A stretch of 64,000 bases of DNA from NCBI RefSeq assembly GCF_965363235.1, contig NC_134844.1:73463497-73527496 (forward strand), written 5' to 3'. The notes below the pieces were generated by a model. That model did no database searches and was not told the DNA's origin. It worked only from the letters and a program-made list of their open reading frames with translations. Source of the DNA: Mytilus galloprovincialis (taxonomy: Eukaryota; Mollusca; Bivalvia; Mytilida; Mytilidae). This document shows positions 1 through 64,000 of this stretch, one piece after another. Positions within the stretch are counted from its first letter, which is position 1; every line of letters begins with the position of its first letter. A program made the position numbers and the translations under genes.

Positions 1-1556
1 TCAATAAGTATAATTTTCGAAGAATTTGATTGGCAGTGTGCAACATGGTTCAAATCTCGATTACCAGAAAACTTGTCTAATAAGAAAAACCCATAAAATA
101 CATAAAATTTATATGTTTAGTATGTTTGAGATGTAGTTCAGATACTAAATACAAATGTATGTATCACAATGCACCATTCTAATTTAGTATGGAAAGTCTT
201 CTGTCGTTACGAATATTAAACACATTCAAGTCTTTCAATAGAACGTACGATATGAGTGCATATGCCATAACTTCCTTTTATTATTTAGATATTATTTTAA
301 ATGAATAAAAACAGGCAAAAGGTTCCAAATACACACATGAGAAAAACATATTGACAACGCCTTGGCAACTCCCCCTAAAAATCGCATTGCAAACTAAAGT
401 TTATACAAAACACAACATACTTTAAATAGTAAACTAAAGCAAAAATGACTTCACCAAAAAAAAGGAATTATTAAGGTTTTAAATAACAAAAAAAAACCCG
501 TGTTGCATTCTTTTTCAATTAAAAGCGTATTACTGACGATTCAGAACTTTTACGATGTTTTTATTACCGCGAAAATTGCATCGAGACTAGTGTCGCAAAA
601 ATTCGAAGCTTGCCCTATTGAATTAGATGGCATTACTTTGTTTAAAGTAATTACTGAAAATGCAATGATTAAACATGCATTTGAGTTGATCGCTTACAAA
701 TTGCAATAATAAACGCATGCATGCAATAATTTTCGAATTAATGGACCATGAATAATAAAATTGATGGTTTAAGACTACTATTAGATATATAACGGCGGTA
801 AGATTTTATTGTTGGGAAAGCCGTGCACAGAGAGAAGCGACGATGTAATTGAACACACATGTCACGCAAGGAGTTCAACTTTAGTGTTGATAGGCTAGAA
901 ATACAGTAGATGGAACACTGGGTGCACTCAAACAACGAGGTTTCTGCATAATAGGTGATATTATGTTGATTGGTTGTTCTTTAGTGTTTAAAGGAAGACA
1001 ACATGCATATTTAGGACAAGAAAGAATAATGTAATTTGTATTTAAAACCAGTTTTTAACTAGACTAACACGCTGAACTAGATTAAGAAAAAATCTAGTTC
1101 ACAAAACTACAGTCCATAGGAGGACAATTTGGCCTACACGGAACATTATGACTCCGTGCCAACCATTATTCACTTTTACTCAGACAAGCCATGTAGATAG
1201 GGGAGAATCAGCATATACCAATTTCAATGTCGATCGGAGTTTGGATCGTCGACTTCCCGCACCTGCGAGATTAGACAATATTCCATTTAATTAAAACTCA
1301 AAAGAGAAGTGGATGTCAACATTAGCTATAAATAATCATCATCAGGTACGCTCGATATTCAAAGTTTTAAGAGCAAAATACAGTCAATTAGATATATAGT
1401 TTTCCATTGACATAATTCAAGTTGGAGCTATTGACATGGGGTGCAACGTAAGAGAGCATTCGGGTTGATTTCAGGATGATTAGGCTGATTAAGGTCCTAA
1501 CCTTATCTAAGTGATAAACTTCAAAGGTCTACTTATCATTGAGAAAAACAATAAGT

Positions 1557-3060
1557 CCTTACAAAGGGACGAAAGATACCAGAGGGACAGTCATGAATCG
1601 AAAATAAACTGACAACGCCATGGCTAAAAAATGAAAAAACACAAACAGACAAACAATAGTACACATGGCACAACATAGATAAATAACGAATAAGCTACAC
1701 GAACCCAATAAAAAACTAAGGGTGATCTCAGGTGCTCCGGATGGGTAAGCAGATCCTGCTCCACATGTAGCATCCGTCGTGTTGCTTATGTGATAACAAA
1801 TCCGGTAAATAGTCTTATTCGGTAGGTCACGTTTATTAAAGGGAAGGGGATTGTAGTTACGAAGTAAGGAACATATCCGATATCATTTGTGAAACGGTTA
1901 TTCCATTACGGTCAACCAACACGTGATGGCGTCTGTAAAATTTACAAAGCAGCAACCCTCTATCAAGAAATCATGATAGGAAATGCAAGCACGGGAATAT
2001 CAATTGGGAAATATATACCCCGTATGCAGGTGCTGCCGAAATGTTTTTACTTAAAAATGGAAAGTTCTCAATTTGAAAGCTGAAATCATATCTTTCGTCG
2101 TAAAGTTTTGTTTTAAACCGACCCTCATTGTCAATTTCTAGATGTAAGTCAAGATATGTTGCCGACTTAACTGTATCTGTAGTGTCCTTTATCTCTAGTT
2201 CAATTGGATATATGCGTTCAACATAGTCACCAAATTTTGAATCATTTAGTGAAAGAACATCATGTATATACATGATATAGCGGAAAGTAGAGTTAAATGA
2301 TATTGCTAACTTCTTATCTGTCTTCCTAAGACGTTTCTGTATAAATCCAGCCTCATTATAATAAAGAAACAAGTCGCCAAGTAGAGGGGCACAATTTGTT
2401 CCCATTGGAATGCCGACAGTCTGTTGAAAATTACGTCCTCCGAACGTAACAAATACGTTGTCAAGAAAGAAATTAAGCATCTTGATAATGTCAGTTTCAG
2501 ATATGTTTTGTTTGAAACAGAGTGATCCTTTACAAATCAGGATTTATCCCTCCCTAAGACAAGATACTTATATCAACGTTGGCCATTCTTCTTTATGAAA
2601 CAAAGCAATACCAACTCTTTTAATGTGTCTTTTAGTTTGGAATGTGGAATACTTGTGTAAAGTGTAGAAAAGTCAAATGTGTTAAGTCTATTACAAGATG
2701 AAAGAGAGTAAGATTGTATGTACTCCAAAAGATCTTTGGAATTTTAAAGTATTCACATCAGATTCACGCCACCTCTAGAATAGGCAGTTTCACAATAACT
2801 TTGAAAGGCGTCTTTGATCGCTGATAAAATAGATGTTAATAATTTAAAAAGGGGTTTTGGGGAGTACTTGGAAGACCCATCAATATACCGTTGTTTGAAA
2901 GGACACTTATGTAGTTTAGGTATCCAATACAGTGATGGAAGATCCAGTTCTTCATCTTTGGTTGAAATTCCAAAGGAATATAGAAACGACCAATTATTAT
3001 CCTGTATCATAAGTTTAAGGCCAGGATGCCATTTTGAATTATTATGAGTTACTGTTTAAC
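1557..3060 (-). mobile_element. Penelope-like retroelement fragment (copy A)
   Basis: Minus-strand translation gives reverse-transcriptase pieces typical of Penelope-like elements: an upstream block with 'LPSLYWIPKLHKCPFKQRY' (about 2753-3010) and a catalytic block with 'QTVGIPMGTNCAPLLGDLF' and 'SATYLDLHLEIDNEGRFKTK' (about 1971-2480). The flanking 1557-1970 sequence recurs near 46.0-47.06, 51.6 and 59.0-59.5 kb, so it is probably part of the same repeat. No endonuclease domain is recognisable. The copy is broken in several places and predates the A/B duplication, since both copies share it. Confidence 0.8.
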
Positions 3061-3641
3061 ATGTTTCCCACCATTACAGTGACGAAGAGAAATAAGTCTT
3101 ACTCTACCTACGTCAATGGGAAACAATCAAACATCGTCAAACACTTTTCTTATGACCGCTGAAATCGTCGTTCTAACATAATTTCATACTTTATTATCTA
3201 AAATCATAGTAAAGATGTATCAATCGGGTAACATCTAAGTCAATACCTATTGTGGCAATTAAACTGATGCTTATATCATTTGGGAATGACAGTCCACAAG
3301 TACAACACCAAATGAAAATAAAACCTTATAAATTTGGTTCAAGCGAAACGCCTTCTATATTCACCTTTATTCAGAAGGTTCAACGCCACAAAATATAAAT
3401 CTAATGATAAAATCAGAGCTAACAAATCCTGATTTCAGTGATGTTTTATAATTTTATTCAAAAGTTTGTTGATTGTAGATTTGCAAAACTACATAAATAA
3501 ATGGAATTTTTTGAAACGTGAATACGTCAGCAACTGAAACATAATAACACCCATATAAAGATCCACACAATCACAAAGCATATGATAAAAACAAATGCAA
3601 CACCATCGAGGATTTTAATTACAACAGTGTTGGCTTAAATA

Positions 3642-3707
3642 ACAGCATTATCTGAACGGTTGAATGGAGCAAATGCACTGTGTCACGGATATTTAAATCA
3701 CACAGGA
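3642..3707 (+). pseudogene. UDP-glycosyltransferase exon scrap (copy A)
   Basis: Twenty-two codons read T-A-L-S-E-R-L-N-G-A-N-A-L-C-H-G-Y-L-N-H-T-G. They match residues encoded at about 49963-50028 in the UGT pseudogene downstream ('ALAEWLKGTNALCHGYLNDT') both in protein and in DNA. The match ends where sequence resembling a SINE start ('CATGTTTAACCCCGCC') begins. No further UGT sequence is obvious on either side. It is a relic of an older UGT copy, duplicated with its surroundings. Confidence 0.75.
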
Positions 3708-3854
3708 CATGTTTAACCCCGCCAAATTTTGTGTTGTAAAATATCATTTAATCTATATAAATTATGTGCCAAAGTTTTGTGTTGCAACACACGAAAAACT
3801 AACATTCACTTTCTCTCATTTTAATAAGATATTGGAATAGGTCAGCTTATTATT

Positions 3855-4120
3855 GAGAAGAGCTGTCGTTAAGAAGTTATCGCATCAGACTACAAACACA
3901 AAGGTCCCTAGTTCGATCCCCATTCCGGAGTGAAAATTTCAGGGACTTAATTTTCGGTTCTAAATTGTCACCATTTGCGAATATGGTCTTGGTAAACGAT
4001 GATCGTCCGTCGGAAGAGGACGACGATTTGCTGACCTATGTTACGAGAGAGCAATATCTATTGCACCAAAAAGACACCCTTGTAGATTTCGGAAAAGAGC
4101 ATGCTTATGCCGCTACATAG
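3855..4120 (+). repeat. tRNA-headed SINE (copy A, plus orientation)
   Basis: The segment has a pol III B-box-like core 'TAGTTCGATCC' at 3908-3918, preceded by a tRNA-like half with an anticodon-arm-like 'GACTACAAACACAAAGG'. The body includes 'TGGTCTTGGTAAACGATG' and a CCGTCGGAAGAGGACG block. Related sequence lies in reverse at 24775-24972 and 44630-44808, and in the same orientation at 41470-41735. It reads as a tRNA-derived SINE rather than a tRNA gene, because the arms do not pair well and the sequence is repeated with a shared body. Confidence 0.65.
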
Positions 4121-5426
4121 CAGCATTTGCACCCGCAAAGTGGAAATAGATTAATATAAGTTGTAATAACTTGTTTCCCAATCCATTATAAATACATACG
4201 GTACAACTAATTATCATTTTAGTTCTAGGTCGTAACAGAATGTCTAAAAGATTAGTGAATCGACACATAATACAAGAGTCTATTGCCAGAGTATCAGGAC
4301 TGTAAAATTTATTCCAGAATGTGTAAATAGAACAAATATGTATCCATCTGTAAACGGAGAAAATGCCTGTTCCAAATCAGGAACAAGACATTTGTTTTTC
4401 ATTCGTTCGTATTTGAGTTTTTAATTTTGCAATACGAATAGGGACTATGCATTTTGAATTCTCACCGGGTAAGTGTTTTTGTGATTTTACTTTCTAGTAT
4501 TATATCAGGGCTAATATTTATGTTCAAATATATGTTTTTGTCCTGATAATACGTACTTATTTGCCGCTGGACTTAATCAGCTATCCACCATCACCAAAAC
4601 ACATTATGAATCATGTGAGGTACATTCATGGACATACAATTTTTGGTCTTTTAAAACATGTGTACCTTGAGTGCAATTACCTTTAAAAGCCGACACGACG
4701 GAAACAGGCATACGATACAGTTATAGGGGAGATAACGACGTTGTTAACGTAAAATGTTATTTTTGCGACGTCAAACTATGACATATCGGGAAAAGATGCA
4801 TTTTTCGACTAATTTTTATCATTCAAACTGATTTAATTTGAAAAGTGAGTGCATGGACCCCTATTTTTCAAAACGGCAACTTGCTTCATTTTGCAAGGAA
4901 ATAATGTGATTCAAATTTTATAAAACTGTTATTAGCGCATTTTTAAAAAATTTTGATAAACATGCAGCAAAAAAAGACGTTTTTCCCTCTATTCATGAAC
5001 ATTTGATAAATATTAGATATTTCTGAATAAAAACTGAATTATTTTTAATGATACTTACATGTATAACGTACAGAAATTACCAATTATCTAACAAAAAACA
5101 ATTTGTGTTTATCTTTAAAAACAAAAAAGTTATGTCTTTCTTTCAAAAAAGAAAATACGGACAAAAATCTGAAATTTGAGCAAATATACAAAATTTCGAC
5201 ATCATTTTATTCAAAAAGTAGCGCATGAAGGTATATATTTTTTATTACATATCTATACTATTAAACGAGAAGACCTCATTTTGGGTGTCGCTTCTCTTCT
5301 TTCCACAATAAATTAATCATCATGCCTCTGTGTCCTATGGGTTCAGTGCATAATCGCATTTGTCATCCATTCATATGATTATTCAGATTGAGTTATTTTG
5401 GGTGAAAAACGAGAAAAAAGACATCC

Positions 5427-5650
5427 GGATATGTTTCCGTCATTGGGCGAAATTTTAAGTCAGATTAGACTTCCGGTTTGCTTTTTTCTGTATACTTTTA
5501 ATACTACGAATACAGTGTATTTTCTGTCTTATATCCGTCAATGGACGAAATTTATGTCAGATTAGACCTCCGGTTTGCGTTTTTCTTTTTATTTTGAAAC
5601 AAATACATATACTACGAATAAAGTTATTTTCTGTCTGATATAATTTTTAA
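5427..5650 (+). repeat. ~100-bp tandem duplication inside the Helitron
   Basis: Two diverged direct copies contain 'GTCAGATTAGAC', 'CCGGTTTGC' and 'ACTACGAATA', ending with 'TTTTCTGTCT'. The copies start near 5440 and 5540. Just after them, 5654-5727 is a small hairpin with arms ATCCACGGCAGTCA and TGACCGCTGTGGAT. Confidence 0.7.
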
Positions 5651-5947
5651 GTTTACTATCCACGGCAGTCACAGGGTTTATTTAATAGGGAGGGTCTGAA
5701 TAATATATCAATGACCGCTGTGGATCAATTATTAAACTGAGAATTGACTGTAAAAAGAAAATACACTGACTTCCAGGACGTCTGGAGCGGGTGTTTTCAA
5801 GATCGAAATTTCAGGATTTACCATTTCGGGATCCGGGATTTCTTTTTTCGAATTTCGAGATGTCGAGATATTTAATTTGTATAATAAATTCAGAACCTCG
5901 GGATTTCATGTTTTTAAGCCCGGGATATTGGGATCAGGGCCCCTCCG

Positions 5948-6092
5948 AAGTGGCGGATCTAGAAATGTTCATACACAGGGGCCTGTTGACTGCCTAAGAA
6001 GGGGTCCGTTCCGTTCATGCTTCAGTGAATCTATATAAGCAACCACTTATTTTTCAGAAAAGGGGGGGGGGCTCCCTTAATCCGCCTCTGCC
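5948..6092. mobile_element. GGCGGATC-ended MITE relic
   Basis: It begins 'GTGGCGGATCTAG' and ends near 'TTAATCCGCCTCTG', inverted versions of the ends seen at 13970-14115, 20034-20196 and 60854-60989. The interior contains a G-run and 'CTATATAAGCAACCA', which resembles the copy at 19629-19765. The ends are worn and no target duplication is clear. Confidence 0.6.
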
Positions 6093-6104
6093 CCGATCCC
6101 CCCT

Positions 6105-6727
6105 TTAATGAATGTTCATAATATACAGATAAGCGCTAAAATTATTCATGTGTCACTAAAATTAATAGAGAACAAAAAAAAAAAAATTTGTGGAAAAAGG
6201 AGGAGCCGGGCTAGAAAAACAATTATCCTGTCCCAAATTACCTATGAATTTTGATACTTTTTCTGAAATTCTCAAGTCGCTGAATGTTTTACAAAAAAAG
6301 AAGATGTGGTATTATGAATGCCAATGAGACAGCTCTCCACAAGAAACCAAAATGACACAAATTAACATTTAGAAGTCACCTAACGGCCTTCAACAATAAG
6401 CAAAAACCGATACTGCAAAGTATGATATAAAAGGCCCCGAAATGACAATGTAAAACAATTTAAATGAGAAAATTAACAGCCTTATTTATGTACAAAAAAT
6501 GAACGAAAAACAAATATCACTGAACCACTGAATTACAGGTTCCTGACTGGAATGTTCATAATACATGTACACTAAATGTATGTTAATAATGACATTAATA
6601 GAAAACAAAAAATTGGAATTTTAGAAATAAAGGAGGAGGGTTAATAAAAAACATATTCCTGTCCCCAAGTACCTATTACTTTTGATACGTTTCCTGAAAT
6701 TCTGAAGTCATTATAAATCTTTTACAA
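6105..6727 (+). repeat. Direct repeat pair flanking a SINE
   Basis: 6105-6300 and 6553-6727 are diverged direct copies (shared 'ATGTTCATAATA', 'GGAGGAG', 'TTTTGATAC', 'CTGAAATTCT', 'TTTTACAAA'). Between them lies a minus-strand copy of the common SINE-like family at 6296-6550. This is an internal duplication of the Helitron body with the SINE at its junction. Confidence 0.65.
6296..6550 (-). repeat. SINE-like family copy, reverse orientation
   Basis: The sequence reads 'AAGAAGATGTGGTA', then 'CCAATGAGACAGCT', 'CGGCCTTCAACAATAAGC', 'ACGAAAAACAAATAT' and 'GAATTACAGGTTCCTGACT'. The same order is found at 36060-36465, 58030-58290 and 61335-61500, and in reverse at 14708-15030. It is one of at least eight copies or pieces in the window. 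Confidence 0.75.
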
Positions 6728-7204
6728 AATTCTGCCTACAACACTTTACATCCTCTCAAATACGCTCTGAATGCCCGCCATTTCGCGGGTGTGTTCTAGT
6801 TTTATTTAATCAGGTAACAAATAGCCTACATGCAAATTTTCATCAACTTGTAAATACAGGTTCAAAACTGTATCGTATGCCCTTAAGAAAAGGTGAATAA
6901 GATTCAAATTCAATATGTATTAACCCTTACCATGCGGAATTGTTTTCAGAAAATGTCTAATTTTCGTTTATTTGCAAAAATATGCAAATTATATGCAAAT
7001 GAGATTAGCCCTGTTTCTGTAGCATATTGATTTCTTTAAATCTAATATAGGTGATCACGGGGTGGGGTAGTCGGGTTGAGGAGGCGGTTTTTTTTTGGCG
7101 GGAATTTGCCCCAAAGTGGGTCATCAGGTGCAAAAAGCGTTAATCTTGCCGATTTTTCAACCATTCTTTTGACCCAGAAGACCAACACTACTGGACGAAA
7201 AAAC

Positions 7205-7650
7205 GTCTGTCCATACCAGTAACAGTCGTTCTAAGACTGATAATGTTTGTTAAAGTTGTAGCAGTTGTTAAATTTCACTGCTGCAGTTTTTTTGTAACTG
7301 TCCCAACTTTAAAAGTGTTTGTCTACAACATAAATCGACTGTAACAACGCAAGAAATAACTGTCACCGTTACTAAAGGACTGATACAACTATTTCAAAGT
7401 TGTAACAGTTGATTTACAGCTGTCCCAACTCGAAAAACGTTGTAACAGTCATAAATAAACTGATTAAACGCCTGAAGGGTTGTCACAGTCGTAATAAAAC
7501 TGATGCAACCATTTGAAAGTTGTAACAGTCATTTAATTACTGTACCAACACGGAAAACGTTGAAACAGTCATAAATAAACTGTTTAAACGCAGAAAAAGT
7601 TGTAACAGTTAAAATATGATAGCTACAACCATTGTATAGGCATAGCTAAT
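7205..7650 (+). repeat. Left subterminal repeat array of the CACTA-like element
   Basis: About ten diverged copies of a ~40-bp unit are present. A typical half is 'GTTGTAACAGTCATAAATAA' followed by 'ACTGT' and 'CCAAC'. The unit contains short inverted pieces (GTTGTAACAGT against ACTGTNCCAAC). Subterminal motif clusters of this sort are transposase-binding sites in plant CACTA elements; the same role here is inference. Confidence 0.8.
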
Positions 7651-8584
7651 TTATAAGCGTAGCAACTTCCAAACATTGATCTTCATGTACACTTAAAAGT
7701 CACGGATACAAAATGTCTAACAGTCAGGGATATAGGTTCAATTATTTGCAAAAAAAAATTTACTGTGTGAAATATAAGGTTGTGACAAAGAGAAACGACT
7801 ATCACTCCAATGTAATACATTAATTTTAGATAGATATTGATTTAAAAAAAAAAGTATTTTGAAATATTTGCCGCTGAACACATTTTTGTATTCCTCGGTT
7901 ATTTAGTGAATGTGCTGAATTTATATATTTTTTTAACACTTCCTCGCCCTTATCTCTTCGAACCAATAAAATCGGAACCAGCACTAGATACCTGCAATTT
8001 CACTAGATAAAAGATATATCTACTAACAGAAAAATCGAAAAACGTTACCCAATATATTTGTTACCAAATGTATCTTTATAACTGAATTAAAAGTTGACAA
8101 TTTTTATATCATCTAAATAACAATTTAATTATTTTTCTATTAAATTAGTTAGGTGTAAAATCATTCATGCATACACGGTTGTTTTCAATACCCGTAGTTT
8201 TACGAATCACATCACTTCATAATAACGCTGAATATACATGACATACTCTAAACCTAGCGCGGAACTCCTAATACACGCACTTGTCAAACTTATCCCCACA
8301 TAAAACTGCTTTATATTTTCTTGAGGGCTTATTTCACACACTAATTTTTGGGGGGCTACATTTCTTGTAAAATTATAAATATTGCCGTATAATCATTTTG
8401 ATTTCTATACATGTAAAAAAAAAATCAGACATTTAACACATCTTTTGCAGCTATGGAAAACAAATCTTAAATCTATCTGAATTTAATTTATTTTATTTTA
8501 CCGTATTTTATTTTTGAATAGGTCAATATTAACTCGACTTTGTATTGTACATTGTACGGAATGGTCTATTTGAAGTTCAATTGT

Positions 8585-8669
8585 AATTTAACAATTAAAC
8601 GAGTCTTGCCTTGGTAAAAGGCGAAGTTTAATTGTAATTTTATGAGTTGTGTAAACACTGAAGGGATTA
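8585..8669. repeat. DIRS outer end, inverted with 8814-8898
   Basis: These 85 bases are a perfect reverse complement of 8814-8898. This is the outer edge of the element's 3' terminal repeat, copied in complement in the internal complementary region. Confidence 0.9.
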
Positions 8670-8813
8670 AATGAGATTGTGCTGCGCATGTGTGAACTTC
8701 AGTCTTCAAAGTAAAGTTTTATCAATATGACAAACAACGAAATACATATATACATATGACCCACAATAACTACATATAGGTCTCCCATAACTAGGGAGGG
8801 AGGGTGTGGCATT

Positions 8814-8936
8814 TAATCCCTTCAGTGTTTACACAACTCATAAAATTACAATTAAACTTCGCCTTTTACCAAGGCAAGACTCGTTTAATTGTTAAATTTT
8901 ATTTCGTTGTAACACTTCCGGGACCAAATGAGACTT
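8814..8936. repeat. DIRS internal complementary region
   Basis: 8814-8898 is the complement of the 3' outer end (8585-8669). It is followed directly by about 38 bases (8896-8936, 'TTTCGTTGTAACACTTCCGG' region) that are the complement of the 5' outer end at about 13345-13383. The junction shares an AATT overlap. In DIRS elements this region templates completion of the circular DNA before integration. Confidence 0.85.
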
Positions 8937-8997
8937 TAAAGCCATAATGATAAAACTGAATACCAAGATAAGAAATATATAATGTCTTACCTTATGA

Positions 8998-10227
8998 TTA
9001 ATTCTTCAACACATTAAAGCTGAAAGAATTTTCATCTTTTTCAATCTTTTTATTATAAAATTTTGCAAATGTTTTTGCATCTGACCATCCTGCTTTTTGT
9101 AAGATACGAGAAATAGGCACTGCATTCATCTTTGCTTTAGAAACTGATGCAGATCTAACACTGTGAGCTTTGAAAATTGTTGTGTCAATATTAGCTTTTG
9201 CCATTACTACTTTTATCCATCTAGAAATTGTATCTCTTGAAACCGGCTGATGTGGTTTCACATAACTTAAAAGTAACGGTTCATGTTTCCCTCTAAACAA
9301 TTTGGTACGAAATACATATTCTTTATACACAGTATATACACAAAGTCTCCTATCTGGAGGGTAAGCCTTTATATTTACAGTTGGCTCCTTATAACCAGGT
9401 CGGCTTTGTTTAACAAGTTCATTCAAAACAAAAATAAATTCTCCCTTCACTTTATGTACATGATTAACATTCATGAAATGAATTGATTGAGCTCGAGCTG
9501 CATTTGTCAAAGCTATTAACATTGTAAGTTTTAATGTTAAATCTTTCAATTTTAAATATTTCACTGGTGATAGGCTACGCAAAAATTGTAGTACTTTACT
9601 AACGTCCCATGTAGATTCATATCTAGGTCTGGGTGGACGAAGATTAAAAATTCCTTTCATGTATCTTATCACCATTGCATGACGTCCAACTGGAATACTG
9701 TCAATAGTAAGTCCTAAAGACGAAAGAGCTCCTCGAGCTAGATTTAAACTACTATAGCCTAAATTACCTTCCTTAAATAAAGTTGTAAAAAATTCAAGCA
9801 CTGTTCCTACAGAAATTTGAAAGCAATTAATTTGTTTTTTGTTACAATATTTGAACCATTTCCTGATATACACTTGGTACTGTTTCTTTGTACTTGATTT
9901 CCAAGACGACATGAGTATGTGGGTTGTTTCTTTAGAAAATCCTCGTTCTCTGAAGCTACTCCTGACACTAGACATGCAATTAGTTTCATTTTCTTGTGTA
10001 AAGGATGAACAGATTGTGGATCGTGAGGAAGATTCAAAATCTTCTTGTTCTTTGGAAGAACGATTGGATTGTCTGTTAACAACTGCATTAGTCTCGGAAA
10101 CCAAGTTTGTGTCTGCCAAAATGGAGCTATTACTACTCCTCTTGCACCGTCCTCTCTGATTTTGAAAATGCACCGGCTCAATAAACTGAAAGGAGGAAAC
10201 AAATAGACAAACTGAAAATATGACCAA
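8998..10227 (-). CDS. Tyrosine recombinase of the DIRS-type element
   Basis: This 409-residue frame is the integrase-equivalent of the element; DIRS elements insert circular DNA with a tyrosine recombinase instead of a DDE integrase. Visible features are an N-terminal SAM-like core-binding region (about 105-190, 'SWKSSTKKQYQVYIRKWFKY'), a first catalytic arginine candidate in 'NAARAQSI', and the C-terminal box 'KAHSVRSASVSKAKM' with the H-x2-R motif, followed by 'GWSDAKTFAKFYNK' with the presumed nucleophile tyrosine. It overlaps the end of the RT frame by about 420 bp, the arrangement usual for DIRS. The exact start is uncertain because the N-terminal part lies in the overlap; expression probably depends on downstream initiation or splicing. 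Confidence 0.87.
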   Translation of the reverse strand: MVIFSVCLFVSSFQFIEPVHFQNQRGRCKRSSNSSILADTNLVSETNAVVNRQSNRSSKEQEDFESSSRSTICSSFTQENETNCMSSVRSSFRERGFSKETTHILMSSWKSSTKKQYQVYIRKWFKYCNKKQINCFQISVGTVLEFFTTLFKEGNLGYSSLNLARGALSSLGLTIDSIPVGRHAMVIRYMKGIFNLRPPRPRYESTWDVSKVLQFLRSLSPVKYLKLKDLTLKLTMLIALTNAARAQSIHFMNVNHVHKVKGEFIFVLNELVKQSRPGYKEPTVNIKAYPPDRRLCVYTVYKEYVFRTKLFRGKHEPLLLSYVKPHQPVSRDTISRWIKVVMAKANIDTTIFKAHSVRSASVSKAKMNAVPISRILQKAGWSDAKTFAKFYNKKIEKDENSFSFNVLKN

Positions 10228-11816
10228 TTTATACTAAATGCATCAATAAATGCAGATAATGGATCTGGCTTCCAAGAGCAGTAATTTTCTAATTGGAAGT
10301 TTAATCTAGATGCAAACAAATCAATGTCTGGCCTTTGCCACAAAGTACATAATTGGTCAAAAACAGACCTTTTCAATTTCCATTCTAATTTGTCATCAAA
10401 TTCTCTAGATTTTTTGTCTGCTAGATTTTCTTTGCCTGCTATATGAGTGCATGTCAACCAGATGTCATTATCTTTACAAAACAACCAAATCTGTCTTGAA
10501 ATTGTATTGCAATCTATGGACTTTGTGCCGCCCATATTTGATATGTAGGCCACTGCCGTAGTATTGTCTGTAAGAACCTTCACATGCTTATTTATGATCA
10601 GATGCAGAAAGGATTTTAATGTATAATATATAGCTAATATTTCTAAATAATTTATGTGATTTTTTGATTCTTCATCTGTCCATCTACCTCCAATTTCATT
10701 ATCACTTAATATGCCACCCCATCCTAATAATGAGGCATCTGTTTGAATCACAATTTGTGGACTACCATGGCTTATATGTCTTAATTCAGTAGACACATTA
10801 GCAACCCACCATTCTAAATCTCCTTTCATCTGATTAGAAATAAGCATGCTTTGTTCAAAATCTCCTTTTGAGTTTTTTAAAGCTATAATTTTTTCCTTTT
10901 CAAGGTTACGATAAAACAATTTACCGAATTCAACGGCAGAAAAAGAGGAGACTATAAGTCCAATGACTTTTGCTACATCTCTAATCTTAGCTAAGTTTCT
11001 CTGCAGTAACCATTTACATTCTTTTACTAGGTTTTGTTTTTTGTCTGCCGTAAGGGTTATAATCATATTTTCTGAATCAATAATATTACCCAAGAATATA
11101 ATTTGTTTTGATGGTTGAAAAACAGATTTGTCTTCATGTATGACAAATCCTAATTTTGACATTAATTCAATTGTGTCATTTACATTTTTATTACATTCTT
11201 CTATAGTCTCTCCTAATAAAAGACTATCGTCTATGTAACCAACATTCACATGACCTAAAACTCTAAGACTAGAGTAAACAGGTTTTAATAATTTAGTAAA
11301 TATTCTAGGTGCGGAGGAAATCCCATTAGGTAAGCATGTGTATTGAAAAAGTTTTCCGTTCCAATAAAACCGTAAAAACTTTTGATGTTCCTCTGCAATT
11401 GGAACACTATAATAAGCATGTCTCAAATCAATAGAAGCCATAAATGATTTGCTAGTTACAAGTTTAATGGCACTTTCAAAAGTGTCCATTTTAAAATGAT
11501 GATACTCAATGTATTCATTCAACTTCTTAAGATTCAAAATCATTCTATATTCCCCATTCTTTTTTGGCCTTAAAAATATAGGCGATAAAAACTGGTCTTT
11601 CATTGACTGAACTTCTTTGATAACATCAATTGCCAGTAACTTTTGAATTTCATTTGAAACAATATCACTTTCTTTTGAGTTAAAGACAGATTTTACATTA
11701 AAAATGTCTTGCTTAGGTTCAACATTATCTATGAACTCTATATGACAATGGCTTACTATATCTAAAATAAATTTGTCAGAGGTAATTTTTTCCCATTCAT
11801 CGGAAAACTTTTTCAA
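9807..11816 (-). CDS. Reverse transcriptase / RNase H / methyltransferase-like protein (DIRS)
   Basis: The 669-residue frame begins with a DIRS/Ty3-like reverse transcriptase. It shows 'SPIFLRPKKNGEYRMILNLK' near residue 80, 'IDLRHAYYSVPI', 'LPNGISSAPRIFTKLL' and the catalytic 'YIDDSLLLG' near residue 195. RNase H follows ('IQTDASLLGWGG', then 'LTDNTTAVAYI' and 'HIAGKENLADKKSRE'). The last third, with 'DIDLFASRLNFQLENYCSW' and 'YLFPPFSLL', matches the domain next to RNase H in DIRS elements that resembles DNA N6-adenine methyltransferases; the role of that domain is unproven. It starts 41 bp after the gag-like frame and ends inside the recombinase frame. Confidence 0.88.
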   Translation of the reverse strand: MKKFSDEWEKITSDKFILDIVSHCHIEFIDNVEPKQDIFNVKSVFNSKESDIVSNEIQKLLAIDVIKEVQSMKDQFLSPIFLRPKKNGEYRMILNLKKLNEYIEYHHFKMDTFESAIKLVTSKSFMASIDLRHAYYSVPIAEEHQKFLRFYWNGKLFQYTCLPNGISSAPRIFTKLLKPVYSSLRVLGHVNVGYIDDSLLLGETIEECNKNVNDTIELMSKLGFVIHEDKSVFQPSKQIIFLGNIIDSENMIITLTADKKQNLVKECKWLLQRNLAKIRDVAKVIGLIVSSFSAVEFGKLFYRNLEKEKIIALKNSKGDFEQSMLISNQMKGDLEWWVANVSTELRHISHGSPQIVIQTDASLLGWGGILSDNEIGGRWTDEESKNHINYLEILAIYYTLKSFLHLIINKHVKVLTDNTTAVAYISNMGGTKSIDCNTISRQIWLFCKDNDIWLTCTHIAGKENLADKKSREFDDKLEWKLKRSVFDQLCTLWQRPDIDLFASRLNFQLENYCSWKPDPLSAFIDAFSINWSYFQFVYLFPPFSLLSRCIFKIREDGARGVVIAPFWQTQTWFPRLMQLLTDNPIVLPKNKKILNLPHDPQSVHPLHKKMKLIACLVSGVASENEDFLKKQPTYSCRLGNQVQRNSTKCISGNGSNIVTKNKLIAFKFL

Positions 11817-11857
11817 TACACCAGCTTTAAAACAATGACTTACTTCATTTGATGTAT

Positions 11858-13105
11858 CTAATACTTCTGTGGATTTCCTCCTCTCTGGGAGTTTTTTGGA
11901 ATAGGGCCGGAACCTCGACCTCTTCCTCCTCGGAAGCCACCTCTTCCTCCACGGTAGCCACCTCTGCTAAAAGTACCTCTGTGGCCTCCTCTACCACCTC
12001 TGAAGAAGCCTCCGCCTCTACCTCTGCCACTACCAAACTTCAACTTGTTTCCAACTTTGGAACAATCTTCAATGTCCTTTGCAACTTTAGAGACATCATC
12101 TCCAAAAAGGTTGTTTGTGTAAGGAACAGAGTGTGAGCAGAGAGGCACATATTCTGCCATCATTTCGGGCTTTAAAAAATCCCTTCTAGTCATATTCAAT
12201 TGGCGGTTTGCATGGCCCAACAAAGCCAATACATCATTACATTTGTCAATGTATTCTCCACTACCAGAGTTACCATTGGCATTGTTGTTTTCGTCAATAG
12301 CCATTTTGTTGACAGTTTTTGTTAGAATTGTTGCTGCTTTTACAATAGTTCTTTCAAGAAATTGTAATTTTTTATCAGCAGATTGTGCTCCTGGTGAAAT
12401 TACATTCCACATGAGTTGGTTTATTCTTACAATAGATAAACCTTCACAATTTTCAGGTCTTGCATTATTTTCATCTTTAGTTAACTCAGAGTATTGTTCC
12501 TCATTCATACCATTCCTGAACAACTCATTGACATTATTTGCCAAGACCTCATCAATTTTGACATCACAAAGTTCTTGAACCTTACATCTCTTAGACATAG
12601 ATGAAAACCTATTATCATCTTTGTTCTGCTTCTTAGCAGGTGGTTCACTTTCATTGTCTACATTTTCCCCATCATCATGGGGGTTTTCTTCACCTTCATC
12701 ATAATTATCATCATAATTATTACCCTCGTCATATTCTTCAATGTCTTGTACCCGGTCTTTTAAAGACCTTATATCGTCAGATTGTCTTTTCTGACCTTCT
12801 TGGATTGAGACTAACATTGACATGATTGCATCATGATTGTCTACTTTTGCAGAGGTAGAAGGGCCAGGGTTTTGAGTTTCATTACTATTAACCTTCGCTG
12901 GTTTCTTACCCTTTACACTTGAAGTGTTTGCTCCGCCACTCGCGGAAGCTTTCGACTTTGTCGACTCATGTTTCCTTTTACCAGCCGCGCTGGAAACGGA
13001 ATTTATCTTCTCGGACAGAAGCTCATCTTCGTCCGTATTACTGATGTCTTCAAGTGAAGACTTTCTTTTTGAGGCGGACCCCTTTTCGATCATTTTCTCC
13101 GCCAT
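11858..13105 (-). CDS. Gag-like RGG-rich protein (DIRS)
   Basis: The 415-residue first frame of the element has a charged, low-complexity N-terminal half (S/K-rich, then D/E/N-rich around 140-170) and a predicted helical middle (about 185-340). Its C-terminal tail (about 353-410) is made of RGG/GRG repeats that would bind RNA or DNA. The order and position fit the gag-like first protein of DIRS elements, whose sequences are poorly conserved. No zinc knuckle is seen. The start at 13105 is the first ATG of the frame, close to the 5' terminal repeat. The antisense serine/threonine-rich frame over the tail is a shadow of the RGG repeats. Confidence 0.8.
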   Translation of the reverse strand: MAEKMIEKGSASKRKSSLEDISNTDEDELLSEKINSVSSAAGKRKHESTKSKASASGGANTSSVKGKKPAKVNSNETQNPGPSTSAKVDNHDAIMSMLVSIQEGQKRQSDDIRSLKDRVQDIEEYDEGNNYDDNYDEGEENPHDDGENVDNESEPPAKKQNKDDNRFSSMSKRCKVQELCDVKIDEVLANNVNELFRNGMNEEQYSELTKDENNARPENCEGLSIVRINQLMWNVISPGAQSADKKLQFLERTIVKAATILTKTVNKMAIDENNNANGNSGSGEYIDKCNDVLALLGHANRQLNMTRRDFLKPEMMAEYVPLCSHSVPYTNNLFGDDVSKVAKDIEDCSKVGNKLKFGSGRGRGGGFFRGGRGGHRGTFSRGGYRGGRGGFRGGRGRGSGPIPKNSQRGGNPQKY

Positions 13106-13319
13106 GTGTTTTCTTTATAACCGGTTTACGGCAAAGTGCCGAAACCAGGTGAAAGTCGTAAATTTTTACCGAATTACATCCGGTGATTACTAACTTTTAT
13201 TTATCTTATATCAAATTTTATTAATTATAAAATGAATACCAACTACGTTGGTTTAATATTTAATCTGAAGTTAGGACAATTCAAACTACGTCCGAACTGC
13301 CCAAGAGCTATCAGCACAC

Positions 13320-13383
13320 TGAAGTTCACACATGCGCAGCACAATCTCATTTGGTCCCGGAAGTGTTACAACGAAATAAAATT
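13320..13383. repeat. DIRS 5' terminal repeat (outer end)
   Basis: It contains 'CACACATGCGCAGCACAATC' and 'TTGGTCCCGGAAGTGTTACA'. The first block is complementary to 8674-8707 and the second to 8896-8936. It marks the right-hand limit of the element. Confidence 0.82.
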
Positions 13384-13940
13384 GATACACATGATACAGG
13401 TAAATAGCACGTCAGCATTCATGATTGAGGTAAAAATATATTATCACTCGCGAGAAAAATTCATATTTTCACCGGATTTTTCGCAAAGAATTTACCATAC
13501 ATAATTTAGGTAAATACTAGTAGATGGACGTACTGTTCAAGACCGGACAAAATAACTAGCGCAAGTGAAAGTTCAAATGTTCAAAACATGAAAACTCGCA
13601 TTGTTTAAGACGGGGAAGTCAAATCTTAATTCTTTTATTGTTTTCACATCACTTTTTAGAACTTGATGTATTCTTTAGACTCCGGTCTTATTAAATTCTA
13701 AAGACTGACATCGGATTCTCTTGTGTGGTTTCAGTTGATCAGATGTACTAACGTTTATCCAAAATATTTTCCCATTTCAATTGTTCAAATTCAAATTATT
13801 TAATCCCATAAATCATGTAAATGCTTGTACAATAATGACATATTATTTAATCAGTAAAGAAAACTAACAATGTTTCTAGATAGATAGATAGATTATGTAC
13901 AGACAATATTTTGGGTCCCTTTATATTTTTTTGTTCGGTG
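13384..13940. other. AT-rich stretch without a gene
   Basis: This lies inside the CACTA-like element, just outside the DIRS end. Only short frames are present and no family was recognised. A short GATA microsatellite lies at about 13881-13892. Confidence 0.6.
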
Positions 13941-13969
13941 TGAGCCGAGGCTCCATGTTGAAGGCCAAG

Positions 13970-14115
13970 GAGCGGATCCAGCCATTTTAAAAAGGAGTTG
14001 TTACTAACCCAGGACAAAGGGGGGTTCCAATTACATGTACCCATTCAAATGCCTTGATCGTCCAAAAAAGGGGGTTCAAACCCTCGGAACCCCCCCCCCC
14101 TTGGATCCGCGCCTG
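13970..14115. mobile_element. GGCGGATCC-type MITE
   Basis: It reads 'GGAGCGGATCCAGCCATTTT' at the left and 'CCTTGGATCCGCGCCTGAGG' at the right, inverted ends shared with 20034-20196 and 60854-60989. The interior has G-runs, 'CCCATTCAAATGCCTTGATC' and 'GTTCAAACCCTCGGAACCCC'. It is non-coding. Confidence 0.7.
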
Positions 14116-14498
14116 AGGCTATACATTGACCTATAATGGTTTAGTGCGTTATACATGTATGACTTTGTAATGCTTATTGTGTTTATGGAAAACAATGGGA
14201 AAATGTTGCTTAACATCTTGGGATATATATTAAGAAGGCATTTATTCAAAAGCAGATAGAATTGATTTGTAGAAAAACATGAATATTAAAGGGCAGATGA
14301 TCAACTATTATAGTACAAGTCTTTGATTAACCACAATATTATATTTGTCATCACTGACGTATCAATGTTGCTTTTGTATACATGGTATAAAAATCCAACT
14401 TGGGTTTCTCATCTGAACTTGTTTACACGGTGTTACATTATCTAATATAGCTAGGCCTGTTATAGGTTTTTCATTATCACACTTATGGGGAACTGATT

Positions 14499-14660
14499 TT
14501 GCTCATTGTTGAAGGATGTACAGTTACTAACAATTACATCACTTCACTTGAAGTTCCTCCATCGTTCAATTTTCATCCATGGAGATCCCTGTCTTGGTTT
14601 ACGGTTGATGGTTGTCTTATTGAAATTCATACCACATCTCCTTATTCTGGTTATCATACA
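14499..14660 (+). repeat. SINE-like family, 3' piece
   Basis: It contains 'GCTCATTGTTGAAGGATGTA', 'GGTTGTCTTATTGAAATTCA' and 'TACCACATCTCC', the 3' half of the family that is complete at 14708-15030. It lies directly upstream of that copy, so the two may be a tandem pair. Confidence 0.6.
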
Positions 14661-14707
14661 GTATACATGTTATACCAATGTCCCAGGTTAGTGGGAGGGT
14701 TGGGAAC

Positions 14708-15030
14708 TCGCTAACATGTTTAACCCCGCCACATTATTTATGTATGTGCCTGTCCCAAGTCAGTAGCCTGTAATTCAGTAGTTGTCGTTTGTTTATGTGT
14801 TACATATTTGTTTTTCGTTCATTTTTTTAAATAAATAAGGTCGTTAGTTTTCTCGTTTGAATTGTTTTACATTGTCTTATCAGGGCCTTTTATAGCTGAC
14901 TATGTGGTATGGGCTTTCCTCATTGTTGAAGGCCGTACGGTTACCTTAAATTGTTAATGCTTGTGTCATTTTGGTCTTTTGTGGATAGTTGTCTCATTGG
15001 CAATCATACCACATCTTCTTTTTTATATGT
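14708..15030 (+). repeat. SINE-like family, near-complete copy
   Basis: It starts at 'AACATGTTTAACCCCGCC' and runs through 'GTGCCTGTCCCAAGTCAG', 'GTTTTTCGTTCATTTTTTTA', 'GTTGAAGGCCGTACGGTTA' and 'GTTGTCTCATTGGCAATCA' to 'TACCACATCTTCTTTTTT'. This is the reference copy for the pieces at 6.3, 36.1, 52.6, 58.0, 58.3, 61.3 and 63.7 kb. No pol III boxes are clear, so it could be a SINE or a short LINE-tail family. Confidence 0.75.
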
Positions 15031-18000
15031 TATACAAGACTAAAATACCTAGTATTATCAAATTAATTATAACAATTGTTAATAGTTGTCAGACTTTTGT
15101 TATCAAAAAGCAGCTACTGTACATGTGTATAATCAAGATGTAGACATGATCACTGGTGTCATATGTAAACAAGAGTGACTGTGCAAATGCTGAAATGTCA
15201 TCTCTGCTTTGCCTACATGTATGAAGGTTTTACTACATGTACAAGTATCACACAAACTTTCAATTTTCATTAACCTTTGAAAATGAAGTTGCAGTCAAAT
15301 TAACCATGCCAGACAGATGATGTACACCCTACAAACTGACTTATAAACCCATGATACCCAAAATTTAGTGATTTATACTGTGAAAGAGATTTAACATTCT
15401 TAACATCCAAACCATGAAAACTAACTTATGAATATCCAATAATATGCCAAAAATAGTGATCCTATACATGTCTTGCATGTACATGTAGTTTATACTGTAG
15501 CATCTGAGAAACATTTGGAAATAGATCAAACCACAAAAACTAAGCATTGTTCAATGAACCATGACATTTTCATTGGGGTCAAAGTCTGATGTAATTCTTG
15601 CAATTAGACATATTCACCTTACACTCATTTCATAAACCAAATATAATTGACCTACTTTTCCTACTGCTTGTAGTATTTTTAAACATGTGTGAGAAACAAA
15701 CTTGACAAATTACATGTAACTGAAGTAACCTTAATCACTGATCCATGATCAGGCCAACCCTGCCTGACAGACACTGAGACATGTACACCTTTCAAAATAC
15801 CATAATAATTAATCCAGTAACTCAATTAATATACATACGTTATACATTTAAGACTTCAAGTGTATTTCACTGTGACTGTTCAAACAGTAATATTTTTTTG
15901 TAAACAGTTACATGTACATGTAGTGTACCATGAAAACTAGGTGAAGTGCAATGAACAAATCAATAACAGAAACTTCATAACATTTTAAAGGAAGTATCCA
16001 GGCATTTCAGCTTCAAAAATGTATCTGGTGAAGCTGAAATACAAAACGGTACGCTGTAGCCACTGCCAGATTGTAATACATATTTCTTGGCTTGCATGCA
16101 TGTACTTCATGTACTTCAACTTTTGTTGCAGGAGGGATAATAAAATTATACTTTAATGTACGTGCATGTTTTATTTGTTTTAAAAACCATGAACACTTGG
16201 CCACTAACATGACTAATCATGCTAATTAAGATTTTTATTTAATTCTAATTCAGACTTTAATAATTTAAGTACAGCAAGCAGTCATTTGACTCTAAACAAT
16301 TGACACGGACTGCACGAGACCCTCATAGTTGGTTAAGATCTTTTTACACACCCTGGACATGCTGGCGGTAGTTAACAATTGCAATGCCAACATAAACTTC
16401 AGATGTGATATACATGTACTGTTTTGTTAATTTCACTGAAACTAGAAATTCACATTATCCATATTGTTATTATATTAAAATGACTGATTATCCCCTTATT
16501 AAAAGTATTCATGAATTCAGATATGATGCACTATTATTAGTAGTATTCACTGAAACTATGCATTTTCATTATTCCAAATTGCTATTTCAAATGAATAGTT
16601 ATCCTGGGTATTCATGGAATTCAGAAATAATGTACATGTATGATTGCACTATTAATATTCACTGCAACTACGACATGTACGAAATTTTGTTATTCCAAAT
16701 TCACAATTGATCATGTTAATCCAAGGTAATTAGTCCTCCAGTAATGTGGTCCTCCTTTAATACAATTTGTAATTTTCCTATTTGTACAAGGCACAATTTT
16801 CTTCTTGTCCAATTTAATCAGAACATCACATTATCATCATGGAATAATGCTGCACGCCATATTAATAATTTCCAAAAACAATAGATAACTAGCATTAAAT
16901 AATGAATTAATCCATTGTTTCACAATTTGCAGCTATACAGCGACTCAGTGACATCTATATTTTCTATGCATCAAAGTGCACATGTACTAGCAGGTGTCAT
17001 ATTCTATTAAAGTGGGAATCATGGTCAAACCAATACATATTCAGTATGATTCTACAAAATAAAATATACATTTACACTCAAGTGCAGTAAATGTTTAACT
17101 AATAATAAATATATAATACTACATGTAAATACATTGTGCAATAATAAGAAAGTTAATTACAATAACTGTATTTACCTAGATAAAACTAGCACTTCTCATT
17201 TGATTGACCAAAAAATTCTAGCACTAATACAATTCTATTTTCAAGTCCCTATTAACAAGAAAAATAAATCTTTTAAGGGGGTCTAAATTCTATATAGTGT
17301 TGTCTTTTTTCCTGCATTAATGATTTGTTAAGTGTGATTGTGTACTTTCATTGAAGGGTTACTGTCTCATTGAGGCTCACACCATACTTTTTTTCATCAA
17401 TTCTTTAAAGTCAGACATCATGGACATAGTTATTCCTCTCTAAAACACAACAGGTTATTTCTTTTGTTTATTTTAATTATGTTTATGATTTAATATGAAA
17501 TATATTGATACTACAAACATGACAAACAAAAGTTTAAGGAACGAAAAAATAAAATAAATAAATGCCCTGTTACTATATACATGTAGATGATATTGACTTT
17601 ACCTTTGTTCAGTGCATACAATGAATAAACCTTTGTGATGTAAAAATATTGTTCCAAGACTTAACCATCCCAGTTAATGTTTTAAATCCTTGAGTTTAAT
17701 AATTTTTACATCTTTTGTGTTACCCTGAATACTTGTTACTTATTCATTTGTTATAACAGCTTGCATTAAATAATGCTTTGCAGCTCACTTTTTTATTTAA
17801 TTTAGTTATTTACCCAATTTTATTTTAATAAATCAATATTCAGATTACTTTTAAAATTTGCATTTTAATATCCAAAATAATATATATCCTGCTGTTTCAT
17901 ATTTTTCTTAAATTATAATTTGTTTTGAAAAAGTTATCAAAATTTTGAAGAGGACAATTTTAATCATGATAATTTGTGAACATTATTATAAAATTGTATC

Positions 18001-19406
18001 ATTATACCAATGACAGATTAAATATCATCCCCCAGGGCAATAAACTATTGTGTCTTAATTGGTATATTAGCTAGATCATGTATATAAGAATTTCTGATTA
18101 TTACCTATCGCATATCCAGTGTTAACATCCTGATTATTACCTATTTTAATGTCACATTTGCATGGTCATATTCAGTAAATACAAATATTTTAATTGTTAA
18201 TTTTGAATTTGAATTAAAAAAAAATGTTTTAGACTAAATTAGTACTAAATTAGTAGATACAACACATACAATGCAGTTAACACAGTAAATTTTATGAGAA
18301 CTTACTGGATAATACTATATCTATAAAAAATATTTTGAGCTTCATAAAATACTTTAAAAAAGTTTATACCATGTTATCATAAAAAAATATGCATACAGAT
18401 AGATTTTTTTGTTATGTTTTCCTGACATATTGAATGTTTACATAAAATAATTATCATGATTATGTAAAAAATGCAAAAAATCTGCAGTCGTATGTGAATG
18501 CACATGATCAAAGGAGATGTGGGATATATCAATGATGCATCAACCCAAAAGTTTAATAGGCAACAATAAAGTAACCAAAACACAATTTAATGTGTGTCGA
18601 AAAATATATATGACTTATGATTAGAAGGTCCTTAATCATTGCGGAATAAATATAATGACCATTGAATGTTACTACTTGTAAGTTAGATAACATGTATGGC
18701 ACAAATGAATTTTGAAAAACAATGCTAACAGGGCACAATTTATATAAAAATTTCACATGAAAATATATAGTTTGGGTTCAAAGTATTAACAAATTATAGT
18801 GATTTAATATAAATTCTATGTTAAATCTAAAAAGAATAAAATTATGATGCTAGCTTTGCTCTTTTAATATGTGTTTTTTAAACAATGTAGTACATGATAA
18901 AACAATTACTAATTGAATTAGCACAATTTGTTTAATCAACTGTGTTTAAATGGCAACTGTTTATGACTCTGTGCCTTGTTTCAGGAACATTAATTTAATA
19001 ATATTGTTTTATTTTGATGATTAATGCTATTTTAAACCATTTTTTAAAATATTTATTCACTTTCAATGCCTGGCATATGCATGCTATTATCAAATATATT
19101 AATGTTTTGTTGTCCATGATTTGAGAATTATTTAAAATCTAAATGAAAATGGACACTTGCTAAATATTAAAGTCACTATTTAATCTTAAAGTTAATAATT
19201 TTTTTAACATTTTATGATCAAATCATATGTGTTTGTACTATGCATGTTTTTTTTTTATCGAAATCGTGACGTCACAATGCATTCTAAATAGAACAAAAAC
19301 TATCAGTTGATGAAGCAAAACTAGGGAAATACTAGTAATCCAGCATAAGCATGATAAGAAACACATTTATATGGATACGTACATGTAAAGATCGGTTGGT
19401 TGTTGG
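15031..19406. other. 4.4 kb AT-rich interior of the CACTA-like element, no gene seen
   Basis: The sequence is strongly AT-rich, with many TACATGTA-type palindromic hexamers and octamers, especially at 15.1-16.7 kb. Only short frames without family features occur on either strand. No transposase motif and no RNA gene was recognised. Confidence 0.6.
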
Positions 19407-19642
19407 TTATAAAATGTCCAGTGACAAGTATTTCATGCAAATTTATGACCCGAGTTAGCAATACATTAACATACAATATGTACACTACATGATGTATAGG
19501 TCAGCATGGTCAGTGGCAGATCCATTATAAAATGTCCAGTGACAAGTATTTCATGCAAATTTATGACCCGAGTTAGCAATACATTAACATACAATATGTA
19601 CACTACATGATGTATAGGTCAGCATGGTCAGTGGCAGATCCA
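19407..19642 (+). repeat. 118-bp perfect tandem duplication
   Basis: The block starting 'TTATAAAATGTCCAGTGACA' at 19407 is repeated identically at 19525 (offset 118), through 'GGTCAGTGGCAGATCCA'. Identity of the two copies implies a recent event or an assembly artefact. The repeated unit ends within the start of the MITE that follows. Confidence 0.9.
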
Positions 19643-19765
19643 GAACTTTTCATAAGGTACAGGGCCCCTGACTGCCCTTAGGGGCACGGATCCAGTCATG
19701 CTTGAGTGATTCCCTATATAATCGACCAAATTATTCCCACAAAAAAGGGGAAGATATAGAGTAAC
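19629..19765. mobile_element. GGCGGATC-ended MITE relic
   Basis: It starts 'CAGTGGCAGATCCAGAAC' and holds 'GGGCCCCTGACTGCCCTTAG' and 'CTATATAATCGACCA', which parallel the copy at 5948-6092. The right end is not clear. Confidence 0.5.
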
Positions 19766-20033
19766 CCTTTATGTATTCCACTCAGGGTGATGTATGCAAA
19801 ATAATTAAGGGAATACATGACATACACATGATAATAGGGGGAGGGGGGACGGTGTCCTTCATGACTTTCAATGATTTATTATGAAGCACAACTTTAACAT
19901 TGAAGCTTAAAGGTGGCTCAAAGCTTATATTTTTCCTGGAACATGCAACTATGCACGAGTGTGGTAATATAGAACGTCGATTCATAGCTATATATAGCCT
20001 ATCGGAGTATCTCAATATAGATCCCGTAGGATC

Positions 20034-20196
20034 AGTGGCGGATCCAGCCATTCTAAAAAGGGGGGGGTCCAACCCAGAACGAAACAGGGGGAGGGGGGGG
20101 GGTCCAACTATATGTCGCCATTTAAATGCATTGATCGGCCAAAACAAAGGAGGTTCGAACCCTTGGAACCCCCCCTCCTTTTGGATCCGCCAATGA
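20034..20196. mobile_element. GGCGGATCC-type MITE
   Basis: The ends are inverted: 'CAGTGGCGGATCCAGCC' on the left and 'TTTTGGATCCGCCAATG' on the right. The interior has long G-runs and 'CCATTTAAATGCATTGATCG'. It is the best-preserved of the family in the window. The proline-rich frames across it are G-run artefacts. Confidence 0.78.
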
Positions 20197-20349
20197 GAAC
20201 ACATTGTAAGGTCTGTAAGCCGACAAATGTGCACATTTTCCCTTCAAAATTATGAATCCATGATTATTCGATAGACATGCTTTAAAATATTGATAATTTC
20301 TACTCACCGATTGTATTTTCCAGCTCAGATTATTGAACATGTGGTCTAA

Positions 20350-20790
20350 CATCTGTAGTTACCTGTGTAAAAATATAGTTTGCCGACCTGAGGTCCCGGT
20401 TTTTTTGTTTTTTTGCCGACAAAAAATTAAAGTGGATAAATCGTTTACGGTGAAGAATTGTTTTCCGTTTTTAATGAAACTTGACAGATTTTACTAATTA
20501 TTTTTTTAATCATCGGAAATGTCCCTCTTGGTGTAATTCGAATTAAAACGGGTTTATTATGCTGTACAATATTGGTAACTTAGTCATAATCTTTAAATTT
20601 ATTTCAGGTACAGCCTTGTACATTTTTCTATTGCGCAGAATTTATCAAATATGAATTTGAATGAATCCATTATCATCTTCTCATTCTTCTGCAATAATAT
20701 TAAAACTCTATTTTTAACGAAAGCTTCTGGTTTTTAAAACCAGCTATGAACGAAAATGTTATAAAAAACATATTATAAAATAAAAAGTAA
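20350..20790. other. Stretch without a gene
   Basis: AT-rich sequence inside the CACTA-like element. No coding, RNA gene or known repeat end was recognised. Confidence 0.5.
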
Positions 20791-20799
20791 GGATATCAA

Positions 20800-20965
20800 A
20801 AGGATTATTTAAAGTCAAACGCACATGACTGTCAAAAATGAACGGACAATGCTACGGCAATAAATGGAAAACGACAAAAGACAAACAACGATCGCAAAAT
20901 AAGTGAATAAACAGCAAAACAAGTTTACAATCGCACGATAGACGATAATAGTATAAGTAATGGAC
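20800..20965 (+). repeat. Interspersed repeat fragment
   Basis: 'CACATGACTGTCAAAAATGA', 'ACGGACAATGCTACGGC' and 'ACGACAAAAGACAAACAACG' resemble other short bivalve interspersed repeats. The assignment is from memory of the sequence style rather than a second full copy in this window. Confidence 0.4.
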
Positions 20966-21009
20966 TATTTCACAACAAAATCAAATCTTGAGAGTCGGGT
21001 GAGACGTGA

Positions 21010-21548
21010 TTTTTTTTTTACACTGATGGACTACCGTTACGCTAAAATATTTGTATTAAAACATTTACCGACTGTATCAACCTATGAAGTGTTTGTTTTA
21101 AACATTTAACGACTGTGTCAACCTTTTATAAGTTGTAATAAACATTTAATGACTGTGCCAACCTTTAGAAAGTTGTAACAACCATTTAACGACTGTCTCA
21201 ACTCTAAAAACGTTGTGACAAACATTTTTTGACTGCATCAACGTCTGAAAAGTTGACACAAACAAATTTTAACTGTCCCAACTATTAAAAGGTTGGGACG
21301 GACATTATGCAACTGCCACAACTATTAGAAAGACTGTAATAAATAGATTTTGACTGTGACAACACCGTAAACCACTGCAACAGTTCTGAAATGACTGATG
21401 GTAGCATTTTTTGACTTTCACAACCCGTAGAAAAGTTGGGACAGACATAAATGAACTGTTGCAACGAAATGTGACAGATTTGACAGTCATTACTTGTCTT
21501 TTACAGACTAAGACAGTCGTACAACGACTGTTACTGGTATGGGCAGTT
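21010..21548 (-). repeat. Right subterminal repeat array of the CACTA-like element
   Basis: A run of ~40-bp units such as 'ACATTTAACGACTGTGTCAA' then 'CC' and 'AAAGTTGTAAC' repeats about twelve times, in mirror orientation to the left array. The motif pair ACTGTNNCAAC / GTTGTAACA is shared with the left array. Together the two arrays make the ends strongly foldback-capable. Confidence 0.8.
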
Positions 21549-22125
21549 GTTTTTTCGTCCAGTAGTGCAAGGGTTGCTGGTTGAGGTATCCAGCTGTAGC
21601 CTGCGTGTAGAGTGGACCCTAGTGAACAAATTGATCCCAACAGTTGTTAGGTCGGAGTGAATCTGATTTTGGTTCAGCAGTCTACAGAAGGTAATTTGGA
21701 CCCAAAATACTGAATTTCCCTATTTTTACCGATTTTTGACTTCGAATGGACCTCAAACCGGGAGAAGTTGTTTCATATGCGTATTTCAATAATAATAATG
21801 ATCAGTAGTTCTATGGCCGTGGTTTTGCACTATCTTTGCCAGTTTTTTGCCTCTGAACTTCTTGTGTAAGATACAGATGTGAAGCCTACCCCTCCAGAAA
21901 ACGGAGTTTTAGCCATTTTCGATTTTCCAAGTCCGTATTTATGCTCAAAATGCTACGTATACATGAGAAACGTGAATATGGATAGCCTCAGGTTGACGGA
22001 ACATGCGTAGCTTTTAAAATAAGTATCATAAAGTGGACTTCTTAAAGTATGGAACGCCATTGGAGCCAAATAACGGTTATTAGGGTCCGCCCGTCAAATG
22101 ACGGTCACCGCATGGTAAGGGTTAA

Positions 22126-22728
22126 GATGAATTCATGGTATACCGCCATCTTGGATTGTACAATCACAGTACAAAATGGGTCTAGTGTTTTGCCCAAATC
22201 AGCAAATTGGGAAACACATTTGCAATTTAATGGTTAGACGACTGTTTATTTATATAAAGAAAACTTGTTAATTTATTGTATTATTCAAAATATTTTAACA
22301 AATACTAATCTTTTTGGTTTTTAAAATCATTTTTTTTCAAATGAGCTGTTCCAGGGGAGATAACTCTTTTAGTACAAAATTTATACTGGGCTAATAGGGA
22401 AATTTGTTATTTTTACTTGTGACAAAAAAAAACAAGTTCGGTGACACCATGTTTTCTTTTTATTTTCTTAAAACATATTATGAAACCTATCTTCTGACAA
22501 TTTATTTCAAGATTCTATCTCATGGAATTTTTTTTATGCACTCTTATGTGTTTTTTCATGAACAAACTTTCCAAATTTAGGCAATTTTCAACGACTCATA
22601 GCTTGAAAAATAGCACGGTGACCCATACTTTTTATTATATTTTTGAAAAAAAGCATAGTAAAATCTTCATTTTGGCAAATTATAATAAAATTCTGTCTCA
22701 AATAACATTTAACTATGATCTACATTAA
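22126..22728. other. 600-bp segment present only in copy A
   Basis: This piece lies between the right TTAA of the piggyBac-like element and the point where similarity to copy B resumes. Copy B lacks it. It is AT-rich with no gene. Copy B joins the two sides at a shared ATTA. Confidence 0.65.
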
Positions 22729-23694
22729 TGATGCGACATGATCATTGAGTATGAACAAAACCACCCCAAGTCTGTCAAATAAACTATGTTTAAAACATAA
22801 ACGATACACCTTTTAGCAGAAGATGCGTATTTCGACAATCAATGTCTCATCAGTGATGGATAAGGCCATGCTATTTGAAAATCCGAAATGGACGAAGTGT
22901 GTTTCTAAAACAGGCAAGGAGGCAGAGCTTTGCATGAATGAAATACATTCATAATTTAAGAATTTTCCCCTAATTTGAAGAAACGTTTTTGAACCATTAA
23001 AGAAATATTCATCTGAAACATTTATAATGTTTAAAAAGTTATTTTATTGTAGCAGATATTTGAATAAGTCTGCATATATTAATTTTTTTTGCAGTCCGGA
23101 TTCTGATATCGTGGTAATTTTGAGCTAAGTATGCAGTTCATAAAAGTGAAAAGAGTTCGTCGAGATATTTGTTGTGGTTTTCTGTGTTATGTTATCACCA
23201 AAGACAATTTTCCATCGTTTTCTTTTTATTCTCTTTATGTTCTGTATTATTTTCATTTTTGATATTAAATCATGTTCTATAAGATTTACTTGTACTGAAT
23301 GTATATATATATTTTATCTTTAAAAAACGTGATACATGTTCATCAACACACACTTCACCAAAGCACTACGAACACATAGGTGTTTCAGAAGTATCAACAA
23401 CTGATCAAGTTGACGTTTTCTCCAGTAACCTTTATTCAGCAACTGAAGGTTGTTAGATTTTTTATCTTTCAATATATTATAACAAGCTTGTCTTTTTGAC
23501 AGGATTAAATGTGTGCTCGATAAGGAGATGTTTGAGCTCTCCCAAAATATGTTAACACCGCCACTTTTTCCATGTGCTTGAACACATCGAGAAGGTTGTA
23601 AATTAGTGTTTGAGGTTGAGTACCATATATTTCTGATTAAAGCATGACGTATTTTTCTCTATTGAAGTGTTTGCTGTTCTGTTAAATTACTGTA

Positions 23695-24395
23695 AAGTCT
23701 CGGTCACACCTTACCGGATAGTACGAACGGACGCCTAACGGATGAAAATAAAAGTTGTTCGTTTGCAAAATTGTTTACTGTTGGGAGTCCGTTGGTGTAA
23801 AACGGACGCGTAACGAATGTATAACGGACACACACCGGATATGCAAGGTACGAGTAACAGAGACGTACCGGACAGAACGCATATCGAAAGTACATCCAAC
23901 GGACAAGTATTGCATTAAACGGACACCTAATGGAAGCGTACCGGATAAAGCAGATGAACAAGATATACGGAGAAAACTAAAGGCGACAATATTTTACATG
24001 TAAATCGCACCAACGGACTCCCAACGGATGAAAATTTTGTCAACGTTTTTTTTTATCCGTTAGGCGTCCGTTCGAGCCATCCGGTAAGGTGTGACCGAGG
24101 CTTAACGGCCACATAACAGATACAAAACGGAAACGAAACTAATGAGTACCGTACAAAATGGACGTCCTACGGATAAATTGTCCGTTGAACGTCCGTTCAA
24201 AGTTTTGAACATGCTCACAATTTTCCACCGGAAAGAACGGACGTCGACGGATACAACTTACGCTTAACAGACGTGCACCGGATATAGACAGACGTCTGAC
24301 GGATAAGAACGGACGTTTAACAGACATGAGCGGATTGAAAAAAGTTATCCGTTAGGCGTCCGTTTGAGCTATCCGTTAAGGTGTGACCAAAGCTT
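23695..24395. mobile_element. Foldback-like element built of ACGGACG/CGTCCGT motifs (copy A)
   Basis: The outer ends are inverted: 'CTCGGTCACACCTTACCGGA' at the left and 'GTTAAGGTGTGACCAAAGCT' at the right. Another inward-facing end at about 24060-24103 ('GGTAAGGTGTGACCGAGGCT') suggests a compound of two units. The interior is dozens of short motifs such as AACGGACGCCTAACGGA in both directions. It has no coding. The same structure is at 43363-44234. Confidence 0.72.
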
Positions 24396-24539
24396 AAGGA
24401 AGGGACGTTTTCATTGTTTATTTTTGTTTATGGCAATATTTGATTCACCTTTGGTCATTACAAGAGACATATAGCACAATATCTTTTAATTCAGTAATGA
24501 ATACTTTTTTTCGCCTCATTTTCATACACAAATTTAGTT

Positions 24540-24661
24540 AAAACCATGATGTCAATGGCATCATTCTTGCAGGTACATTAAATACTTGTGAACTTAAATA
24601 CTGATAATGTAATTTCTTTATCAGCTATTCACGTCAATTTACCAACTAACACAGTTCACAA
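24540..24661 (+). other. Probable leader (5' UTR) exon of the B-box gene, copy A
   Basis: The block 'ATACTGATAATGTAATTTC' to 'CAGTTCACAA' is followed by a GTAGGT splice-donor-like site at 24662. It is conserved with 44380-44501, more loosely with 29340-29433 and partly with 47720-47812. Conservation is centred on the donor and continues into the start of the presumed intron ('TTTTCAGAACAAATAC', 'AATGAAAACGGTT'). The coding exon starts about 570 bp downstream after an acceptor-like TTTTGTAG. Confidence 0.5.
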
Positions 24662-24774
24662 GTAGGTTTTATTTTCAGAACAAATACCTTAGCATTTAAA
24701 ATTAAAACAATGAAAACGGTTTGATGTTGTAGCGAAATTTGCCTGCCCTTTTTCGAAATCTTCAAGGTTGTTGA

Positions 24775-24972
24775 GATATTACATTATTAACACGGGTCAG
24801 CTATTTATCGTCCCGTTCCAACAGACTTCCATTGTTTCTCAAGACCATACACGCAAATAGCGTCGAGGGAGAACCAAAAATGCAGACCCTGAAATTTTCT
24901 CCCCGGAACGGGGATCGAGCAAGGAACCTTTGTGTTTGTAGTCAACTGCGCTTACCAACACACCCCGCCTGT
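24775..24972 (-). repeat. tRNA-headed SINE, reverse orientation (copy A)
   Basis: Read on the minus strand it has 'GTTGGTAAGCGCAGTTGACT', 'ACAAACACAAAGGTTCC' and 'CTCGATCCCCGTTCCGGGG', a tRNA-like head with A-box- and B-box-like parts. A body follows that is related to 3930-4120 ('GGTCTTGAGAAACAATGG'). In copy B the same SINE is cut short at the head end. Confidence 0.65.
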
Positions 24973-25228
24973 GATAACGTTATCTGTATATATTAACTTA
25001 AATTGTATAGTTCAGTATTTAGTAGGTGAACTACCTCATTACCCCTCTATTAGACTTCAAACTTTAGACTTTAAAAGAGGACTTCAAAATAGATATAAAT
25101 CAAACGATTGTTTATTCAGGGTTTACGCTCTGTTTCCTTGAAGTACTTCCGACATCATGGTGTGTAGAAAAGATTCCCTACAGAAACTGGTTTGCACAAT
25201 ATTTTCATAATTTTGTAGATCTATAGAT

Positions 25229-26997
25229 ATGATAGCAAAATATTGTGAACCATGCAGTGCACGCAGCATGACCCAAACAGCCTCTCAATGGTGAACCGAA
25301 TGTGAAGAAACACTGTGTTCCGAATGTACAGAAGCCCACAAAGTCCAAAAAATGTCACGAAGTCACCATTTTGTTGAGATATGTAAACTACCGAAGAACA
25401 TTCATCTATCCAATAATTGTTCAATGCATCAACAGTTGCCTTTAGACTATTTTTGTGTCGATCATGATATTATTTGTTGTAAAGAATGTTTGCCTAAAGA
25501 TTATCGAGCATGCAAGAACGTCACATCAATTGATATTGCATCAAAGAGTTCTAAGCAGTCACAGTCATTCCTGGATTATGACGAACAGTTGAGCTTTATT
25601 TCAGAAGCATTAGAAAAATTGAAAAAAAATCGGACGGAAAATAGTAGTCGAATAGAACAAGAAGAAACAAAAATTTGGAAACTAGTAGCGAAAACAAAAG
25701 AAAATATCATCAAACAAATAGAATCTTTAGAAGAGCTGCTTATTAAACAAATAACCGAACTCAAAGAAAAAAATATAACTGGTATAAAACGCCAGGAGAA
25801 AGAAATAGGTGAATTAGTAACATCAACAAACGACCAAAAGAAAACTTTAGAATTTATTAGAAATCATGGTTCTGAGAAACAAGCATTTATTACAATTCAT
25901 TCTTCCAAAACAATCTTAAATGACATTGAAAACAAAGTGAAACAGTTGACAGATTCGTTTGTAAATACCAGTCTTATGTTTGTAGAAAGTGTATCAAAAG
26001 ACTATTTAACTGATATTGGGTTAATAGAACTGAAGGAAACGCCTTGTTCATTTTCAATGGTCCCTCACAAACAGCTGCAGTCACAGGTTCAAGTTGTTTC
26101 GAAAAGGAAGATTACCTCCGTAACCTATCTAAACGACATCGACACGAAAGGAGAAAGATTGACAACAGCATCTGGCATGACGATATCGGACAATAACAGA
26201 TTGATTTTCTGTGATATAAATACGAGCAAGATTTATGTTTTTGTTTACAACAGAACCTACCTATCCTCTATCAGCTCTCCACATCCACCGTGGGATATAG
26301 CAGCAATACCAGGAACAACCATTGCTGTTATGTCTTGTAGATGTTTAGCGTACTTACAGTTCATCGATATAGATATGCACAAAATTTCGAAGCAGGTGAA
26401 AGTGAACCAAAGTGAAAGTTGTGGTGTTGATACAACAAAAGATAACATCTTTGTCGGATCTAAAGGTAAGATACCAAACTCCGAAACAGCAGTTACGTCC
26501 TCTTTACTACACTACGTTGACTTTAATGATAGTTTAGCGAAGCAACGTCACCACTGTTTCGGAGTTTGGTAAGATACATGTCCTAGACTTACGTGGAAAT
26601 TTCGAGAGAACAATAAGTGTTAAAAAAAGCAGATCTTTACATTGACTACATAACCGTTTGCTCAAATGGAAACATTTGTTATTCAACCATCAATAAAGTC
26701 TACCGTATAACGGCAGGGGGAAACCCTGTTTTTTCGTATACCTCTCCTGACCTAGTTCAATCCCTAGATATTCAAATAGATGATGAAGACACCCTATACG
26801 TCCTTGGACGTGATCCACGAACCATTGATATTTTCACGTCTTCTGGAATCTTAGTAGACATTTTATCGACCGATACTTTATCGGAACCTCTTTCATTCTG
26901 TTACAACAAGAAACTATCTAAAGTTTACATTGCAAATAATCGCGGAGAAACAATATCAGTTTTCAAGGCAAAAAAGAAACATTTTAAATTAATTTGA
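25229..26997 (+). pseudogene. B-box / coiled-coil / propeller protein, broken copy A
   Basis: It is a paralog of the intact gene at 34126-35763. The ATG at 25229 opens the same reading ('MIAKYCEPCSARSMT') but a TGA at 25292-25294 replaces the cysteine codon expected after 'SQW', inside the first B-box. The frame then stays open through the second B-box, the lysine/glutamate-rich coiled coil and the early propeller. A ~95-bp MITE (26474-26568) interrupts the propeller after 'IFVGSKGKI', and one extra A in the run near 26622-26628 shifts the last part, which ends 'GETISVFKAKKKHFKLI'. Translation from the internal ATG at 25352 could give a 406-residue protein lacking the first B-box and the rest of the propeller; more likely it is dead. 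Confidence 0.88.
26474..26568. mobile_element. Short MITE inserted in the coding exon (8-bp duplication)
   Basis: The left end CCAAACTCCGAAACAG is inverted at the right (CTGTTTCGGAGTTTGG, to 26569). GTAAGATA flanks it at 26466-26473 and 26569-26576, an 8-bp duplication. If the duplication is taken as 7 bp the inverted ends become a perfect 16 bp. The paralogs show the unfilled site ('AAAGGGAAGATATATG' at 34.36 kb and 'AAAGGAAAGATACATG' at 45.4 kb). An 8-bp duplication suggests hAT- or P-like mobilisation; the superfamily is not certain. Confidence 0.88.
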
Positions 26998-27299
26998 ACA
27001 CAAGTTTTTGTATGTGTTGCATAAAATGTAAATAAAATTAGGTTGTTGATTGAAAGTATGTTTGATGAAACATACACAAATTATGTCATTTCAAGTTTTT
27101 TTTAGGTATTGCTGTATTATAATTTGTCTGAGATGTTTTATGCTTCCTTGTTACACATTTGTTTTTTTAAGTGATTAAGTTTATAATACAATGTTGACTG
27201 CTGTCCCCCCCCCCATTTTTTTTTAACATTTTTCCGTATGTTTGTTTATTTTACGTATCGATGGAATTTGATGAGATTGCGTTACAAGTGAGAAGTTAA

Positions 27300-27512
27300 G
27301 CTAGTTATAAAACCCGGTTCAATCAGCCGTTTTCTACAGTTGTTAACCGTTTGTTTGATGTGTTTGAGTTTTTGATTTTACCATTTGATAAGAGACTTTT
27401 CGTCTTGAATTTCCTAGGAGTTAAGTATTTCGTGATTTTACCTTTTATATATATCTTTTAGCTATTTGTGTCTACTATTGTTGTCTCATTGACTCATATT
27501 CCACATCTTATT
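27300..27512 (+). repeat. Interspersed repeat with SINE-like tail
   Basis: 'GCTAGTTATAAAACCCGGTT', 'GATTTTACCATTTGATAAGA' and 'GACTTTTCGTCTTGAATTTC' are shared with 54812-55010 and in part with 48190-48480. It ends 'TTGTCTCATTGACTCATATT' then 'CCACATC', the SINE-like family tail. Confidence 0.6.
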
Positions 27513-27689
27513 TATTAGTCATTACAAGAAAAGTCGAAAGAGACAGCAGAAGAGAAATCCTCTGTAAGGATGCTAAAAATTTAGTATATCTGTAAGGTAT
27601 TCATGAAATTTTCAAATCGATCTGTGACATTATAAGTGATACTGGATTGAAAAGGTTGGACGATTTTCTGAGACAGCGTTCCAAATCTT

Positions 27690-28060
27690 ATTTTCAATAT
27701 TAAAGGCAATAGTAGTATACCGCTGTTCAAAACTCATAAATCCATGGACAAAAAACAAAATCGGGGTAACAAACTAAAACCGAGGGAAACACATTTAATA
27801 TAAGAGGAGATCAACGACATAAACAGAAACGGACAAAGCATCAGACAAATTCCCACGAGAATAACAAATATAACATCTAAACCAAATACATGAATTTTTG
27901 ATAAACAAGTTCCGTGCCACGTCTTATCTTAATATCTCAAAAATGAGAGAAAACAAACCAGGAAGTCAATAGAATTACCTCATTACTACACAAAAATATT
28001 TTCCTCTCTTAAATGCCGAGCATGATCCTTGGAGAATTCTCCAAGTAACCACGAAGGGTC
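27690..28060 (-). repeat. Interspersed repeat, reverse orientation
   Basis: 'AGTAGTATACCGCTGTTCAA', 'CTCATAAATCCATGGAC' and 'CGGGGTAACAAACTAAAAC' are matched in reverse at about 54695-54760 ('GAGTTTTGAACAGCGATATA') and 48440-48480. The 28310-28510 segment carries related wording ('AACAAACTAAAACATCAAG', 'AACAACGGAACAATAGAAAC') and is probably a second fragment. Confidence 0.55.
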
Positions 28061-28509
28061 TACCAGTATGATAAAAGAAGTTGTCATTGTACAGTCAGGT
28101 AAGTTTCCGTACCCTTTTTAAATGTTAATCTATATCGGTATAATACTTGATTCATATTCAAATCATACAAATTCCAAAGCAGGTGAGATTCAGTTCATGT
28201 TGAGCATAATTTGTCTTCAAATCTTATCCTGCTGCACTTTTTTCCCCTGTAAAGCATATATCCATTTGTTTGATATTTCATGTACAGTATACATACAGGT
28301 ATATGAAAAATTAAAGCAACAGAAGAACACGACAGTTTAATAATAATAATTCGAATAAGCAAAAACAAACCTGAATAACAAACTAAAACATCAAGAAACA
28401 TATCAGCTATATGAGGAAAACAACGGAACAATAGAAACATCTTACTACAATTAAAGCAAGCACCAACATACATAGAAACGAACCGTATATATAACGAATG
28501 CCTCATTCC

Positions 28510-29340
28510 TAAATTTTACAGGACATTCTAGACAAAATAGTGTGTTGAACCTGGTTTTATAGCTAGCCAAATCTCCTACTTGTACGGCAATGTAAAGAAT
28601 ACCGCTACAGAGATAAAACTACGTGACATTGATACAGTACAAACAAACACAAGAACATGCAACAAACAGAAATACATAAATGAGTAATAAAATAGTACAT
28701 CACAACATGTAAACCGCAGAATGACAGCGGAAACCTTTCATGAATTGACGACACCACAATACGACAATACAAGTATAAACTGTGTGTCGCATAAATGGAT
28801 CTACTTCTTTATACTATCACAGGTAAATGTCTAAAAATGAAAAAGATGGCATATCAGATAAGCAGTAAGGATAACCGGTTGAATATGAAAAATTTTGAGG
28901 GATTTGTTGCACATTGCCATCAAGCATCACGGTAGACCGAAATAAGTGTAACTAAAATAACGTCTATCGAAAATATCAAAACCGTCAAATTATTTCCTTG
29001 AGCATCACCATTGTTAGTTTAAGAACAAAATACATGTATTAAAAACGAAGATAACACATTCTCGGCAGTAGCAAATTAACAATCTATACAATAGGTAGAG
29101 CCAACAAGAAGGTTAGTCTTCCGAGCATAATTGTAAGTATAGAATGGACTGCCAAGACAAAAAGAGGTATGATAATAGGATAAGACAACGTGTCATACAA
29201 TAAGCCATATACAGGCCCATTAGATTCTTTTTGAAAGGGTACATATTTGCCGTTAATGAACCAATCTATAACAAGTTCAATATTATTTAAAATAACGTTT
29301 GACATGTCACATTTACTGATAACATTGTAACTGACGAGTA
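28510..29340. other. Stretch without a supported gene
   Basis: It is AT-rich. A minus-strand 88-codon hydrophobic frame ends at 29084, but it has no relative I can name and overlaps the putative leader-exon region of the intact B-box gene, so it is not called. Confidence 0.5.
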
Positions 29341-29433
29341 ACCCGTACATGTGTACTTTGATACTGATAATCTACAAGGTCTTTATCAGTTCTATGTGTA
29401 AAATTAAATAACTGACACGCGTACGGATCACAG
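29340..29433 (+). other. Probable leader exon for the intact B-box gene
   Basis: 'GATACTGATAATCTACAAG' and 'CTTTATCAGTT' followed by 'GGATCACAG' and a consensus GTAAGT donor at 29434 match the leader blocks of copies A and B. Downstream 'CACAATGAAAACGGTT' is shared as well. If it is used, the first intron would span about 29434-34120 and end at 'TTTTTATTATAG' just before the coding ATG. Confidence 0.5.
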
Positions 29434-29499
29434 GTAAGTTATATTTTTTTATAATAATGATTTCTTCAAAGTCAAAAACGGCATTTAAACTTCACACAA

Positions 29500-32400
29500 T
29501 GAAAACGGTTCGGTAACTTAATCATCATAAAGATTGTTTACTTTTGAATAAATTATTCAAAAATGTTCTAAGAAAAGATTTCAACCTATTCTTTTGAAAT
29601 ATTTCTTTTAGGAAAAAGGGGGAGGAGTTTAAAGAAGACTTTTTAACACTGATATATATTATTATAAAAACAGTTTTTAGCTCGATAACAACGACTTATA
29701 ACTGAGGAAAAATCTTTATCCTCTTTCTTGTGTATAGGTTGCACTTTGTAAATACAACTGTTTCTAAAAACACGCCTCTTTTAGGGAGATCTTGGATATT
29801 CATAGACAATTAATTTTGTTTACATACTGGTTCCCAGTTATGCTCTCTGTGTTTCATCTCACAGTGAATTAATTTGGGAATGTTACTAGTAAATAAACAT
29901 GTGCATATTGCTTACATTGAAAACTATGGTAACCTTTCATTCAAGGTAGGGGTAGTTAAGAAAATTAGTGTTAGTTTAAACTCTGAGAAGTTCAGGGTAT
30001 ATAAACGTTGAAAATATCCCGCACTGTCCTATATTTTGACCTTTGAAAAAAGTTGCTTATGAACTTACAATTCTAGAATAAGATTTTTTTTTCAAAACTT
30101 CATAGTAAAAGTGGTACAAATTTTAGCCGTAAAAGGAGTTCCTACGTGAAATTGCATTATTTATAGTAATGCAAACTACAACAATAAAATATATTCACGA
30201 ACAACCATCTATCTATACATGGGATTTAACGTCCTTCACGACAACCAACTGCTCCCACAACTATTTAATAAAGCTCGCAAATGTACATGGCATTTATGCT
30301 GAAGTAATAGACACATTCAACCTTCCATTAGTAGAAAAGTACCCCTCCCCCCCCCCTTCCCCAGAAAAAAGCCATGAATGAAATTATTACAGATCAGCTG
30401 AGTTATCTATTGAAAAGGATCATACAAAGTAATGCAAGATGCAGTTGTAAAAATAGTTATACTATAAGTACGTCTGAACCAGTGACAACTCTACTACAGG
30501 TTTTATCCATCGGATCACCAGCAGTGATGGTGATAAAAGGCTGACAATACATTTCATATATATAATTCGTCTAAACATCAGCCCAACAATGTAAGATCTG
30601 TAAAAATATATTTTGTCAGCAGTTATAACTCAATGATGACTTGTTTTGCATGAAGTTTCTATTTCAATGTCTAGTAGTATGTTTTAAAGTAGATCTTGAT
30701 GCTGATGTTTATGTCACTCCTAGATTTATCTTCCCTTTAGAGTTATCCTTTAACACAAGGTTTTGTCATATTCGGTTGAGCCAGAAGGTATCATAGCAGA
30801 AGTAGGTTAACATATATTAATTCAAGTCATATTTGGTATATAAGTTACAAGTCTTAGATCTATGAAAAATATATCACCTGGGACACTTAAATAAGAGAAC
30901 TACCATTACAAGGTTTTGAAAAAAACTACCAAAATGCTATACCGGAATAATTTAAACCAAAGTTACAAATATATAATTGGACAGAATCACATGGAAACCC
31001 AGAAGATTACAACTGCAACAACTTAGTTTTAAAAATTCATTAGGACCACCTTAAAAAGAATCAGCTATAACAGGGCACACTTATCGTTCTGGTATACCAT
31101 AAGGGAATATAATAAATGTATCACAATGTGTTGGACTATCCCTTGTATCGTCCAACAGTGGGTATAGCTCGTTCACAATAGACATAGTAGGTTTTGGTCA
31201 CATGACCTATCTTCCAATACAAGTGGTAATTGCAGCTTTACATTACTTCCCCTTTGAAAGTCATTGGCGTCGAGAATAAATAGGAGCTTATATCATGTTG
31301 TTTATTAAAGACAAATAAAAACATTATTGTATTCATCAAACTTTAAAAAAAACCACGTGAAATCTAACAACAAATGTAAAGTTTTAAGCCTTTTGATCAA
31401 AGAACATAAAACAAATTAGAAACTATAAACACATTGAGCAATAAAAGGGAGTAATTCACAATCTATTCAAAACATTGGTTTCTGATTTTGTTATGTTCAT
31501 CTTTATCAAGTATATTAAATCACATGTAGTCTTTACTTCTAAACATTTGATGATACTTTTTATCTATTCGTCGAAGAAAGCGGAATAAATCAGATCTATA
31601 TTGGTAAAATTTAAATGATTTTTATTGCTAGGTTTGTTGTCCAATTATCTTAGTTACTTGTGACAAATCGACAAAAATTAATCTAAACATATCATACCTT
31701 TCAAATCTGTATAAAAGAGCAAAATTGTAAGGTTGTAATATTTATGATGTGTTTTGATGTTAAATCATATTAATTAACACCTTTCCCTTTTATGGACACT
31801 TATTAATCTCAGAATTAATACCTTGTATATGTATGTAAGATGTGTCCTAAGTATTAAATATATATTTTTTAATTTTGAATCTATAATTCGGTGACAATGA
31901 TGATGTTGAACAGCAATGATTGATACTCTTATATTTTTACAAGATATATCATATCCCGGGTTTTTTTCTGAGGTTGCTGATCGCTATGTCAAATTTGATA
32001 GAAACGGAATATAACAGCTGTTTATGATAACAAAAATTGTCAATTGTATTCATTAAACTTAATGGAATAATGCGTGAGATATAACTAACAGTGGTATTAT
32101 TACGCCATTTGATCAGAAACCAAATCAACAAATCAGGGACCATAAAAAGTTAGCATAAGGGGGAGTAAGATCTCTGTTTTGTTATGCTCGCGTATGATTG
32201 ATCTGAATTATTAACCGAATAAAGCGATTCCGTGTTAACAGTGTCTGTGTACAATAAAACAGATTGGAATCTTGCTAGATATGAAGCTTTGTTAACTTTA
32301 TCAAGTTCATAATTCTTTGTAAGAGACATTTTCAAATTATAATACTTGTGTACCTTTAAATACTACATTATACTAGTAAATACATTTGTATGTCGATCGC

Positions 32401-34100
32401 AACACAGGTATAAAGCTTCCTGGTAGCCATTTTTTTTAAAGGTATTATTTCTGCTAGTTAATTCAATATTCTTCAAAATGAACGTCAATTCAAGTCTTAC
32501 AAAATGACAATGATGCATTCACTTATGAATTGAATGCTTATTTTTGTAAATTTATTGATTGTAAAAGCGTTTATCGAAGCATATTTTGTATGAATGACGA
32601 ATGCGCTTCATTCTAAAAATACACATGAAAGTTCAAATGAAGTGAGTGTAAGTAATTATAGGAAACCGTTCTGTCGTCAACTATGAGGAAATCCAATATC
32701 TTATCGTCGTCTTTGAAAGGCACCGCAATTAAAAGTCTTAAACAATTTAAACAATAAAAGCTCTCGGTCTGAGTTATAAATACAAACTACGAAATACACA
32801 AATGAATGACATAAACCTACGACAACCATGTATTGAACTACCGGCTCCTAACTTGGTACAGGCAAAAAAATATTTTGGCGGAATGAAACATTTCTGTTAG
32901 CGCTCAAGCCTCTCTCAAAATGAGACAGAGGTGTAACAGCACAACACAAGAACAAACTATAAAAATTAGTTGCCATTGACTCATCTTAATAAATATGTTT
33001 GAGGCACAAACCAAATAGAATATAAACAATAGGCACAGAACAACAGTTCCTTTTACTAAAGGATTGTACAAAGCCAATACCCACTATAAATAAACTACGT
33101 TCTCCCGGACTAAACCATCAATCAATACCAGTCCGTGGATGAAGTGTGAAGACGTTTAAAACACCTAAGAAACGAAACGCATGACCTTGTGCCACTATTC
33201 AGTGTGTGCCAAGGCACCGTGATGAAGGCAGTACTTAAATTTGAAAACTAAAAAAAACCATTTGACTTGCATTAAGAGTTGTTTAAATGACACATATATC
33301 ATATTTTTTTTAATTTATTTATACTCCCAGTAACCAATCCTGTTATTGGTGTGAGCGGCTTATTTCCTTTTCCTTGTCGCTCGTTTTGTGAATTGTCGGC
33401 GTTTATATAAAAAATAAACCGATTTTGCTTGATTCATTTTGAAACAACAATTTACAAGTTGGCATGGAACAAAGATGTCATTAACTTAAGGTCATCATAC
33501 AGCCTTCAACAATGAAAAGCACGTATCGTATAGTAATAGATAAACTGTCAAATAAAACAGCCATTTAAATGTGAAAGCTATCAAAAGAGAAAACAATGAA
33601 CTCTTTTATATTCAAACATCAACGGAAAACAAATAAATCAATTGAAACATATAATCAATATTTGTCATATAATGAAACTATATTTGTTATCCAAACAATT
33701 ATATCATATCTATTTCACAGACAAACTGTGTTTGAACAAGTTCGTGTCCTATAAAATACCGCCAAGTATTATGAAACTTTAACAAATTTGAACACTCTGT
33801 TCTTTTAGACAGCGGAATTCATCTCCACTCAACCACGGTGATTCAATTGCATCATTAAAGCACATTAAAGGCAATTTGGCCATATCGTCTCAAAATCACT
33901 ATTAACACATTCAACAGAGCAGGAAAGTTCCATATGAACAAAGTAAATCTTTGTGTGTAAAATTTTGTATCCACTTCTTCATTGTTCTTTGGAATTCAGT
34001 TGAAAAAAGTAACCATATTATGGTCATTTATATGAAGATGACACGCTATTTTTTTTTAAGATAAATCCTTTAAGAATTTGATATTCACAATAGCACATTT
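29500..34100. other. Long non-coding stretch, probable intron of the B-box gene
   Basis: It is AT-rich, with only short frames. There are worn repeat pieces at 32880-33000 ('GAGACAGAGGTGTAACAGCA') and 33470-33620 ('CAGCCTTCAACAATGAAAAG', SINE-like family). 33.06-33.25 kb is another likely repeat fragment. No exon with coding potential was recognised. Confidence 0.5.
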
Positions 34101-34125
34101 TTAAAATTATTTTTATTATAGAAAT

Positions 34126-35763
34126 ATGGCAGCCCAATATTGCGAACCCTGTACTGCACGTGGAAAGACTCCATCAGCCTTTCAATGGTGTACCGAATGT
34201 GAAGAAGCACTGTGTTCCGAATGTACAGAAGCTCACAAAGTTCAAAAAATGTCTCGAAGTCACCATTTGGTTGAAATAGGTAAAATACCAAACAAAATTG
34301 ATCTATCCTATAATTGTTCAAAGCATCAACATTTGCTTTTTGATTATTTTTGTGTTGATCATGATGTTATTTGCTGTAAGGAATGTTTGCCAAAAGATCA
34401 TCGAGCTTGCAAAAACATATCATCAATCGATATTGCATCAAAACGTTTTAAAAAATCACAGTCATTCCTTGATTTTGAAGAACAATTGCACTTTATTTTA
34501 GAAACATTAGAAAAGATGAAAAAAAATCGGAAAGAAAATAGTAGTCGATTAGAACTAGAAGAAACTAAAATTCGGAAAGAAATAGCGAAAGCAAAAGAAA
34601 ATTTCATCAAACGCTTGGAATCTTTAGAAAAGTCGCTTCTGAAACAACTAACCGAATTGAACAACAAAGATATGACTGTTATTAAACATCATGAGAAAGA
34701 TATAGATGAATTGGTAAAATTAACAAAAGCCCAAAAGGAAGCCTTAGAACTTGTAAGAGATCATTGTTCTGAGAAACAAGCATTTGTTTCAATTCATTCA
34801 TCTAAACCAATGTTAGATGACATTGAAAACAAAGTGAAACAGCTGACAGAATCGTTTGTAGACACCAGCCTAAAGTTTATAGAAAAGCATCCGAAAGAAT
34901 ATTTAACGGATATCGGTTCAATAGAATTGAAGGAAACTCCTAGTTCAGTTTCAACTGTCCCTTACAAGCAGAGGCAATCTCAAGTTCCAGTCGTTTCGAA
35001 GCGCCATATTTCTTCTTTAACACATCTCTACGATATCGATATGAAAGAACACTTGAGTGTAGTAACTGGTATCACAGTATCGGACAATAACACATTGATT
35101 TTCTGTGATGCTGTTACAGACAAAGTATATTTTTGTGATAAGAATGATGCATACCTATCATCTATAAGCTCTCCACATCAACCATGGGATATAACAGCTA
35201 TACCAGGAACAACAACTGCTGTTATGTCTTGTGTATGGACACCGTACATACAGTTGATCGATATAGATAGACAGCAAATATTACAACAGGTAGAAGTGAA
35301 ACAAGGTGAATGTTGGGGTGTCGCTGCTACAAAAGAGAACATATATATCGGATCTAAAGGGAAGATATATGTCCTAGACTTACGTGGAAATTTTGTTAGA
35401 ACAATACAATTGAAAAACGTAGATTATTACGTTAATTACATTTCCGTTTGCTCAAATGGAAACATCTGTTATTCCTCCATTAATAAAGTACAATGCATAA
35501 CGTCAGATGGAGAACCTGTTTTCTCTTATTCTTCTCCCGATCTTCCTGATGCACAAGCTATTCAAATTGATGATGCCGACAATTTATACGTTCTTGGACG
35601 GGATTCACAAAACTTTCATATTCTCACATCTTCTGGAACCAGAGTCGACATTTTATCACCAGATAATTTGTACAAACCTCTTACATTTCATTACAATAAG
35701 AAACTATCCAAAGTTTACATTGCAAATAATGCCGGTAAAATATCAGTATTCAAGACGAAATAG
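34126..35763 (+). CDS. RING-less TRIM-like protein: two B-boxes, coiled coil, propeller
   Basis: The 545-residue single-exon frame is intact. The first B-box spans about residues 6-47 (C6, C9, C22, C25, C30, C33, H37, H46/H47). The second spans about 64-95 (C64, H67, C76, H79, C84, C87, H92, C95). A Lys/Glu/Leu-rich coiled coil follows (about 110-250). The C-terminal half (about 290-545) looks like a beta-propeller of NHL/WD-like blades ('TGITVSDNNTLIFCD', 'GVAATKENIYIGSKGKIYV', 'SICSNGNICYS'-type repeats, 'IQIDDADNLYVLGRD'). No RING domain precedes it, so ubiquitin-ligase activity is not implied; such proteins usually act as cytosolic scaffolds or sensors, and the family is expanded in bivalves with roles in immunity suggested. 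An acceptor-like TTTATTATAG lies four bases before the ATG, consistent with a spliced leader exon near 29.43 kb. Poly(A)-like AATAAA sites occur within 200 bp of the stop. Confidence 0.92.
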   Translation: MAAQYCEPCTARGKTPSAFQWCTECEEALCSECTEAHKVQKMSRSHHLVEIGKIPNKIDLSYNCSKHQHLLFDYFCVDHDVICCKECLPKDHRACKNISSIDIASKRFKKSQSFLDFEEQLHFILETLEKMKKNRKENSSRLELEETKIRKEIAKAKENFIKRLESLEKSLLKQLTELNNKDMTVIKHHEKDIDELVKLTKAQKEALELVRDHCSEKQAFVSIHSSKPMLDDIENKVKQLTESFVDTSLKFIEKHPKEYLTDIGSIELKETPSSVSTVPYKQRQSQVPVVSKRHISSLTHLYDIDMKEHLSVVTGITVSDNNTLIFCDAVTDKVYFCDKNDAYLSSISSPHQPWDITAIPGTTTAVMSCVWTPYIQLIDIDRQQILQQVEVKQGECWGVAATKENIYIGSKGKIYVLDLRGNFVRTIQLKNVDYYVNYISVCSNGNICYSSINKVQCITSDGEPVFSYSSPDLPDAQAIQIDDADNLYVLGRDSQNFHILTSSGTRVDILSPDNLYKPLTFHYNKKLSKVYIANNAGKISVFKTK

Positions 35764-35764
35764 T

Positions 35765-36055
35765 AGTGATGTGAACGGTTAACCATGGGAAAGACTGAGC
35801 ATCTAATTCCAAAAACGCTAACCGGTTAATCGGACTTTTGTTCAATTTTTATAGATTTGAAATTAATTTGTATTGACATCATTGAATTATTATGTTCTGC
35901 TTAAACATTATTGTCGTGGTAATTAATTTGACAGATCAATTGTCGAATAAATTGATTGCTATTGTTAATAAAAAAATATAATAAAATTATTTAGAACTTA
36001 GAATACTTTTCTATATCAGCCCGGGGAAGATCTTAAGTAAATATATTTAGTGTAC
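35765..36055. other. 3' flank of the B-box gene
   Basis: It has AATAAA-like sites near 35945 and 35980. 35776-35830 contains GGTTAACC and 'ACCGGTTAATCGG' motifs that recur at 36955-37010, possibly worn ends of one small element. Confidence 0.45.
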
Positions 36056-36059
36056 ATAT

Positions 36060-36465
36060 AAAAAAAGATGTGGTATGACTGCCAATGAGACAGCTATGCA
36101 CAAAAGACCAAAATGACACAAACAATAACAATTATAGGTCACCGTACGGCCTTCAACAATAAGCAAAGTCCATACCGCATATAGTCAGCTATAAAAGATC
36201 CCGTTAAGACAATGCAAAACAATTCAAGCGAGAAAACTAACGGCCTTATTTATGTAAAAAATGAACGAAAAACAAATATGTAACACATAGACAAACGACA
36301 ACCACTGAATTACAGGCTCCTGACTTGGGACAGACACATACATAAATAATGTGGCGGGGTTAAACATGTTAGCGGGATCCCAACCCTCCCCCTAACCTGG
36401 GATAGTGGTATAACAGTACAACAAAAGAACGAACTATACAAATCAGTTGAAAAAGGCTTAACTCA
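36060..36465 (-). repeat. SINE-like family, long reverse copy
   Basis: It runs from 'AAAAAAGATGTGGTATGACT' through 'CGTACGGCCTTCAACAATAA', 'ACGAAAAACAAATATGTAAC' and 'GTGGCGGGGTTAAACATGTT' to an extension ending 'GTTGAAAAAGGCTTAACTCA'. That extension is shared in reverse with 48690-48760, so the repeat unit is longer than the 320-bp core at 14.7 kb. Confidence 0.78.
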
Positions 36466-36469
36466 CCAG

Positions 36470-37687
36470 ATAGACAAAAAATAAAAGTGGACGTGGCCGG
36501 GTAAAAATACATGTTTTTTAAACAGTAACTTTAAATCAGAAATCCTAATAAGTTTAGCGATTTGCTTCATTATTTGTCTTCTTTTTAATATTGCGTAGTG
36601 TTACATCTAAATGCGCAATTCCCATAATGCATACTTTAAACATTGAGCCAACTACATGAATGCAATTGATCGTGAATGTAATTAGTGTATACTTGATGGT
36701 ACGAGTAACAGGCTAAATCATTTTAAATTGAAACACTGCACAATATTTTCTCAGACATACATGTAAAGCGAAAATGAAAGAATCATCAGTTTCAGACATT
36801 TTCAATTCGACGAGAGCCAGAAGGTTTTCTTGATTTGAATCTGAATTCTGTCTGATTATACTAAAGGACAAACTTCAATTCATCGTGTTATTAAAAACGT
36901 ACATTTGTAGGCTACTAAAGTTAAGCCTTCAAAAATCAACTTAAACAAACAAACTGGTTAATCGGTTGAACGATCAACAACCTGTTAACCGGTTAATGGG
37001 TTGAACGATGAGGCAAACTTGTACGATTTCACAACACTACGAAAAGTAATATTTTGAATGAGTTTTGAACACTATTCTTTAAACTAACCTACAAGACAAA
37101 TTTTGTAAAAGGTAAATCGTTATTCTTCATGGAAAAATTGAAACTTTGGGTAGGCATAAACAATAAATAATTTCTAATGTTTCATTTATAAAAAGTCAAA
37201 TGTTCTCTTGTTATCTGTGTCTGTAATAAAAACATATGGTTGACGTATACTCACCATTTCATTGCATTAGTCCGTGCTGTCGAAGTGGACCTTAAAAGGA
37301 CACTCATTCCATTTGCTTTCAACACTTTCAATACTGTCTATTTCTATTGGTTTGATATTTGGCAGTTTTCTGTTATGCTTCTATTCATATCTTTAGAAGG
37401 AATCAGGGGAATTAGGCAGTTGAAATATGCGATGGATCATGGTTCAAATGTCAATACCCCCCAAAAAAATTCAACCCTACACCCCCCAAAAAAAATCCCC
37501 TCTCCAACTAAATCTTCATTTCAAAATAACTGAAATGAAAATCATTAATATCTCAGTGTCAGTTTTTCAGACGTATGTATTTGCTTTTTATTTTGCTATA
37601 TGTTGCCTCTCTTTTATAGACGCTAATGGGAAACATTGTTTAACAATTATTATCAATTTGCTTAAATGAGAGAAGTCCGATTTGGCG
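36470..37687. other. Stretch without a supported gene
   Basis: AT-rich sequence between the SINE-like copy and the start of copy B. Short frames at 37240-37533 and 37427-37669 have no recognisable features. Confidence 0.5.
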
Positions 37688-39239
37688 GTTTCAATAAGTA
37701 TAATCTTCGAAGGATTTGATTGGCAGTGTGCAACATGGTTCAAATCTCGATTACCAGAAAACTTTTACCAATAAAAAAAAAACCCATAAAATACATAAAA
37801 TTGTATATGTGTATTATGTTTGTGATGTAGGTCAGATACTAAATACAAATGTATTTATCACAATGTATCATTCTAATTTAGTATGGAAAGTCTTTTGTCG
37901 TTACGAATATTAAACACATTCAAGTTTTTCAATAGAACGTACGATGTAAATGCATATGCCATAACTTCCTCCTTTTATTATTTAGATATTATTTTGAATG
38001 AATAAAAACAGGCAAAAGGTTCCAAATACACACATGAGAAAACATATTGACAACGCCTTGGCAACTCCCCCTAAAATCGTATTGCAAACTAAAGTTTATA
38101 CAAAACACAACATACTTTAAATAATAAACTAAAGCAAAAATGACTTCACAAAGAAAAGGAATTATTAAGGTTTTAAATAACAAAAAAAAAAAACCAACGT
38201 GTTACATTCATTTTTAATTAAAAGCGTATTACTGACAATTCAGAACTTTTACGATGTTTTTATTACCGCGAAAATTGCATCGAGACTAGTGTCGCAAAAA
38301 TTCGAAGCTTGCCCTATTGAATTAGATGGCATTACTTTGTTTAAAGTAATTACTGAAAATGCAATGATTAAACACGCATTTGAGTTGATCGTTTACAAAT
38401 TGCAATAATAAACGCATGCATGCATTAATTTTCGAATTAATGGACCATGAATAATAAAATTGATGGTTTAAGACTACTATTAGATATATAACAGCGGTAA
38501 GATTTCCTTGTTGGGAAAGCCGTGCACAGAGAGAAGCGACGATGTAATTGAACACACATGTCACGCAAGGAGTTCAACTTTAGTGTTGATAGGCTAGAGA
38601 TACAGTAGATGGAACACTGGGTGCACTCAAACAACGAGGTTTCTGCATAATAGGTTCTATAATGTTGATTGGTTGTTCTTTAGCGTTTAAAGGAAGACAA
38701 CATGCATATTTAGGACAAGAAACAATAATGTAATTTGTATTTAAAATCAGTTTTTAACTAGACTAACACGCTGAACTAGATTAAGAAAAAATCTAGCTCA
38801 CAAAACTACAGTCCATAGGAGGACAATTTGGCCTACCCGGAACATGATGACTTCGTGCCAACCATTATTCACTTTTACTCAGACAAGCCATGTAGATAGG
38901 GGAGAATCAGCATATACCAATTTCAATGTCGATCGGAGTTTGGATCGTCGACCTCCCGCACCTGCGAGATTAGACAATATTCCATTTAATTAAAACTCAA
39001 AAGAGAAGTGGATGTCAACATTAGCTATAAATAATCATCATCAGGTACGCTCGATATTCAAAGTTTTAAGAGCAAAATACAGTCAATTGGATATATAGTT
39101 TTCCATTGACATAATTCGAGTTGGAGCTATTGACATGGGGTGCAATGCAAGAGAGCATTCGGGTTGATTTCAGGATGATAAGGCTGATTAAGGTCCTAAC
39201 CTTATCTAAGTGATAAACTTCTCAGGTCTACTTTGAGAA

Positions 39240-40690
39240 AAACAATAAGTCCTTACAAAGGGACGAAAGATACCAGAGGGACAGTCATAAATCGAAAATA
39301 AACTGACAACGCCATGGCTAAAAAATGAAAAAAACACAAACAGACAAACAATAGTACACATGGCACAACATAGATGAATAACGATTAGCAACACGAACCC
39401 AATAAAAAACTAAGGGTGATCTCAGGTGCTCCGGATTGGTAAGCAGATCCTGCTCCACATGTAGCATCCGTCGTGTTGCTTATGTGATAACAAATCCGGT
39501 TAATAGTCTTATTCGGTAGGTCACGTTTATTAAAGGGAAGGGGATTGTAGTTACGACGTAAGGAACATATCCGATATCATTTGTGAAACGGTTATTCCAT
39601 TACGGTCAACCAACACGTGATGGCGTCTGTAAAATTTACAAAGCAGCAACCCTCTATCAAGAAATCATGATAGGAAATGCAAGCACGGGAATATCAATTG
39701 GGAAATATATACCCCGTATGCAGGTGCTGCTGGAATGTTTTTACTTAAAAATGGAAAGTTCTCAATTTGAAAGCTGAAATCATATCTTTCGTCGTAAAGT
39801 TTTGTTTTGAACCGACCCTCATTGTCAATTTCTAGATGTAAGTCAAGATATGTTGCCGACTTAACTGTATCTGTAGTGTCCTTTATCTCTAGTTCAATTG
39901 GATATATGCGTTCAACATAGTCACCAAATTTTGAATCATTTAGTGAAAGAACATCATTTATATACATGATATAGCGGAAAGTAGAGTGAAATGATATTGC
40001 TAACTTCTTATCTGTCTTCCTAAGACGTTTCTGTATAAATTCAGCCTCATTATAATAAAGAAACAAGTCGCCAAGTAGAGGGGCACAATTTGTTCCCATT
40101 GGAATGCCGACAGTCAGTTTCAGATATGTTTTGTTTGAATCAAAGTGATCCTTTACAAATCAGGATTTATACCTCCCTAAGACAAGATACTTATATCAAC
40201 GTTGGCCATTCTTTTTTATGAAACAAAGCAATACCAACTCTTCCAATGTGTCTTTTAGTTTGGAATGTGGAATACTTGTGTAAAGTGTAGAAAAGTCAAA
40301 CGTGTTAAGTCTATTACAAGATGAAAGAGAGTAAGATTGTATGTACTCCAAAAGATCTTTGGAATTTTAAAGTATTCACATCTGATTCACGCCACCTCTA
40401 GAATAGGCAGTTTCACAATAACTTTGAAAGGCGTCTTTGATCGCTGATAAAATAGATGTTAATAATTTAGAAAGGGGTTTCGGGGAGCACTTGGAAGACC
40501 CATCAATATACCGTTGTTTGAAAGGACACTTATGTAGTTTAGGTATCCAATACAGTGATGGAAGATCCAGTTCTTCATCTTTGGTGGAAATTCCAAAGGA
40601 ACATAGAAACGACCAATTATTATCCTGTATCTTAAGTTTAAGGCCAGGATGCCATTTTGGATTATTATGAGTTACTGTTTAACATGTTTC
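39240..40690 (-). mobile_element. Penelope-like retroelement fragment (copy B)
   Basis: It is the same remains as at 1557-3060, with 'MGTNCAPLLGDLFLYYNEAE' on the minus strand and the repeat-type flank. It is broken in several places, and slightly shorter than the A copy. Confidence 0.8.
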
Positions 40691-41249
40691 CCGCCATTAC
40701 AGTGACGAAGAGAAATAAGTCTTACTCTACCTACGTCAATGGGAAACTATCAAACATCGTCAAACACTTTTCTTGTGACCGCTGACATAATTTCATACTT
40801 TATTATCTAAAATCATAGTAAAAATGTATCAATCGGGTAACATCTAAGTCAATACCTATTGTGGCAATTAAACTGATGCTTATATCATTTGGGAATGACA
40901 GTCCACAAGTACAACACCAAATGAAAATAAACCTTATAAATTTGGTTCAAGCGAAACGCCTTCTATAGTTACCTTTATTCGGAAGGTTCAACGCCACAAA
41001 AAATAAATCTAATGATAAAATCAGAGCTAACAAATCCTGATTTCAGTGATGTTTTATAATTTTATTCAAAAGTTTGTTGATTGTAGATTTGCAAAACTAC
41101 ATAAATAAATGGAATTTTTTGAAACGTGAATACGTCAGCAACTAAAACATAAGAACACTCATATAAAGATCCACACAATCACAAAGCATATGATAAAAAC
41201 AAATGCAACACCATCGAGGATTTTAATTACAACATTGTTGGCTTAAATA

Positions 41250-41315
41250 ACAGCATTAACTGAACGGTTGAATGGAGCAAATGCACTGTGTCACGGATAT
41301 TTAAATCCCACAGGA
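41250..41315 (+). pseudogene. UDP-glycosyltransferase exon scrap (copy B)
   Basis: It is the duplicate of 3642-3707, again 22 codons ending G-Y-L-N-P-T-G before 'CATGTTTAACCCCGCC'. It shows that the UGT relic and the SINE-like start predate the A/B duplication. Confidence 0.75.
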
Positions 41316-41469
41316 CATGTTTAACCCCGCCAAATTTTGTGTTGTAAAATATCATTTAATCTATATAAATTATGTGCCAATGTTTTGTGTTGCAACACAC
41401 GAATAACTAACATTCACTTTCTCTCAATTTAATAAGATATTGGAATAGGTCAGCTTATTATTGAGAAGA

Positions 41470-41735
41470 GCTGTCATTTAGAAGTTATCGCATCAAACTA
41501 CAAACACAAAGGTCCCTAGTTCGATCACCATTCCGGAGTGAAAATTTCAGGGACTTGATTTTCGGTTCTAAATTGTCACGATTTGCGAATATGGTCTTGG
41601 TAAACGATGATCGTCCGTCGGAAGAGGACGACGATTTGCTGACCTGTGTTACGAGAGAGCAATATCTATTGCACCAAAAAGACAGCCTTGTAGACTTCGA
41701 AAAAGAGCATGTTTATGCCGCCACATAGCAGCATT
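41470..41735 (+). repeat. tRNA-headed SINE (copy B)
   Basis: It is the counterpart of 3855-4120 with the same B-box-like 'TAGTTCGATC' and body. Confidence 0.65.
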
Positions 41736-43362
41736 TGCACCCGCAAAGTGGAAATAGATTAATATAAGTTGTAATAACTTGTTTCCCAATCCATTATAAA
41801 TACATACGGTACAACTCATTATAATTTTAGTTTTAGGTCGTTACAGAATGTCTAAAATATTTGTGTATAGACACATAATACAAGAGTCTCTTGCTAGAGT
41901 ATTAGGACTGTAAAATTTATTCGAAAATGTGTAAATAGAACAAATATGTATCGGTCTGTAAACGGAGAAAAATACCTGTTCCAAATCAGGAACAAGACAG
42001 TTGTCATCCATTCGTTCGTATTTGAGTTTTTAATTTTGCAATACGAATAGGGACTATGAAATTTGAATTCTCACAGGGTAAGTGTTTTGTGATTTTACTT
42101 TCTAGTACAATATCAGGGTTTAATATTCATGTTAGATAAACATGTTTTCGTCCTGATTATGGTTACTTATTTGCCGCTGGACTTAAATCAGCTATCCACC
42201 ATCATCAAAACACATAATGAATCATGTGCGGTACATTCATGGACATACAACTTTTGGTCTTTTAAAACATGCGTACCTTGAGTGCAATTAGCTTTAAAAG
42301 CCGACACGACGGAAACAAGCATCTTAAGAAAAGGTGATTAAGATTCGAATTTCATATGTATTAGAGATGCGACATGATCATTGAGTATGAACAAAACCAC
42401 CCAAAGTCTTTCAAATAAACTATGTTTAAAACATAAACGATACCATTTTTTTTGCACCAGATGCGTATTTCGACAATTGACAATCAGTGATGGATAAGGC
42501 CATGCTATTTGAAAATCCAAGGACGAAGTGAATTTCTAAAACCGGCAAGGAATCCGAGTTTTACATGAGTGAAATACATTCATAATTTAAGACTTTTCCC
42601 CTAATTTGAAGAAACGTTTTTGAACCATTAAAGAAATATTCGTCTGAAACATTTATTATGTTTTAAAAAAGTTCTTTTATTGTAGCAGATATTTGAATAA
42701 GTCTGCATATATTAATGATTTTTGCAGTCCGGATTCTGATGTCGTGGTAATTTTGAGCTAAGCATGCAGAATATAAAACTGATAAGAGTTCGTCGAGATA
42801 TTTGTTGCGGTTTTTTGTGTTATGTTATCACCAAAGACAATTTTCCATCGTTTTCTTTTTATTTCTTGGTATTGTAGATTTTCTCTTTATGTTCTGTATT
42901 ATTTTCATTTTTGATATTAAATCATGTTTTATAAAATTTACTTGTACTGAGCTGAGTGTATATATACTTTGTATCTTAAAAACCGCGATACAATACATAT
43001 TCATCAACACACACTACACCGAAGCACTACGAACACATATAGGTGTTTCAGAAGTATCAACAACTGATCAAGTTGACCTTTTCTCCAGTAAGCTTTATTC
43101 AGCAACTGAAGGTTGTTAGATTTTTTATCTTTCAATACATTATAACAAGCTTGTCTTTTTGACAGGATTAACTGTGTGCTCGATAAGGAGATGTTTGAGC
43201 TCTCCCAAAATATGTTAACACCGCCACTTTTTCCATGTGCTTGAACGCAGCCAGAAGATTGGAAATCAGTGTTTGAGGTTGAGTACCATATATTTCTGTT
43301 TAAAGCATGACGTATTTTTTTTCTATTGAACTGTTTGCTGTTCTGCTAAATTACTGTAAAGT

Positions 43363-44234
43363 CTCGGTCACACCTTACCGGATAGTACGAACGGACGACT
43401 AACGGATGAAAATAAAAGTTGTCCGTTGGCAAAACTGTTTATCGTTGGGAGTCCGTTGGTGTAAACGAATGCATAACGGACACACACCGGATAAGCAAGG
43501 TACGAGTAACAGAGACGTACCGGACAGAACGCATATCGAACGTACATCCAACGGACAAGTATCGCATAAAACGGACACCTAATGGAAGCGTACCGGATAA
43601 AACAGATGAACAAGATATACGGAAAAATTAAAGGCGACAATATTTTACATGAAATCGCATAAATATTCAAAATGTTTCTGTGTAACTGATTTTGGTTTGT
43701 TCCTCAAAATGCAGCAAATGAGCAGTGTCTGGTGTGAAAAAGAGCTGATTGATTGTGAAGACGTGGTCTTACTCTAAGATCGATTATTAATAATAAGAAT
43801 TCATGAACCTTAAGAAATCTGACATACCTAGAAATGGACTTTTCTGACGCGAAATTGTCAATTGGCATTTATCCTTTTCAGATCCGTTCATCATCCGTTT
43901 TATCCATTATACGTCCGGTAGAAGTCCGTTTCACATTCGTTCGACATCCGTTTTATCCGTTTAACGTCAGGTAGACGTCCGTTGGTGAACTTATCTGACA
44001 AACTTCCAACGGATGTATAACGGACACGTAACAGATACAAAACGGAAACGAAACTAACGAGTACCGTACAAAATGGACGTCGACGGATAAAACGTACGCT
44101 AAACGGACGTGCAACGGATATGGACAGACGTCTAATGGATAAGAACGGACGTCTAACGGACATGAACGGATTGAAAAAAAGTTATCCGTTAGGCGTCCGT
44201 TTGAGCTATCCGTTAAGGTGTGACCGAAGCTTAA
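43363..44234. mobile_element. Foldback-like ACGGACG element (copy B)
   Basis: Its ends match 23695-24395 ('CTCGGTCACACCTTACCGGA' and 'CCGTTAAGGTGTGACCGAAG'). The centre differs: 43650-43865 is unrelated to A, and a CGTCCGTT/CATCCGTT stretch at 43865-43990 is found only here. The interiors have been rearranged since the duplication. Confidence 0.7.
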
Positions 44235-44379
44235 GGAAGGGACTTTGTCATTGTTTAATTTTTTTGTTAATGGACATATTTGATTCACCTTTGGTCATCA
44301 AAAGAGACATATAGCACAGTATCTTTTAATTCAGTAATGAAAACTATTTTTTGCCTCATTTTCATACACAAATTTAGTT

Positions 44380-44501
44380 AAAACCATGATGTCAATGGCA
44401 TCATTCTCGCAGGTACATTAAATACTTGTGAACTTAAATACTGATAATGTAATTTCTTTATCAGCTCTTCATGTCAATTTACCAACTTACACAGTTCACA
44501 G
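44380..44501 (+). other. Probable leader exon of the B-box gene, copy B
   Basis: It is nearly identical to 24540-24661 and ends 'CAGTTCACAG' with a GTAGGT donor at 44502. The coding start at 44844 follows an acceptor-like TTTTGTAG. Confidence 0.5.
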
Positions 44502-44629
44502 GTAGGTTTTAATTTCAGAACAAATACCTTAGAAATTAGCATTTAAAATTAAAACAATGAAAACGGTTTTTTATTTTGTAGCGACATTTGCCTGCCCTTT
44601 TTCGAAATCTTCAAGGTTGTTGAGATATT

Positions 44630-44808
44630 ACATTATTAACACGGGTCAGCTATTTATCGTCCCGTTCCAACAGACTTCTATTGTTTCTCAAGACCATACT
44701 CGCAAATAGCGTCGAGGGAGAACCAAAAATGCAGACCCTGAAATTTTCTCCCCGGAACGGGGATCAAAGAAGGAACCTTTGTGTTTGTAGTCAACTGCGC
44801 TTACCATT
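44630..44808 (-). repeat. tRNA-headed SINE, reverse (copy B)
   Basis: It is the counterpart of 24775-24972. It ends abruptly at 'GCGCTTACCA', where the A copy continues for ~230 more bases, so B has lost the SINE head end and adjoining sequence. Confidence 0.62.
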
Positions 44809-44843
44809 GCACAATATTTTCATAATTTTGTAGATCTATAGAT

Positions 44844-45811
44844 ATGATAGCAAAATATTGTGAACCATGCAGTGCACGCAGCATGACCCAAACAGCTTCT
44901 CAATGGTGTACCGAATGTGAGAAAACACTGTGTTCTGAATGTACAGAAGCCCACAAAGTCCAAAAAATGTCACGAAGTCACCATTTGGTTGAGATATGTA
45001 AACTACCGAAGAACATTCATCTATCCAATAATTGTTCAATGCATCAACAGTTGCCCATAGACTATTTTTGTGTCGATCATGATATTGTATGTTGTAAGGA
45101 ATGTTTGCCAAAAAATCACAGAGTATGCACGAACGTCACATCAATTGATATTGCATCAAAGAGTTCTAAACAATCAGACTTGTTCCTGTTTTTTAAAGAC
45201 CAGTTGTGCTTTATTTTAGAAACATTAGATATACTAAACACCAATCGAACGGAAAATTTGAGTCGAATAGAACAAGAAGAATCACACATTCGACATCAAA
45301 TAGCGAAAACAAAAGAAAATATCATCCAGCACAGATTCAATTAAAACAAAAAGGAACTGATGGTGTTTCTGCAACAAAAGATGAGATATTTGTAGGAGCT
45401 AAAGGAAAGATACATGTCCTAGATGTATGCGGAAATTTCAAAAGAACAATAAATGCACAAACAGTTGAGCATTGTCCTGGGTTCATTTCCGTTTGCCCAA
45501 ATAGAAACATTTGTTATTCATTCAATCATGAAATTTACTGCATCACGTCAAACGGAAATACAGTATTTACTTATACTTCTCCCAATCTTCGTCAATCAAG
45601 GGATATTCAAATAGATGATGTTGACAATATATACGTCCTTGGACGCGATTCACAAAACATTCATCAACTCACATCTTCTGGGACACTTGAAGACATCTTA
45701 TTAAAAGACTACTTGTGCAAGCCCCTTGCATTCTGTTACAATAAGAAACAATCTAAGATTTATATTGCAAATAATGACGGCAAAACAATATCCGTGTTCA
45801 AAACAAAATAA
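44844..45811 (+). pseudogene. B-box / propeller protein, broken copy B
   Basis: The frame opens like the intact paralog and keeps both B-boxes ('MIAKYCEPCSARSMT', then 'QWCTECEKTLCSECTEAHK') and the start of the coiled coil. It stops at 45344 after 166 codons. Compared with copy A, about 0.7 kb (the rest of the coiled coil and the first propeller blades, A 25.70-26.42 kb) is deleted, and the remaining propeller part (about 45350-45811, ending 'NNDGKTISVFKTK') is in another frame. A short two-B-box protein of 166 residues is still encodable and could act as a truncated partner, but the simplest reading is a pseudogene. Confidence 0.88.
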
Positions 45812-46009
45812 TACCATTTTGAGTGAGTTTGAACTGAAGATTTTGAATGTGTTAATACATTGTATAATCTGAACTACATCATTATATTTTTTGTTAAAAG
45901 TAAATCAATATGTTTGATGGAACAACATGATTCATTTCATATTAAGTTTTGAGGATATTACAGTACTATGCTTGGTGATGTTTTAAATGAAGAGTCGATT
46001 GTTTTTGTG

Positions 46010-46200
46010 ATGAACATTCAGATTCGTCGATAAAAAACCCTGCCAACGCAATGGCTGAAAGAAAATTAAACAGACAAACTACTGTACACAAAACACAACA
46101 TAGAAAACTAAAACTGATCAACAAAACCACACCAGGTGTTCCGGAAGAGAAAGCAGATCCTGTCCACGTGTGCTGTCTGTCATGTTACTGCAATAAAATA
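46010..46200 (-). repeat. Penelope-associated repeat fragment
   Basis: 'CTGCCAACGCAATGGCTGAA', 'GACAAACTACTGTACACA' and 'CCAGGTGTTCCGGAAGAGAA' parallel 1600-1760 and 51650-51800. Confidence 0.6.
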
Positions 46201-46251
46201 CGTTGATGAACTACATCAAGAGATGAGACTTCACAAAATACAAATGTAATT

Positions 46252-46480
46252 CAATTTTGGATGTAACGCGTCTTCTAATTAGCTGAAGTCGATTTGTTTA
46301 TCATATTATAGACACAATCTTGTCATGTGACCATGACGTCGGCAACATTTTTTTCTGATTTATGCCGGTGTAAAATGGAATTAAGAATTAAGTTCTAAAA
46401 AACTGTAATATATTGTCAAGCTATTCGAAATAACATAAAAATATCATGTAGTCATTCCTTAAATAACGGATTGATACTTG
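46252..46480. repeat. MITE-like repeat, related to 51795-52075
   Basis: 'GTAACGCGTCTTCTAATTAG', 'GTGTAAAATGGAATTAAGAA' and 'AGCTATTCGAAATAACATAA' are shared with the 51.8-kb copy, and the segment ends in 'GTAGTCATTCCTTAAATAA'. It is non-coding. Confidence 0.65.
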
Positions 46481-46649
46481 ACTGTTATCTAAAACTAAGA
46501 CATCTCCAAATTCTAGACCGCAGTCATGTCAAATGTTCTAACCTAGAAACTTGACCGTATATTAACCATTGAACTAAGATTTTTATAATAGACGACACTT
46601 TTACCGCTATATGCAACACACACGCGAAAAGTTTCAAAGCGCAGTGAAC

Positions 46650-47060
46650 ATCACATATTGCTGATGCTAGAGCAACACCAACCCCTCTCAAACAAAACTT
46701 AGGATAATCTTATGTGCTTTCGTAAGTGTAAGTAGAGCCTGCTTCACGTGTGACATTCGTCGTGTTGCACATGCTAGTATAAACCCGGTGAAAGTCTTAT
46801 TCGGTAGGTCACATTCGATGAAAGGGGAAAGAGATTGTACTTTGGAAAACAAATATATATTGCCATCTGCGAAACAGTTTCAACTTCCAACCAGAAGAAA
46901 GGATTTTCAACTTCACTATTTGGAACTCTGGGTTTAATAGCTTTTTTTCGAGCAGCAAACCTCTTTCAAGGAAATCTTTATAGGAAAAAACCAGCCGATG
47001 GATATCTTATCAAGTTAGAAATATAAACGCCGTATGCAGGCGCTGCTGGAATGTTGCTAT
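46650..47060 (-). repeat. Penelope-associated repeat fragment
   Basis: 'TATTCGGTAGGTCACATTCG', 'GTCGTGTTGCACATGCTAG' and 'CCGTATGCAGGCGCTGCTGG' match 1770-2045, in the same order. Part of the old element survives with many changes. Confidence 0.65.
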
Positions 47061-47719
47061 AATTGCCTTTTCTCTGACGTATACCCCACATTACATTTTA
47101 TCATTTCTTACTGACGAGGTAAAACGGGACGGACTACATACGAGCATTCCCTTCGTCGTTCTGTTCGTCAATTTGTATGTCCATTATGTGAGTATTTTGC
47201 AGTTTTTGCACTCTTCATATCAAGTTGTTTGATAATTTGGCACCCATTCAAACCATTAGATATTCCACATCGGGTTTAAGATTTGTTCAGGTTGAGTATA
47301 TTATGCTGCTGATATTACGACTTTTAGAAACCTGTTTTGAGAAGAAGTTACACAATACCCTTAGAATGTTTGTTTCTTAAAGAGTCTAAACATGCGACTT
47401 GGTAGGTGTAACAGTCGTATAATGCGTCTTAAATGAGCGATACAATATGGTTAAAACCCCGTTTAGCCCCCCTTTCCCCCCAAATGCACCATATGTTTAA
47501 ATGAGATAAGTCAAATACTTAAATAAGGCATTTTTCGCTTAGATTTATGTTGAAAATATTTCGTCGTTAAATGTATTCTATTTATTCATATATTGGTACT
47601 AATGCAATGGAGTATGTTTGCCTAGTTTATAAAACAATACACAACAAATTCGTAATTAAGTTGACAATACTCGTTCTACTTGAATGTAAACATATTTCTT
47701 ATTTTACAAACGATAACCC

Positions 47720-47812
47720 AGTCCCTGTGTAACATGTGTAATAAGTACTATACAATTGATAAAGAAGAGGTGTTATCAGTCCTATTTGTACGTAACCCAA
47801 ATTCGATCTCAG
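47720..47812 (+). other. Orphan leader-like exon
   Basis: 'GTTATCAGTCC' and 'CGATCTCAG' precede a GTAAGG donor at 47813. Downstream 'GTTTATTTATCAGAACAAC' and 'GGAAAACGGTTTT' match the post-donor sequence at 24662 and 44502. No B-box coding exon follows; the next gene-like sequence is the UGT pseudogene at 49651. Confidence 0.45.
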
Positions 47813-47944
47813 GTAAGGTTTATTTATCAGAACAACTACTTTTAAAATCAAAAACAACTTTAAATTTATAAAACGGAAAACGGTTTTATTATTCATTTTT
47901 TAGGAATTGATTTGATTTTAAATTCTGAATTTGATGATATTTTC

Positions 47945-48112
47945 TTTTGAACCCCTCATCACCTTTTTTTTTTGCTTATTTCGTCAACAAAAAGAGTATC
48001 AAATAGATTGTACTTCTGTTTGTTATATCTTTTGAACCCCTTACACCTCTTTTTTGCTTATTTCGTCAACAAAAAGAGTATCCAATAGATTGTATTTCTG
48101 TTCGTTATATCT
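47945..48112 (+). repeat. 84-bp tandem duplication
   Basis: The unit from 'CTTTTGAACCCC' through 'TTCGTCAACAAAAAGAGTAT' and 'AGATTGTA' to 'GTTATAT' is present at 47945 and 48029 with only a few differences. Confidence 0.88.
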
Positions 48113-48189
48113 TTTATGTATTTCGTTATCTTGATTGTTCATGTATTTTTTTGTACTGTATTCCAGTCATGTTATTTTCGCGATTTTTT

Positions 48190-48500
48190 TTAAACATTAC
48201 TATTTAGAGCGAGGTTTGGCTAGCCATACAACCAGTTTCAACTCATCATTTTTTTTCTTAAGGTCTGTACCAAGTCAGAAATATGGCAGTTGTTATCAAA
48301 TAGTTAGTTTCTATGAATGTTGCATTTGCGTTTGTTTATGTTGCAGTTAAGTGTTTTTGATGTTCCGTTTTTTCTTGTTATAGTTGATGTGTTTCCTTGC
48401 TTTTAGTTTGTAACTCGGATTTTTTCTCCCAAACGATTTATGATTTTGGATAGCGGAATACTACTTTTGCCTTTATTTGTCAGCCGTCGCTATGGCCATG
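48190..48500 (+). repeat. Interspersed repeat copy
   Basis: 'GCGAGGTTTGGCTAGCCATA', 'GGTCTGTACCAAGTCAGAAA', 'TATGGCAGTTGTTATCAAAT', 'TTCCGTTTTTTCTTGTTATA' and 'GGATAGCGGAATACTACTTT' form a copy of the family also seen at 27300-27450 and 54690-55010. Confidence 0.62.
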
Positions 48501-48659
48501 GCTATGCTAGTCTTGTGTGTTTTATTTAATTTTTAGCTCATTTATATGTATTGGTGTGTCGACCATTTTTCTAGATCAGTATACATCGGATAGCGGGATT
48601 GCTCTATCAAATCATCTTTATTTCATGCTGCATATACTTGAATTCTGCATGATCATTGT

Positions 48660-48790
48660 GTTCATTCAGTTCTAAGAAACAAATTATTGATGAGTTAAGC
48701 CTTTTTCAACTGATTTTTATAGTTTGTTTTTATGTAGTATTGCTACGTTTGTACACTACTTTCCCAGTTTAGTGGAGGATTAAACTAAAC
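48660..48790 (+). repeat. SINE-like family, extended 5' part
   Basis: 'GAGTTAAGCCTTTTTCAACT', 'GATTTTTATAGTTTGTTTT' and 'CACTACTTTCCCAG' are the complement of the far end of the reverse copy at 36400-36465. Confidence 0.6.
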
Positions 48791-49650
48791 TGACCCACTG
48801 AAGCGGTTATTTATCATAATGTAAAAGTCCGTAGGCAGACATATCACCCCTGGCATACTCGAAAGCAATGTTTAGATTTGGAGCAGATTTGTATTTCCTC
48901 TTACTTATAAATGTCGTGTGCTAGGTGGAAAGGAATTCAATTCAAATTCCCAAGTCTTTGATTTGACCGGGTTTTGGTTCTATTACGAGAACTTTCGAAA
49001 CCAACGAGACAATAACACGCAAATCTCGGGACAACGTAGGTGATACAGACACCAAATTAACGCAGATGCCGAATGACATCTGGAGGTTGATAGTCTTCAA
49101 TACTGATATCAACTTAAAGCAGGAACCTGCAGGAATAAACGTATTAATGGGAAAATAATCAAAACGAGAGCATCAGTTAGAATTATTGTCATTGGTTGCA
49201 ATGTTAAAGATGGTTGATTTTTTTTTTAATTTTACTTACAATAATGAAACGTGTTGTAGTACTATCAAATTTGATAAAAGACACTTAATAGATCGAAGTG
49301 ACGAATATTTATAAAAAAATACTTCATTTGAAACCGCTATCCACTCTATACAAATACAAAGATGTACATAAAAACAGTAACAAAAAGTACCATTAAAACA
49401 ATTGTTACCACCAAAGACTGAAAGTGAATTTTATATAAACACATTTCGTTTTTTTCGTTTCAGTTATTTCGTTTGCAACAGAGAGGTCAAGTTGTTGGCA
49501 TTATATATTCACACACCACAAGTTAAACTTTACAAAATAATGTCTGAACAGGATAAAAGTTAAACGAATGATCAAAATAAGTTGATACATGAAAAATAAG
49601 AGAAATACTTTATTACGTATTTTACAACTGTCTTTATTTGGTAAACAAAA
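48791..49650. other. Stretch without a supported gene
   Basis: AT-rich sequence upstream of the UGT pseudogene. No exon, promoter element or repeat end was recognised. Confidence 0.5.
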
Positions 49651-51158
49651 ATGATTAAAATACTTTTACTTTTTATGTCTTTAAGTAACCACAATAATTT
49701 ACACGTACACGCAGAAAAGTTCATTGCGATAATGGCACAGTCAAAGAGTCACATGTTACCAATGATTGCAATATCGAAGGAGTTAGAGAAGTAAAATCAT
49801 TCAGTAACATTTGTTGTGGCATCAAGGATGAAAACTGACTTGATAAATGATGGATTTAATATTTCAACCATTATTGCAAAGAGTCTTGATCAATTTTATT
49901 TCGAAGACATTATAAGAGAGATGGTAGAAACGATGATGTCAGGAGCTAAAATAAGAGCATTGGCCGAGTGGTTGAAAGGGACCAACGCACTCTGTCATGG
50001 ATATTTAAATGATACGGTGCATGCGCAAGTACTAGCCGCCCACCATTTTGATTATGCCATTGTGGACTATGCACCTACTCTTTGTTTCTCTATCATGGCG
50101 TACAAATTAAACTGCCGTTTATTTCTTTAGGGGCCTTTATTGACCCTTCAGTGAACAGAGTGCCATTAAACCCATCATTCATGCCAACCCTGTTTTCTAG
50201 TTTTACTGATAAAATGACTTTCAGAGAAAGAATTATAAATACTGCCAGATATTTAATATTGTTACTACGTCCATCGGTACCTTCTTTTGAGAATTTATCA
50301 GAACGATATGTACCAGAAAAACAAAGTGTTTCTAATGAGAAAATAAAACAAATGTCCTTAATGTATATTGCTGATAATGATATGTTGTTAGAATTTCCAC
50401 ATCCGGTCCCGTCGAATGTCATCATGTGTGGTGGACTAGCTGCAGCACCTCCGATTCAGTTACCTGACAAACTAAATGATTTTGTTGAAAACTCATCAGA
50501 TGGCATCGTAGTTGTGTCATTCGGAAGCATTATCAAGACTCTTCCTTCGGAAACACTCAGCAAAATGCTCGAAGCGTTTAATATGGTAACGAACTTAAAT
50601 TTCGTAGTTGCCACAGGAAAAGAGGTCAAGTATGTGCAAAATGTGTTGATGTTGCCATGGATACCACAAAATGACTTATTAGGACATTCGAAAACTAAGT
50701 TATTCATCACTCATGGAGGTAAAAGTAGTGTTTTCGAGGCTCTACACCATGGCATACCAATGATAGTTTTTCCAATTGGCGTCGACCAGCCAGCAAATGC
50801 TGCGGTCATTACATCCAAACATTATGGAATAACTATGGACTTTTATCATTTTACAATTCAAGTCTTAGTAGAAAATATCAAAAATATTGCCTTCAATGAC
50901 CAATTTAAATCGAACATAATGAGAGCTTCTGCCATTTTTCATGGCCGTCCACAAACTCCGTCTGAACGAACTGCGTACTGGATTAATTTAGTTACCAAAT
51001 ATGGTAACGAACACTTTCGACATTCTTCTTTAGATATGCCTTGGTATTCATTCTTCCTTATAGACATAATTATTACCTTTATCACAATAGGATTTTCATC
51101 AGTGATGTGTCTACAATGGATTTGTTGTAGAGCTAAAAGAAAACACAAACAGGAGTAA
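49651..51158 (+). pseudogene. UDP-glycosyltransferase (UGT, family 1) pseudogene
   Basis: Functional relatives move sugars from UDP-sugars onto small lipophilic molecules in the ER. The ATG at 49651 starts a signal-peptide-like 'MIKILLLFMSLS' followed by 'AEKFIAIMAQSKSHMLPMIA'. A TAA at 49792-49794 interrupts 'KELEK'; the same frame resumes 'NHSVTFVVASRMKTDL'. One base-level frameshift lies near 50110-50125, after 'TLCFSIMAYKL' and before 'PFISLGAFIDPS'. The UGT signature is clear near 50650-50810 ('LPWIPQNDLLGHSKTKLFIT', 'HGGKSSVFEALHHGIPM', 'GVDQPANA'), with K where most UGTs have Q/N after HGG. It ends in a membrane segment and a KHKQE tail, a KxKxx ER-retention motif. The total is about 500 codons, near full length. 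Two lesions and otherwise good conservation suggest recent loss. Confidence 0.9.
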
Positions 51159-51600
51159 CGTGAACAAATGAATATCGTTTTCCAGAACAGAAGTGCAAAA
51201 TGATGAAATGATTTTACATACTTTGGGAATCAAATATTCAAGATATAAGGTCACAAAGAATAAGTTACTTTAGTTTTAAAAAGTTATCGAAGACAGATAA
51301 CTATCAATATTAGTTTATCTTGTTATCTTTACATGTGTGTTCTATGTACGTAAAAGATTGTTGCAGCAATTATAAATTGGATACAATGTCCCAATGGCAT
51401 GGTTAATCCCTTTGTTTAATTTTTGTTTTAACATTTTTGGTATATAAAATAAAATCAGACGGTCTTAGATTCCCGACGGTCCTATCAATTCGATAAAGTT
51501 AATCAATCTTGCAATGATGTTCAATAAAGAATTTAATCTTGAAAAAGAACGTATTCATCTTTTACAGAGTATGCATCCTGATATTAAATAATTTAATATT
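51159..51600. other. 3' flank of the UGT pseudogene
   Basis: It contains AATAAA-like sites ('ATAAAATAAAATC' near 51445 and 'AATAAAG' near 51525). No gene is seen. Confidence 0.45.
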
Positions 51601-51604
51601 GGAT

Positions 51605-51800
51605 GTAAAAGAGGGACAAAAGATACCAAAGGGACAGTCAAACTCGTAAATCTAAAACAAACTGACAACGCCATGGCTAAAAATGAAAAAGACAAACAGA
51701 AAAACAATAGTACACATGACACAACATAGAAAACTAAAGAATAAACAACACGAACCCCACCAAAAACTAGGGGTGATCTCAGGTGCTCCGGAAGGGTAAC
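51605..51800 (-). repeat. Penelope-associated repeat fragment
   Basis: 'AAAGATACCAAAGGGACAGT', 'CTGACAACGCCATGGCTAAA' and 'GGGGTGATCTCAGGTGCTCC' match 1565-1745 closely. Confidence 0.68.
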
Positions 51801-52075
51801 GCGTCTTCCGATTGGCTGACGTTATTGTGTTATCAGCCCATGGTCATAATTTAGTCATAGACGCTTTTTATGGTTTTCTACGGTTTAAAATGGAATTTAG
51901 AATTAAATTATAAGAAATGACTGTAATATTTTTATCTGTCTATTCGAAATAACATAACAATATGGTGAACACTGTTAAATAACCCGCTACGCGCTTTATT
52001 CAGTGTGCACCAAATTTTGTATGTTATTTTTTTTTATAGACAGAAAAAATATTACAGTCATTCCTTAAATAATCT
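51795..52075. repeat. Hairpin-forming MITE-like repeat
   Basis: The segment at 51915-51965 ('AAATGACTGTAATATTTTTA', then 'CTGTCTATTCGAAATAACAT') is inverted at 52018-52068 ('TATGTTATTTTTTTTTATAG', then 'ACAG' and 'AATATTACAGTCATTCC'). The loop holds 'CCGCTACGCGCTTTATTC'. A related piece lies at 46252-46480. Confidence 0.65.
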
Positions 52076-54040
52076 ATACTCTTGTCTATGTTTTTTTAAT
52101 ATAACTACATAAATAACATAAAATTAAGTAAACGAAACTCATAGTAAATAAATATGTTTTTTTTTCTTAATTTCCTTTTGTCTTTCTGTATGACAATTTT
52201 TGAACTCAAGATTATTTTGTATCAGTGAGTAAATAAGTCATAAGAGAGACGTCCTTGATCTGGATAAAAGCTATTAACAGATAATCTTTCATAGCTGTAA
52301 TGTTTATCTTATAACAAGGATATCTGCCTTTAGTGAGAATAAATGTTTTCAGAACCATAAATACTCTATAAATAATATACAAGAAAGTAAGTGTTTTATA
52401 GCACCATTGTTACATGGTAACATGATTTCCCTTTTAATGAATATCAACATAAAGTTAATCAAGTTCAAACATACCTCTAGGTGGTTAATCGAAAACTGGT
52501 GAATGTGAAGCAATAGTAGTAGATTATCGATGATCTAGTCTCTTAATCCATTAGGGAAAATGTAGCCATACTTTAAACAATTGTTTATTTCTGTGTCATT
52601 TGGTCTCTTGTGGGGAGTTGTCTTATTAGCAATAATACCAATTCTTCTTTTTCCTATTATTATTTTTGTTTAATTTTTGTTAAAATCTAAAATCTAACAA
52701 AAAATAACAAATAATTTATAGAAAACATCGTTTATAGAATTTCAATGCTGGTATCTTTGGACTTATTTAAGGTCGAGGCGAAATGAAGTATAATATTTTT
52801 CTGTTTTAGTGCAGACCATGATAGCTTGGTAGGTGTCTTTTGTTATGTTGTTTAGTATTGCTGTGTGGCTGTTTCTTTGAAATATTAATTACACATATAC
52901 AAAAAAAATATTATATACATCGTCATTTCATGATATTCTGTGTAATTTGTTGATATGAATTAATTAACTAAATACTGTTCTTGCTATGGAAAACGTCTGT
53001 TAAGTTGGTCTGTGTCAATATAACCACATGCGCTTTGCACATAATTAACAGTTAAAATTCAGCAAACGTTCACATATTCCCTATTTTGTTTGCAACAATC
53101 TAATCAGTAGCGACCGATACCAAAATTTAAAAAAAAAAAACAAATTTAGAACGTCGAACATCACAAAACCGCATTGCAATTCAAAGAACAACAAAAACTG
53201 GCGTCATGCATTTGTGTCAATCGACATTTCATGTTTCATTCGCCCTATAGATTTTATATTTCATTTGCCAAAATAATAAAAAAAAATCCTTCGCAAGAAT
53301 TGTGTCACGGGTAATATAAACACGTGAGAAACATTAGTATCATAAACTCTTTGATAAACTAAAGTTGAAACAGCTATTCCCCTGTCTGCCATCGCTAACC
53401 TGCTCTCCTATGCACATTTGGGATTTCCAAGAGGATGAGTAATTCTAAAAATTTCGAAAACTATTAACAACATTACGAAAAATGACATTAAAACTTTTAT
53501 TGAGGATAAATACGTTAAGAAGTATTGATGGCAGATGTACATGTACATAAACATATTGTCCATCCTTGCTGGGTAGTTGTAAGTAACCATCTATAATGCA
53601 CTGTGACTGTGCGTCTGAAAGTCTTGAATTCCAATTGTCTGCTTTCTTTGTATTAAATCTGTACAGTATATTTTACAAAACGAATGTCACCTTACATCTA
53701 TTGAAAATGGCACAAACGTAAGATCTGTTAAGTACAGAGCGCACTTTGTTTTAGTTCAAAACGGATAAGAGTTTTAGGTCATATACCACTTGTTGAACCC
53801 GCTCCGATCCTACACGACGGTATGACAATCAACCAGGAAGAACCAGCGGTGTTCCATTTCCTGGTTATTAACTCGAGGTAAAACTAATGCATTTTTGGTT
53901 GTTAAACTTGGTATCTAATAGATTGTGAATAAATAATTCAAAAATTTAAAGTTTATCAAAGTTCAAGATCTTCTGATTGGAGATTTTCTCTTAATTATTA
54001 TATTAATCGAACTTCCTTTATTAAACATTCACTTCTGGTC
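52076..54040. other. Stretch with no gene except the receptor's upstream region
   Basis: AT-rich. A SINE-like tail piece is at 52570-52650 ('GTGTCATTTGGTCTCTTGTG'). Near 53875 'AACTCGAGGTAAAACT' could be a donor of an untranslated first exon for the receptor gene, whose ATG follows an acceptor-like 'TTCTGGTCAATAG'. This is only suggestive. Confidence 0.45.
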
Positions 54041-54049
54041 AATAGAAAG

Positions 54050-55996
54050 ATGGCAAACGCTTCAATGTCTAATGTTTCTGAATTTACATCAAATTATGGT
54101 GTTCACATTTCAAACAAAACAACAAAAATCAATGCGCCACGAGATGGATACGACCTGCCTCTATTTGGTCTGGAAAACCATCACTTTGCATCCTTACATT
54201 TGACTGCACTTTCATGCATAAGTATCAGTCTAACGTTCTCGGTTTTTGTTCTGGCTTTATCTTTCCGAAACTCAAATCACCGATTTTTAAGCTGGACCAA
54301 AAGCGAGCGACTTGTAGTTTACATGGCCATTTGCGATGGTGTTTTTAATCTGACTCATTCATTGGAACATTTGCAGATATACATAACAAAGGACCATGTG
54401 CGACCACGTGAACTTTGTATGTTTTACTCCTTCGTCATTGGAGAGTTCATATCCGCACAAATGGTCATGGTCAATGCGGTCTCTATAAATGTCTTCAGTA
54501 TGATAAACATGAGAAAAGACATACATTTGGGAAAATATGACTGGAAGCTGTTGTTGTACACTTTTGGTATACCATTTGTTGTTCATCTGGCATCAGCATT
54601 TTTCGGGAAGCTGGGTATAACAGGAATTTCGTGAGTATATAAAATACTATTATTACTATAGCACAATTTTGACTGCTGCATTATTGACATTTGGATTTAT
54701 GAGTTTTGAACAGCGATATACTACTGCTGCCTTTTTTTTGGACCTATTATGTCTGTTCGTTTTGATCACGCATTGTTGTCAAAATAATCGAATTGATGCA
54801 ATTGTCATGCAAGTGAAAGTTTTAGCTAGCTAAAAAACCAGGTTCAACACACCATTTTCTTCATAAGAAAATGCTTACACTAAGTGAGGAATATGACAGT
54901 TGTTTTCAATTCGTTTGATGAGTTTTGGCTTTTGATTTTGCCATTTGATTACAGACTTTCCGTTTTGAATTTTCCTTGGAATTCAGCATTTTTGTGATTT
55001 TACTTAGTACGTCAGAGATATTAAAGAGTCAAGTTGATAAACATCATATTATTTTGTAGAATTTATGACCCTCAATTCTTCGTCTAAAACTCATTGATCT
55101 TTGATAATGAAAAGTGAAACAATAACATGATTGTATTGTTTTAAGTTTTGGAACTTTTGTTTTATTTAAAAAATAACGTCTCATTAAGTAATAATGTTTT
55201 TGATATTTGGAATCCATTTTTTTTTTATAAAGAATGTGTCGATAAAATTTGCTAAACATTAAATTTGGTATTTCGGTCGTGTTCTGCGAACGACTATCTC
55301 AAAGTCCAGATTCAACAGTACACTGATGTTAAGTGGTTGTCACTTAATATTGTGCAAAGCTATTTAATGCAATAAAAATGTACCAGTTAGAAGGATTTTT
55401 TTTAACGATTACTGACATGATGCTGTATAAAACAAGGGGAAAAAAAAAAAAAAAAAAAAAACTCGAAAACAGATGCATTTACAAATGTATGTTCAAGAAA
55501 ATGAAAAAAAATTTTAATATTCACTAAGCAAGATTTTTGCTGAATGCTTTAATTTTGAGACTTAATTTTATATTTTTATCATCATCAAGCAAGATTTTAT
55601 TATTTCAATTACAGATGTCATTTCGATGCCATTAAAGGAGTGGATTTATTGGTATTTTACTCCACGATGCTTACATTCATTGTAATCGTCGTTAATAGCG
55701 TACTTTATATTGCCACGTGGATTAGAATTTACAAGGAAAGTAAAGAATTGGTAAACACACTAGGACCTGCTGCTCAGTCGATAAAATGTGTCCACAAAAC
55801 TGCAAGGAATATGTCACTTTTTGTCGCTGTATTTTTTATCCAATGGTTTCCCCTGGCTGTGTTCTCCATAACTGCCCTACTTGGACACATACCGGAAGTA
55901 ATTATGTACATGGCTATATCCTTCACTAATATCGGAGGAGTTCTGAATGGACTGGTTTTTATCATCATCAAGCGGCGAAAAGAACATCATAAATGA
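54050..55996 (+). CDS. Seven-helix receptor, cAMP-receptor/GPR157-like (two exons)
   Basis: Exon 1 is 54050-54630 and exon 2 is 55615-55996. The junction is a canonical GTGAGT donor at 54631 and a 'TTTCAATTACAG' acceptor at 55614; it splits a serine codon (TC|A) and gives 320 residues plus stop. The N-terminal tail carries several N-x-S/T glycosylation sites and no obvious signal peptide. Seven hydrophobic segments can be drawn, four or five in exon 1 ('LHLTALSCISISLTFSVFVL', 'LVVYMAICDGVFNLTHSLEH', 'FYSFVIGEFISAQMVMVNAV', 'LLLYTFGIPFVVHLASAFF') and the rest in exon 2 ('LLVFYSTMLTFIVIVVNSVL', 'MSLFVAVFFIQWFPLAVFSI', 'YMAISFTNIGGVLNGLVFII'). A conserved-type cysteine pair (C before helix 3, C at 'SCHFDA') is present. 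The layout resembles the cAMP-receptor-like/GPR157/TMEM116 group rather than class A, as there is no DRY motif. The C-terminal tail is very short ('KRRKEHHK'). The ligand is unknown. Confidence 0.75.
54690..55010 (+). repeat. Interspersed repeat within the receptor intron
   Basis: 'GAGTTTTGAACAGCGATATA', 'GTTTTAGCTAGCTAAAAAAC', 'GAGGAATATGACAGTTGTTT' and 'GATTTTGCCATTTGATTACA' match the family at 27300-27450 and 48190-48480. A pure A-run lies at about 55440-55460, further along the intron. Confidence 0.62.
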
Positions 55997-56001
55997 ACAT
56001 T

Positions 56002-57372
56002 AGATAAGATAAGATAAGATAAGAAAACTTTATTTTGATTCGGCATGAGTACAAATAAGCAACACAAGCTCTAAGGAGCTTTTGACCGAATATAAAAACA
56101 TATAAATAACATAAAAACAGTGCATTTTGACATATAAAACAACCTGTAATACAAAGTTGAAAACTCACATACATAGCATGCAATAAAAATAATCAACAAA
56201 TTTTAGAATGAAGTAAAAACATGCTTGAACAGAGCAACAAATAAGCAGCATAAATAATAAAACAGTTTAAGAATTATCTGCAAGCAGAACAGTGACATTC
56301 CAAACCGTTCCAGGACTGAACAAGACTTTTAAAATGTGAAAAACTGTTTTCAGTCCTGAAATGGTTTGGAAGACTGTTCCAAAAAGTAGCAGCAGCAAAT
56401 TTGAATGATTTTTTACCGTAACGGGTTGACTTTACCTGTGGAATTTCAAGAATATTTACATACCTGAAAGAATATTTAGATTTTTTGACATTTACCAAAT
56501 TTTGTAAGCACACAGAAGCGATGTTGTTTATAATTTTAAAAGTTTCTAGAGCCATTGTTCTTATCCATCTGATCTGCAAGGAAGGCACCTTAGCTTTAAG
56601 TAAGAGGTCCTCGTAGGAGCTGGTAAAATCCTCATAAACAAAACGAAGTAACTTTCCTGCACCTTTTCTAGTTTTTGGAATTTTTCTCAGTGCAAAAATG
56701 CCATGCCAAAGGGCAAAAATTAAAATTACTAAGAATAAAAGTATGAAATATAGTAAGTTTACTAAGTCTATCCAAATATGAGCCTAAACGTTTTAAAACA
56801 TTTAATTGCTGTGATGCCTTCCTACAGATTGAGCTGATATGAACATCAAAATTTAGCTGGTAGTCTATTTCAATGCCTAATAATTTTACTGTTTTTTCAC
56901 ATGTGAGGTTCGAATTTTGAATATGTATAGATGGGTTCTTTTCAAAGGTCTTTTTGCCAACAGCCAAAACTTGAAATTTGTCAGGATTTGCTTGCATTTT
57001 ATTTACCCTGAACCACTCAATAAGTGTTTTTGAATCAGATTCCAAAGTTGAAATTAATAAATCGAAATCTGGAGTACAAAAAGATAGAGTATTGTCATCT
57101 GCATAGTTATATAAACTACCATTTTTAATAAAAAGAAAAATATCATTTATAAATATATTAAACAACAATGGCCCTAGTATCGAACCCTGTGGTACGCCTT
57201 TATGGATGTCAGCCCAACCACTCAGAACATTGTTGACTTTAATTTGCTGTTTTCGATTAGATAAATAGGACTTTAAAAGAGCAACTGCATTGGGGGTTAA
57301 ACCATATGCTGATAATTTACCTAGCATTATATTGTGAGGCAGGCAGTCAAAAGCCTTAGACTTGAACACAGA
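56002..57372 (-). mobile_element. CR1/L2-type LINE, 5'-truncated
   Basis: Minus-strand reverse transcriptase: 'KAFDCLPHNIMLGKLSAYGL', 'GVPQGSILGPLLFNIFINDI' and the catalytic 'YADDNTLSF', followed by the C-terminal region ending 'WNGLECHCSACR'. A one-base shift near 56690 separates the RT part (57369-56668) from the C-terminal part (56588-56274). The 5' end is cut at the 'KAFDCLPH' motif, so endonuclease and ORF1 are missing. The 3' tail is a (TTATC)n microsatellite, a tail type seen in CR1/L2-like LINEs. It lies about 7 bp past the receptor stop codon, antisense to it, so it forms part of that gene's 3' region. Confidence 0.85.
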
Positions 57373-58028
57373 TTTGTTCTGTAGGAAATTTATTCAGATA
57401 GGCCAATCAGTGTAAAACAATACTTTTAAATTGAAGCTTATGAAACTAGAAAGATGTTGCTCACGATAGGAAATAAAGAACTAAAAAAATATTTTTTTTA
57501 TGAATTTCTTGTGACCGAATCGCTTTTCTAAATTAACCTTCATCAAGAATGGTCAAAGCCGAATGTGTGAAAAGCCAATGACGAATTAGAATGAAAACAA
57601 CAGAAGAGACAACTGACAAAAAAGACCTTAATCTAATAGCCAAAATCCATCCTGCAGGAGTTGATAACATGTTTTTAAAATATTTTCTAAATTAGAAAAA
57701 ATCGGACTATTTAGGACCCGTTTATATAATTGCTTGTTTGTTTAATTATGTTATTAAAAGACCTTTAACTCTATTAATAGATCATTTTTTTTCTGAATGC
57801 TTGGTTTATTTCCTACCACGTGTTATAAATGAAAAATATCTTGGTTGATCTTATAAGGACTGGTCCAAAAGTATTTGCTGCTTATTAACAAAATAAACAA
57901 GATTTACAAAAATCTTAGAATAGATTGACACGTCTTTCTGATAACTTTAAATTTGTAAATTATGGAAAAGAAATATTCGACTCAGCGTTACAATTAAGCA
58001 CACACTGTGCTTATATTATCAACATTAT
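57373..58028. other. Stretch without a supported gene
   Basis: AT-rich sequence beyond the truncated 5' end of the LINE. No feature recognised. Confidence 0.5.
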
Positions 58029-58029
58029 A

Positions 58030-58290
58030 TAACAATAAGATACCATGGTAGGATTGCCAACCAAGCACCTTTGCACAAGAGACCAAAAGACGTAGAAGTT
58101 AGCAACTTCTGGACATTTTGCGGTCCTTCAACAATAAGCAAAACCCATACCGGAAAGCATGCTATAATAGGCCCCGACATGACAATGTTAAACAATTCAC
58201 ATGAATACAATGTGCAAGTCAAATAAAGGAAAACAATATGATATACAGCAACAAACGACAACCACCAACGAAATTGTCAACAACAGGTTC
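58030..58290 (-). repeat. SINE-like family, reverse copy
   Basis: 'AGATACCATGGTAGGATTGC', 'GGTCCTTCAACAATAAGCAA', 'AGGCCCCGACATGACAATG' and 'CAACAGGTTCCTGGCTTGAC' follow the family order. Confidence 0.7.
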
Positions 58291-58309
58291 CTGGCTTGAC
58301 ATAAAAATA

Positions 58310-58640
58310 GGAGATGCGGTACATGTATGGTTGTCATTTAGACATGCATCCACCAAAATTCAAATGAAGTGAATGATAGCAATTATATGGAACCGTACGA
58401 CCTTCAACAATGCGAAAAAACACATGTCGTGTAGTCAACTTATAAACACGAAATAAATTGAAAACTAACGACCTTATTTATAACAAAACGATTTACCTGA
58501 AACAAATATGATAGGCGTGAACAAACGACAAACACTAAAACTATAGGCTCCTGAATTTGGACAGGTACATGAGAATGCGGCGGGGTTAAACATGTTTAGT
58601 AGCCCTGAATCCTCCCCTTATATTGGGACAGAATAACAAA
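58310..58640 (-). repeat. SINE-like family, second reverse copy
   Basis: 'GGAACCGTACGACCTTCAAC', 'CCTGAAACAAATATGATAGG', 'GGCGGGGTTAAACATGTTTA' and 'GAATCCTCCCCTTATATTGG' follow. It lies directly after the first copy in the same orientation. Confidence 0.7.
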
Positions 58641-58700
58641 CAATGAAAATCAGTTCGACAAAGGCTATACTAATCTGATCGGTAGAAAGCAAAGCATCGA

Positions 58701-58920
58701 ACAAACACAGAAAGGACGAGTCAGGGTTAAAATCTATTCAGCATACCTAATAAATAAAAACAAACAAACAAACAAAACACAAAAAGGACGAGACAGGGTT
58801 AAAATCTATTCAGCATACCTAATAAATAAAAACAAACAAACAAACAAAACACAGAAAGGACGAGACAGGGTAAAAATCCATTCATCATACCTTATAAATT
58901 AAAAAATACCAAACAAAGAA
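58701..58920 (+). repeat. 72-bp tandem repeat, ~2.8 copies
   Basis: Units start 'AGGACGAGTCAGGG' at 58713 and recur at 58785 and 58857. Each contains 'TTAAAATCTATTCAGCATAC' and a (CAAA)n tract. The first two are nearly identical, the third more diverged. Confidence 0.9.
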
Positions 58921-58954
58921 AAAACAAGCAAAATAGATTCACTGTGAGCAGTAA

Positions 58955-59490
58955 CCCTCCATCTAGAAAATCATAAATTAGAAAAACAGGCATCGGAATA
59001 TCCACTGGAAGTTATATAGAATGAAATTCAAAACAGTGTGGCTGTGGCCATTGATTGACACATTAAATTCATCCATTGACTGGGACAATTTAGGTGAACG
59101 TTTGTATGTAACGACCACTGATCACTATGTACTTTTTAAAGACACTTAAACTATGGGGTCACCAAAGGTTCTCAACACCTCAATAAAGTAATTCGAAAAA
59201 ATTAATCAGAAATAACACGATGTTTTGATTTATACCAATTATATAAATCAAAACATAAAGGTTATTCCTGATTATTTTTTCGAATTACTTTATAATTAAA
59301 AGCGTTAAGAAACCTTTGGTGACCCCACAGTTTAAATGTCTATCGTAGGTACGTCGTGAACAGTGGTCGTTACAGACAAACGTTCACGTAAATTGTCCCA
59401 GTCAATGGATGAATTTAATGTGTCGATCAATGGCCACAGCCACACTGTTTTGAATTTCATACTATTCCATATGCAGGCGCTGCTGGAATA
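58955..59490. mobile_element. Penelope-associated repeat carrying a palindromic insertion
   Basis: The left flank 'CATCGGAATATCCACTGGAA' corresponds to 'CACGGGAATATCAATTGGGA' at 1990-2009. The right flank 'ATATGCAGGCGCTGCTGGAA' corresponds to 'GTATGCAGGTGCTGCCGAAA' at 2022-2041. The two pieces are adjacent in the other copies, so the palindrome at 59016-59466 was inserted between them. Confidence 0.72.
59016..59466. mobile_element. ~445-bp palindromic (foldback) element
   Basis: Left arm 59016-59238 and right arm about 59245-59466 are complementary along ~220 bp with scattered differences. Examples are 'AAAACAGTGTGGCTGTGGCC' against its complement at about 59433-59452, and 'GGGGTCACCAAAGGTT' against 'AACCTTTGGTGACCCC'. 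The spacer is only a few bases. It has no coding. The target duplication is not clear (possibly ATAT). Confidence 0.9.
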
Positions 59491-59899
59491 TTAGTTTAAA
59501 CATATTTGGGCGTTTTTCAATAAAAACATATTTTCTTGTCCCAGCCAAAATGTGTTTGATCTTTGCAAGTAATTTTTTGTGCAGTCAGTACATTGAATTA
59601 GATTTAACATTTTTAAGCAAAGAAACAGTTTATTTTAAGAGGGATTGATGATCTTGACTCCTGAATGGTCCAAAACAACCAAAATGGCATGTCCCTAGAC
59701 CGCCTGTTCAACATTCATACTCTAAAATATCGTAAAACAATGAAGAAATAATTGTTTTTTTTTTTACTTTACATAAGTTCTTTAATAATTCAAAAGTATA
59801 TTCAGAGCCAACATATTTTAAGAAATAGCTTTCAATATAGGTTTTTTAATTTAAGAAGGTGTGTCCCTCACAAAATGTCCACTACGAAACGAAGTCATT

Positions 59900-61270
59900 A
59901 AAATTTGCCATTAAACAGTTTTGGTTGATGCGACAAATAATTTTGTTATATTCATGAGTCAGTCTGAGATATTAAAACTACTGAAATTAGTTTACGATTC
60001 AAAATTTTGATGAAAAAGAGGACATGCTGGCACTATAAACTGATGTGAGCATAATTTTATTTTCCAATATTGCTTTCATTTTTATTAAACAATCCATCCT
60101 GATATAAAAATATACATGATTTACTTTGCGGCTATTAAGATTCACATCATGTTCATAATAAAGTGCAAATATGGTCAGTTTTGGTTGATGCGGACAAATT
60201 ATTTTGTATTACCAGTCAGTCTGAGGTATGAAAACTACTGATATTTGTTTATGATGCAATATTTTGAATAAAAAGAGGACATTCTGTCATTCTAAATTGA
60301 TGCAAATGAAATTAGGTAGCATTGTGTTCCCATATTTCTATCATTTGTATTTTCACGATTTTACAATCCATCCTTACATAAAGATATTACAGATTTACTA
60401 TGCGACTATAAGAGTTACATAAAAAATAGCAAATATGGTCAGTTTTGGTTGATGCGGTCAAATATGGTCAGTTTTGGTTGATGCGGTCAAATATGGTCAG
60501 TTTTGATTGATGCAGACAAATAATTTTGTTACATGATTACATGTTACTGTCAGTCTGAGGTATGAAAACTACTGACATGACTGATATTTGTTTCTGATGC
60601 GATATTTTGAATAAAAATAGGAAATGCTGGCACTCTCAAATCCAATATTGTAGTTATTTATATACTACAGTCCCTCTTGACCTAAAATTATAACTGAATT
60701 ACTGTGCAGCTATTTAGATTTACATAAAAAAAAGCAAATATGGTAAGATTCGGTTGATGCGGTCAAAAGATTTTATTATACGACTCAGTCTGAAGTATGA
60801 AAACTACTGATATTTGTTTATGATTCAATATTTTGGATAAAAAGAGGACATGCTCATTGGCTGATCAAAGGGAGGGGGGGGGGGGTTCAGGAGTTGGAAC
60901 CCCCCTTTTTTTTGACGATCAATGCTTTTGAATTTGAACATATAGTTGGAACCCCCCCTCCCTTTTTTAAATGGCTGGATCTGCCCCTGCATGCTGGCAC
61001 TATAAATTGATGCGAACAAAATTGTTTTCCAATATTGCTGCAACTTGTATAGTACAGTCCCTCTTGACCTAAAATTAAAACTTAAGTACTGTGCAGCTAT
61101 ATAGATTTGCAGAAAGACTGAAGAGCAAATAAAGTCAGCAATGGTCAGTTTAGATTGATGTGGTCAAAATATTTTTGTTAAACAGGTCCGTCCGAGGTAA
61201 ACAGATATTACATTTGGTTAATGAGGATAATTTTGTTGTGTGATAACGAGCCATCCTGACTCGCAGAATA
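59900..61270 (+). repeat. Diverged ~250-bp tandem array, about five copies
   Basis: Each unit has 'TCAGTTTTGGTTGATGCGG', 'CAGTCAGTCTGAGGTATGAA', 'ACTACTGATATTTGTTTATG', 'AAAGAGGACATGCTGGCACT' and 'ACAGTCCCTCTTGACCT'-like parts. Copies begin near 59930, 60178, 60470, 60740 and 61140. A 29-bp sub-repeat containing 'AAATATGGTCAGTTTTGGTT' is triplicated near 60427-60510. A MITE splits the fourth copy. Confidence 0.85.
60854..60989. mobile_element. GGCGGATC-type MITE with 5-bp duplication
   Basis: It lies inside a tandem repeat whose unfilled form reads 'GAGGACATGCTGGCACT', so its limits can be read directly: CATGC at 60849-60853 and again at 60990-60994. The interior has G- and C-runs, 'GACGATCAATGCTTTTGAAT' and ends 'AAATGGCTGGATCTGCCCC'. 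It is related to 13970-14115 and 20034-20196. The proline-rich minus-strand frame here is an artefact. Confidence 0.85.
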
Positions 61271-61334
61271 AAAAATGTAAACCAATTCAAATAATAAGAA
61301 ATTTAAACCAATTCAAATAATAACCCTCCCCCCC

Positions 61335-61500
61335 CCCCCCATAATACTAATTAACGGCCTATTTTATGTACAAAAAATGAAAGAAAAACAAATATTTTAT
61401 ACTACACATCAACAAAAGAAAATCACTGAATTACGGGCTCCTGACTTGGAACAGGCACTGACATACATGCAGAATATGGCGGGGTTAAACATGTTCTCTT
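61335..61500 (-). repeat. SINE-like family fragment
   Basis: 'TTAACGGCCTATTTTATGTA', 'GAAAGAAAAACAAATATTTT', 'GGGCTCCTGACTTGGAACAG' and 'TATGGCGGGGTTAAACATGT' match the family. A C-run precedes it (61326-61339). Confidence 0.7.
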
Positions 61501-61589
61501 GCCGATTATAAATCTGAAATAAAACCGGCAAAATAGCAAAACTGTATATAATATTAATCGCTGTTTTGCCGAAGCCTTTATATTAAGAC

Positions 61590-62040
61590 AAATATTTCTT
61601 AAAACTTATAAATCAATTCTAGCCGTAGAATTTATAAATCAATTTTAGCCGTAGAATTTATTAATTAATTCTGGCTGTAGAATTTATAAATCCATTCTAG
61701 CCGTAGAATTTGAAATCAATTCTAACCGTAGAACTGTTCTAGAAGTAGAACTGACCACATATTTGGTCAGTTCTAGCTAGAACTGTCTATAACTGTTCTA
61801 GGGTAGAACTGTCAGGATCAGTGCTAGCTAGAACTGTCCAAATCAGTTCTAGCTGAGACTACTATGTGTTATAGGAGTCTCAGGTTCTAGGTAGAACTGA
61901 CCAAATCAGTTCTAGCTAGAACAGTTCTAACCTAGAACTGACTAAAAGGTGCCAGGCTGACAGTTCTACATACTGTTCTAGAACAGTTCTCCTGACAGAT
62001 TCTGACAGAATTTATGAGAGGTTAGAACTGATCTCCACTG
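61590..62040. repeat. Array of TAGAAT/TAGAAC repeats and palindromes
   Basis: 61606-61735 has about five units of 26-28 bp such as 'TTCTAGCCGTAGAATTTATA'. It is followed to 62040 by many palindromic pieces of type 'CAGTTCTAGCTAGAACTG' spaced by 20-40 bp, some joined as 'GTTCTAGAACAG'. It is non-coding and looks like one end of an element rich in binding-site-like motifs; the other end was not identified. Confidence 0.8.
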
Positions 62041-62044
62041 TATG

Positions 62045-62150
62045 TGCACTAGACGCGTGGTTTGTCTACAAAAGACACATCAGTGACGCCCGAATAGAAA
62101 AAGAGTTAAAAAGGCCAGATAATGTACGAAGTTGAAGAGTATTGACATTC
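62045..62150 (+). repeat. Interspersed repeat fragment
   Basis: 'CACTAGACGCGTGGTTTGTC', 'TACAAAAGACACATCAGTGA' and 'GTACGAAGTTGAAGAGTATT' form a short repeat. A related phrase, 'GATGCGTATTTCGACAATCA' with 'CTCATCAGTGATG', occurs at 22822-22858 and 42465-42493. Confidence 0.55.
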
Positions 62151-63650
62151 CATTTGTCGTTTAACAAAATTTCAGAAGATTCTTGATTTTCCCCCTTTCA
62201 ATTTGAGGACGAAAATGTGCATGCAAATATAAGGTTACAGTTTCCGCCATTTTCAAAAATTCAAATACATGTATCACGAAAAGGAGCTTCCGAGTTGACT
62301 CAGTCACCTGTTCTGAAATAGACAATAAATATTAGAATACTTCATACTGATTCGATTTTTTTTATTCTTAAGACAAATAAATACATATCTATTTTGACAT
62401 AATATTTTTTTCATTCTTAAGACAAACATATAAATTTTTACCTTTAGGGGCGGTACGTGGAATTTGAAAGGGCCGTTATTTTATCAATTAATTTTTTTTA
62501 TCACCGAGTGTAGCGAGACTAATTAAAAGACAATATTAAAGATTTTAAGCTAAAACACGATACTTTGTCCAATCCAAGGGTTAGCGGCCTGTGAGCTCCC
62601 ACCCCTGAATCCGCCATCTGCCTTGAAAGTACGACAAAGTTGAACTTCGTACAAACATCGTAGTTTCAAAATAGGAAAAAGAAAGGTTTCTCATTCCTTT
62701 ATTTTTTTTTACATAAACTATTTTATTATATTTTGTGTACAACGTAAATCTAAATCAGTGTTTTAAAGTTAGAAAGATAGTCAAAAGATTTTTTGGTAAT
62801 TTCTGCCAAAAAAAATTGTATCTAGGAATATCCGAATACAAGAAATCTGCTTTGGATTATGTTCAGACGCAATGAAATTTATAACGACTTTTTGACTATC
62901 TATTCCTATAAAGGAATTATTTTTGGATTGAATTCAATGATGAACATATTTAAGTTTGTTTTAAAACAGGGTGATTAGCTGGACGTGTCTTAAAAAGTAA
63001 TACGGTAGATAAAAAGAAATTGGGAGGGGGAAAAGGGGGTGGTGGTTGCGGGGAGTAAAAGGTTTTGAAAGAGAAACGTATTTTCTGTTTATTTAACATT
63101 TTAATTTTAAGTACTACGTCGTTCGGGTTATTGGGTCATCTCGTGCTGTGCAGATTAAATGGCATATACCGACTTGCTCGGTCAATAACTTTAACTTAAG
63201 ACAAACAAATAAATATCTATCAAGCAGAATTTAATTATCACATTTTGACCAAGCTTGACAAATAATGGTTGCAGAAATCGCGCATGTCTAGTTCATTTAT
63301 CAATTGTTATTACACTCAGCATGTCACCATAAGGCCTACATGTAAACATTTACGTGTAGTTACATATACATTTAATTGTAAATTAAAAACAGCTTTATTT
63401 TCTCAAGGTTAATTGTTTGATTTTCTTGAAAGATATTTTCCTGTTTTGTTTTATTCAATTTATTAAATACACATAATAAGAATATATAAAATGAATATAA
63501 AATTAAATAATGCAAGACAGGATTTTTTTTAATTTATTGTTATTTTCTAGTTGTCAGTGACTGCTATACTATGAAGTACTCTTATATCTGTACTTCATTG
63601 TCTTTTTTTGTTTGTAGGAATGTATAAATACCCTGTCACATCGGCCTGTG
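62151..63650. other. Stretch without a supported gene
   Basis: AT-rich sequence with poly-T runs and a G-rich patch near 63020-63055. No coding, RNA gene or clear repeat end was recognised. Confidence 0.5.
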
Positions 63651-63815
63651 TTTATGTTAGTTACTTATTTTTCTGCTTTGTATCGATCTAATGAGTTAAT
63701 TCCTTAGCTTGTTAAGGGCAGGGTTTAGCACCTGTAAATATGTTTTATTACGCTAAATTATGTATGTGCCTGTGTTAAGTCCGGATCATGTAATTTAGTG
63801 GTTATAGTTCATGCA
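63650..63815 (+). repeat. SINE-like family, 5' part
   Basis: 'TTATTTTTCTGCTTTGTATC', 'GATCTAATGAGTTAATTCC' and then 'TATGTATGTGCCTGTGTTAA' and 'GTCCGGATCATGTAATTTAG' follow the order of the extended family. 63816-64000 has nothing recognised. Confidence 0.6.
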
Positions 63816-64000
63816 TGTTCACAGCAGCGAAAAAAAATTGGAAAAAGACGTAAATTGCACTATTAAATTAAATCATAGAGGAACTAACTGTAAATTGTTC
63901 AGGGCGAAGTCGCAGTAGGTTATTTCTGCAAAGTAAAGTTATCGTCTTTAAGGCAAACAAATTTAGACAGCAAGTTTAGTCTTTTTTCTAAACTTTGTTT

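Follow-up and report, generated by a model that had tools for sequence, protein, structure and literature searches.

A probable non-autonomous or decayed EnSpm/CACTA-like transposon with subterminal half-sites on a 20-bp lattice

Can a DNA transposon be assigned to a superfamily from its ends, its target duplication and its subterminal repeats? Positions 7186-21567 of the window (the whole 64-kb stretch of DNA analysed here) raise this question. A sequence-only reading had described them as a giant CACTA-type element without a transposase, 14.4 kb long, and had taken three traits (identical inverted ends, a 3-bp duplication and mirror-image arrays of repeats) to define EnSpm/CACTA. In our view a single insertion of an EnSpm/CACTA-like cut-and-paste DNA transposon, either non-autonomous or decayed, likely accounts for the region.

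Terminal repeats and target site

The following features delimit the element:
7183..7185, no strand: left CAA flank, copy of the right CAA
7186..7239, + strand: left terminal inverted repeat, 54 bp, outer 19 bp the same as at the right end
21514..21567, - strand: right terminal inverted repeat, pairing with the left one
21568..21570, no strand: right CAA flank, adjoining the right end

The 19-bp end CACTACTGGACGAAAAAAC is exact at 7186-7204 (+) and 21549-21567 (-), the two copies facing each other. At up to three mismatches these are its only matches in the 64-kb window (chance mean 0.01), and none of 100 shuffles contained two, so the inverted 19-bp ends noticed in the sequence-only reading hold up. 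Similarity between the terminal inverted repeats extends further, at 90.7% over 54 bp and 83% over 70 bp, and the repeats contain the 5'-CACTA...TAGTG-3' ends at 7186-21567. The flanking letters read ...GACCAA on the left and CAAGGG... on the right, placing CAA outside both ends. This direct reading confirms the proposed 3-bp duplication, in one copy; at the base composition of the window, a 3-bp flank match taken alone has a chance probability of 0.022.

Comparing the joined flanks with the window as a search for an empty site returned two matches besides the flanks, one of 41 bp (90%) and one of 18 bp. A paralogous block was rejected as a clean empty site: it is without 6923-22723, not the element alone, and the breakpoints of this gap differ from the element ends.

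Subterminal arrays

Just inside the terminal repeats lie two arrays of an 11-bp half-site:
7255..7609, + strand: left subterminal array; of its 12 strict GTTGNNNCAGT half-sites, set on a 20-bp lattice, 7 face inward and 5 outward
21071..21465, - strand: right subterminal array; its 9 strict half-sites all face inward

Strict half-sites number 21 in about 1 kb of arrays versus 2 in the other 62.98 kb. First-order Markov simulations (500 runs each) gave means of 0.06 for the left array and 0.05 for the right, and never more than 2 and 1 sites, respectively. Specificity is lost at one mismatch, with 26 occurrences in the arrays versus 43 elsewhere in the window. Every spacing between consecutive strict sites (19 of 19; 11 left, 8 right) deviates from a multiple of 20 by at most 2 bp; on the right, seven of the eight spacings are 40-41 bp and one is 102 bp. 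Tandem Repeats Finder detected a period of 40 at 7432-7616 and 21043-21255, in keeping with the arrays of about 40-bp repeats that had been noted inside both ends.

Alternation of orientation is clear in the left array and degraded in the right. When up to two mismatches are allowed, the left array has 13 sites whose orientation flips every 20 bp, at offsets 193-433 from the outer end, and two further two-mismatch matches fall off the lattice at offsets 202 and 242. The right array has 8 strict inward sites every 40-41 bp at offsets 204-486 from its outer end, with weaker outward two-mismatch matches between strict sites at offsets 265, 305, 345 and 385, a weaker inward match at 224 and an off-lattice match at 356; offsets 425 and 465 have no match at up to two mismatches, and the phase shifts between offsets 102 and 204. 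The motifs are therefore present in direct and inverted orientation, with strict outward sites in the left array only. Of the description of the arrays as mirror images, the right side stands, all nine strict sites pointing inward; on the left inward sites are barely ahead (7 of 12), and with mismatches allowed each array contains half-sites of either orientation.

This imbalance (7 inward and 5 outward against 9 and 0) is what might be seen if two separate ends faced each other by chance, through two related insertions or a rearrangement, rather than bounding one element, and the paralogous block, with breakpoints off the element ends, points the same way. We regard that explanation as very improbable, given the facing orientation, the identical outer 19 bp and the CAA on both sides; asymmetric arrays are also described in a soybean CACTA element (PMC2613891).

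Folded as single-stranded DNA, 7370-7640 gave a z-score of -6.26, with none of 200 shuffles as good, and 21060-21400 gave -1.75, with 4 of 100 shuffles as good.

Pattern searches for relatives

Relatives were sought by DNA pattern in collections other than the source genome; four scans covered viral contigs, a fifth covered prokaryote genomes, and together they returned 14 loci (L001-L014). The 19-bp end was matched by one stretch in viral contigs and one in prokaryote genomes (an Alkalicoccus contig), a shortened end by four stretches in viral contigs (one shared with the 19-bp-end scan), the inner inverted repeat by two stretches and the paired half-site pattern by seven. In L001-L007 the end has no facing partner, and strict half-sites number 0-2 per locus. 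As none of the 14 loci has an array, and none a 600-bp stretch with more than two strict half-sites, we took all of them as chance matches. In the literature examined on Mytilus and CACTA/EnSpm transposable elements we found no published account of this element family, and no title about CACTA elements appeared among the listed transposon papers matching the end of the element.

Interior of the element

Between the arrays, and on either side of a DIRS-type guest, lie the following features:
7641..8584, no strand: left spacer, 28.8% GC, no gene recognised
13384..21020, no strand: main interior, 31.4% GC, six frames without a family above the Pfam cut-off
14019-14110 and 20096-20190: another repeat, two copies
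14664..15030, no strand: dispersed repeat of 0.37 kb, 90% to 36054-36418, part 84% to 6294-6517
19407..19642, no strand: perfect 118-bp tandem duplication

Other DNA makes up part of the length of the element: the guest, the 0.37-kb dispersed repeat, the two copies of the other repeat and the 118-bp duplication. Within 15031-19406, which is free of repeats of at least 40 bp within the window, no open frame exceeds 104 aa. The AT-rich remainder that had been put at about 5 kb is indeed AT-rich (28.2% GC) but shorter, at 4,376 bp. The longest frame in 13384-21020, 153 aa at 19785-20243, overlaps a dispersed repeat.

A six-frame Pfam search with stops as X, covering 13384-21022 and 7186-8622, recognised no transposase, in agreement with the sequence-only reading, and no captured gene fragment was recognised in the interior. 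With matches outside the DIRS frames reported up to E 1, two were taken as chance: DBD_Tnp_Mut at E 0.1 (12.7 bits against a cut-off of 25) and dDENN at E 0.094 (13.2 bits against one of 26.8). As controls, one strand each of two broken genes was searched by the same route. The broken reverse transcriptase at 55800-57802 was recovered through its stops in one of three frames (E 3.2e-16), and nothing was recovered in any of three frames at 37691-42324, where one frame reads like what we take to be a Penelope-type reverse transcriptase. Because one of two broken genes was recovered, the Pfam negative amounts to moderate evidence and leaves room for a strongly decayed transposase.

The period-3 signal was 0.2-2.1 in 30 segments of 600 bp, some overlapping the DIRS guest or an array, compared with 4.1-13.5 in five known or likely coding frames, for which a stronger signal is expected as they are longer than 600 bp.

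These results bear on whether the element was once an autonomous CACTA transposon whose transposase gene decayed past recognition in the AT-rich interior. The 4,376 bp at 15031-19406 (28.2% GC) are long enough for such a gene, and decay could hide it from a search that missed one of two broken reverse transcriptase controls. However, six frames hold no family above cut-off, the period-3 signal is low, and the outer 19 bp and CAA remain perfect; we judge such an origin distinctly unlikely. It would leave the element in the same superfamily as our preferred explanation and differ from it in origin only.

Superfamily assignment

The element has what are given as the marks of CACTA elements, CACTA...TAGTG ends and a 3-bp duplication (PMC4158355). 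A lettuce study describes the group as typically carrying subterminal units, 10-20 bp long and oriented both directly and inversely, and most of its members as being without both genes (PMC8195511). Assignment by such features has precedent. Fungal families have been put in EnSpm because of their CAC..GTG ends, their 3-bp duplications and a weak similarity at the protein level (PMC12730594). In Repbase, too, non-autonomous elements are mostly placed by these two kinds of feature: the duplication must be as long as in a listed family, and the ends must align with that family over positions 1-11 (PMC4455052). EnSpm is also annotated in bivalve genomes, with 4,175 repeats (0.08%) in a mussel (PMC10137854) and 2,744 and 4,019 copies in two assemblies of a clam (PMC8905726), and CMC elements were found in all genomes of a bivalve library study (PMC10294476).

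The three traits nevertheless fall short of defining EnSpm/CACTA, as had been claimed, because what defines this superfamily is a DDE transposase, and none is seen here; duplications of 3 or 4 bp are given for AcademX and of 3 bp for Zator (PMC10045372). A CACTA-type element without a transposase remains the best reading, and it is the superfamily that these traits leave unsettled. A non-autonomous element of AcademX or Zator, with CACTA-like ends acquired by convergence, would fit the CAA duplication, and the curated bivalve library contains 100 Academ and 3 Zator elements against 2 CMC elements (PMC10294476). These counts bear on the question only if the host is a bivalve, as the character of its repeats and its B-box genes suggests. 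Weighing mildly against it are the CACTA core, complete at both ends, and the subterminal repeats in both orientations, which fit EnSpm/CACTA (PMC4158355, PMC8195511). We find a member of AcademX or Zator unlikely.

Other observations count against EnSpm/CACTA itself. Animal CACTA relatives are described with CCC ends and 2-bp duplications (PMC1636069, PMC4298943), although one beetle end is a single base from CACTA (PMC1636069). According to the lettuce paper, CACTA elements occur in plants only (PMC8195511), a statement contradicted by PMC1636069 of 2006. Given the animal CCC ends and that statement, the plant-like ends of this element are unexpected. In addition, the classification is made from one copy, with a half-site that is non-specific at one mismatch. 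We therefore file the element under EnSpm/CACTA provisionally, by the convention of ends and duplication, the superfamily being inferred from this copy.

Size and comparison with described elements

The length of 14.4 kb had been called large for a non-autonomous element. That argument is weak, as 1,000-30,000 nt was taken as the expected size of putative members of a non-autonomous lettuce family (PMC8195511) and the putatively autonomous soybean CACTA element Tgmt* measures 20.5 kb (PMC2613891); the size is unexceptional for CACTA.

Lettuce LsC1 shares the CACTA ends, the 3-bp duplication and the state of being without a transposase, and the Tpn1 family of morning glory has other DNA in its interiors, as here (PMC8195511). 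LsC1 is smaller, at 3.9 kb, and its imperfect ends span 28 nt, whereas the present element is 9.6 kb without its guest and has 54-bp ends; compared with LsC1 and Tpn1 as described there, it has half-sites on a 20-bp lattice and is without a recognised captured gene fragment (PMC8195511). Tgmt* belongs to the same size class, has a 3-bp duplication and carries asymmetric subterminal motifs, direct and inverted and capable of forming stem-loops, like the arrays here, but it encodes a transposase and has 13-bp imperfect ends and another motif (PMC2613891). Among animal elements, the TRC element SmTRC1 of Schistosoma is a CACTA relative with 54-bp inverted repeats, as here; it differs in its CCC ends, its 2-bp duplications, seen at 7 of 14 copies, its length of 4.5 kb and its Transposase_21 gene (PMC1636069).

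A model of mobilisation in trans

The Spm/En system of maize needs two proteins, the putative transposase TnpD and TnpA, whose recognition targets are the subterminal repeats; each of the two can be provided in trans (PMC2613891). By analogy with this system, the present element would be mobilised in trans, if at all. A DDE transposase from another copy would cut at the CACTA ends, and the transposase or a TnpA-like accessory protein would bind the GTTGNNNCAGT half-sites and help to pair both ends. The sites bound would be those on the 20-bp lattice, largely alternating in orientation, a regularity that suggests that binding is cooperative and may involve a dimer. CAA would have been duplicated when the element inserted with a 3-bp stagger, and the DIRS retrotransposon would have entered 8585-13383 after the host element had landed.

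The element is most likely a helper-dependent transposon of an ordinary, known kind, with a regular end architecture. Bolder, and in our view rather doubtful, is the idea that it represents a family, found in animals, of large CACTA transposons that depend on a helper and have plant-like ends. Their arrays, in which alternating half-sites stand on a 20-bp lattice, would serve recognition by two proteins like TnpA and TnpD; within the CACTA literature examined, such recognition is described in plants only (PMC2613891). As an isolated copy this is an otherwise ordinary nested transposon. Its 19-bp end, 11-bp half-site and 20-bp lattice provide a precise handle for seeking a helper transposase in the genome, and for asking whether the array-based end recognition of plant CACTA elements works in animals.

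The DIRS-type guest

The guest and its open frames are:
8585..13383, - strand: DIRS-type guest, 4,799 bp, with inverted ends and an internal complementary region at 8810-8933
8998..10233, - strand: 411-aa open frame, recombinase-like, Phage_int_SAM_4
9807..11966, - strand: 719-aa open frame, reverse transcriptase and RNase H
11858..13114, - strand: 418-aa open frame, gag-like by position only

A DIRS guest of 4.8 kb had been recognised inside the element, and the length and anatomy found here agree; without it the host element measures 9,583 bp. DIRS1-type tyrosine-recombinase retrotransposons have inverted ends, an internal complementary region and frames for reverse transcriptase/RNase H and a recombinase. 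The guest resembles them in the first two features, in its reverse transcriptase/RNase H frame and perhaps in its recombinase-like frame. The 719-aa frame matches RVT_1 (E 4.5e-19) and RT_RNaseH (E 1.5e-8). The 411-aa frame matches Phage_int_SAM_4, an N-terminal domain only, at E 2.6e-5 and 25 bits, under the curated cut-off of 27, and the 418-aa frame matches no Pfam family above its cut-off. Positions 8810-8898 are the exact reverse complement of 8585-8673 (89 nt), and 8895-8933 that of 13345-13383 (39 nt), so that the internal complementary region pairs with both outer ends of the guest. The perfection of these matches suggests that the DIRS insertion is recent.

Paralogous block and genes

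When the window was compared with itself, the block at 37691-45326 proved paralogous to 1-4711 and 22724-25711, with a short bridge between its two main segments.

Segments of the second copy, with their counterparts and percentage match
37691-42322, paralogous segment; counterpart 1-4711; 95-96%
42323-42363, 41-bp bridge; counterpart 6882-6922; 90%
42360-45326, paralogous segment; counterpart 22724-25711, in pieces; 90-93%

This second copy holds no counterpart of 4712-6881 or 6923-22723; either it would have lost these stretches, or the first copy would have gained them by insertion.

Three related B-box gene copies were also present (25295-26572, 34105-35763 and 44826-45344). The first two were scanned, and each gave a zf-B_box match below the curated cut-off; the third was assigned solely by DNA and frame similarity. 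The frame at 50052-51158 is UDP-glucuronosyltransferase-like (UDPGT match, E 3.9e-65).

Repeats within and outside the CACTA-like element

Within the EnSpm/CACTA-like element, the DIRS-type guest (8585-13383, minus strand) carries three open frames as well as a complementary region that matches exactly, and is possibly a recent insertion. The main interior contains a perfect 118-bp tandem duplication (19407-19642), which is either recent or an assembly artefact, and one copy of a dispersed repeat (14664-15030). Further copies of this repeat lie at 36054-36418 and 6294-6517 (82-91% mutual identity), with weaker matches around 58 kb and 61 kb. Finally, a 450-bp fold-back at 59016-59465, 86% similar to its own reverse complement, is perhaps a small inverted-repeat element.
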